Shown piece after piece: positions 1 through 34,040 of a stretch of 34,040 nt of DNA. Origin of the DNA: Bacillota bacterium (GTDB lineage: Bacteria > Bacillota > Desulfitobacteriia > Desulfitobacteriales > JAJXUE01). The notes under the pieces were generated by a model, which did no database searches, had not been told where the DNA came from, and saw nothing but the letters and a program-made list of their open reading frames with translations. The stretch covers positions 1 to 34,040 of the forward strand of contig JAJZPO010000027.1 in the NCBI GenBank assembly GCA_021811155.1, given 5' to 3'. How positions within the stretch are numbered: the first letter of the stretch is position 1; each line of letters opens with the position of its first letter. A program made the translations under genes and the position numbers.

Positions 1-219
1 TGCGTATTTACAGTTGTATAAATTGATATTTACCGCTTCAATCAGGGCTTCATTATTCAGCTTGGTATATAAGATATGAAAGCCTGGTGAATTGGCCCTT
101 ACGTTCCTATACTGCTCAAGTGTGATACTGCCCGGCGGAGTATTCTCAATGTCGATTTCTACTTCATCAATGGAGACGAAAGGCTTAATCTTGGGCTTTG
201 TCGTGAACTGGACCACCAC
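1..219 (-). CDS. Unknown phage protein, 3' end cut by window edge
   Basis: A reading frame of 73 codons stays open from a GTG at 219 to the window edge. The GTG follows an AGGGGG ribosome site by five bases and sits directly after the stop codon of the upstream gene, typical of coupled phage genes. The visible protein begins VVVQFTTKPKIKPFVSIDEV and is mixed charged/hydrophobic with no motif I recognise. Function unknown; the C-terminus lies outside the window. Confidence 0.6.
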   Translation of the reverse strand, partial: MVVQFTTKPKIKPFVSIDEVEIDIENTPPGSITLEQYRNVRANSPGFHILYTKLNNEALIEAVNINLYNCKYA

Positions 220-420
220 TCATACCCCCTTCAAGGCGCACATTGTGCAAACAGCCTCGACCTTACCGGTAGCTACCAACTCCTTCAGCCCTGGCTGCTC
301 CCAACACTCTTCCCCGCATTTTGGGCAAGTAGTAAGTACCCAGTCTGCCCTAGCTGGTACATTTTTCGCTAGCGGCAGACATACATGGCCCGGCTCGCCG
401 TTCCAAGGTGCTATTCTCAT
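220..420 (-). CDS. Small zinc-ribbon protein
   Basis: The 66-residue protein has two CxxC knuckles, CPKC at about 33-36 and CTMC near 58-61, with a further Cys between them and one near the N-terminus. This suggests a single structural zinc site. The ATG at 420 follows an AGAGGCG ribosome site. It lies 13 bases after the HD-like gene and directly before the edge-truncated gene, in the same early operon. A small phage zinc-ribbon protein could bind nucleic acid or a host protein, but nothing here identifies the target. Confidence 0.7.
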   Translation of the reverse strand: MRIAPWNGEPGHVCLPLAKNVPARADWVLTTCPKCGEECWEQPGLKELVATGKVEAVCTMCALKGV

Positions 421-433
421 TTCATCACGCCTC

Positions 434-955
434 TCATTTTTTTGGGATCATGTATGGTGCCGCATCTGTACTCATTTCCTGGCCAATCTTGACTAGCCGA
501 CTCTTTACCCAGTCGAACCATTCTCTGTGCGGAAGGAATGTGGGAAAATAATTTCTCGCCACTTGTCTATATTCGGCTAATTCACCGCTCAGCCAGGCTC
601 TTGGTAGGTAAAACCACCAGGGTTCGTATTTGATGCTAAGCTTGTCCGCCCAACAAAGCCTGGAGGGCTGGACTCCCGCGCTCCTCGCATAATGTCGAGA
701 GTGGAGAAGGCACAGATAGAAATGCTCTTTGCCTAACCATTTTCTAGCCAATTCAGCCGCAAACTCAGGATGCCGTTCACCTTCTGGGCCATCCATGTTA
801 GGGCTAAACCAATAGCCCCAATCATGGATTATGATACAAACTAGCTCCTTCCAGCTTGGCTTGCCATAGAGCCTTCTCCATGCCAGGAGAACGGTTATCG
901 GGTGCCAAATAAACTGATGGACTCCAAAAAGTAAGCTTTTCTTCCCGACTTTCAC
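434..955 (-). CDS. HD-like putative phosphohydrolase of phage type
   Basis: I prefer the GTG at 955 (GGGGGG nine bases upstream) over the TTG at 976, giving 173 residues. An HD doublet lies at about 44-45 (IIIHDWGYW), a histidine in HPEFAAELA near 62, LLHSRHYAR at about 84-92 and WADKLS near 102-107. The order H-D, H, H, D resembles the metal-binding signature of HD phosphohydrolases, with unusual spacing and many tryptophans. HD proteins hydrolyse nucleotides or phosphodiesters, so a role in nucleotide metabolism during infection is possible. Membership in the HD superfamily is inferred from motif order only. Confidence 0.6.
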   Translation of the reverse strand: MKVGKKSLLFGVHQFIWHPITVLLAWRRLYGKPSWKELVCIIIHDWGYWFSPNMDGPEGERHPEFAAELARKWLGKEHFYLCLLHSRHYARSAGVQPSRLCWADKLSIKYEPWWFYLPRAWLSGELAEYRQVARNYFPTFLPHREWFDWVKSRLVKIGQEMSTDAAPYMIPKK

Positions 956-986
956 GTCCTCACGCCCCCCTCTCAACTTAATCTAA

Positions 987-1610
987 TCAACCTTTTCTTT
1001 GCCTTTTTCTCTCACCGATTTTGTTGTAAATATCAGCAATGACAATACCTGCCCTTGTTAACTCAGCATCATTTTGAATTAGATTGTGCTTATTTAACCT
1101 TACAAGCTGCTTTCGGGAAACCAGAAGAAGATTATTAATTTCAACATTCTTCTTGTTACCATCCCCGAAAATTAACACATGACCTTTTGGTACCGGCCCA
1201 TTTGTTGCCTCCCAAACGAGGATATGTTTTCCTTTCCACTTGTTTGGATCTGCAATTTTAACCTCTGGATAGCCGTCAGTATTAACTCTTTCGGAGCCAA
1301 CTGGCTTGTAATTCCACGGCTTGTTCCCTTTTTTGAATTGGGTTGATTCTCCGCCGCACGTAACTCCTTTTTTACCTTTGTTCCACGGGATTATGCCTTT
1401 CTTGAATTGCGTGGGCTTATATCCTGTATTAAGTCGACAATCAATGCCGTTGTGTAGTCCATGGCGGTCAGCAAGCGAAACCACTGCTGAAACCTTTAGG
1501 TTCATCCCGAACTGCTTGTTGAGCATATCAGTTAATTCTTTAAAGTGGCACCCGGAGATATTGGCTTTTATATAGTCGATATGTTCAGTGCTGTATTTGC
1601 GATTGCTCAT
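987..1610 (-). CDS. HNH homing-type endonuclease
   Basis: This 207-residue protein has a basic N-terminal half with helix-turn-helix character and two similar TQFKKG...PWN segments (about 68-77 and 90-99). An HNH-like core follows: VNTDGYPEVKI, then HILVWEATNGPVPKGHVLIF and GNKKNVEINNLLLVSR, with the His of the LVWE helix, His of GHV and Asn of NNL. This layout is typical of free-standing phage HNH endonucleases. ATG at 1610 follows GGGGGTTGATTT. It sits between a short unknown gene and the HD-like gene, a common place for a homing endonuclease to land. Catalysis is inferred from motifs. Confidence 0.8.
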   Translation of the reverse strand: MSNRKYSTEHIDYIKANISGCHFKELTDMLNKQFGMNLKVSAVVSLADRHGLHNGIDCRLNTGYKPTQFKKGIIPWNKGKKGVTCGGESTQFKKGNKPWNYKPVGSERVNTDGYPEVKIADPNKWKGKHILVWEATNGPVPKGHVLIFGDGNKKNVEINNLLLVSRKQLVRLNKHNLIQNDAELTRAGIVIADIYNKIGERKRQRKG

Positions 1611-1613
1611 AAA

Positions 1614-1865
1614 TCAACCCCCAAGTAATTCAAGCAATCTTCCCTTAGGTGGCTTTGCATCGTTAACCCTTATGTCACCGTCATTTATAGCTATATTTGC
1701 TTTTAATACAAGTGAGCCGTTCGCAATTACCTGCGTCGCAATGTCTGATACAGCTTTTGCCCTATTGATCTCCTCTTGCAATGCTTCCCCTTTCAGGTCC
1801 TCATCACCCAGACGCTCCAGCTGGGCGAATAAGTGATTATTCAAGTCGCCCAATGAATTTTTCAT
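1614..1865 (-). CDS. Short conserved phage protein, function unknown
   Basis: The 83-residue protein begins MKNSLGDLNNHLFAQLERL and has a charged amphipathic N-terminal half followed by a stretch rich in small hydrophobic residues (IANGSLVLKANIAI). ATG at 1865 is chosen because a run of Gs lies about nine bases upstream. A GTG at 1874 that overlaps the helicase stop as GTGA is an alternative. Proteins of this look are frequent in Firmicute phage early operons without known function. It lies directly downstream of the helicase, suggesting co-translation. Confidence 0.65.
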   Translation of the reverse strand: MKNSLGDLNNHLFAQLERLGDEDLKGEALQEEINRAKAVSDIATQVIANGSLVLKANIAINDGDIRVNDAKPPKGRLLELLGG

Positions 1866-1870
1866 CAGTT

Positions 1871-3484
1871 TCACGCCCCCCATCCAAAATCAACACTCGG
1901 CTTATATTCCGGTTTGTACTCATAGGGATTAATTTCATGCGGGACTTTCCAGCCGTTGGCGGCAATCCGGTCGATGAGCTTCTTGGCCGTCTCAAACTGC
2001 CAGGTGCCAACGTGTTGGAATCCTCGGCCCTCTAGGAAGCGAATCTGCTTCGGTGTTGTGAGCCCTTCCCAGCGACGCTTGTCCAGCCTGTCAAGCAATT
2101 TGGCAGCCTTGCCGGCAGACTCTATTTCGTCCGGTAAGATACCCAGCTTCTCAAGGGTACCAATCTGCTTCTCTGATGGTGGTCCCATTTCCCATCCAAA
2201 CGTCGGGACATAATTCGCCAGGTCTTCAGCCTGGATGCTCATTTCAAACTGCAGCGGATCGACCAGCTTGCGCTTACGGTGCTTCATTTCTGCCAGCTGC
2301 TTAGCCAAGGCTTCCTCGCGGGCTGAAACAACGTCTTCCTTGGCTTTGACTTCAGCTTCCTCCAGATCCACCGGGTAACCGGCAGCTTCAATATTCTCGG
2401 TCATCTTTTCCGCAACTTCCGGAGACTCGCAAATCAAGTGTGCCGGATGGCAGAGTTCATGGCGCTCTGTGTGCCAGAGGAAGTCTAGGAGCAGCAGGTA
2501 TTCTTTGCCGTCAAATAGCCGGGTGCCCCTTCCACACATTTGCGAATAAAGACTTCTCACCTTAGTTGGCCGGAGTACGACTATACAGTCCACTGACGGG
2601 CAGTCCCAGCCCTCAGTAAGCAGCATGGAGTTGCATAAAACGTTGTACTTGCCGGCTTCAAAGTCGGCCAGTATTTCGGCCCGGTCGCCGCTGTCGCCGT
2701 TTACTTCCGCAGCAGAAAATCCTTTACTGTTCAAAATGTCCCGGAATTTCTGGCTCGTTTTGATCAGCGGCAGGAACACTACGGTTTTTCTGTCCAGGCA
2801 GTACTTGGCCATCTCGTCGGCGATTTGATACAGATATGGATCTAGGACTGATCCTAAATCGCTGGCCTTAAAGTCTCCGGACTGCATGCCCACTCCGGTG
2901 AGGTCAAGCTTTAGTGGTATTGTCTGGGCCTTAATAGGGACCAGGTACCCGTCTTTGATGGCTTTGGGTAGCGTGTATTCGTATGCCAAGGATTCGAAGT
3001 ATTGGCCTAGGTTGCGCATATCACCCCTGTCAGGAGTGGCAGTAACTCCCAGCACTTTGGCCTGATCAAAGTATCCTAGCACCCGTTGATAGCTGTCAGA
3101 GAGGCAATGGTGGGACTCATCTACGATGATTGTCTTGAAATAATCTTTTGGGAACTGACTGAGCCGTTTCTCACGCATTAAGCTCTGGACAGAACCAACC
3201 ACAACACGGAACCATGTACCCAAGCAGGTTTCTTCTGCCTTTTCAGTAGCGCAACCCAGGCCAGTTGATTTAGAGAGTTTATCTGCTGCCTGATCAAGGA
3301 GCTCGCCCCGGTGAGCAAGTATTAAAACCCGCTCACCGTCGCGAACACAATCCTCTGAAATCTTGCTGAACAGGATGGTCTTGCCCGTACCAGTCGGCAG
3401 CACTGCAAGCGTCTTGGTGATCCCCTTGTCCCACTCTGTTTGTACTGCTTCCTTGGCCTCCCGCTGGTATGGTCTTAGTTCCAT
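1871..3484 (-). CDS. DEAD/DEAH-box superfamily 2 helicase
   Basis: The 537-residue protein is an SF2 helicase of the type-III-restriction/UvrB-like branch. Motif I PTGTGKT is at 30-36, motif II DESH at 122-125, motif III TATPDR at 148-153, and motif VI QMCGRGTRLF near 320. The C-terminal third, after about residue 410, is a separate charged helical region ending in a repeat-like segment (PPSEKQIGTLEKLGI, then TTPKQIRFLEGRGF), seen on several phage helicases. With DUF669 and the Sak4-like ATPase in the same operon it fits a phage replication/recombination module. ATG at 3484 directly follows the DUF669 gene. Strand-opening activity is inferred from family. Confidence 0.93.
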   Translation of the reverse strand: MELRPYQREAKEAVQTEWDKGITKTLAVLPTGTGKTILFSKISEDCVRDGERVLILAHRGELLDQAADKLSKSTGLGCATEKAEETCLGTWFRVVVGSVQSLMREKRLSQFPKDYFKTIIVDESHHCLSDSYQRVLGYFDQAKVLGVTATPDRGDMRNLGQYFESLAYEYTLPKAIKDGYLVPIKAQTIPLKLDLTGVGMQSGDFKASDLGSVLDPYLYQIADEMAKYCLDRKTVVFLPLIKTSQKFRDILNSKGFSAAEVNGDSGDRAEILADFEAGKYNVLCNSMLLTEGWDCPSVDCIVVLRPTKVRSLYSQMCGRGTRLFDGKEYLLLLDFLWHTERHELCHPAHLICESPEVAEKMTENIEAAGYPVDLEEAEVKAKEDVVSAREEALAKQLAEMKHRKRKLVDPLQFEMSIQAEDLANYVPTFGWEMGPPSEKQIGTLEKLGILPDEIESAGKAAKLLDRLDKRRWEGLTTPKQIRFLEGRGFQHVGTWQFETAKKLIDRIAANGWKVPHEINPYEYKPEYKPSVDFGWGA

Positions 3485-3486
3485 AG

Positions 3487-3951
3487 CTAAAACCTCCCAG
3501 CCTCAAAACCCTTGTTTGTGCCTGGCGCTGCTTCCGCCGGCTCGTAGAATTTTTTGATCTCGTTAATCTTAACGTCTTCTCCCTTATCGTTCTTCCATGA
3601 CCGAACCCCAACTTTACAGCGGCCTGTAGAGCCAACCACCTTACTCCAGTTCATTGTGACCTTTTCACCTTTTTTGCGTTGTCCGATGCCGGTAAAGAAG
3701 GCGCACAACAGGCCCTCGGTACTGCTGTGTAGAAAGAGATTGTGCTTAATGGTGGACATGCCAGCAGCGCCTTTGACTCTGATATGGACAATAGCCTTGT
3801 TGCACGCTGGTAGCTTGTCGCTGCCGTTGTGCCGGGCCCGTTCAAACTCCACCACTTCGAAATCGTAGTCACCTTCTGGTAGGAGTGTATAATCCGTACC
3901 GTCATTCTCGATTTGGTCATCCCAGCTTAATTCGCGTCCTTCATTTGCCAT
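3487..3951 (-). CDS. DUF669 family phage protein
   Basis: I place the start at the ATG at 3951 (MANEGRELSW) because GGAGG lies eight bases upstream; this gives 154 residues rather than 171. The segment LPEGDYDFEVVEFERARHNG with the following KAIVHIRVKG matches the pattern of DUF669 proteins, which are usually next to phage SF2 helicases and Sak4-type ATPases, as here. The family is suspected to bind single-stranded DNA or help annealing, but that is not established. It is the gene immediately before the helicase, three bases apart. Confidence 0.82.
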   Translation of the reverse strand: MANEGRELSWDDQIENDGTDYTLLPEGDYDFEVVEFERARHNGSDKLPACNKAIVHIRVKGAAGMSTIKHNLFLHSSTEGLLCAFFTGIGQRKKGEKVTMNWSKVVGSTGRCKVGVRSWKNDKGEDVKINEIKKFYEPAEAAPGTNKGFEAGRF

Positions 3952-3980
3952 TGATGTTTCCTCCAATTCGTTTAATTGTG

Positions 3981-4409
3981 TTACAGGCCTGGGAATTCCC
4001 AAAGACCTAAAGAGCCTTTGGCGGGGATTGGTTCGGGCAACTGCTTTACGTCCTCCAAGATCCAGGCGAAACGGCCGGGAGTGTAGTTGCCGAAAGCCTT
4101 TTCATTTTCCGATAAGGTAGCTGTAAATTCCGGTGTAATTGGTACCACATCGACTAAGTTGCAGGTTGCGATAATCTTTCCTAGTGGCAAATTCCAATCA
4201 GCACCCCAGGCTACTCCATACCCTAACTTCCTGAGAATTGTAAAAAATGGCTTAGTGAACACAAGCTTTTTGATAGCGGCAGTGACTCCTTTACTTGCAT
4301 GAATCGCCAAGGGTCCCCTATAGCTCGTGGCCCAGGACCTGGTTTCTATTCGCTTGGCGCCGATGGCTACCAAGGTAGCCCAGGGCTGGAGAAGTGAAAT
4401 CACTTTCAT
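3981..4409 (-). CDS. ASCH-domain protein
   Basis: The 142-residue protein has the ASCH signature: MKVISLLQPWATLVAIGAK at the N-terminus, IETRSWATSYRGPLAIHASK at about 21-40, a central strand region with GKIIATCNLVDV, and a WILEDVKQL segment near the end. ASCH domains adopt a PUA-like fold and are thought to bind RNA or modified bases. Phage copies are common among early genes. ATG at 4409 overlaps the end of the 63-residue gene upstream and has GAGGAAGC before it. The target in this phage is unknown. Confidence 0.9.
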   Translation of the reverse strand: MKVISLLQPWATLVAIGAKRIETRSWATSYRGPLAIHASKGVTAAIKKLVFTKPFFTILRKLGYGVAWGADWNLPLGKIIATCNLVDVVPITPEFTATLSENEKAFGNYTPGRFAWILEDVKQLPEPIPAKGSLGLWEFPGL

Positions 4410-4597
4410 GGTTGCTTCCTCACCTTCTTTAGGAATTTAGTAGCAAAACCCCCAGCTTTGCCTTCCAGCAGTACTACTTCTGTGCCACACAGGTTCCAAG
4501 GCTCGTTTGTTACGGTCCAGACTTTATCCGGATATGTTTCAGCTTCCAGGCATTTTATCATTACTACTTTGTCACCGGGTTTTAAATTCTTGGTCAT
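4406..4597 (-). CDS. Small beta-rich phage protein, unknown
   Basis: This 63-residue protein starts at ATG 4597 after CCGGAGG and overlaps the ASCH gene as ATGA. The sequence (LKPGDKVVMIKCLEAET, then KVWTVTNEP, then TEVVLLEGK, ending basic) looks like a small SH3/KOW-like beta barrel. No catalytic motif is visible. Its coupling to the ASCH gene suggests joint expression. Function unknown. Confidence 0.7.
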   Translation of the reverse strand: MTKNLKPGDKVVMIKCLEAETYPDKVWTVTNEPWNLCGTEVVLLEGKAGGFATKFLKKVRKQP

Positions 4598-4616
4598 TAT
4601 TAATACCTCCGGGATG

Positions 4617-4934
4617 TTAGTGCGAGGAGTGCTTTTTGCGGCGTGCTGTGTGTATTACCGGCAGGTGGTGCAGCTTTCGCCAGTTGTTGGATCTGTATTC
4701 AGAAATACGCTCGTATAAATACAAGTAGGGTTCCGCGAATTGCTGCAGCAGAGTTCCGAAGCCTGGGCCCATGACTTTGTTGATGGCGGCGAAAACCGGT
4801 GCAGCTAGTCCCGCCGGATCTGAAATACGGTTAATAGCCTCTCTCAGGTTTTGATCTCCTTCTCCTACTATCACTACCCGGGTTTTGTCCGGCTTTGTGC
4901 TGAGATCATAGCCCGTTGGGAAAATATCTCTCAT
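4617..4934 (-). CDS. Unknown phage protein
   Basis: A 105-residue protein begins at an ATG that overlaps the DHH gene stop (ATGA). The N-terminal part includes VVIVGEGDQNLREAI and ISDPAGLAAPVFAAINKVMG, and the C-terminal 20 residues are strongly basic with His and Arg. No known domain is recognised. It sits in the same operon between DHH and the ASCH pair. Confidence 0.6.
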   Translation of the reverse strand: MRDIFPTGYDLSTKPDKTRVVIVGEGDQNLREAINRISDPAGLAAPVFAAINKVMGPGFGTLLQQFAEPYLYLYERISEYRSNNWRKLHHLPVIHTARRKKHSSH

Positions 4935-5854
4935 GACTCACTGTCCTTCCCAAACAAAAGCTCATTCAGTTGCGCGAGAATCAGCGGGCTTAGCTGAAAC
5001 CCTGCTGCTGCCTGGTGGCCACCGCCGTCGAAGGCTTTGGCGATCTCCGAAACGTCTACTCCATTTTGCCGGCTGCGGAGCCCGACCCTTCGGTTTTTGA
5101 GGTCCACCATGATGACATAGTCAGCGTGCTCTAGATCTTGGTCCTCGAGAATTGTGTGGCCAAGCTGTGAATGGTATTGCTCAGCGAAGCAAAGGGCATA
5201 GGAACGGTCTTGGGAGTCGGAGAACCATTCTGTGGAGTGCTCTATTACTTCTTGGATGTACTGGTCTTGTTTCTCCTGCTCAAGCTCGATGAGGAGTTTT
5301 TCATAAGGCCGGAGTTGAGGGCTGGGGTCATCAGTAAAACGAGTGACGAACCGGTCAAATCCTATGCTGCGGAGAAGTTGGTTAAGGGTATTAGACAGAG
5401 GGTGTTGGTGTATCCAGAGATCATAGTCGTTAGCGTGCCAAACAAGGGTTGATAAAGGTGTTAGGTTAGGCATAGGGGTTGAAAGGTAATCAAATTTGTT
5501 ATCGGTTAGCCAATCATACATCAGCTGTGCTCCACATATTGATAAGTCTATCTTCGCGGCGTAGCCGTACTCCGCAAGGCCCATGGCTGTCTTGTGATGG
5601 TCAAAAAGGAAAACCTTACAGCTGGTGGTCTGGTTCACGAAAGTCAGCAGGCTAATAACTTGTTGATCCTGCGGCGAGATATCCGCGATGTACAGCTCAT
5701 CCGGAAGGCTGTCTTCCAGGATGTCTCTTATCCGGTTGTCTACCGTGTCATAGTTTTCGGAGTAATAGACGCCGTCCGGGAACCAGGTCTTAAACACAAC
5801 TGCGCACGCAGCGCCGTCGAAGTCAGAATGAGTCACTAAGATTTGTTTGGTCAC
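4931..5854 (-). CDS. DHH-family phosphoesterase
   Basis: The 307-residue protein has the DHH superfamily metal-binding motifs in order: THSDFDG (8-14), a conserved Asp in YIADIS (about 58), DHHKTA (85-90), and the C-terminal DHHA1 signature GGGHQAAAGF (277-286). It resembles the short DHH/DHHA1 phosphoesterases (RecJ/NrnA group) that cleave short oligonucleotides, single-stranded DNA or cyclic dinucleotides. GTG at 5854 follows AGAGGAG. It lies between the Sak4-like ATPase and small unknown genes, so DNA recombination is one reading; degrading a cyclic-dinucleotide signal is another. The sequence does not decide between these. Confidence 0.9.
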   Translation of the reverse strand: MTKQILVTHSDFDGAACAVVFKTWFPDGVYYSENYDTVDNRIRDILEDSLPDELYIADISPQDQQVISLLTFVNQTTSCKVFLFDHHKTAMGLAEYGYAAKIDLSICGAQLMYDWLTDNKFDYLSTPMPNLTPLSTLVWHANDYDLWIHQHPLSNTLNQLLRSIGFDRFVTRFTDDPSPQLRPYEKLLIELEQEKQDQYIQEVIEHSTEWFSDSQDRSYALCFAEQYHSQLGHTILEDQDLEHADYVIMVDLKNRRVGLRSRQNGVDVSEIAKAFDGGGHQAAAGFQLSPLILAQLNELLFGKDSES

Positions 5855-5878
5855 AGCTTTTCAACTCCTCTCTTTCGC

Positions 5879-6961
5879 TTAAAACGGTTCCCGCTGCGTC
5901 TTAATCAGCTCAAACACTTGCGTCCAGGCGCCGACCAGAACGCCGGAAATGAAATTTGGGTCATAGTTTTCGATGGGCGTATTGGCAGGGTAATAGCCTT
6001 TACTGCTGACTGCCTGCTGGATCTCCGGAATGGTGACGTCATTGGCCCTCATTAGGTCAGCCAGGGGCTTGGGCACCAACTCATAGAGGTCTTTAGCTGG
6101 CTCTTTCTTTGGCGGCTCCGGAGCCGGTTGCTGTGTCCTAGGTGGTTCTTGTCTCGGCGGCTCTTGCCTCGGTGGATCCTGTCGTGGTGGTTCTTGAGGC
6201 GGAGCCGGTGGCGGCGTTTCAACTGGTTTTGAAACTGGAGCCGAACCTGCTGGAATGCAGTGCTGAATCGCCGCAAATTCAAATGGCAGTTCTTCGGCCA
6301 GGCCGTGCCGGTTCTTGGCATCCCAGCATGGATGGTGGGCAGTGTACATGACACGCTTGCCGCCCTGGGCTTTGCCCTTTTTGTCTTTTTCGTCTGCTTT
6401 AACGACATAGGTCTTATAGTTTGCAAAGAGAACTATGTCGGCCCACTCTCGGACCATAGGAGAAACCTGTTTTGTCATTTTCATTTCCCAGCGGTCATAA
6501 CTGGGCATTTCGTCAGGTTGCTCGAATTTCCGCATCTGAGCATGGGCAGTAATCACAACGTTGACACCGCGGTCAACCAGGTCCTCCAATAGGTTCAAAA
6601 GTTTTCCGAATTCTTCAGCCGCGTAAGTGTAGCCCTTACCGTATCCGAAGTCCTCAATACCATCTTTCTTTCTTGTTGCGCATAACTCCCTGACACATAG
6701 CTTTTCCGCCCAATCGCCAGTGTCAATAACGAAAGTCCCTATCTCGTGAGGATTCCTGATATAATAGCGGACCTGTTCCAGGATCATAGTCCAGCTGCTT
6801 GGCTTCTGGGTTCGGGAAACATTTAACCGTTTTGTGCTGCCCTCGGTATCACAGAATTTTGCCCTTGGGAACTGGGAAGCAAAAGTTGACTTCCCAATCC
6901 CTTCCGGTCCGTAGATAACAACCTTTTGGGCGCTCTCGAGAATTCCATCAGTTCCCTGCAT
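5879..6961 (-). CDS. Sak4-like RecA-fold ATPase (AAA_24 type)
   Basis: With the ATG at 6961 the protein has about 360 residues; starts at 6970 or 6979 cannot be excluded. Walker A is GPEGIGKST at 18-26 and a Walker B-like TFVIDTGDW at about 77-84. The core resembles phage Sak4-type single-strand annealing/recombination ATPases. After about residue 245 a low-complexity tail rich in Pro, Arg, Gln and Glu follows (repeated PPRQEPPRQ units), then a folded-looking C-terminal piece. The gene overlaps the HD gene upstream and precedes the DHH gene; DUF669 and helicase follow further down. A recombination or replication-mediator role is likely by family. Confidence 0.85.
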   Translation of the reverse strand: MQGTDGILESAQKVVIYGPEGIGKSTFASQFPRAKFCDTEGSTKRLNVSRTQKPSSWTMILEQVRYYIRNPHEIGTFVIDTGDWAEKLCVRELCATRKKDGIEDFGYGKGYTYAAEEFGKLLNLLEDLVDRGVNVVITAHAQMRKFEQPDEMPSYDRWEMKMTKQVSPMVREWADIVLFANYKTYVVKADEKDKKGKAQGGKRVMYTAHHPCWDAKNRHGLAEELPFEFAAIQHCIPAGSAPVSKPVETPPPAPPQEPPRQDPPRQEPPRQEPPRTQQPAPEPPKKEPAKDLYELVPKPLADLMRANDVTIPEIQQAVSSKGYYPANTPIENYDPNFISGVLVGAWTQVFELIKTQREPF

Positions 6962-7688
6962 CAATTTCACTAACCTCACTTTCTAAAATATTGCCTGCCT
7001 CAAAGTCAGCCGTGGAAAGAAGTGTTACTAGGGGCGTCATTTTGCAAGCATTGTTAAAGGCCCATCGGCCGGAATAGTCGCTGAAGTCCCAGGCCCCCAT
7101 GTGCCACCGAATTGCAAGTTTTTCATGGTCAGTAAGCTTAATGAAATCCTGCAAAATGCTTAGTGACTTCTCTCCATGGCCAAGAGGCAACTTGTCTTCC
7201 ACTGAATACGCAATTGGTAACACCGGTACCGGATCCTGGGGACGGTTCTTGAGCCAGTCAATCAAGATCGTTGCGTTTCCAGTAGGAATTGACCGCTTGA
7301 ACCGTCCATCCTCGAGTAATTTCTCGTCCATTCCTTCAACCAGGCGACCCCTTTGCCCCCATAGGCTATTGAGATAGCTGAATTGGGCATCACTGCACGG
7401 TTCGCCGCCCTCATGGTAGAAGTTGACCTTGCATAGGTCATGGCCCAGGCCGCAGATGATCACCGATTCTGCCGGAACATTGACTCCAAATCTAAATACC
7501 TTTTCACACAAGAGCCGGTAGACATTCAGACTGTGTTCGGCCAGGCCCCCGGGCTTGGCCAGGTGATGCTTGGTGGAGCAGGGAGCAGTGTAATAATCCG
7601 AATCGATTAAGAAGTGGGCCAGGTACGGCATCCCTGGCCTGTCAACTCGCGCCCAAAGGTCGATGATTATCTCTCTCAGATCGGTCAC
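6948..7688 (-). CDS. HD-domain phosphohydrolase
   Basis: The 246-residue protein has clear HD-domain motifs: GGLAEHSLNVYRLL with His at 52, the doublet GLGHDLCKVNFY at 83-84, later histidines (DHEKLAIRWHMG), and a late Asp in STADFEAGNI. HD proteins hydrolyse nucleotides or phosphodiesters with bound metal. Phage versions often modify nucleotide pools. GTG at 7688 directly follows the stop of the SMC-like gene. The substrate is unknown. Confidence 0.88.
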   Translation of the reverse strand: MTDLREIIIDLWARVDRPGMPYLAHFLIDSDYYTAPCSTKHHLAKPGGLAEHSLNVYRLLCEKVFRFGVNVPAESVIICGLGHDLCKVNFYHEGGEPCSDAQFSYLNSLWGQRGRLVEGMDEKLLEDGRFKRSIPTGNATILIDWLKNRPQDPVPVLPIAYSVEDKLPLGHGEKSLSILQDFIKLTDHEKLAIRWHMGAWDFSDYSGRWAFNNACKMTPLVTLLSTADFEAGNILESEVSEIDAGN

Positions 7689-8987
7689 CTAAAACTCACC
7701 AACCTTCCATTTAGGCGCTTCTGGCACTTCCTCGGCTGGCTTTTCTGCACCGGAGACATAGCCATCCTCAATAACAATTGAACACTCATCACCCGTACTG
7801 ACTCGGGTGGCGATGGCCTGCAGGCCCTCCCGCTCTAACCAATTCCCAAATTCGCGCAAGCTGTCCAGGTCAAGCTGCTCCAGCTTGTCCAGGAGGACAA
7901 AACCGCATTTCGGGTTCAGCTTCCGGACGATGGCCGTAGACACTATCAGCTGCTCAGCACTGCTCATGCCGTCCCATTTTTGCCCGTTATAGGTTAGTTC
8001 ACCGTCAACTACTGACAGGTCGGGAAGCGGAAGGTTTGCGCCCTTGAGCAGGTCAATCTTAGCCTGCCTTGTGCTGTCAATTTGAGCTGTTAGAGAGCTA
8101 TATTGATTGGAATAGTCCAGGGCGTCTTCTTCCGCTTTGTCTTTGTCCAGGTTGGCCCGAACTTTGCGGTTGATCTCCTCAATGTTGGTAATGCTGGTCT
8201 CGAGTTCAGCGGTGGATTCGTCATGCAGCTGTTCAGCGGTCTTGTAGGCGGTTTCCATATCCATATCCACCTGAATAAGCTGCTTTTGGTATCTCTCAAG
8301 CTCTTCCTTTAGGGAATTCACTTTTTCTGCAAGTCGATTTCTTTCAGCGTGGAGTGTTGACGCTTTATCCCGCTTGCGCTGGTTCTCACCGTTCTTGGCC
8401 AGGATCTCCTGCTGCTGCCTGATCAGCTCCGATGCTGAAACAGGCTCTTTCGGCGCGTCCGGATGATAGGGCTGCTCTTTAGCGTATTTCTTCTTTTGGT
8501 CAGTAATCTGCCCGATAGTCAACCGCCGGTTGTACAGTTCTGTTTCCTGCAGCTCCAGCTGGTGCAGCTTGTCGCCGACCCCGATAATTTTCAGGAGCGT
8601 TTCGGCTTTTTCTTTACTAGAAGATTGCATGAACCTTGGAAGGTCAAGAGCCAGCTGCTCAACAAAGTCATTCAGAAGTTGCTGACCACCCTTAACTCCA
8701 GTCGGGTCAATTACCTTGAGGTCGGAATTTTTACCCTTGCGCTCGATGACAAGGCCATTGCTCATGGTCAGGTGTAGGTATGGAGGGATAACGGATCCGT
8801 CCCGCTGCGGCTCAGAGGGGCGGTATTTGTCGCCCCCCAGGGCCCAGGCAATGGCGTCCAACACAGAGGTCTTGCCCTGCTTGTTCTTGCCGCCTACTAC
8901 TGTCAGACCATTGGCCGTAGGCTCAATTTTAACGGCCTTAACCCGTTTCACGTTTTCGATTTCGAGTTTATTAATCTTAATGGTCAC
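7689..8987 (-). CDS. SMC/Rad50-like coiled-coil ATPase
   Basis: Walker A GGKNKQGKTS sits at 32-41, right after a TIKINKLEIENVKRV strand that starts many RecF/SbcC-type proteins. A central region of about 150 residues is rich in Glu, Lys, Gln and Leu and forms coiled coil. The C-terminal head includes MSSAEQLIVSTAIVRKL (signature-like) and CGFVLLDKLEQLD (Walker B-like). I prefer a GTG at 8987 or 8996 because the open frame to 9056 overlaps the upstream gene; about 432 residues result. Phage copies are often paired with a nuclease; the DHH protein nearby is a possible partner, but this is inference. Confidence 0.85.
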   Translation of the reverse strand: MTIKINKLEIENVKRVKAVKIEPTANGLTVVGGKNKQGKTSVLDAIAWALGGDKYRPSEPQRDGSVIPPYLHLTMSNGLVIERKGKNSDLKVIDPTGVKGGQQLLNDFVEQLALDLPRFMQSSSKEKAETLLKIIGVGDKLHQLELQETELYNRRLTIGQITDQKKKYAKEQPYHPDAPKEPVSASELIRQQQEILAKNGENQRKRDKASTLHAERNRLAEKVNSLKEELERYQKQLIQVDMDMETAYKTAEQLHDESTAELETSITNIEEINRKVRANLDKDKAEEDALDYSNQYSSLTAQIDSTRQAKIDLLKGANLPLPDLSVVDGELTYNGQKWDGMSSAEQLIVSTAIVRKLNPKCGFVLLDKLEQLDLDSLREFGNWLEREGLQAIATRVSTGDECSIVIEDGYVSGAEKPAEEVPEAPKWKVGEF

Positions 8988-9249
8988 AGTTTCCACTCTC
9001 TTTCTGTTTATTTCTGAGGTGCTCATCCATTTCTGCCCACTGAGGTGGGAAAACAATCTTACCGTTTATAGCCTGGACCACACAGGCGTCACCTGTGTCG
9101 GTTATTCGGACTTCAGGGAAAATCTTTTTCTGAAGCTGCACATAATTCCAGACTTCCTGAGGTCCATTAAGGGTAACTTTGGGACAATGTTCTCCGTCTA
9201 CTTTCAGGAAGCAGTAGCCGAAAAATGTTTCATCCATTGACTTTACCAT
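8977..9249 (-). CDS. Unknown phage protein
   Basis: This 90-residue protein overlaps both neighbours: its start lies in the end of the 172-residue gene and its TAA stop overlaps the start of the SMC-like ATPase. The sequence is mixed beta with conserved-looking FGYCFLKVDGEHCPKVTL and ends with a charged helix. No known motif. The tight overlaps argue for a real, translationally coupled gene. Confidence 0.6.
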   Translation of the reverse strand: MVKSMDETFFGYCFLKVDGEHCPKVTLNGPQEVWNYVQLQKKIFPEVRITDTGDACVVQAINGKIVFPPQWAEMDEHLRNKQKESGNCDH

Positions 9250-9748
9250 TTAGTACTGCCACAACCCCGCATTCAATGTCACGCAGGATGGTCAGGCGCA
9301 ATTGTTCTGCTGATTTCACCACAACGTCCTCGGTGTCATGTATCCGTTGCTCAGCTGTAACAATTGCCTTGGTGAAATACTGCCGAACCTTCCCCATGGT
9401 GACTTCCTGGTTTGCTTGAAGCAGCATGTGCACATCTTCAGTTACCTGGGCAACAAGCTGCATAGCTAGGTCAATAGCCTTAGACTGCTTGTCCTTCTCA
9501 ACCAAAAAATCTAACTGCGGCCCCGGGCTATCCTCCCAAAACCGCTCTACTTCTTCACGGGTAGCCGACTCTTGCTCAGACTTGTCCGCCAATTTTTTCG
9601 CCTCCTCTAATTCTTGTCGATATAACCAGGCGTCCGAGTGTTCAACGCCACAGAACATGGCTACCCGACCCGGTGAGCCCGCAGCGTCGAACGCCTCCAG
9701 CGTTGGATATTTGGCTTTCATTGCGGCCACCAGGTCGGGGTTTCCCAT
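9230..9748 (-). CDS. Unknown helical phage protein
   Basis: A 172-residue mostly helical, acidic protein (MGNPDLVAAMKAKYPTLEAF at the start, then long Glu/Lys/Gln-rich helices). ATG at 9748 has GGGAGG seven bases upstream, which overlaps the stop of the 57-residue gene before it. No catalytic motif is visible. It may be an adaptor or DNA-associated protein; function unknown. Confidence 0.72.
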   Translation of the reverse strand: MGNPDLVAAMKAKYPTLEAFDAAGSPGRVAMFCGVEHSDAWLYRQELEEAKKLADKSEQESATREEVERFWEDSPGPQLDFLVEKDKQSKAIDLAMQLVAQVTEDVHMLLQANQEVTMGKVRQYFTKAIVTAEQRIHDTEDVVVKSAEQLRLTILRDIECGVVAVLNGKVNG

Positions 9749-9753
9749 TGCTC

Positions 9754-9927
9754 TTACCTCCCTATTCCAAGATACCGGCCTGCGCGGCTGTCCTTCCTGG
9801 ATACTACTTTTGCCACCGGCGTGTTAGCCCGTCTAACCAGTTTGTTATAAACAGCCGGCTTTTGGAGCCTTAATTTGTCCCATTCTGCCCGCATCTTTTT
9901 GACATGGCGGCTTAACCTGGATGCCAT
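9754..9927 (-). CDS. 57-residue basic phage protein
   Basis: The frame runs from an ATG at 9927, with GGAGG eight bases upstream, to TAA at 9754 and encodes 57 residues beginning MASRLSRHVKKMRAEWDKLR. It is strongly basic (about 16 Arg/Lys). Its stop region contains the ribosome site of the next gene, as expected in a packed operon. Small basic phage proteins may bind DNA or RNA or inhibit a host enzyme, but nothing identifies the role. Confidence 0.7.
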   Translation of the reverse strand: MASRLSRHVKKMRAEWDKLRLQKPAVYNKLVRRANTPVAKVVSRKDSRAGRYLGIGR

Positions 9928-9991
9928 TTCTCTTGCCTCCAGTGCATATCTAAATCCAAAATGTGATAAAATAGTCCTGGCAGCCTAAACA

Positions 9992-10228
9992 TCAGCTTTT
10001 TGGAACTCTCGCAGTGGAACGAACGCTGCGGGAGTTCCCATTTTCATCAGGCACTATCTCAAGGAGGTCTAATATTTCCGATAAGTGTTCGGGAAATCGG
10101 TCTGTGCAATAATGAGTCAAGAGAGAAAGGGTCAACCGGTACGGGGCTACCTGGAATATGCGGTATTTGGTAATTGAGTCCATATCCCGGACGTACTGTA
10201 GGAAGTCCCTCACCTCGACTTGCAACAC
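9992..10228 (-). CDS. Small unknown protein overlapping the 3D gene
   Basis: A GTG at 10228 follows AGGAGG by eight bases and opens a 78-residue frame starting MLQVEVRDFLQYVRDMDSIT. The pattern of hydrophobics (YRLTLSLLTHYCTDRF, LSEILDLLEIV) looks protein-like. It overlaps the last 170 bases of the 3D-domain frame in another register, which is unusually long. The last 13 codons fall on an inverted repeat at 10002-10038. I think this gene is real and that the 3D frame reads into it. Confidence 0.6.
   Translation of the reverse strand: MLQVEVRDFLQYVRDMDSITKYRIFQVAPYRLTLSLLTHYCTDRFPEHLSEILDLLEIVPDENGNSRSVRSTARVPKS
10002..10038. repeat. Inverted repeat, 13-bp arms
   Basis: Arms 10002-10014 (GGAACTCTCGCAG) and 10026-10038 (CTGCGGGAGTTCC) pair over 13 positions with one G-U, around an 11-base loop. 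There is no T-run after it in the operon direction, so it is not a canonical terminator. It could stabilise RNA or mark a processing site within the 3' end of the 78-residue gene. Confidence 0.5.
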
Positions 10229-10559
10229 GGGCTTGTCCTCCTAAGATGGTTACCTGGACAGTCTTACGACCCCACTGAAGGGCCTGCTTGCGTGTTGGTA
10301 GCCAGACGTCTATCCTGTCGCCTTTAATGGCTGTACCAGTGTCCCAGGCTGTGGCGTAGCCATATCCTTCGACATACAGCTTAGTACCAGGTGGAATCAC
10401 CTTGGGGTCTGTGGCTACCACTCCACGACCTGCAGGGTGCTCCCAGCCCCCGTATTTAGTAGGGCCCTTCTCACAGTAGCTGGTGGCAACCATATCTATC
10501 GTCCTGGTTTGTTGTGGAGTTGAGACTGCGATTATTGCTGCTAAGGTCAAGCTAAGCAT
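10059..10559 (-). CDS. 3D-domain protein (MltA/Rpf-like double-psi barrel)
   Basis: Residues about 20-110 form a 3D domain: VATSYC near 24, GVVATDPKVIPPGTKLYVEGYG, then TAWDTGTAIKGDRIDVWLPT, containing the three aspartates that name the family. 3D domains occur in peptidoglycan-active enzymes and cell-wall proteins. The N-terminus (MLSLTLAAIIAV) is short and hydrophobic, a weak export signal lacking basic residues. After VTIL the frame continues for over 50 residues with low-complexity Pro/Ser/Arg while another gene starts there in a different register. The stop may have been lost. ATG overlaps the end of the DUF3102 gene by eight bases. Confidence 0.8.
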   Translation of the reverse strand: MLSLTLAAIIAVSTPQQTRTIDMVATSYCEKGPTKYGGWEHPAGRGVVATDPKVIPPGTKLYVEGYGYATAWDTGTAIKGDRIDVWLPTRKQALQWGRKTVQVTILGGQARVASRGEGLPTVRPGYGLNYQIPHIPGSPVPVDPFSLDSLLHRPISRTLIGNIRPP

Positions 10560-11490
10560 TTAGTCTCCCTTGCATCTGCGCTGTGAGCTTGCCCACGGCC
10601 ACCCGGTACGTTTCGCGAGTATCTTCGTTTACTACTCCGGCCAGCGCCCCTAAAAGCCCGTCAAAACATTTAACCAGTAAATTAAACTGCAGTTCAAATT
10701 GCTTTTCGTCCGGGGTCCGGTTTACTTTAGCCCGCAGCGCCTCGAGTTCGCGCTGAACCGCATCGGGCACCTTCTCAACGATTTCCTTGACGATCGCAAC
10801 TTCCGCCGGCTCCTTCAGCTGGCGCTCGAGGTCCTTGACCTTCTCGAGGGATTGGGATAACTCTTGATTGGCCTTGTCCAGTTCCGCCTGCAGGCTGGCA
10901 ACGTCTTCCGCTTTACCGGCGGCCTTGGCAGCCTCAAGTTCCTGTTTAAGCCTGCCAGCTAATTCCTTTTGCTTTTTGGTATTTTCCTGCAGCTTTTCAA
11001 CTTCTTGCTTGGCGGTCTCCCAGCCCGACTCAGCAACTCTGAGGTTAGATTCCGTTTGCTTTAACTTTTCCTCGATTTCCTGTTTTTCCTTAACCGCCTG
11101 CTGCAGCTCCCGGGTGCTCATGCCGTCAATGTCATGTTCCTGGATGAATTCCTCGCGCTCATCGGCCGGGATCCCCAGCAGGGCCACCGCCTGGGTATAG
11201 CTCAAATTGCCAAGCGCTTGGGATTTTGCGTTGTTATCGAATAGGCCCAACTGGTCGCTGCCATACTGCTCGAAGATCCGCATTAGGTTGTTTGCCGTGC
11301 TTTGCGAATAATCCACTGATTGCTGCAGCCAGCTTGTCCATTCGCCATGCGGTACCAAGCTCTTTGCCTCCGTCAGCCGGCGACCGATCTCGATGCTGCT
11401 GGTCAAGAGTATTCGCTTAGCCTGGTCTTTTATGGCATTGATTTCAGCGGCAATAATAAGTGGGGTTCGCGCTATTGTTAGTTCGCTCAT
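10552..11490 (-). CDS. DUF3102-type coiled-coil phage protein
   Basis: The start is the ATG at 11490 with AGGAGG seven bases upstream, giving 312 residues. The N-terminal 110 residues (IGRRLTEAKSLVPHGEWTSW, then STANNLMRIFEQYG) match DUF3102, a family common in phages and integrative elements. Residues about 130-230 are a long charged coiled coil. The C-terminal 70 residues form another small helical part. The family resembles DNA-associated partition or nucleoid proteins, but its role is not established. It lies between PcfJ-like and 3D genes. Confidence 0.85.
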   Translation of the reverse strand: MSELTIARTPLIIAAEINAIKDQAKRILLTSSIEIGRRLTEAKSLVPHGEWTSWLQQSVDYSQSTANNLMRIFEQYGSDQLGLFDNNAKSQALGNLSYTQAVALLGIPADEREEFIQEHDIDGMSTRELQQAVKEKQEIEEKLKQTESNLRVAESGWETAKQEVEKLQENTKKQKELAGRLKQELEAAKAAGKAEDVASLQAELDKANQELSQSLEKVKDLERQLKEPAEVAIVKEIVEKVPDAVQRELEALRAKVNRTPDEKQFELQFNLLVKCFDGLLGALAGVVNEDTRETYRVAVGKLTAQMQGRLNA

Positions 11491-11502
11491 AATCACTCCT
11501 CC

Positions 11503-13236
11503 TTAGGCCGATTTTTTGACTTTCGGCTTCTTGGTCAACTTCCTGGCCTTAAACTCCTCGATAAACTCCTTCACCTCTTCATCCGGGTTACAATTGTGAT
11601 TGCCGCGGACCTGGATTACGGCATCATTCCTAACCTCAACCGTGAAAAACGGTTTGGCAGGTGCGGAGGTCTTACGGATAAAAAGGATGGTGGTCCGCCC
11701 ACTTGCATGGCCACTGGCATAACCCCCAACGCAGTGGTTTAAGGCTTTGCCCTCGGCAATGAGTTCCTCCGCGCTGGCTGCTGCCCTGATGAATAGGCCT
11801 TTGAATTTAAACTGGTAATGCTTGAGCTGGGCGTTCCTTTCGGCGATCTGCCGCTTCAACTCTTCGTCGGCCTTGATTTTGATCTGTTTGATTGTGTTCT
11901 GGTGAGCACGGTAAAGATTTTTCGGGAATAGCACTGCTGATGTTCGGAGGTAAAGGGCCGGTCTTTCGCAGTAATCAATATCTGGGCCATAATCCAAAAG
12001 CATGTCGAGGCCTTCTTTGGCTACGTTGTGGATTCTGCAAGTAGTTCCTGGCATACATTCATGGAACGGGCATTCAGGATGGTCGCATTCCGGAAATTGA
12101 TTCTCGCGTTGGTCCGGGAGGGTCTCAAGTTTGATACAATCCCTGATATAATCGCGCCAGGCCGTCAGTGCTCCGCTAAGCTCTCTGTATTGCTTTTGAT
12201 TTTTCGCCCGCTGTTTGGCCAGGTATGCTAAGATCTTCTTCATAGGCGCGTAACGTGTCAGGGCCAAGAGCTCTTTGAGGTAATAAGGGCTATCTAGATA
12301 GTTGATTTCTTGAACCTCATCCATGCTCAGGCCCCATTTGAACTTTCGGGATGTCTGGAGTATATGGAGCAGGAAAAAGGTGATATTTTGGCTTCGCTTC
12401 CGAATCTCACTGAATTCTTGCTTGGTGAGTTTAAGGACCTTCAGGAGTGTTTTCCCGTTCCAGTTGATAGCTCCCAGGGTGCTGTCAGTCTCCATTAGCT
12501 TGCTATTTACCAGGTCTTTCATGCCGAGCTTGGTAAGGTACTCGATGCAGGGGTATTTCGCGAAAAGACCGAAAAACCGGGTCATATCCTCATAGTCGTA
12601 TTGCTCCCAGCAACTGTATTGGAATGAAGTGCCCTCGACTATCTGGGGAATTCGGTTCCGCGAATAGACCGACGGAATGTTTGCAATGTGGCCATGATTC
12701 CAGACGGAATGGACCGTTCTGGTTTTTTCCCAACCGCCGGCGTATATTTCCCCTTTGTCCCTGTAATAGGCCCATCGTTTAATCATCCGGGGTCTTCCTG
12801 GTTCAAAAATGTACATTGTGATGGTTTCAAACTGAGTTTGTACCCGGTAATAATTGTCACGGTAATCCCGGACTGCATAAATTCCGAGAGCGACTACGGT
12901 CTTGGGGTCCACCCGGGATTTGTCGTACCAAACAAAGTACCGTTCGTCGACCAATCTTTTTCGGCTTATCCCAGCCGCCTTTACTGTTACCTCTTTACCA
13001 CATTCGAAGCAAATAACTCGCGAATTGTGCTTAAGCGTGGCTCCGGTCGGGTACTCCCGCTCACAGTGGGTGCAGTAGCCATATTGGACCTTGCCAACCC
13101 GCCGGACGAATAGGTACCGGGACCCGGCGAAGACAATCTCTTTCGTGTAATCCACTACCTCTTGGGTGATAGTTGGCGGAATATGGTTGGTAAAGTCAAT
13201 GCGTTCATCGTCGGTTAGATGAAACCGGTCGAACAT
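11503..13236 (-). CDS. PcfJ-like protein
   Basis: Start at ATG 13236 (MFDRFHLTDDER) is supported by GGGAGG upstream and leaves four bases after the PcfK-like stop; length 577. The N-terminal part has a CxxC...CxxC zinc knuckle (CTHC near 55, CFEC near 77), and a second Cys/His-rich patch lies near residue 400 (CDHPECPFHEC). The C-terminal ALNHCVGGYASGHASG block followed by FFTVEVRN is the diagnostic PcfJ signature. PcfJ proteins occur in conjugative plasmids and phages and their biochemical function is unknown. It is coupled with a PcfK-like gene, as in other elements. Confidence 0.85.
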   Translation of the reverse strand: MFDRFHLTDDERIDFTNHIPPTITQEVVDYTKEIVFAGSRYLFVRRVGKVQYGYCTHCEREYPTGATLKHNSRVICFECGKEVTVKAAGISRKRLVDERYFVWYDKSRVDPKTVVALGIYAVRDYRDNYYRVQTQFETITMYIFEPGRPRMIKRWAYYRDKGEIYAGGWEKTRTVHSVWNHGHIANIPSVYSRNRIPQIVEGTSFQYSCWEQYDYEDMTRFFGLFAKYPCIEYLTKLGMKDLVNSKLMETDSTLGAINWNGKTLLKVLKLTKQEFSEIRKRSQNITFFLLHILQTSRKFKWGLSMDEVQEINYLDSPYYLKELLALTRYAPMKKILAYLAKQRAKNQKQYRELSGALTAWRDYIRDCIKLETLPDQRENQFPECDHPECPFHECMPGTTCRIHNVAKEGLDMLLDYGPDIDYCERPALYLRTSAVLFPKNLYRAHQNTIKQIKIKADEELKRQIAERNAQLKHYQFKFKGLFIRAAASAEELIAEGKALNHCVGGYASGHASGRTTILFIRKTSAPAKPFFTVEVRNDAVIQVRGNHNCNPDEEVKEFIEEFKARKLTKKPKVKKSA

Positions 13237-13240
13237 ATCA

Positions 13241-13600
13241 TCAACCTCCCAGCAAGTCATCCAGGCTGACATCAAAGGCAGCCGCCAGGGTAACTACCGG
13301 TGTCTGGGCCGGCTGCGCAGGGACTGCGGCGGCTCCATTGATGCCGAAGTATTTCATCACGATCTCAAATCCTTGCTGAGGCGTAAACATCGCCACGTTC
13401 CCGACCTTTTTCTTTTGGGCTTCATTTCGCATCGCGTCTAGGCTCTTTGCAATAGTCTTGTCTGCGGCCATGATCTTCTCGGCAGCTTCGGGATTGGCCT
13501 CAATATAGCCTGTTAAATATTGTCCAACAACCCGGATATATTCATTGCTCTTAGCGCCGTCCATTTCGGCTTTGAGCTTGGCAATAGCTTGGTCTTTCAC
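13241..13600 (-). CDS. PcfK-like protein (AcrIIA9-related family)
   Basis: The 119-residue acidic protein is helical through residue 60 (LKAEMDGAKSNEYIRVVGQY, then AEKIMAADKTIAKSLDAMRN). It has an FTPQQGFEIVMKYFGI segment and ends in FDVSLDDLLGG. These are hallmarks of the PcfK-like family, which I recall including the Cas9 inhibitor AcrIIA9. GTG at 13600 follows GGAGG. It lies immediately before pcfJ, the usual pairing. Anti-CRISPR activity cannot be read from sequence and most family members are untested. Confidence 0.72.
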   Translation of the reverse strand: MKDQAIAKLKAEMDGAKSNEYIRVVGQYLTGYIEANPEAAEKIMAADKTIAKSLDAMRNEAQKKKVGNVAMFTPQQGFEIVMKYFGINGAAAVPAQPAQTPVVTLAAAFDVSLDDLLGG

Positions 13601-13603
13601 AGT

Positions 13604-13918
13604 TTAAACCTCCTTACCTCCAACCTTGGTTACGGCTTCCCGGGCAACTTTAAAAATGACTTGAAGTACGCCGCCCCAGGGGCTCAGCTGTTCCGGTAAG
13701 CGAATGCCGCCTTGCTCAGTGTAAAAATGCTCCTGACAATCCAGGATTCCCTTTAAGGCGTCAAGCATATCAGGCGCAGCGGCTATAAGTTGAGCATCAC
13801 CCAGCGAAAGCCGGCCATCAGAACTGGTAACGTTAATAAAGTAGCTGTCGCAAGCTGGATGCCCACATTCACATTTACTGATTTTCCAGGGTCCAGGCGT
13901 ATGCTCTAAATCGCTCAC
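13604..13918 (-). CDS. HTPGPW-motif phage protein
   Basis: The protein begins at GTG 13918 (VSDLEHTPGPW), overlapping the stop of the upstream gene as GTGA with GGGAGG before it; 104 residues. HTPGPW at the N-terminus, a CECGHPACD cysteine patch, and LGDAQLIAAAPDMLDALK are typical of a widespread phage family of unknown function. The family is often found among early genes of temperate phages. Confidence 0.78.
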   Translation of the reverse strand: MSDLEHTPGPWKISKCECGHPACDSYFINVTSSDGRLSLGDAQLIAAAPDMLDALKGILDCQEHFYTEQGGIRLPEQLSPWGGVLQVIFKVAREAVTKVGGKEV

Positions 13919-14301
13919 TTCCCTGCCTCCCACTCAAACAACTTATCTAGCAGTTCCACTACCCTGTCCTTGTGTGGCATCAAATACCTGTCTCTGTCCC
14001 GGTCGTAGGCCTGTTGACTCGGCCAGGCGTCCCTACCAATTACGGGCCGTATAACGTACCCTCTAGGCCCCTTCTCCAGCCTGGTGCCCATACAGCGGAA
14101 GCCATGGAATAGGCCGCTGAGAAGTGGGTTCAACCAGTGAGACAAGGCCAGCAGCTGAGCCCACAGAGCGCCATCCTGGTACTGCTTGTCCAGGTCAGGG
14201 CGTGGGTCAGAGAATTCAGTTCCCAGGTCTACTACCCTGGCGCCAAAGGTCCGTTCCGGCTCCAGGGCAGGTGGCTCAAACAGGCTGCCGGTAGAATTCA
14301 T
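13915..14301 (-). CDS. Unknown phage protein
   Basis: ATG at 14301 with AAGGGG eight bases before it gives 128 residues; a GTG at 14310 is an alternative. Sequence features include a Pro-rich N-terminus (SLFEPPALEPERT), a tryptophan-rich helix (ALWAQLLALSHWLNPLL) and a basic segment around 70-90. No motif is recognised. It is coupled to the HTPGPW gene downstream. Confidence 0.65.
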   Translation of the reverse strand: MNSTGSLFEPPALEPERTFGARVVDLGTEFSDPRPDLDKQYQDGALWAQLLALSHWLNPLLSGLFHGFRCMGTRLEKGPRGYVIRPVIGRDAWPSQQAYDRDRDRYLMPHKDRVVELLDKLFEWEAGK

Positions 14302-14313
14302 GGCTGTCACCCC

Positions 14314-14700
14314 TTAAGCCGATCTGTCAAAGCCGATTTGCCCCGGGTCCCTTTGCCTCATTCCGTAGGCAGCTTGAACCGCTTTTACCGCGGCTTCATC
14401 ACCGACAACCATCGGGCTGCCGTCTTCAAAGGTACCGACAGGCGTGTGCAGTGCAGCCAGATCCTCCATGACTCCGGTTGTCTGTTCGTAGGTATCTACA
14501 AACTCATATATGGCCTTAGTCCCATCGGCGAACAGGACCTCCAGCTTGTCCGGCAATGGGTCGCCGGTAGGATAGGCAAGGGTTTGAACAGCGAGGATAT
14601 TTTCAGCTCCTTGGTGGCCGAATTCGCATTCCAGGACTTCATCCTTTTCTTCTGATTCCAGGCCGCAGATTTGGCAACGGTATTTGGTAAGCGTGATCAT
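14314..14700 (-). CDS. Zinc-binding phage protein, paralogue of next gene
   Basis: The 128-residue protein has an N-terminal zinc finger, CQICG at 9-13 with C/H in LECEFGH at about 23-30. Then ENILAVQ, and FADGTKAIYEF at about 57-67. The upstream gene has the same order (CSYCG, LECETRH, SNILGE, FSDGTEADYGF). The two look like tandem duplicates, this one with an extra C-terminal 50 residues. ATG at 14700 overlaps the stop of the upstream paralogue, with GGAGG before it. Function unknown; it probably binds nucleic acid or protein through the zinc site. Confidence 0.72.
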   Translation of the reverse strand: MITLTKYRCQICGLESEEKDEVLECEFGHQGAENILAVQTLAYPTGDPLPDKLEVLFADGTKAIYEFVDTYEQTTGVMEDLAALHTPVGTFEDGSPMVVGDEAAVKAVQAAYGMRQRDPGQIGFDRSA

Positions 14701-14930
14701 GTCGAACCTCCATTCTTTACAATTCTGGAGAAGCCATAATCGGCTTCCGTTCCATCCGAAAAGCGGATTCGGGCTTCCAGCGGAAATTCTTCGCCCAAAA
14801 TATTACTGTAACCGCTAACCCCTAACAGCTCGGCGTCCTCAATTTTAAGATGCCGTGTTTCGCATTCTAAGGCCTTATTGGGGTCTTCATATATCGCCCC
14901 GCAATATGAGCATTTAAAAAGGGTTTTCAC
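14697..14930 (-). CDS. Small zinc-binding phage protein, paralogue of previous gene
   Basis: A 77-residue protein with CSYCG at 7-11 and LECETRH at 22-28, followed by a beta region ending in FSDGTEADYGF. GTG at 14930 follows GAGAGGAG. The arrangement repeats that of the downstream neighbour, so a tandem duplication is likely. The 152 bases upstream are non-coding. No function is known. Confidence 0.7.
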   Translation of the reverse strand: MKTLFKCSYCGAIYEDPNKALECETRHLKIEDAELLGVSGYSNILGEEFPLEARIRFSDGTEADYGFSRIVKNGGST

Positions 14931-14991
14931 AACTTGTCTCCTCTCTAAATCTCTATTTAGTGGTATAATGGTCTTGATAGTCCTCCTGAGT

Positions 14992-15029
14992 GCCGCTCAA
15001 TGGGTGCCAGCCCGTTAGCGGCATTTTTG
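14992..15029 (+). terminator. Plus-strand intrinsic terminator
   Basis: GCCGCT at 14992-14997 pairs with AGCGGC at 15017-15022. The stem continues inward with six more pairs after a one-base bulge, and ATTTTTGTT follows on the plus strand. No plus-strand gene lies upstream, but a TATAAT is at 14964-14969. In the operon direction the hairpin lies before a gene and has no T-run. Confidence 0.55.
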
Positions 15030-15082
15030 TTGCCTAATCAGAGGCATCACCACCTTTCAAGGGCTAAAAAGGGTAAAAAAAT

Positions 15083-15277
15083 TTATCGTGGCGATAAAGC
15101 TACGATTATTAGCGGAATTCCAAGGAAAAAGAACGCCAAGACCGCTAGCAGTCCAAGGACGGCTTTGGCCAGTAGGATGGCTCGTTGCTCCTCGTCGTAT
15201 AGGCAATTGGCATCATCCCGGCCATGATCCGGACATCTCTTTCTGCGGATGCAATAAATGCAGTCTGTGGTGTCCAA
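15083..15277 (-). CDS. Small membrane protein with Cys/His cluster
   Basis: The 64-residue protein starts at TTG 15277 with AGGAGG upstream. The first 27 residues contain CIYC, CPDHG and another Cys, a possible zinc site. Residues about 35-61 (ILLAKAVLGLLAVLAFFFLG and on) form one strong transmembrane helix. It would be anchored in the membrane with a small zinc-binding head. Possible roles include superinfection exclusion or a lysogeny function, but this is speculation. Confidence 0.65.
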   Translation of the reverse strand: MDTTDCIYCIRRKRCPDHGRDDANCLYDEEQRAILLAKAVLGLLAVLAFFFLGIPLIIVALSPR

Positions 15278-15293
15278 ACTTATCCCTCCTCTC

Positions 15294-15428
15294 TTATCTC
15301 AGCTTTTCAACTTCCAAGAGCCTTTCTGCACTCTCGATGCAGGCTTGGGCATAGCCGACATTACCTGCATCGATTGCCGTTTTCATGTCGGCCATCAGCT
15401 TGCTGATAAAGGCTTGGGTTTTGTTCAT
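15294..15428 (-). CDS. 44-residue helical phage protein
   Basis: The ATG at 15428 has AGGAAAGGAG upstream and opens 44 residues (MNKTQAFISKLMADMKTAID, continuing to LLEVEKLR). It is a single amphipathic helix-turn-helix-like hairpin. A longer open frame to 15578 has no ribosome site and overlaps the plus-strand gene. Function unknown. Confidence 0.6.
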   Translation of the reverse strand: MNKTQAFISKLMADMKTAIDAGNVGYAQACIESAERLLEVEKLR

Positions 15429-15521
15429 GGAACGCTCCTTTCCTGTAGGATTTTCCCTCTCTTTGTCGAAGTTGGAAGTTGTCCAGACTGTCCAATGTCG
15501 AAACGGGAGGAGGTGACCAGT

Positions 15522-15716
15522 GTGCCGGTATATTACATTTGCTCTGGATGCGAAGAGAGATATGCCATCGGATATCAAAATTCATATCCTGACTCCATCA
15601 CATATTGTCCAAAATGCGGAAAGGCTTTGATTAAACATTGCCTAAGTTGCAAAAGGGAGATCGCCAAACAAGATGAACAATTTTGCCCGTATTGCGGGAA
15701 AAAGTATGTTGAATAG
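15522..15716 (+). CDS. Plus-strand double zinc-ribbon protein
   Basis: GTG at 15522 with GGAGG eight bases upstream gives 64 residues. Cysteine pairs are CSGC, CPKCG, CLSC and CPYCG, i.e. two zinc ribbons in tandem. The gene runs against the surrounding minus-strand operon and is followed by its own terminator at 15741-15766. That arrangement is typical of a moron or lysogenic-conversion gene expressed from the prophage. No promoter with both elements could be confirmed just upstream. Confidence 0.7.
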   Translation: MPVYYICSGCEERYAIGYQNSYPDSITYCPKCGKALIKHCLSCKREIAKQDEQFCPYCGKKYVE

Positions 15717-15874
15717 TTTATTGCGGGCATACGTCTCCGGGGCAACTGTTGGGTTGCCATTCTTTTTTTCCAGCAATAAGGGCATTCGGGACTTATTTTG
15801 GCACCGCATTTGCCGCAAAAGTTTTTTCCCGCAGGCTTACCGCACTTAGGGTAAATCCTTTGATTGGTTGACAT
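15575..15874 (-). CDS. Minus-strand zinc-ribbon protein, 3' part antisense to plus gene
   Basis: The ATG at 15874 follows GAGGTGAG. The first 40 residues carry YPKCGK, FCGKCG and CPYCWKK, a double zinc-ribbon pattern similar to the convergent plus-strand protein. From about residue 52 the frame is the antisense of the plus gene and looks non-biological. Either this is a genuine 99-residue protein with a random tail, or a truncated one. The two convergent zinc-ribbon genes may derive from an inverted duplication. Confidence 0.45.
   Translation of the reverse strand: MSTNQRIYPKCGKPAGKNFCGKCGAKISPECPYCWKKRMATQQLPRRRMPAINYSTYFFPQYGQNCSSCLAISLLQLRQCLIKAFPHFGQYVMESGYEF
15741..15766 (+). terminator. 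Terminator of plus-strand zinc-ribbon gene
   Basis: GGCAAC (15741-15746) and GTTGCC (15753-15758) form a short stem with a six-base loop, followed by ATTCTTTTTTT on the plus strand. It starts 24 bases after the stop of the plus-strand zinc-ribbon gene. The stem is short but the T-run is good. Confidence 0.6.
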
Positions 15875-15891
15875 TTTTTCTCACCTCACTT

Positions 15892-16491
15892 TCACAATTG
15901 TTTTAGCTCTCTATTTACCCAGTCCGGCACAAGTAAATCACAAGGGACCGCTTCCAGATCTGCTCTTTTTTCGATTGGTTCCGCATCTTCGATTTTTTGA
16001 ATAGCATTTAATAAACACCCTACGCCGTAAAGCAACGGCCCCCAAGGTTCAAAATCGAAGGGATAAAACCTCAGGATTAAACGAACAAAACAACCAGGGT
16101 ATATCTTAGATTCATCTGTGATTTCCTTGTTCTCAAGGTCAACAATTTTCGGCTTTTTCGAAGATTTAGCCGAAAGGACATAACAGTTAGCGTGCGCAGG
16201 ATTTACAATTCCAAAGGGATTCATTTCGTCCCCATCTCGCAGGGGCATCCAAGTGTCTTGGCTTGTTCCTTTTCTTTCTTTGAGGATAGAGTCTATAGCG
16301 CATTTGATTTCAGATACTGTTTTTGTGTCACTTTTAGGGATTAGGAACGTTGCGGAGTATTCAGGACGAATCGGAACATCCGGTATATGTAAGGATGCAG
16401 GCCTAAATACGTGTGATCCGATAAGCTTTACTTTTCCGGTTTGCACTCTTATAGGTGTTACCTCAGAAGGGGCAATGTATTTTCTAGCCAA
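15892..16491 (-). CDS. DUF2815-family phage protein (probable ssDNA-binding)
   Basis: The 199-residue protein starts at TTG 16491 after AAGGTGAG. Signature segments are RPEYSATFLIPKSDTKTVSE, the DTWMPLRDGDE region and the C-terminal FEPWGPLLYGVGCLLNAIQ. These match DUF2815, a phage family usually found among replication genes and commonly treated as an OB-fold single-stranded DNA-binding protein. It is the third gene of the minus-strand operon. Binding activity is inferred by family. Confidence 0.8.
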   Translation of the reverse strand: MARKYIAPSEVTPIRVQTGKVKLIGSHVFRPASLHIPDVPIRPEYSATFLIPKSDTKTVSEIKCAIDSILKERKGTSQDTWMPLRDGDEMNPFGIVNPAHANCYVLSAKSSKKPKIVDLENKEITDESKIYPGCFVRLILRFYPFDFEPWGPLLYGVGCLLNAIQKIEDAEPIEKRADLEAVPCDLLVPDWVNRELKQL

Positions 16492-16534
16492 TTTAACTCA
16501 CCTTACTTTTTTTTCAGGGCCTAGTCGGTTCACT

Positions 16535-16774
16535 CTATAGAGCCTTTAGCCTTTTAGGTAGCATCCTGAGTTCAACCTCGCGTTCTACCCATGCTTTAAC
16601 CTTGTCTTTAGGGAAAATGAACCGACTCCCATGTCTCATGGTCGGAAAACCTTTCGTATTGGCTAACTCATAGGCCCTGGTTTCGCCACAGCGTAAGTAT
16701 TGCTGCAATTCTTTAATGGTCAAAAAATCTGGTAGATCCTCAAATTTTAGCCCTTGCTTCGGTTTGGTCGGCAC
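16535..16774 (-). CDS. Excisionase-like helix-turn-helix protein
   Basis: GTG at 16774 is preferred because GAGGAG lies eight bases upstream (the GTG at 16783 lies within it); 79 residues. The segment FLTIKELQQYLRCGETRAYE, then TMRHGSRFIFPKDKVKAWV, is the winged-helix DNA-binding fold of excisionase/helix_turn_helix_17 proteins. It overlaps the end of the XRE gene. As the second early gene in an integrase-bearing element it is a good candidate Xis, which steers integrase toward excision; it could also be a plain regulator. Confidence 0.8.
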   Translation of the reverse strand: MPTKPKQGLKFEDLPDFLTIKELQQYLRCGETRAYELANTKGFPTMRHGSRFIFPKDKVKAWVEREVELRMLPKRLKAL

Positions 16775-17021
16775 TAACCCCACTCCTCTTGTCTTGTATT
16801 TCCGACATTGAAAGCAAAATATTAAAGTCCATTCTTAAGGCCTTAGCAATTTTGTAAAGAGAATTAAGTGACGGCATATAACGACCAGCCTCAATATCTG
16901 CAAAGTAATTCCGTGATAGGCCTGCAGCCTCACCTACGACCTTTTGAGTCAACCTCAGATTGCGCCGTTGTTTCTGGATTGCGATTCCTAACTTCTGTTT
17001 GTCCAAAATCTCTTTTTCCAT
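16740..17021 (-). CDS. XRE-family regulator (Cro-like position)
   Basis: The 93-residue protein has an XRE helix-turn-helix at about 10-65: LGIAIQKQRRNLRLTQKVVG, AGLSRNYFADIEAGRYMPSL, ending LRMDFNILL. This closely parallels the HTH of the divergent repressor (AGISRSYLADVEAGRYNPSL), suggesting they read related operators. It is the first gene of the minus-strand early operon, the classic Cro position. The ATG at 17021 follows GGGAGGTGA. One operator-like box lies within its 3' end at 16794. Confidence 0.88.
   Translation of the reverse strand: MEKEILDKQKLGIAIQKQRRNLRLTQKVVGEAAGLSRNYFADIEAGRYMPSLNSLYKIAKALRMDFNILLSMSEIQDKRSGVSADQTEARAKI
16794..16807 (+). promoter_or_regulatory. Operator-like box inside xre 3' end
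   Basis: TTGTATTTCCGACA matches the box repeated in the repressor/early intergenic region (consensus TTGTATTTCCGTCA) at 13 of 14 positions. It lies within the XRE gene near the excisionase start. It may be a secondary operator or chance. Confidence 0.4.
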
Positions 17022-17051
17022 TGTGGTTCGTCACCTCCCTCAGATGAGTTA

Positions 17052-17080
17052 ATTGTAGTGTATTTCCGTCATTGACTCAA
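17052..17080 (-). promoter_or_regulatory. Early-operon promoter (minus strand)
   Basis: On the minus strand TTGAGT (17075-17080) and TACAAT (17052-17057) are separated by 17 bases, a good sigma-A spacing, and precede the XRE gene by about 30 bases. An operator box at 17058-17071 fills the spacer, so bound repressor would block polymerase. Confidence 0.72.
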
Positions 17081-17224
17081 AGCTGATTTCCCCCAATTAA
17101 GCCAAACTAGGAACATTTATCTTGTTTTCCCGTCCAATACCTTGTATTTCCGTCATATTTCGATTAATATACTACTTGTAATTCCGACTATTTACGGATA
17201 TAATTTGAAGTGTCGGGATTACCG
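17058..17224. promoter_or_regulatory. Operator array of repressor/early region
   Basis: Five boxes related to TTGTATTTCCGTCA occur at 17058-17071 (GTGTATTTCCGTCA), 17122-17135 (TTGTTTTCCCGTCC), 17142-17155 (exact), 17176-17189 (TTGTAATTCCGACT) and, inverted, 17211-17224 (CGGTAATCCCGACA read on the minus strand). They are direct repeats with little internal symmetry. They overlap both divergent promoters, as expected for a CI/Cro-type switch. Confidence 0.7.
17176..17204 (+). promoter_or_regulatory. Repressor promoter (plus strand)
   Basis: TTGTAA (17176-17181), a 17-base spacer and TATAAT (17199-17204) form a strong sigma-A promoter about 40 bases before the repressor ATG. The -35 lies inside an operator box, consistent with autoregulation. 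Confidence 0.75.
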
Positions 17225-17243
17225 TCTTAAAGGGGGGATTACA

Positions 17244-18104
17244 ATGGGTGTCGGGGAACGGATAAGAAAATATAGAAAAGATAGAGGGTTTACACAGACT
17301 CAACTTGCTCAAAAGGCTGGGATTTCGAGGTCATACCTGGCCGACGTGGAAGCCGGAAGATATAATCCGAGCTTATCAACTCTATTTGATATTGCTGCTC
17401 CTTTAGGAGTGCCTGCTAGCATCTTGTTGGATGATAAGGAGATTGACTTTAGCAATTTGATGTCTCTATGTCAACGAAGTGATATGACGCTTAATGCTCT
17501 TGCGAAAATCATTGAAATTTCAGGTGATGACTTAAACCTAATTAGAAGCAATAGATTACCCGATGATGATACAATGAACAAAATTTGTGACTATTTTAAT
17601 TGCACCTGGGATTATTTAATCGGAAAAACCAACGTTCTTAATGAAATTATCATAGGGGAAGAATCCATCCTTCTTCCTGATACAAATGCGCCTTTAAATC
17701 TAACCGAGAAGGTTCCTATTCTTGGAACTGTTGCTGCTGGATTTCCACTTTATGCAGAGCAGAATGTTATTGGCCACGAAGAGGTCCCAAAAAGTTTTTT
17801 GAAAGGCGCTGAGCACTTTTTCCTAATCGTAAAAGGTGAAAGCATGACTGGCAGCAGGATCTATCCCGGTGATAAGGTCTTGATCCGGCGCCAGCCCGAA
17901 GTTGAAAACGGACAGATCGCCTTAGTTTTAGTGGGGAATGAAGAAGCGACCCTAAAGCGGGTCAAATACGTAAACGGAAACGCCATATTATACCCCGATA
18001 ATCCCGCCCATGAGCCACAAATCTATCCGGCCAGTGAGGTCAGGATTATCGGTTATGTCACCCAGGTAATGTTTGACCCTAACCTTAAGAAGGGGCATGT
18101 ATAG
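17244..18104 (+). CDS. LexA/CI-type repressor with S24 autoprotease domain
   Basis: ATG at 17244 with AGGGGGG upstream gives 286 residues. Residues 3-62 are an XRE helix-turn-helix (TQTQLAQKAGISRSYLADVE). Residues about 70-128 look like a second HTH of the same kind (SDMTLNALAKIIEISGDDLN, then ICDYFNCTWDYLIGKTN). The C-terminal S24 domain has the Ala165-Gly166 cleavage bond in GTVAAGFPLY, Ser200 in KGESM and Lys238 in EATLKRV. RecA-stimulated self-cleavage after DNA damage would lift repression of the minus-strand operon. The operator array lies just upstream. Confidence 0.93.
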   Translation: MGVGERIRKYRKDRGFTQTQLAQKAGISRSYLADVEAGRYNPSLSTLFDIAAPLGVPASILLDDKEIDFSNLMSLCQRSDMTLNALAKIIEISGDDLNLIRSNRLPDDDTMNKICDYFNCTWDYLIGKTNVLNEIIIGEESILLPDTNAPLNLTEKVPILGTVAAGFPLYAEQNVIGHEEVPKSFLKGAEHFFLIVKGESMTGSRIYPGDKVLIRRQPEVENGQIALVLVGNEEATLKRVKYVNGNAILYPDNPAHEPQIYPASEVRIIGYVTQVMFDPNLKKGHV

Positions 18105-18107
18105 ATA

Positions 18108-18134
18108 GAAGAGCGCATACCCCAGTTGCGCTTT
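18108..18134 (+). terminator. Weak hairpin after repressor gene
   Basis: AGCGCA (18112-18117) pairs with TGCGCT (18127-18132), extendable by three pairs past a bulge, and is followed by TTCT. It may partly terminate repressor transcription before the integrase gene. The T-run is short. Confidence 0.35.
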
Positions 18135-18160
18135 CTAAATAACAAGAGGAGGACCAAGTT

Positions 18161-19375
18161 ATGCCCACAAAAACGAGCGAGACAAAAGAAGAAAAGAGTA
18201 AGCCGAAAGGCCCTAGAAGGGCTAATGGCGAAGGGTCAATCCATAAAATAAAGGAGGGAAAGCATAAAGGGAAATGGGTAGCCCAGGTAACCATCGGTAA
18301 AAGACCGGATGGCAAACCTGATAGGAAGACTTTTTATGGCAAGGGACGCGCAGAGGTAAAGGAAAAGCTAAAAGCTATTATGGATGAACTGGCGCAGGGA
18401 GTAAACCTTCAAAAACAGGGCGTACTTACCTTTGGAAGCTGGATTCAGACCTGGATGGATGACTACAAAAAGGTTAGCTTACGTCTATCTACCTGGGAGA
18501 CGTACGACCGGTTAATTCGAATCCATATCAAGCCAGCGTTAGAGACTTATACCCTTAGAGACCTAGACACCGGGCATATTCAACGGCTTTATAACAAAAT
18601 GATTGAAAATGGATCTTCTTCGGCCACTGTGCGAAAAGTTCACCAAATTATTGACTCATGCCTGGCTAAAGCCAAAGAAAACCGTCTTATAGCATGGAAC
18701 CCTGCTGATTCCGTTGAGCTTCCAAAGCTGGAATCAAAGAAGGTTAGAGCTATGACCACGGATGAAATGACAAAGTTTCTGAGTGTATTAAAACTCGATG
18801 TATGGGGAGTCGGCCTACTGACTCTATTAGGCACTGGCCTCCGGATCGGGGAGCTGCTTGCACTTGAATGGCCGGACATTGACCTTCGAAAAAAAATCAT
18901 CCATGTTAAACGGGCCATGATGAGAACTAAGGCCAAAGGGCTCGTATTGGGCGAACCTAAAACTCCAAGATCAGTTCGTGATATCCCTATTCCACCATAC
19001 CTTGCAGCTGCCATACGTTTATATAGAATTAAGCAGGTAAAGGGGCGCCTGGCTTCGGGTGAAAAATACCAAGACAACAACTTGGTTTTTTGTACCAGTA
19101 AAGGCACAAAGATTATTCCCCGGAACTTTCAACGAAAGTACTACAAGCTACGTGATGATACGGGACTTCCAAACGACCTAAACCTTCATTCGCTGCGACA
19201 TACCTACTCTACCAGGCTACTTGAACAGGGCGAAAACATGAAAACAATCGGTGAACTCCTGGGCCATGTTCACGTAGATACTACCGGAAGATATACTGAT
19301 GTCCTTCCTGAAACAAAAAGAAAAGCAGCTGATCAGATTAATCAACTGCTTAAAAAGAAAGCCTCTCAGAAATGA
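18161..19375 (+). CDS. int: Tyrosine-family site-specific integrase
   Basis: The 404-residue protein has the standard layout: an N-terminal AP2-like arm-binding region (GEGSIHKIKEGKHKGKWVAQ), a core-binding domain (about 90-175) and a catalytic domain. Catalytic residues visible are Arg228 (GTGLRIGELL), Lys267, His343 and Arg346 (LHSLRHTYS), His369 (LGHVHV) and Tyr378 (GRYTDV). ATG at 18161 follows AGGAGG. It ends 90 bases from tRNA-Val, the likely attachment site. Confidence 0.96.
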   Translation: MPTKTSETKEEKSKPKGPRRANGEGSIHKIKEGKHKGKWVAQVTIGKRPDGKPDRKTFYGKGRAEVKEKLKAIMDELAQGVNLQKQGVLTFGSWIQTWMDDYKKVSLRLSTWETYDRLIRIHIKPALETYTLRDLDTGHIQRLYNKMIENGSSSATVRKVHQIIDSCLAKAKENRLIAWNPADSVELPKLESKKVRAMTTDEMTKFLSVLKLDVWGVGLLTLLGTGLRIGELLALEWPDIDLRKKIIHVKRAMMRTKAKGLVLGEPKTPRSVRDIPIPPYLAAAIRLYRIKQVKGRLASGEKYQDNNLVFCTSKGTKIIPRNFQRKYYKLRDDTGLPNDLNLHSLRHTYSTRLLEQGENMKTIGELLGHVHVDTTGRYTDVLPETKRKAADQINQLLKKKASQK

Positions 19376-19540
19376 GAGACCAAGTGCGAAAAGTTTATTG
19401 CAGTACCGTTGCAGTACTGGGTTAATTGACGCTCTATCAAAAAAGCTGAAAGCCTTGATATAACTGGTGGGCGATACCGGGATCGAACCGATGACCTCTT
19501 CCGTGTGAAGGAAGCGCTCTCCCGACTGAGCCAATCGCCC
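19376..19540. other. Probable right attachment region (attR/attL) at tRNA-Val
   Basis: The prophage ends against the CCA end of tRNA-Val, so the core crossover probably lies in the 3' part of the tRNA, which the phage would restore. Between integrase and tRNA two 9-base direct repeats TTGCAGTAC (19398-19406 and 19409-19417, 11 bases apart) are candidates for integrase arm sites. The matching core on the far side is outside the window, so the exact crossover cannot be set. Confidence 0.6.
19465..19540 (-). tRNA. tRNA-Val (anticodon CAC)
   Basis: The minus strand reads GGGCGAT...ATCGCCC A CCA with full cloverleaf; the anticodon loop TTCACAC between CTTCC and GGAAG gives CAC. CCA is encoded (19465-19467). 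This is the prophage-proximal tRNA and the probable integration target. Confidence 0.95.
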
Positions 19541-19543
19541 AAA

Positions 19544-19680
19544 TTCGATTTTCGGAGTTCGATATTCGATGTTCGACTTAAGTCTTATTTGCAGCAAACC
19601 TAAAATGTCCGCTTAATTTGATCAACCCTCGCGCTCGGGTTCATTCGAACCACGAATCACGAATTTCGAATATCGAATTG
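19544..19680. repeat. Paired inverted 7-bp-period tracts between tRNAs
   Basis: 19544-19578 is five successive heptamers of the form TTCGNNN. 19646-19680 is five successive heptamers of the form CGAANNN, the inverse of the first. They flank a 67-base AT-rich spacer, so RNA or single strands could fold back. The tract ends directly at the CCA of tRNA-Met. Confidence 0.7.
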
Positions 19681-19757
19681 TGGTGGGCCCTCAGAGATTC
19701 GAACTCTGGACCAACCGGTTATGAGCCGGTTGCTCTGACCAACTGAGCTAAGGGCCC
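19681..19757 (-). tRNA. tRNA with CAT anticodon (elongator Met or Ile2)
   Basis: The minus strand reads GGGCCCT...AGGGCCC A CCA; loop CTCATAA between ACCGG and CCGGT gives CAT, and CCA is encoded. The sequence alone does not separate elongator Met from lysidine-modified Ile2; lack of initiator features argues against fMet. Confidence 0.92.
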
Positions 19758-19776
19758 GCAATAAAACAAAATAAAA

Positions 19777-19851
19777 TGGCTCCCCGAGCAGGACTCGAAC
19801 CTGCAACCTACCGGTTAACAGCCGGTTGCTCCACCATTGAGCTATCGAGGA
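19777..19851 (-). tRNA. tRNA-Asn (anticodon GTT)
   Basis: The minus strand reads TCCTCGA...TCGGGGA G CCA with loop CTGTTAA between ACCGG and CCGGT, giving GTT. CCA is encoded. It is first of three tRNAs read toward the prophage. Confidence 0.95.
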
Positions 19852-20015
19852 ATGCCGTTCACAACAACGATTATAGGATAAATAACTCAAATGGTCAAGA
19901 GGTTTTATTAACCATAATTTTTATCTGTAAACTTTATTATCTCAAAAACCAAACAGTTTTGCAAGGAAAATCTATAAGACAAGAGCAATTGTATTAACCT
20001 ACATGTCAAATTCAT

Positions 20016-20047
20016 GGGTCGGAACTCAGAATTCAGAATTCCGACCC
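20016..20047. repeat. Palindromic heptamer tract before rpoD terminator
   Basis: Successive heptamers GGTCGGA, ACTCAGA, ATTCAGA, ATTCCGA and CCC make a near-perfect palindrome running from GGGTCGGAA to TTCCGACCC. It belongs to the same family as tracts near 23107, 30204, 32534 and 33145. No gene lies between here and tRNA-Asn apart from AT-rich DNA. Confidence 0.7.
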
Positions 20048-20060
20048 GCGAGAATTTCCT

Positions 20061-20091
20061 GAAAGAAAACGTGGCCCCCGGCCACGTTTTC
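20061..20091 (-). terminator. rpoD terminator
   Basis: GAAAACGTGGCC (20065-20076) and GGCCACGTTTTC (20080-20091) form a perfect 12-bp stem with a three-base loop; TTTC follows on the minus strand. It overlaps the rpoD stop codon and ends the dnaG-rpoD transcript. Confidence 0.88.
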
Positions 20092-21185
20092 TAATCAAGA
20101 TAATCTTTCAGTTTTTTGCTGCGGCTGGGGTGGCGCAGTTTGCGCAAGGCCTTAGCCTCAATCTGCCTGATGCGCTCGCGGGTAACGCCAAACTCCTGTC
20201 CAACCTCTTCCAGGGTGCGCGAGCGGCCGTCATCCAGGCCAAAACGCAGGCGCAGCACCTTCTCCTCGCGCGGCGTCAGTGTTTCCAGCACTTCCTCCAG
20301 TTGTTCCTTCAACAAAATGAAAGAAGCCGCTTCGGCCGGGGCGGGAGCATCTTCGTCCTCAATGAAATCACCCAGGTGGCTGTCCTCTTCTTCCCCGATC
20401 GGAGTTTCGAGTGAAACAGGTTCCTGCGCAATTTTCATGATTTCCCGTACGCGCTCCTCGGGGATATCCATCTCCCTGGCGATTTCATCCGGGGTTGGTT
20501 CCCGGCCCAATTCCTGGAGCAATTGTCGCGAAACCCGGATCAGCTTGTTGATAGTCTCCACCATGTGGACCGGAATACGAATAGTGCGCGCCTGATCTGC
20601 AATGGCCCTGGTAATAGCCTGCCGGATCCACCAGGTTGCATAAGTGCTGAATTTGTACCCCTTGCGGTAGTCAAACTTTTCCACAGCCTTGATCAAGCCC
20701 AGGTTGCCTTCCTGGATCAGGTCAAGAAACAGCATGCCTCTGCCAACGTAACGTTTGGCAATGCTGACCACAAGCCTCAGGTTGGCTTCAGCCAGCCGGC
20801 GCTTGGCCATCTCGTCGCCCAATTCCATGCGTTTGGCCAGGTCTACCTCTTCCTCAGCAGTTAACAGGGGAACCCTGCCGATTTCTTTCAGGTACATGCG
20901 AACAGGGTCATCAATCCCGATTCCTTCCGGAACGGAAAGGTCAACCTCTATCTCCTCATCAGCCCCGGCATCATTATCAGGTTTATCCAGGGCTTCCAAA
21001 GCCCCGGCCTCCGGGACGACGTCAATACCCATACTGCCCAATTGCTCGTAAACCTCATCAATCTGATCAGGAGTGAGTTCAACTCCCTGCAGCGCATCCA
21101 TTATTTCATGGTATGTCAAAAGCCCCCGCTTTTTACCGCGCTGAATGAGCTCCTTAACTTCGGCCTTAATTTCTAATTCCTTCAA
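20091..21185 (-). CDS. rpoD: RNA polymerase primary sigma factor SigA
   Basis: The 364-residue protein has all regions of a housekeeping sigma: 1.1 (residues 1-60), 1.2 ([20 protein letters not shown]), 2 ([20 protein letters not shown], then [20 protein letters not shown]), 3 and 4 ([20 protein letters not shown], then [19 protein letters not shown]). Length matches Firmicute SigA. Start is TTG at 21185 with AAGGGGTG upstream. It lies 29 bases after dnaG in the same direction, the classic macromolecular-synthesis pair. Confidence 0.98.
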
Positions 21186-21214
21186 TGGTTTTCACCCCTT
21201 CCCTAGGGTTTTCT

Positions 21215-23089
21215 CTATCTTGGGAGATCGGAAGCAGGCTGCCTGATCAGCTGATTGATTTGCTGCAATAGCTTCATGGCGTTTTCCACATCCCCATTGT
21301 TCTGCATCAACCGCGCCTGTTCCTGCAATTTGTTGATTTTCTCTTTGATCTGATCATTCTTTATTACTTTTATGCAATCACCCGCTGCCTTGAGGGGGCT
21401 GCTGACCCCCGGATCAGCCAAAGCAAGCCGAGCAAAAAAACTTTCCAACTCCTGGTCATTAACCATAGCAGCCAACGTCGCTGGATCCCAGTTCCCCTTC
21501 AGCCACATTTCCTTAATCAGGACAAGAGCTTTGCTGTGGACGGGATCTCTGAACCCATCCCAGCCCAGGTTCTCGTGCACCAGAGCAATTACCTGCGGTT
21601 CATCTAGCATCAGCCGCAACAATAAATTCTCTGCGCGCAGCACCTGGGATGAAACTATTTTAAGAGCAGCGTCAACATCACTTTCCCTTCCAGGATTGCC
21701 AAATTCTGAATGGGCAAGCCCATTGTTAGTATGGCTGTTTAACCGGGATTTATCCGGAAATACCCGGGTTTTTCGGGCTTTTGAGGATATTCTCTCCAAT
21801 TCAGCGTAGATTACTTCTTCAGTAATCCCCAGAGTTTTCGCTATTAATTGAATATATCCTCCCCGTTCGATCAAACTTTCCGTTTTTAATAAATCATCAG
21901 CCAGACTGTTGACAATTTCAACCTTGGCGTTGATGTTAGCCGTCGGCCTTTCCCTGGTCAAGTGCGCCAGCTTGTAGGGCACTATTCCAGGCGCATTTTC
22001 AGTCAACAGGGCAAATTCTTCCGGCCGGTGGCTGCGCAAAAACTCATCCGGGTCCTTGCCGGCGGGAACGGTCAGAATTTTCACGTTGCAGCCTAAAGCC
22101 CGCAGGATTTCCGCCCCTTTAAAAGCGGCGCTGACCCCAGCCCCATCTGAGTCATAGGCCAGGACAACCTTCTGGGTGTAACGCAGAATCAACTTGCCCT
22201 GGTCCCGGGTAAGAGCCGTCCCCAGAGACGCCACCGCGTTGTCAAAGCCGCTCTGGTGCGCGGCAATCACATCCATGTACCCTTCTACAACCAAGGTCTC
22301 CCCTTTTTCACGCATATTCTTGTGGGCGAGATCTATGCCATAAAGATTATGCCTTTTGCTGAAGAAGGGTGTCTCCGGTGTGTTTAAATATTTAGGTAGG
22401 GAATCATCCAAAACCCTGCCGCCAAACCCTATTACCTGCCCGCGCACATTTACGATGGGAAAGATGATCCGGTTGCGGAACCTGTCATAACCTCCTCCGT
22501 CTTCCTTGGGCGTTACCACCCCTGCATCCGCCATCTCCTTCAGGGAGAACCCTCGCGCCTGCAAAAAGGAGGTTAAACCAGACCATCCCTCCGGCGCAAA
22601 ACCCAACTGAAACTCTTCAAGAACTTTATGATTTATGCCCCGGCGTGCCAGGTAATCCCTTGCAGCCTGGGCCTCCGGTTTGCTCAGCAAATATTCATGG
22701 TAAAAGTCTTTCGAGGCCTTGTTGATCTGGGCGATGCGCTCAAGCTGCTTTTGTTTAGCCTGTTCCTGCGGATCAAGTTCAACCTGAGGGAGATTCACCC
22801 CCGTTTTTTCCGCCAGGAACTTAACTGCCTCGCCAAAGCTGATATTCTCTTTTTTCGTCAGAAAGGTAAAAACATTTCCCCCGGTCTGGCAGCCGAAACA
22901 ATAGAACATTTGCTTGTCGGGTGCTACTGTAAAACTGGGAGTCTTTTCATGATGAAATGGGCATAGGCCTAAATAGTTCCTGCCTTTTTTGCTCAGGACA
23001 ACATAGTCGGAGATAACCTCAACTATGTCTGCCCTTGCCCGTATTTCGTCTAGCAGATAATCCGGCCAGTTTCCGCTCAATCTTTTCAC
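21215..23089 (-). CDS. dnaG: DNA primase
   Basis: The 624-residue protein has the N-terminal CHC2 zinc finger (Cys43, His46, Cys64, Cys67 in CPFHHEK...YCFGCQTGG), the central RNA-polymerase/Toprim domain (ETLVVEGYMDVIAAHQ, VVLAYDSDGAG) and a C-terminal helicase-binding region. It makes RNA primers at the replication fork. GTG start at 23089; upstream DNA lacks a strong ribosome site. Operon with rpoD. Confidence 0.98.
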   Translation of the reverse strand: MKRLSGNWPDYLLDEIRARADIVEVISDYVVLSKKGRNYLGLCPFHHEKTPSFTVAPDKQMFYCFGCQTGGNVFTFLTKKENISFGEAVKFLAEKTGVNLPQVELDPQEQAKQKQLERIAQINKASKDFYHEYLLSKPEAQAARDYLARRGINHKVLEEFQLGFAPEGWSGLTSFLQARGFSLKEMADAGVVTPKEDGGGYDRFRNRIIFPIVNVRGQVIGFGGRVLDDSLPKYLNTPETPFFSKRHNLYGIDLAHKNMREKGETLVVEGYMDVIAAHQSGFDNAVASLGTALTRDQGKLILRYTQKVVLAYDSDGAGVSAAFKGAEILRALGCNVKILTVPAGKDPDEFLRSHRPEEFALLTENAPGIVPYKLAHLTRERPTANINAKVEIVNSLADDLLKTESLIERGGYIQLIAKTLGITEEVIYAELERISSKARKTRVFPDKSRLNSHTNNGLAHSEFGNPGRESDVDAALKIVSSQVLRAENLLLRLMLDEPQVIALVHENLGWDGFRDPVHSKALVLIKEMWLKGNWDPATLAAMVNDQELESFFARLALADPGVSSPLKAAGDCIKVIKNDQIKEKINKLQEQARLMQNNGDVENAMKLLQQINQLIRQPASDLPR

Positions 23090-23106
23090 CCAACCGCTTA
23101 AACGAA

Positions 23107-23134
23107 GTCCGAGGTCAGAAGTCCGACGTCCGAA
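23107..23134. repeat. Heptamer tract, GTCCGAN type
   Basis: GTCCGAG, GTCAGAA, GTCCGAC and GTCCGAA follow each other in exact 7-base register just upstream of dnaG. Same periodicity as the other host tracts. Confidence 0.7.
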
Positions 23135-23193
23135 AAAAGCATCCCTGTAAATTCTTGCACTAGTTCACGTCCGTTCGTCGAAGCATACTTGCA

Positions 23194-23221
23194 TCGGACA
23201 TCGGACTTCGGACATCGGATC
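23194..23221. repeat. Heptamer tract, TCGGANN type
   Basis: TCGGACA, TCGGACT, TCGGACA and TCGGATC follow in 7-base register, oriented opposite to the tract at 23107. The pair could fold against each other. Confidence 0.7.
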
Positions 23222-23477
23222 TCGATTAAATTGTTCGCCATATATTACTGTAATCCTTCTTTTCCGAAGCCAATTGACCGGTGTCAATACTTATTCGCGC
23301 CGTAGTTTAAATAATCCTCCTAGATTTCGACAAATTACTGCTCAACATACAATAGTTGTATTTTTCGGTAAATACTTAAAACAGTGTATTCATTTATTCA
23401 AAATTACAGGATACTTCGAAATGATACACCGTTTTCTCATTCTGACTCCTGACTCCTGAGTACTTACAACACAATAA

Positions 23478-23500
23478 TGAGTCAAGCTTGCCTTGACTCA
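23478..23500 (-). terminator. Hairpin after gvpJ
   Basis: TGAGTCAAG (23478-23486) and CTTGACTCA (23492-23500) form a perfect 9-bp stem with a five-base loop, followed on the minus strand by TTATTGTGTTG. It is 10 bases after the gvpJ stop and probably ends the gas-vesicle transcript. Confidence 0.7.
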
Positions 23501-23509
23501 ATAACGCCC

Positions 23510-23755
23510 CTAAACTGTGGCCTTTGCCTTCTTTTTCATCGCCTTGGTCGAAAGGTTTTCATCCGCCTCCCACCAATCGATGCCAATTTCCCTGGCTTTG
23601 TCTACGGAAGCCACCACCAGGCGTATCTTGATGCTCAAAAGTTCCACATCGGCCAGGGATATCTTGATATCCCCCGCAATCACTATTCCTTTGTCCAGAA
23701 CTCTTTCCAGAATGTCCGCCAGGCTCGAAGCCTGGGTCGGGTGCTGTATGGGCAA
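23510..23755 (-). CDS. gvpJ: Gas vesicle protein GvpJ
   Basis: The 81-residue protein has the GvpA/J/M fold: LADILERVLDKGIVIAGDIK followed by DVELLSIKIRLVVASVDKAR and the J-type ending EIGIDWWE. The WWE motif and last position after gvpK match Bacillus GvpJ, a minor shell/nucleation component. Start is TTG at 23755 with GAGGAGGAG upstream. It is the final gene of the cluster, before a hairpin. Confidence 0.93.
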   Translation of the reverse strand: MPIQHPTQASSLADILERVLDKGIVIAGDIKISLADVELLSIKIRLVVASVDKAREIGIDWWEADENLSTKAMKKKAKATV

Positions 23756-23770
23756 ACCGGCTCCTCCTCT

Positions 23771-24112
23771 CTACATCAAGTTACCCAGAGGTCCCAGGTC
23801 TATGTTCAGATCCTCATCGTTCAGCCCGAAAACCTCTTTCAGCTCTGTCATCTTTGCTTCCAGTTGAATAAAGGTATTGCCGATACGTTCGATTTCCTCT
23901 TCCGTAAGAGTGTTGTTGTCCATTCTGCGCAGGGCCTGCTGCTCCAGCAGCCGTCTGATCAGTTCAATCAGGGTAAGGACCAGTTTGGCCAACCCCTGGT
24001 CCACCCGTTCAGGGTCTGCGTTGATTCTGTTGGGTACTTTGTTCTTTTCTTTTGCCATTTCAAGTTCAAATTCTGCCAGATCCTCGCAATCGAGCTTTAT
24101 CTTGTCGTTCAT
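23771..24112 (-). CDS. gvpK: Gas vesicle protein GvpK
   Basis: Start at ATG 24112 (MNDKIKLDCEDLAEFELEMA) overlaps the previous stop as ATGA and has GAGGAG upstream; 113 residues. The signature NADPERVDQGLAKLVLTLIE, LIRRLLEQQALRRMD and EEEIERIGNTFIQLE is GvpK, a small helical assembly factor. The longer frame to 24265 is antisense-like and rejected. It precedes gvpJ as in Bacillus. Confidence 0.95.
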   Translation of the reverse strand: MNDKIKLDCEDLAEFELEMAKEKNKVPNRINADPERVDQGLAKLVLTLIELIRRLLEQQALRRMDNNTLTEEEIERIGNTFIQLEAKMTELKEVFGLNDEDLNIDLGPLGNLM

Positions 24113-24801
24113 ACTCCACTCCTCAAGTCTTTCTCCGGGCCGGCAAAAGTGCAGGGAGGCCAGGGGCCGCTGGCCAAAAAACTGAGCCCGGGAAACAGAT
24201 TTTTTACCTCCTTCACCTGTTGCCAGAAGCGCTCCAACTCTGATCTGTCGATCAGAAATGCGCAATTGTAAAATAGTTTTTGCGTAACCAGATAGCGGGT
24301 TTTCTTCTCGGTCACCCAGGGAAAGCAGGAGTTTATCTCCTCCCCCAGGGACTTGGCCCGGGCCAGGCGCCGCTGCCGGACCCGCTCCTGCTCCAATCTG
24401 GCGAGGAGATATTCCCTGCCGCTAAGAGCGCTGCCTGGAGACACGTCCTGCTCCTCTTCCCGCCACAGAGCCTTGAGGCCCATCTCCACCTTCCCCGCCA
24501 GTCTTGCCATGAGTCGGGAAAACTCAGCCCCCTGCCGAGCCAAAGCCTCCAGTCCTGCTTCCTTTGACTCGAGAATCGTGCCAAACCTCACCGGCAGAAC
24601 AGTATAGTCCCCCATCAGGTCGTCCAGGAAGCAGGCATGCAGCGCCGCGAACTCGGGGCTGGACATTCTTTCTTTGGCAGGGGCCGCACAAATTAGCAGG
24701 CTCAAACCTGTATCGCTAAGCGCTTCTAGCTCCAATTCCCCAAACTTGCGCCCTGGAAAAGAGCTGCTGTCGATCAGACAAACCACATAGTATCTAGCCA
24801 T
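24109..24801 (-). CDS. Third GvpF/GvpL-family protein
   Basis: Start at ATG 24801 (MARYYVVCLIDSSSF) overlaps the gvpS stop by eight bases; 230 residues. The GvpF/L pattern is present: an N-terminal YYVVCLI strand, DDLMGDYTVLPVRFGTIL, EMGLKALWR, and a C-terminal FLIDRSELERFWQQV followed by SGPWPPCTF. The conserved final box is altered (CTF in place of YNF). Bacillus operons usually have two such genes, F and L; this extra copy sits between gvpS and gvpK. Probably an assembly factor that binds GvpA-type proteins. Confidence 0.9.
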   Translation of the reverse strand: MARYYVVCLIDSSSFPGRKFGELELEALSDTGLSLLICAAPAKERMSSPEFAALHACFLDDLMGDYTVLPVRFGTILESKEAGLEALARQGAEFSRLMARLAGKVEMGLKALWREEEQDVSPGSALSGREYLLARLEQERVRQRRLARAKSLGEEINSCFPWVTEKKTRYLVTQKLFYNCAFLIDRSELERFWQQVKEVKNLFPGLSFLASGPWPPCTFAGPEKDLRSGV

Positions 24802-24973
24802 GGGTTTCCCGCAGCCGGTCCACCGAAGCCAGTACCAGCTCCAGTCCAAGGTAGATCAGGTCCACATCCGCCACCGCAATAGTGATATCCCCCTTGATTA
24901 CCACCCCTTTATCCAGGATGCGGTCCAGAATTTCCAGCAGGGTCACCTCTTTAGCCCGGGCTAATTCATTCAT
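24794..24973 (-). CDS. gvpS: GvpS-like (GvpA-family) minor gas vesicle protein
   Basis: A 59-residue protein from ATG 24973 (GGGAGG six bases upstream) begins MNELARAKEVTLLEILDRIL and continues DKGVVIKGDITIAVADVDLI, then YLGLELVLASVDRLRETHG. It has the GvpA fold with the VIKGD and VDLIYL features of GvpS rather than A or J. Position between gvpL and gvpK matches Bacillus. The start overlaps the gvpL stop by eight bases. Confidence 0.92.
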   Translation of the reverse strand: MNELARAKEVTLLEILDRILDKGVVIKGDITIAVADVDLIYLGLELVLASVDRLRETHG

Positions 24974-26090
24974 TTTGTACCTCCCGGAAATCGGCGAAAT
25001 TGTACGGCGGCCACGGGCCCGTAGCTTCGATGATTAGGCCTAAATCCGATACTTTAGCCTCAAAATCTTCTATTATGCGGCAGAATTTTGCAACCTGGGA
25101 GTTTGGGAGCAGAAAAACCACATTTGCAATCATTTCCTCTTCCCGTCCGGTCACTTCCCTGCTGAGAGGCTCGTTGATCACCGAGCGCTCAGCTACAGGC
25201 TTCAATAAATCAAACAATTCCTGGGCGGTATTGTCAAGCGCCCGTTCAGCCTCTTCCTCCACCAACCGTTCCAGGCGCTTGCGCTTCAGATAGCCCGCAC
25301 CCGTGGCAGAGCCAAGCTCCTCATCTTCCCTGCCCGCCCCGACAGCATGGAACAGTTGGCTGCGCCGGCAGAAGAGCTTCACTCCCCACTCTTCCATCCC
25401 GTCCAAGTCCGCCAGCAGCCGGTCAATGCCCTGGGCGTTTCGGGCCAGGAAATCCTCCACCCTTCCCAGGCCCCGGAAAATGGTGCAGAACTTGAGCGGA
25501 ATCACTGGCCCGGACAGCATTGCCTGCTCGATCACCCGCTGGTGAGCCTGCACCTTGGCCTTAACCCATTCCGCATCTCTCAGTTTCATTTCAAGGGCCG
25601 TTTCGCCAAATTCCTCTTCCCCAACCGCGCTTACCACCGCTGCCGTGTTTCCCCGCCTGACCAGGTAACAATAGCTCCCTCGGGCCACACCCTCCAGCCC
25701 GTCCAAATCCGGGCTGTTTCTCCTAGCAAAGCAGTATGTATAGAGCAAATCTCCCCCAGTGCCAGAGAGATTACAGGTTGAGCCCCCTGATTGCCCGTCG
25801 CTAACCCTGGCCATGGCCGTAACCTCCGGCCCGATGGGGAAATCATCGCTGCAGATTCTTCCGCCGCACTGACCGGCCTCTTCCTCTCTGCCGAAACACT
25901 CAGGCCCCAAAACCTGCATTACCAGCTTTTCCACTTCCCGCCGCAGCATAGCCTTAATCTGTTGGCGGTATTCACCCAGTACTTCAGCCCTGAGTTCAGC
26001 CATCATCTGTTCCAGCTCCCGGGCCAAGTCCTCCCGCCAGAACTCAGGACCATCCTTGCGGTTCACCCATCCACCCCTCCCGTCAGGCAT
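24966..26090 (-). CDS. gvpL: GvpL-type protein with N-terminal extension
   Basis: The 374-residue protein is far longer than typical GvpL. The GvpF/L core begins near 112 (GDLLYTYCFARRNSPDLDGL) and contains MLSGPVIPLKFCTIFRGLG, GMEEWGVKLFCRR, SVINEPLS, NVVFLLPN and the final TGPWPPYNFADF. The first 110 residues add a charged helical/coiled-coil segment (REDLARELEQMMAELRAEVL), a Cys-rich loop and a Gly/Ser linker. It probably tethers a partner while the core binds shell protein. Position after gvpG fits GvpL. ATG overlaps the gvpG stop. Confidence 0.9.
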   Translation of the reverse strand: MPDGRGGWVNRKDGPEFWREDLARELEQMMAELRAEVLGEYRQQIKAMLRREVEKLVMQVLGPECFGREEEAGQCGGRICSDDFPIGPEVTAMARVSDGQSGGSTCNLSGTGGDLLYTYCFARRNSPDLDGLEGVARGSYCYLVRRGNTAAVVSAVGEEEFGETALEMKLRDAEWVKAKVQAHQRVIEQAMLSGPVIPLKFCTIFRGLGRVEDFLARNAQGIDRLLADLDGMEEWGVKLFCRRSQLFHAVGAGREDEELGSATGAGYLKRKRLERLVEEEAERALDNTAQELFDLLKPVAERSVINEPLSREVTGREEEMIANVVFLLPNSQVAKFCRIIEDFEAKVSDLGLIIEATGPWPPYNFADFREVQNE

Positions 26091-26353
26091 CAGTCAGCTT
26101 CGTCCACGCCTTCACCTGCGTCATATTCGACGTCAGCCGCCTGGCGCAGTCTCATCAAAAGCTGCGCTTCCCTCAACTCATACTCTTCCAGGCTCATTTC
26201 GTCCATTTCATACAGGAGCTGCAGTTCCAGAAGCTGCTGCCGGATCGTGTCCGGGTCCCGCCACTCAGCCATGACGTGATTGTAAATCTCCTTAAACAAC
26301 CAGACCAGAGCCTTGCCAGGCAGCCATAAGAGCAAATCGTCTACTACAAACAT
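26090..26353 (-). CDS. gvpG: Gas vesicle protein GvpG
   Basis: Start at ATG 26353 (MFVVDDLLLWLPGKALVWLF) is preferred over the GTG at 26362; 87 residues. The hydrophobic N-terminus followed by KEIYNHVMAEWRDPDTIRQQ and an acidic helical tail with LYEMDEMSLEEYE is the GvpG pattern. It is a small assembly protein lying between gvpF and gvpL. Confidence 0.93.
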   Translation of the reverse strand: MFVVDDLLLWLPGKALVWLFKEIYNHVMAEWRDPDTIRQQLLELQLLYEMDEMSLEEYELREAQLLMRLRQAADVEYDAGEGVDEAD

Positions 26354-26371
26354 ACTGCTCACCCCGCGGGC

Positions 26372-27124
26372 TTAGACATCACTAATGCGGATATCCACAA
26401 AATTGTAGGGGGGCCAGGGACCCGTATACTTGAACTGCAGTATCTCCTGGTGCGCCAGGTAAAGGTCATTGACTTTCAAGTCAAATTCATGCTCCCTGGC
26501 CTTTTCGATCAGGAAGGCGCTGTTGAACACCATCAGCTCGTTGATCAGCTTGTTCAGCCTGGCATCAGCAGAGAGCTGCTGCAGGGGCTTAAAGATCTCT
26601 TGCTCATACTTGCTGCGCAGTTCATTGGCAGCGTTCTCCACCGTTCTACCGAATTCCACCGCAAGCATATAGGCGCTGCCGCTGGCTTTCCCCTCAATCG
26701 ACCGCTTCAACTCCGTTAGGCGCGGCTGATGCCGGAACATTTCCGGCTGGAAGCTTTCCTTCTTCCACCAGACCTTCAAGCCCACTTCCATCTTGCCGCT
26801 GAAGAGCTCCAGCTTCTCCTTGAAAGCCGTGTAGTTCTGGCTTAAAAGCATTTTTGCCTTGTACTCATCCTGGCAGACCAGCCCGAAACTCATGGGGACC
26901 ACCGGAAATTCCCGCATGGCCTCGGCAATCACCTTTTCGTGGGCCAGGGCATTTTTGCGGGTCGGGTCGTAGGCTTTAACCGGCACATTGCTGACCACAA
27001 GGGCCAGGTCCTGGTAGTGCAAAGTGTAAACCCTGCCTGGGTCATCCCCTACCCCGATTTTGCCAAACTCGCGTTTTTCGCTGCAGGGAATCACGCAATA
27101 GAGATATCTGCCGGGAACCGCCAT
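26372..27124 (-). CDS. gvpF: Gas vesicle protein GvpF
   Basis: The 250-residue protein shows the standard GvpF/L architecture: RYLYCVIPC near the start, the LALVVSNVPV strand, FPVVPMSFGLV, EVGLKVWW, VFNSAFLIEKA and the closing TGPWPPYNFVDI. Placement right before gvpG matches gvpF of Bacillus. ATG at 27124 follows GAGGAG. GvpF binds GvpA and helps nucleate or deliver subunits. Confidence 0.94.
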   Translation of the reverse strand: MAVPGRYLYCVIPCSEKREFGKIGVGDDPGRVYTLHYQDLALVVSNVPVKAYDPTRKNALAHEKVIAEAMREFPVVPMSFGLVCQDEYKAKMLLSQNYTAFKEKLELFSGKMEVGLKVWWKKESFQPEMFRHQPRLTELKRSIEGKASGSAYMLAVEFGRTVENAANELRSKYEQEIFKPLQQLSADARLNKLINELMVFNSAFLIEKAREHEFDLKVNDLYLAHQEILQFKYTGPWPPYNFVDIRISDV

Positions 27125-27128
27125 CCCC

Positions 27129-29237
27129 TCATCTCCTCTCCCGGCCCAGTTCCTTCAGGGCCAGTTGAAAATGCTGCCGCGTGATCTCAAGTCCTCCGGG
27201 TTCAAAGTTTCCCTGTTTAATAATGTCTCGCACCGCCAAAAGGGCCGCCCTGCGGCACAGGTTGGCAATCTCCGCCCCGCTGAATCCTTCCGTTTGTTCC
27301 TGCAGCAGTTTCAGATCCACTTCCGGGGCAACCGGTTTGCCCGCAAAGTGTATCTTTAGGATTTCCAACCGGGCCTCCCGGTCAGGGTAAGGAAATTCCA
27401 GGTGCAGGTCAAATCTTCCGGGCCTGAGCAGGGCCGGGTCGATCATGTCAATTCTGTTGGTGGCTCCCATCACCATCACGCCGCGCAGTTCCTCGATACC
27501 GTCCATCTCAGTCAGGAGCTGGCTCAAAACCCTTTCCGCCGCGGGATCACCCCCGCCCCTGCCGCGCTGCGGCACCAGGGCATCAAGCTCGTCGAAAAAG
27601 ATTATGCAGGGGGAGGCCAGCCGGGCCTTTCTAAAAACCTCTCTTACTCCCTTTTCCGACTCCCCTACCCACTTTGACATCAGGGCCGGGCCCTTGACAG
27701 AAATAAAATTGGCTTCACACTGTTTGGCCAAAGCCTTGGCCATCAAAGTCTTGCCCGTTCCGGGCGGGCCGTAAAACAGCGTCCCTTTGGCCGCATCCAT
27801 TCCCGCTTCTGCAAACAGTTCAGGATATTTTAACGGCCACTCCACCGCTTCCGCCAGCTTTTCCTTGATCTCCCCAAGCCCACCTACCTGTTCGAAGCTG
27901 ACATCGGGCAGTTCCACACAGACCTCCCTGGTAACTGTTGGTTCTATCTCCCGCAGGGCGTTCAGAAAATGTTCCATGCCCACCTTTAACTGATATAGGC
28001 TTTCCAGGCTGACCGGACCGCCGCCCAGGGCCGGAAAGACCTGACGCAGGCAGCCCATGGCCGCTTCCTTGCACAAGGCTTCCAGGTCCGCCCCCACATA
28101 ACCGTGAGTTCTCCGGGCCAGTTTTTCCAGGTCCACGTCTTCCGCCAAGGGCATGCCCCGGGTATGGATCTGCAGAATCTTCAGCCTGCCCCGTTCGTCC
28201 GGAACACCTATGCTTATCTCCCGGTCAAACCTCCCCGGCCGGCGCAGGGCAGGGTCCAGGGCATTGGGAATGTTGGTCGCCCCGATAACGATTACCTGGC
28301 CGCGGGATTTCAGCCCGTCCATCAGGCCCAGAAGCTGAGCCACCACCCTTTTTTCAACTTCGCCGTGGACTTCCTCCCGCTTAGGGGCAACAGCGTCTAT
28401 CTCATCCAGGAAGATTATGCTGGGCGCCCTGCGCTGGGCCGCCTCGAAGATTTCTCTCAACCTGGCCTCGCTTTCTCCGTAGTACTTATGGATGATTTCC
28501 GGCCCGTTGATATGAAAAAAGCTGGCCTTGGATTCCCTCGCCACCGCCCTGGCGATCAAGGTCTTGCCCGTACCGGGCGGGCCGCTCAGGAGCACCCCTT
28601 GCGGCGCCTCAATCCCGAGCCGGTCAAAGACCTCAGGGTATTTCAAAGGCAGCTCGATTATTTCCCGCACCCGCATGAGTTCGTTCTCCAGGCCGCCAAT
28701 ATCCTCATAGGCAACCCTTTGTTCCTCAGGCTGCCCGCTTAAAGCCTTAAGCTTAATCTCCGTATCCTGCCCGATTTGCACCACCCCGGCGGGCAGGGTC
28801 TCACATACCCTTACTTCCTGGGTCCGGCTGCCAAACAGGTTTACCCGCAGTTTATCTCCTTTTACCATGACCAGGCCCTCCAGGAGCCTGGCCAAATATT
28901 CACCACCCTTAATCCCCTGTTTGCCCACGGGCTCCAGGATGACCATTTTGCCGGGCTGGCACTGAGTCTTGCTCACCGTCACCTTTTCACCCAACAAAAC
29001 CATAGCGTTTTCCCGGACCATGCCGTCGATTAGAATTAACTCCGGCTCGTCCCTTTGTTCCGGCGGTGACGGCATAACCCTCGCCACCGTTTCCCTTTTC
29101 CCTTTGATTTTGATTACGTCCCCGGTAACCAGGTCCTGCCCGCTTAAAACCGCGGGATCCATCCTGGCAATGGTCCTGCCCATGTCCCGCGGCAAAGCCT
29201 CAGCCGCCGCCAATACCAGTTCCTCAGCCTTTTCCAA
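27129..29237 (-). CDS. CDC48/VAT-type double AAA+ ATPase
   Basis: The 702-residue protein has an N-terminal double-psi-barrel substrate domain (1-165) and two AAA+ modules. D1 has GPPGTGKT 219-226, IIFLDE 274-279, pore loop KYYGESE 251-257 and RRPGR. D2 has GPPGTGKT 490-497, IIFFDE 545-550, SKWVGESE with an aromatic pore residue, and RPGR at 605-608. The whole plan is that of archaeal VAT/CDC48. Start is TTG at 29237 with GGGGGG before it, four bases after the ArsA-like gene. Inside a gas-vesicle operon it is probably an unfoldase or chaperone for shell proteins, which is inference. Confidence 0.95.
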   Translation of the reverse strand: MEKAEELVLAAAEALPRDMGRTIARMDPAVLSGQDLVTGDVIKIKGKRETVARVMPSPPEQRDEPELILIDGMVRENAMVLLGEKVTVSKTQCQPGKMVILEPVGKQGIKGGEYLARLLEGLVMVKGDKLRVNLFGSRTQEVRVCETLPAGVVQIGQDTEIKLKALSGQPEEQRVAYEDIGGLENELMRVREIIELPLKYPEVFDRLGIEAPQGVLLSGPPGTGKTLIARAVARESKASFFHINGPEIIHKYYGESEARLREIFEAAQRRAPSIIFLDEIDAVAPKREEVHGEVEKRVVAQLLGLMDGLKSRGQVIVIGATNIPNALDPALRRPGRFDREISIGVPDERGRLKILQIHTRGMPLAEDVDLEKLARRTHGYVGADLEALCKEAAMGCLRQVFPALGGGPVSLESLYQLKVGMEHFLNALREIEPTVTREVCVELPDVSFEQVGGLGEIKEKLAEAVEWPLKYPELFAEAGMDAAKGTLFYGPPGTGKTLMAKALAKQCEANFISVKGPALMSKWVGESEKGVREVFRKARLASPCIIFFDELDALVPQRGRGGGDPAAERVLSQLLTEMDGIEELRGVMVMGATNRIDMIDPALLRPGRFDLHLEFPYPDREARLEILKIHFAGKPVAPEVDLKLLQEQTEGFSGAEIANLCRRAALLAVRDIIKQGNFEPGGLEITRQHFQLALKELGRERR

Positions 29238-29240
29238 CTC

Positions 29241-30182
29241 TTACCCCCCAAACATGGACTCCGCTACCCGGCGCAGACCTTCTGTCCCCCTGATGCCGAC
29301 CGGATCCATGGGCGCCTTGCGGATATCCCAGCCGGCAAAACTCCGTAGGGCCTCTTGCATAATTTTCTGCTGCTCCTCGTAAACCTGGCGGCAGAAAGGG
29401 CACTCGTGCTGCAGTGGCATTACCCTGTTCAGTATCAGATTACGCACAGGAATTTTTTTTTGCCGCAAGCTTGAAGCCAGCCGCTTGGTTTCCGCCAGCA
29501 CCATCCGCTCCAGAAGGCTCACCAGCACCAGTCTGCTCTGTTCCTGGTTCTGCAGCAGGGCGTTTACCCTTTTTACTGTTTTCTTTAGCACAAACAGGAG
29601 ATCGTCAGCCGGGTCCTCCACCCGCCTGCCGGAAAGGGTTGTAATAAAACTCTTGTACTTCCACCGCAGGCGGGCCAAGAGCTTTATCCACTGGTCAAAG
29701 GTTTCAGGCAGAGCCAGCAAACGCAAGGTATGTCCGGTTGGAGCTGTATCCCAGACAAAAAGCTCAAATTCCCTGCTTTCCATAAAATCCATTACGGCCT
29801 TTAACCCCATTAATTCATCTATTCCCGGCACATCCAGATCCAGGCTGTCCTCAACATCTCCCCGGTCCAGATAGGTAGCAGCCACCAGAAAGTCGACAAA
29901 CTCTGCGCCATATTGACTTTTCAATTCCGCTAAATTCCGTTCTGCATCAAGTTCCACCGCCCACAGGTTTTTTACGCCTGCAACAGGCCCAATCTCACCC
30001 TTGGGAAGCGGGATACCCAGACTATCAGCCAGGGAATGGGCCGGATCGGTGGAAAAGAGCAGCGCTTTGATGCCCCTGTCTGCCGCGTGCAGGGCAGTTG
30101 CCGCAGCGCATGTCGTCTTGCCCACCCCGCCCTTGCCGCTGAACAAGATGAACTTCTGACCTGTGAGGAAGCTCGCATGCAT
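29241..30182 (-). CDS. ArsA/Get3-family ATPase in gas vesicle cluster
   Basis: Start at ATG 30182 (MHASFLTGQKFILF, AGGTGA upstream) gives 313 residues; the frame beyond it reads into a heptamer repeat and is excluded. P-loop GKGGVGKTT 16-24, switch I STDPAHSL 44-51, switch II DTAPTGHT 145-152 and the CPFC pair at 261/264 mark the ArsA/Get3 family. In Get3 the CxxC binds the zinc of the dimer that carries tail-anchored helices. No arsenic genes are near. A role in shielding hydrophobic GvpA is plausible but unproven. Confidence 0.95.
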   Translation of the reverse strand: MHASFLTGQKFILFSGKGGVGKTTCAAATALHAADRGIKALLFSTDPAHSLADSLGIPLPKGEIGPVAGVKNLWAVELDAERNLAELKSQYGAEFVDFLVAATYLDRGDVEDSLDLDVPGIDELMGLKAVMDFMESREFELFVWDTAPTGHTLRLLALPETFDQWIKLLARLRWKYKSFITTLSGRRVEDPADDLLFVLKKTVKRVNALLQNQEQSRLVLVSLLERMVLAETKRLASSLRQKKIPVRNLILNRVMPLQHECPFCRQVYEEQQKIMQEALRSFAGWDIRKAPMDPVGIRGTEGLRRVAESMFGG

Positions 30183-30460
30183 TGGCTCACCTGCTAACTT
30201 TAGGGTCGGAATACAGAATTCGGCCACAGCAGATTTTCTTTTCGGTCGGAATTCAGAAATCAGCCACAGAAGCCGTTCTTTCAGGTCGGAATTCAGAAGT
30301 CAGAAGGCAAAGTCTTTTTTGCAACTGCGGTTTTCCCTAGCGGCATGCATGTCTGACTTCAGAGATACACGGTCTAACTTCTGACTTCCGACCCGAGGCG
30401 CTGACTACTTGGCCGAATTCTGTATTCTGTATTCCGACCCCAGAGGAATATCCCTTAGCA
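30183..30460. repeat. Heptamer-rich spacer upstream of ArsA-like gene
   Basis: About 278 bases with tracts opening GGTCGGA then ATACAGA or ATTCAGA at 30204, 30244 and 30284, and closing inverted tracts ending TCCGACC at 30373-30393 and 30412-30439. The block is thus bounded by opposed copies. No gene or clear promoter is seen. It separates the Hsp20 and ArsA-like genes. Confidence 0.7.
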
Positions 30461-30940
30461 CTACCCTTTGGGCACTACTACCTCCAGGATCCCATTCCTG
30501 CAGCTGAACTTCAGTTGGTCCGCTTTGACGACGCACGGCAGAGCGAGCCCCTTGGTGTAGAGACGGTGATGCCCGGCAGCGTGAAGGTGGAGAACCCCAT
30601 TTTCCACTGTTACCTTGACCTGCTCCTGGCTTACGCCTGGCAGCTCGGCCGTAATCACAAGCTGACCAGGCTCGTCAAACACGTCTGCCAGGGGTTCCCA
30701 TGCCCCTACTTCCACTTTGTCAGCCCCAAGCCGCATATTGCCAAAGGTCTTTACCTTTGAGGTTTCCCCCTGGCCCAGCTTCAAAGTAAAGCCGTACACC
30801 CCCTGCAGGGGTTCGCCATTTCCCAGGCTTTTGCTGAAGGTTCCCGTCTTGCTGACCTCGTTCTGCCCCGCATCCTCCATTTGCTTGGCCAGCTCGAGCA
30901 GGGAACCTATGGCCTTAAACAAATCGTTAAAACCTGACAT
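30461..30940 (-). CDS. gvpH: Hsp20/GvpH-like small heat-shock protein
   Basis: The 159-residue protein has an alpha-crystallin core near 85-155: DVFDEPGQLVITAELPGVSQ, VKVTVENGVLHLHAAG, LPCVVKADQLKFSCRNGILE and VVVPKG. The N-terminal 80 residues are variable. Its layout matches Hsp20-type proteins found in gvp clusters and called GvpH. ATG at 30940 overlaps the coiled-coil gene. Likely holds aggregation-prone gas vesicle proteins. Confidence 0.87.
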   Translation of the reverse strand: MSGFNDLFKAIGSLLELAKQMEDAGQNEVSKTGTFSKSLGNGEPLQGVYGFTLKLGQGETSKVKTFGNMRLGADKVEVGAWEPLADVFDEPGQLVITAELPGVSQEQVKVTVENGVLHLHAAGHHRLYTKGLALPCVVKADQLKFSCRNGILEVVVPKG

Positions 30941-31184
30941 CGTTTAACCCCACTATCTGACTGCCGTTTTCTCCACGTTTGATAGCCCGCTCCACTGCAG
31001 CCATGTTGGTTTCCAGCTGCCGTACCCGTTGTTCAATTTGCGAGATGCGCTTGCGCAGGATCTCTTTTTCCCGTTCCAGCCGTTCCTTTTCTTTCAGCAT
31101 CAGGTGCATCTCGAAATAACTTGGTTCCTTGATGGCCCGGGTATGGGGCAGGTAAATGTCCCTGGTGGTGATGAGCTGCGACAT
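30927..31184 (-). CDS. Coiled-coil protein of gas vesicle cluster
   Basis: ATG at 31184 is preferred over 31193 because GGAAGG then has usable spacing; 85 residues. After a short N-terminal arm, residues 25-70 are a continuous coiled coil (MLKEKERLEREKEILRKRIS and on). It overlaps the Hsp20 gene by 14 bases. I cannot match it to a named Gvp; it may pair with the Hsp20 protein or GvpN. Confidence 0.75.
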   Translation of the reverse strand: MSQLITTRDIYLPHTRAIKEPSYFEMHLMLKEKERLEREKEILRKRISQIEQRVRQLETNMAAVERAIKRGENGSQIVGLNDVRF

Positions 31185-31203
31185 TTCAACCATTCCTTCC
31201 CTG

Positions 31204-32097
31204 TTAGCAGACCAGATTCATCAGATCATCTATGGTCTTTCTCAACTTATTCTTTTCCGTCTGGGACTCCAGTCTGCCTGACTCTGACATCAGCACATCA
31301 AAACAGACTTCCCGGAACATGGGGTCTTCGCCCCCGGCTTTGATCCTGCACTCCTTGCACACGCGGGCGATCATGATCGTGGCCCGAAGCGAAGGGGCAA
31401 ATTGCGAACTGGCAACGAAACGCAAGTCCCGCACCAGATTCACGATGCGCTCCACATCAGACTTTGGCAGACCCGACTTGACACAGGCAATCATTATTTC
31501 CGTTTCCCGGTCGTAATAGCTGAGGTCGATGGTGATCATTCTGTCCCGCAAAGCATCCTGAAACTTGTGTACCCCTGCGTATTCTTCCGGATTGCTGGTA
31601 AAAATGGCGGAAAACTCCGGGTGCACCTTTAAGATTTGCTCCCCCTTTTGGAACTGGGAGAGGTCAAGAATTTTCTCTTCCAGCACCGCCAGGAGCGCAT
31701 TGTTGGCTTCGGGACGGGAACGGGTAAACTCGTCGTACACCAGGGTGGCGCCTATCCGGCACGCCCGGGTCAACCTGCCGTCATACCACACCGAGTCAAC
31801 CGACTCCTCGCCCTTCCAGACTGAATGGATGTAATTGTCAACTACCTTTTTGCGCTTGAGCCCGAAATTTCCGCCTATCAGGTCAGTGTTGGTAAACTCA
31901 TCATTGCCGTGGATAAGCATGACCGGCCGCTTAAGCTGCTCAGCCGCATACAAGGCCAGCGTGGTTTTTCCGGTCCCGGCCGGCCCGCAAAAATGAACCG
32001 GGAACCCGGCCCTCAGGTAAGTCAGCGCCTTATTGATAATCTTTTTGATACACTGGGTTTCTACGAACTTGCCGTCACTGCGCAGGATGTCTGTCAT
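31204..32097 (-). CDS. gvpN: Gas vesicle ATPase GvpN
   Basis: Start at ATG 32097 (MTDILRSDGKFVETQCIKKI); 297 residues. It is a MoxR-type AAA+ ATPase: Walker A GPAGTGKTT 38-46, Walker B LVYDEF 119-124 followed by TRSRPEANNALLAVLEE, sensor I IFTSNPEEYAG, and RDRMITIDL. These motifs with the gvp context identify GvpN, which helps vesicle enlargement. Confidence 0.97.
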   Translation of the reverse strand: MTDILRSDGKFVETQCIKKIINKALTYLRAGFPVHFCGPAGTGKTTLALYAAEQLKRPVMLIHGNDEFTNTDLIGGNFGLKRKKVVDNYIHSVWKGEESVDSVWYDGRLTRACRIGATLVYDEFTRSRPEANNALLAVLEEKILDLSQFQKGEQILKVHPEFSAIFTSNPEEYAGVHKFQDALRDRMITIDLSYYDRETEIMIACVKSGLPKSDVERIVNLVRDLRFVASSQFAPSLRATIMIARVCKECRIKAGGEDPMFREVCFDVLMSESGRLESQTEKNKLRKTIDDLMNLVC

Positions 32098-32123
32098 AGC
32101 CCAACTACCCACCTTATTTCAAT

Positions 32124-32393
32124 CTAATCCTGGAGCTGTGTCTCAACTTGTGTCCTTTCCCTCAATCCTTTGCGCTGGTAGCCCAGTATTTCGCCGTTTT
32201 CGTGCACCTCTACCTGATACAGGGCTAGGATATCGTCCTGGCCCCGTTTTCTCAGATACTCCGAATCCTCAATAGTTTCTACCTCGACCCACCAGCCGTT
32301 CTCCATCCTGGTCACTCCGATTACGTTGGCGGGTTTATGCAAAGTCGTTTGAAAGAATTGACTTACCAGTTCAACCAGTTTCACTATGCCCAT
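32124..32393 (-). CDS. gvpO: Gas vesicle protein GvpO
   Basis: Start at ATG 32393 (MGIVKLVELVSQFFQ) with GGGAGGGAAGG upstream gives 89 residues; the longer frame to 32489 lacks a ribosome site. GWWVEVETIEDSEYLRKRGQ and DDILALYQVEVHENGEILGY are the GvpO signature. It is the first gene after gvpA2 and probably shares its transcript through the intervening hairpin. Confidence 0.94.
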   Translation of the reverse strand: MGIVKLVELVSQFFQTTLHKPANVIGVTRMENGWWVEVETIEDSEYLRKRGQDDILALYQVEVHENGEILGYQRKGLRERTQVETQLQD

Positions 32394-32533
32394 TGCCTTC
32401 CCTCCCCCTGCGGTCTTCAGCGAAATTTCCGCTCCCTTTGAAATTCTATGTATCCCACCCTGCGAAGGTGCCGGATCCCCTTGCCTCAAGCGCCTAACCT
32501 GCCAGCACAGATCACCCTAAGCCTGCCCCAACT

Positions 32534-32568
32534 TCTGAATTCTGACTTCTGAATTCTGAATTCCGACC
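32534..32568. repeat. Heptamer tract ending TCCGACC
   Basis: TCTGAAT, TCTGACT, TCTGAAT, TCTGAAT and TCCGACC follow in exact 7-base register between gvpA2 and gvpO. Confidence 0.75.
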
Positions 32569-32602
32569 CTTGAGAACAGACTCCTGAGTCTGCTTAAAAG
32601 TG

Positions 32603-32636
32603 TGGTCGAGACACGGCCGCTGCCATGTCTCGACCA
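32603..32636 (-). terminator. Hairpin after gvpA2 (attenuator or RNA stabiliser)
   Basis: TGGTCGAGACA (32603-32613) and TGTCTCGACCA (32626-32636) form a perfect 11-bp stem with a 12-base loop; on the minus strand a short CACTTTTAA follows. Lying 22 bases after the gvpA2 stop, it may end most transcripts or protect gvpA mRNA while some polymerase continues to gvpO. Confidence 0.65.
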
Positions 32637-32657
32637 TAGGACTATACTTGGAAAATC

Positions 32658-32870
32658 CTAGAAAACCGGATCGGCTTTTAACAAACCTACAGCTCCGGCA
32701 TACTTGAGCCAGGTGTTAACAGAGGCGATAACCACCCTGGCTTCCACAGCCAGCAGTTCGATCCCTACCAGGGACACCCTGACAAATGCGTCGATAACAA
32801 TACCTTTGTCTAAGATCCGGTCGATAACTTCCGCCAGGCTGGACGCGTCAATGTCTTTGTGAATGGCCAT
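32658..32870 (-). CDS. gvpA: Major gas vesicle shell protein GvpA, copy 2
   Basis: ATG at 32870 follows AAGGGGG; 70 residues. [20 protein letters not shown] and [20 protein letters not shown] are diagnostic of GvpA. It is 58/70 identical by eye to the other copy; differences cluster at the C-terminus (LLKADPVF). Own promoter upstream at 32972-33000. It builds the ribbed gas-vesicle wall. Confidence 0.98.
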
Positions 32871-32971
32871 TTTACAACCCCCTTTTTTTCTAGATATTTC
32901 CCAGCTCTCCCCTCTCGGGCAGGGCATTGGAAACAGCTTGTTCTGGATTTGTCCAGGCCCCTCGCCTGTCT

Positions 32972-33000
32972 ACCATATTATATTTGGGCTTCAAGGACAA
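32972..33000 (-). promoter_or_regulatory. gvpA2 promoter
   Basis: TTGTCC (32995-33000) and TATGGT (32972-32977) lie 17 bases apart on the minus strand, preceding ATG by about 100 bases. The block AATATAATATGGTAGACA nearly matches the one upstream of gvpA1 (AATATAGTATTGTAGACA), the main support. A sporulation sigma cannot be excluded. Confidence 0.65.
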
Positions 33001-33144
33001 AGGTTCCAACAGTCCGGAAAATTTGTCCTCTTTAATTGGGTGCTGAGAAGGCCGGAGCCCGGAGGCCTATGGAAGCACGGCAAACATTTCTTGACTATTA
33101 TTTTAAGAAAGCACGGCAGCCACGGGTTCGTTTTTCCAGGCCAT

Positions 33145-33179
33145 TCTGAATTCTGCCTTCTGACTTCTGAATTCCAACC
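33145..33179. repeat. Heptamer tract between gvpA genes
   Basis: TCTGAAT, TCTGCCT, TCTGACT, TCTGAAT and TCCAACC follow in 7-base register; same order and near-same end unit as the tract at 32534. Confidence 0.72.
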
Positions 33180-33271
33180 TATAATTCTTCCTTCTAGCTG
33201 CACGCACATCTAATGAATTATATGTCAGGGGCTTTCTCTCTGCTAATAGGTATTCTTTTCCACGTTACGGC

Positions 33272-33305
33272 AAAAACCGGGAAGGGCTTTCCCCCTCCCG
33301 GTTTT
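33272..33305 (-). terminator. Terminator downstream of gvpA1
   Basis: AAAACCGGGA (33273-33282) pairs with TCCCGGTTTT (33296-33305), extended by three inner G-C pairs; the minus strand then reads TTTTTG. It would make gvpA1 mostly monocistronic. Confidence 0.8.
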
Positions 33306-33324
33306 CACCGGAAACCTTATAGTA

Positions 33325-33447
33325 GAGACCGTTCAAAAACGAGTATAGCGCGGAGAACACTCTGCCGGCACCGGAGGCGTACTGGACGTACGTTGAGGAT
33401 GCCGGCCGAGTGTTCGACAAAGCTAGACGAAGTTTTTCAACGGTCTC
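33325..33447. repeat. 123-bp palindromic intergenic element
   Basis: Outer arms 33325-33340 and 33432-33447 pair 15 of 16 (GAGACCGTTcAAAAAC). Inner arms 33355-33370 and 33400-33415 pair with one or two mismatches (GAACACTC, TGCCGGCA). The tip is CGTAC-TGGAC-GTACG at 33378-33392. It ends two bases from the gvpA1 stop. It resembles miniature inverted-repeat or REP-type elements; no ORF inside. Confidence 0.7.
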
Positions 33448-33448
33448 C

Positions 33449-33661
33449 TTAGAAATCGCATTCAGCCTTGGTCAGGCCTACCGCATAAGCATACTTGAGC
33501 CAAGAGTGAACGGAAGCGATAACCACCCTGGCCTCCACAGCCAGCAGCTCGATTCCAAGCAAAGCTACCCTGACATAGGCGTCGATGACGACACCTTTGT
33601 CCAGGATACGGTCGACAACCTCGGCCAGGCTCGACGCATCAATATCTTTGTGAATGGCCAT
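33449..33661 (-). CDS. gvpA: Major gas vesicle shell protein GvpA, copy 1
   Basis: ATG at 33661 follows a GGGGGGG run; 70 residues. [20 protein letters not shown] and [20 protein letters not shown] are diagnostic of GvpA. C-terminus LTKAECDF contains a Cys, unusual for a shell protein and absent in copy 2. It has its own promoter about 185 bases upstream and its own terminator. Confidence 0.98.
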
Positions 33662-33848
33662 TTTACACCCCCCCTTTCTCGCCTTTATTACGCCGGACTA
33701 GCCCAGCTCACTACCAGAACATTTTTTGGCAGAATGGATAAGGTTTCAGCTTGTCGGCCTTAATTTACTCGTGAAATTTGTCAACCCCCTTTCTCTGCCA
33801 AACGACTTCTGCCGCCGGATGCCGGGCTTCCTTTCCGGCAGCTTGTCT

Positions 33849-33877
33849 ACAATACTATATTCCCGGCGCTCGGACAA
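33849..33877 (-). promoter_or_regulatory. gvpA1 promoter
   Basis: TTGTCC (33872-33877), 17-base spacer, TATTGT (33849-33854) on the minus strand, followed by AGACAAGC. The module recurs before gvpA2. The transcript would have a leader of about 180 bases. Confidence 0.65.
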
Positions 33878-33927
33878 GGTTACCGGCTGGCCTGATCCGC
33901 AAAACAAGCTTTTTGCCGGAACGCAAG

Positions 33928-33963
33928 AAACGCGCGCTGTGTTTTTCCTCAGCGCGCGCGTTT
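33928..33963. repeat. GC-rich hairpin upstream of gvpA1
   Basis: AAACGCGCGCTG (33928-33939) pairs with CAGCGCGCGCGTTT (33950-33963) around a ten-base loop, with two extra bases on one side. Short T-runs flank it on both strands, so a bidirectional terminator is possible. Confidence 0.55.
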
Positions 33964-33970
33964 CCCTGCC

Positions 33971-34002
33971 GAGGCTGAGACATGTATGTTAGTCTCAGCC
34001 TC
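33971..34002. repeat. Perfect 11-bp inverted repeat
   Basis: GAGGCTGAGAC (33971-33981) and GTCTCAGCCTC (33992-34002) are exact complements with a ten-base AT-rich loop. No T-run follows; it could be a regulator site or RNA structure. Confidence 0.55.
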
Positions 34003-34040
34003 TCTAGGACTAGGACCGCGCTAGCCCCGGCCCTTCTTTT

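What the first reader, a model, noticed from the sequence alone, without database searches (positions are those of the whole stretch)
17058..17224. Array of non-palindromic operator boxes in the lysogeny switch
Five TTGTATTTCCGTCA-like boxes (four direct, one inverted) cover both divergent promoters, one inside the early spacer and one over the repressor -35. Most CI-type operators are palindromic; directly repeated asymmetric boxes suggest an unusual binding mode, perhaps linked to the two HTH segments in the repressor.
Basis: partly seen in the sequence, partly recalled or inferred. Interest (0 to 1): 0.5.

Follow-up and report, generated by a model that had tools for sequence, protein, structure and literature searches.

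The report
phi105-type prophage switch operator array
This is the on/off switch of a prophage that uses the one-directional repressor sites known from Bacillus phage phi105, here joined by a second, mirror-symmetric site that phi105 itself lacks.

Summary
The boxes are real: four co-oriented copies of GACGGAAATACAAG (0-2 mismatches) lie between the divergent genes, and 0 of 2000 shuffles match that. The box at 17141-17154 is letter for letter the box found three times in phage phi105's immunity region, and the first helix-turn-helix (HTH) is 55% identical to the phi105 repressor. So the asymmetric operator is a known kind. It is not tied to the two HTH segments: phi105's 144-aa repressor has one.

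New or unreported here, from 70 non-redundant relatives:
(1) Boxes follow the lytic transcription direction, 209 to 1.
(2) The box at the cro end is conserved as DNA in two reading frames.
It is present in 58 of 73 loci with at most 1 mismatch, absent from phi105, and kept where no Cro-like gene was found.
(4) This repressor carries an S24 self-cleavage domain where most relatives have an ImmA-like protease gene.

The parts
17141..17154 (-). asymmetric operator box, exact GACGGAAATACAAG
   Evidence: identical to three phi105 boxes; equivalent of the ~-97 site, exact in 25 of 40 family arrays
17121..17134 (-). asymmetric operator box, 2 mismatches
17175..17188 (-). asymmetric operator box that contains the -35 of the repressor promoter PM
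   Evidence: the equivalent site has 2-3 mismatches in 39 of 40 family arrays
17057..17070 (-). asymmetric operator box in the -35/-10 spacer of the lytic promoter PR
16793..16806 (-). intragenic operator box in the 3' end of the cro-like gene (encodes M-S-E-I-Q), just upstream of the excisionase-like gene
   Evidence: DNA conserved in two reading frames in relatives
17211..17227 (.). symmetric operator TGTCGG-N5-CCGTCT over the expected PM start
   Evidence: 10 of 10 letters of GWCGG-N5-CCGWC; 57 of the 70 family clusters also have it with 0-1 mismatch
17176..17204 (+). repressor promoter PM (TTGTAA-17-TATAAT)
   Evidence: conserved in family consensus
17052..17080 (-). lytic promoter PR (TTGAGT-17-TACAAT)
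   Evidence: -35 and -10 region conserved in the alignment with relatives
17244..18104 (+). CI-type repressor, 286 aa: HTH_3 (7-59), second HTH_26-type bundle (71-121), low-confidence linker (134-178), Peptidase_S24 (158-272)
16740..17021 (-). Cro-like XRE protein, 93 aa; HTH 47% identical to the repressor's first HTH
16535..16783 (-). HTH_17 protein, excisionase-like, first gene after the intragenic box
18161..19375 (+). tyrosine integrase

Best explanation
This is a phi105-type immunity switch. The first HTH of the repressor, a SinR-like fold, most likely acts as a dimer on 17-bp sites of one geometry with two kinds of half-site. The symmetric site has the strong half (TGWCGG) on both sides, five bases apart. 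The asymmetric boxes have the strong half on one side and a fixed alternative half (TACTTG) on the other, always pointing along lytic transcription. Repressor on the asymmetric boxes shuts PR, limits PM (the weaker box on its -35), and marks the end of cro, where it may block RNA polymerase that has already started. The symmetric site over the PM start gives repressor autoregulation. DNA damage probably lifts repression by RecA-assisted self-cleavage of the S24 domain, which takes the place of the separate ImmA-like protease of phi105 and most relatives. Shown by sequence: boxes, palindrome, orientation, positions, conservation, domain make-up. Inferred: binding, dimer mode, autoregulation, roadblock and trigger.
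For: Exact phi105 box and layout. First HTH 55% identical to the phi105 repressor. In 70 non-redundant loci chosen by protein, not by box: 67 have a box at <=2 mismatches and 61 have at least two; 209 on the cro strand against 1; 0 in reversed controls. A template-free motif search recovers AATGACGGAAATACAAg. 36 control loci with other repressors gave no box. Palindrome, exact or 1 mismatch with spacer 5, in 58 of 73, against 0 exact and 3 one-mismatch in 511 control tiles. Its variable positions are those of the box half-site, and there are no compensatory pairs as an RNA hairpin would need. In L172, L178 and L180 the same place holds an asymmetric-type site. All 12 loci examined where the helix pattern found no Cro-like gene keep the palindrome; tblastn later found a divergent Cro in one of them, L156, and a marginal hit (E 0.46) in L164. 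The SinR-DNA complex is a close fold match to the first HTH. The S24 domain aligns to LexA over the Ala-Gly, Ser and Lys regions (which residues are catalytic is recalled).
Against: No binding data for this protein. The phi105 footprinting papers were not readable here; only a citation of the 1989 paper was seen. phi105 and its clade lack the palindrome, so it is not essential to this kind of switch. The asymmetric motif as a whole shows no excess self-complementarity, so a monomer reading 14 bp in two parts, as in L5-type repressors, is not excluded. Of the window's two-HTH relatives, L146 and L147 have only half of the palindrome (2 mismatches). Several of the Cro-less loci are close relatives of one another.
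Confidence: 0.65

Rival explanations
1. A repressor monomer reads the asymmetric box with two domains, the first HTH on one part and the second HTH (or another C-terminal segment) on the other, as in mycobacteriophage L5-type repressors.
For: Published structure of an L5-type repressor: a monomer uses two domains on an asymmetric site, and site orientation follows transcription (PMC9283540, abstract and passages). The window repressor has two HTH bundles.
Against: phi105 carries the same boxes and its repressor has only one Pfam HTH. In the window and L126-L128 the second recognition helix varies while the first and the boxes do not. The symmetric site of like geometry argues for a dimer.
Confidence: 0.15
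2. The palindrome is the operator of the Cro-like protein, and the asymmetric boxes are for the repressor; symmetry tells the two regulators apart.
For: It sits over the PM start, where a Cro would act; PM-side sites favour GTCGG (T in 31 of 47 at the PM -35 box against 40 of 189 elsewhere).
Against: 12 of 12 examined loci without a Cro-like helix by pattern keep the palindrome; a more sensitive tblastn found a divergent Cro in one of them (L156), so 11 remain. phi105 has a Cro-like gene and no palindrome.
Confidence: 0.2
3. The palindrome works as an RNA hairpin in the repressor leader rather than as a DNA operator.
For: It lies in the expected 5' leader and could pair.
Against: In 58 sites single-sided changes that break pairing occur (10 G-A, 8 T-T, 5 G-A) and no compensatory double changes; letters match the operator half-site.
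Confidence: 0.05
4. The cro-internal box is kept only because the Cro protein needs the peptide M-T-E-I-Q.
For: 34 of 71 loci examined, the window included, have it in that frame.
Against: 12 others carry the same DNA in another frame (N-D-G/V-N-T in 11, I-D-G-N-T in 1) and 1 lies beyond the cro stop; all 34 Ile codons in the box are ATA against 140 of 357 elsewhere in the same genes.
Confidence: 0.03

Closest known systems
Bacillus phage phi105 immunity region (repressor gp31, Cro-like gp32, metalloprotease gp30; M11920, NC_048631)
   Same: Identical 14-bp asymmetric box; first HTH 55% identical; co-oriented boxes between divergent genes plus one inside the cro-like gene
   Different: phi105 repressor has one HTH and no S24, and a separate M78 protease; phi105 has no TGTCGG-N5-CCGACA palindrome
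Mycobacteriophage L5 / TipsytheTRex repressor and stoperators
   Same: Several short asymmetric sites whose orientation follows transcription, some within transcribed DNA (PMC9283540, passages)
   Different: L5 has more than twenty sites through the genome; here the sites cluster in one switch. Domain make-up is HTH, HTH, S24, not HTH plus stoperator domain
SinR / DdrO / ImmR class of XRE regulators
   Same: Fold and sequence of the first HTH (SinR-DNA 3zkc, TM 0.93 of target); ImmA-like protease next to most relatives
   Different: This repressor has a second HTH and S24 in place of an ImmA-cleaved C-terminus; box sequence is that of phi105
Staphylococcal phi11-type CI repressors
   Same: Residues 60-276 (second HTH plus S24) align with staphylococcal CI proteins at about 30%
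   Different: An extra phi105-type HTH is placed in front, and the operators fit that HTH

Membership tests
phi105-type repressor/operator switch | 14-bp asymmetric box GACGGAAATACAAG in several copies at the divergent promoters | tested here: met
phi105-type repressor/operator switch | N-terminal HTH homologous to the phi105 repressor, helix SRSYLADxE | tested here: met
phi105-type repressor/operator switch | separate ImmA-like M78 protease gene after the repressor (usual in the family, not universal) | tested here: not met
   window repressor carries S24 and is followed directly by the integrase; M78 in 47 of 66 relatives' chosen downstream ORFs
phi105-type repressor/operator switch | repressor binds the box | not testable with these tools
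   needs footprinting
lambda-type CI switch | palindromic operators at both promoters | tested here: not met
   only one palindrome, at PM; other sites asymmetric
lambda-type CI switch | S24 self-cleavage domain with Ala-Gly, Ser and Lys | tested here: met
   by alignment to LexA; activity not tested
L5-type stoperator system | many co-oriented sites across the genome | tested here: not met
   4 boxes plus 1 intragenic, none elsewhere at <=2 mismatches in the window
L5-type stoperator system | site orientation tied to transcription | tested here: met
   209 to 1 in 70 relatives

The most novel reading that the evidence does not exclude
One repressor reading head uses two operator symmetries built from a shared half-site at the same spacing. 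Asymmetric boxes, locked to the direction of lytic transcription and including a roadblock site written into cro in whichever reading frame is available, control the lytic operon. A single palindrome, absent from the textbook phage phi105, sets the repressor's own level.
Probability: 0.45. Interest if true: 0.65.

Novelty: new variant of a known kind. Interest (0 to 1): 0.5.

Why it matters
phi105 is cited as one of few phages whose repressor uses asymmetric operators (PMC1934351, passages). The family survey shows that strictly oriented asymmetric sites and a symmetric site with the same half-site coexist in most relatives. One purified protein and two short DNAs can therefore test how an HTH repressor reads asymmetry and what orientation is for. 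It also shows one DNA reading head and its operators kept while the induction trigger changes (ImmA-like protease or S24 self-cleavage).

Tried and rejected
A first motif search on both strands returned a pseudo-palindrome. That search on the cro-gene part alone gave a different leading pattern (TGAAAATGGcGGAAATACACC), which I read as a blend of coding sequence and box and did not use.

Helical phasing of the spacings (23, 30, 53, 74-75, 104-105, 127-128 bp) is suggestive but mixed; I make no claim. The distance from the intragenic box to the main box (334-366 bp) is too variable to argue for a fixed loop.

No clear promoter at the intragenic box: one search gave 3 promoter-like sites with 1.5 expected, one of them weak (9 of 12) inside cro.

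Rows dropped: 8 of 125 loci (helix pattern not found); 117 then collapsed to 70 clusters at 90% identity of the first 66 aa. Alignment A2 left out 1 cluster (L171, stop at the presumed start). Alignment A3 left out 4 clusters with no downstream ORF found; for L171, L186 and L189 I took the second listed ORF. Loci without any box at <=3 mismatches: L158, L188, L257; these three also lacked a Cro-like helix and were not among the 12 Cro-less loci examined.

Papers: PMC9283540, PMC1934351, PMC12637031, PMC8960796 read as passages only. The van Kaer 1989 paper was seen only as a citation; that the phi105 operator is this 14-mer, and the 1987 paper, are recalled. Searches naming phi105, asymmetric operators or the box letters showed no description of the palindrome or of the two-frame cro box in their listings; the early phi105 papers are not in that library.

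Full report
What is there. Between the cro-like gene (16740-17021, - strand) and the repressor gene (17244-18104, + strand) lie four copies of one 14-bp box, all reading GACGGAAATACAAG along the cro strand with 0-2 mismatches. Dinucleotide shuffles of this stretch average 0.003 such boxes and never reach four in 2000 trials. A fifth copy (16793-16806, 1 mismatch) sits inside the 3' end of the cro-like gene, directly upstream of an excisionase-like gene. No other stretch of the window reaches 2 mismatches. In the whole host genome, a search for GWCGGAAWTACAAG with up to one mismatch finds three of these boxes and one other place.

It is a known kind of operator. The box at 17141 is identical to three boxes in the phi105 immunity region, where a fourth copy has 2 mismatches and one of the exact ones lies in the phi105 cro-like gene. 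The window repressor's first 65 residues are 55% identical to the phi105 repressor over their whole length. That phi105 has asymmetric operators is stated in PMC1934351 (passages), which cites the 1989 phi105 repressor paper; that the operator is this 14-mer is my recollection, and the original papers were not readable here.

Family survey. To avoid choosing loci by the box, I searched genomes and viral contigs with the first HTH. Of 125 loci, 117 carry the helix; they fall into 70 clusters at 90% N-terminal identity. Within 520 bp upstream of the repressor, 67 of 70 have a box at <=2 mismatches and 61 have two or more; 209 boxes lie on the cro strand and 1 on the repressor strand; reversed sequences give 0. 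A motif search with no template on the cro strand recovers AATGACGGAAATACAAg, about 303 sites. Thirty-six control loci with other repressors show no box at <=2 mismatches. The arrays are stereotyped: sites near -450 (in cro), -200, -127, -97 and -74, with common spacings of 23, 30, 53 and 75 bp. The -97 site is exact in 25 of 40 arrays that have the 23-bp pair; the -74 site, which doubles as the PM -35, has 2-3 mismatches in 39 of 40.

Asymmetry is real. Built from 251 sites, the motif's best overlap with its own reverse complement is 0.20, below the mean of column-permuted controls (0.30).

At 17211-17227 the window reads TGTCGG-GATTA-CCGTCT. In the family, GWCGG-N5-CCGWC between -75 and -1 is exact in 33 of 73 loci (70 clusters, window, phi105 and its relative A9Y) and has one mismatch in 25, with spacer 5 (one further locus has a one-mismatch match with spacer 6). 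Control tiles elsewhere give 0 exact and 3 with one mismatch in 511. It begins 12-19 bp after the start of the PM -10 in 57 of 58 cases, so it covers the expected start of the repressor transcript. phi105, A9Y and the phi105-like cluster L205 lack it. The half-site is that of the box, with the same tolerated letters (A or T at its second base, G mostly and T sometimes at its fifth). Paired changes that an RNA stem would need are absent. In L172, L178 and L180 the place is taken by an asymmetric-type site with CCGAC kept on one side. Of 15 loci with no Cro-like helix by pattern, the 12 that have boxes all keep the palindrome, and I looked at those 12. A tblastn with up to 13 Cro proteins found a divergent Cro in one of them (L156), a marginal hit in L164 (E 0.46) and none in the other ten. 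Their neighbours include sigma-like, XtrA-like and ssDNA-binding genes among the ten ORFs scanned.

The cro-internal box. Of 71 loci examined (70 and the window), 34 carry it in frame as M-T/S-E-I-Q (with single variants), 12 in a second frame (N-D-G/V-N-T in 11, I-D-G-N-T in 1), and 1 beyond the cro stop; 9 have a Cro-like gene without a box near its end, and 15 had no Cro-like helix found. In the first group the Ile codon is ATA in 34 of 34 (140 of 357 elsewhere in these genes), Thr is ACG in 29 of 29 (42 of 233) and Glu is GAA in 34 of 34 (191 of 273). The DNA, not the peptide, is what is kept. Relatedness among the loci means these ratios are not probabilities. What the site does is inferred: a roadblock to transcription, as in mycobacteriophage L5, where site orientation also follows transcription (PMC9283540, passages), is my first choice; looping is possible.

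The repressor. Pfam finds HTH_3 at 7-59, HTH_26 at 71-121 and S24 at 158-272. The AlphaFold2 model shows two helical bundles (3-61, 70-125), a low-confidence linker (134-178) and a beta-rich C-terminal domain. LexA is the best fold match, and the SinR-DNA complex also matches, with TM 0.93 of the target. The S24 part aligns to LexA through the VAAG, GESM and TLKR segments. Residues 60-276 also align to staphylococcal CI proteins, so the protein looks like a phi105-type HTH placed before a phi11-type CI. Same-order relatives L126-L128 share the two-HTH core but lack S24 and have a downstream metalloprotease-like gene (Pfam M78 shown for L127, and for L146, the same stretch as L128). S24 occurs in 5 of 71 repressors scanned and M78 in 47 of 66 downstream ORFs. 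The reading head and operators are conserved while the trigger varies.

Two HTH segments do not explain the asymmetry. phi105's repressor has one HTH by Pfam and the same boxes. In the window and L126-L128 the first recognition helix reads ISRSYLADVE in all four, while the second reads ISGDDLNLIR, LSNDSMERIR, ISPKELDHIR and ISSKELAHIK.

Verdict. The operator type is known from phi105. The symmetric companion site, the two-frame intragenic box and the S24 version are what this work adds; I could not check the early phi105 papers for the intragenic box, and phi105 itself lacks the palindrome.

Noticed in passing
window 23510-33661 (- strand): A gas-vesicle gene cluster (two GvpA-type, two GvpL/F, GvpG, an AAA ATPase, an Hsp20-like protein among the proteins scanned) lies about 4 kb beyond the integrase end of the prophage, in a genome whose order includes Desulfosporosinus.
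   Followed up: partly
window 19465-19851: Three tRNA genes (Val, Met, Asn) directly follow the integrase gene; the tRNA-Val end is a likely attachment site.
   Followed up: no
window 17176-17181 and family -74 sites: PM-side operators favour GTCGG (T in 31 of 47) and other boxes GACGG (T in 40 of 189), a possible one-base code for tuning the two promoters.
   Followed up: partly
L122 2430-2490 (phi105 leader): phi105 lacks the palindrome but has another inverted repeat (TGCCAC...GTGGCA) at the same place in its repressor leader.
   Followed up: no
L152, L164, L175, L241 and relatives: phi105-type repressor and boxes stand before operons without a detected Cro-like gene, with XtrA-like or sigma-like genes in some, resembling PBSX-type elements.
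   Followed up: partly
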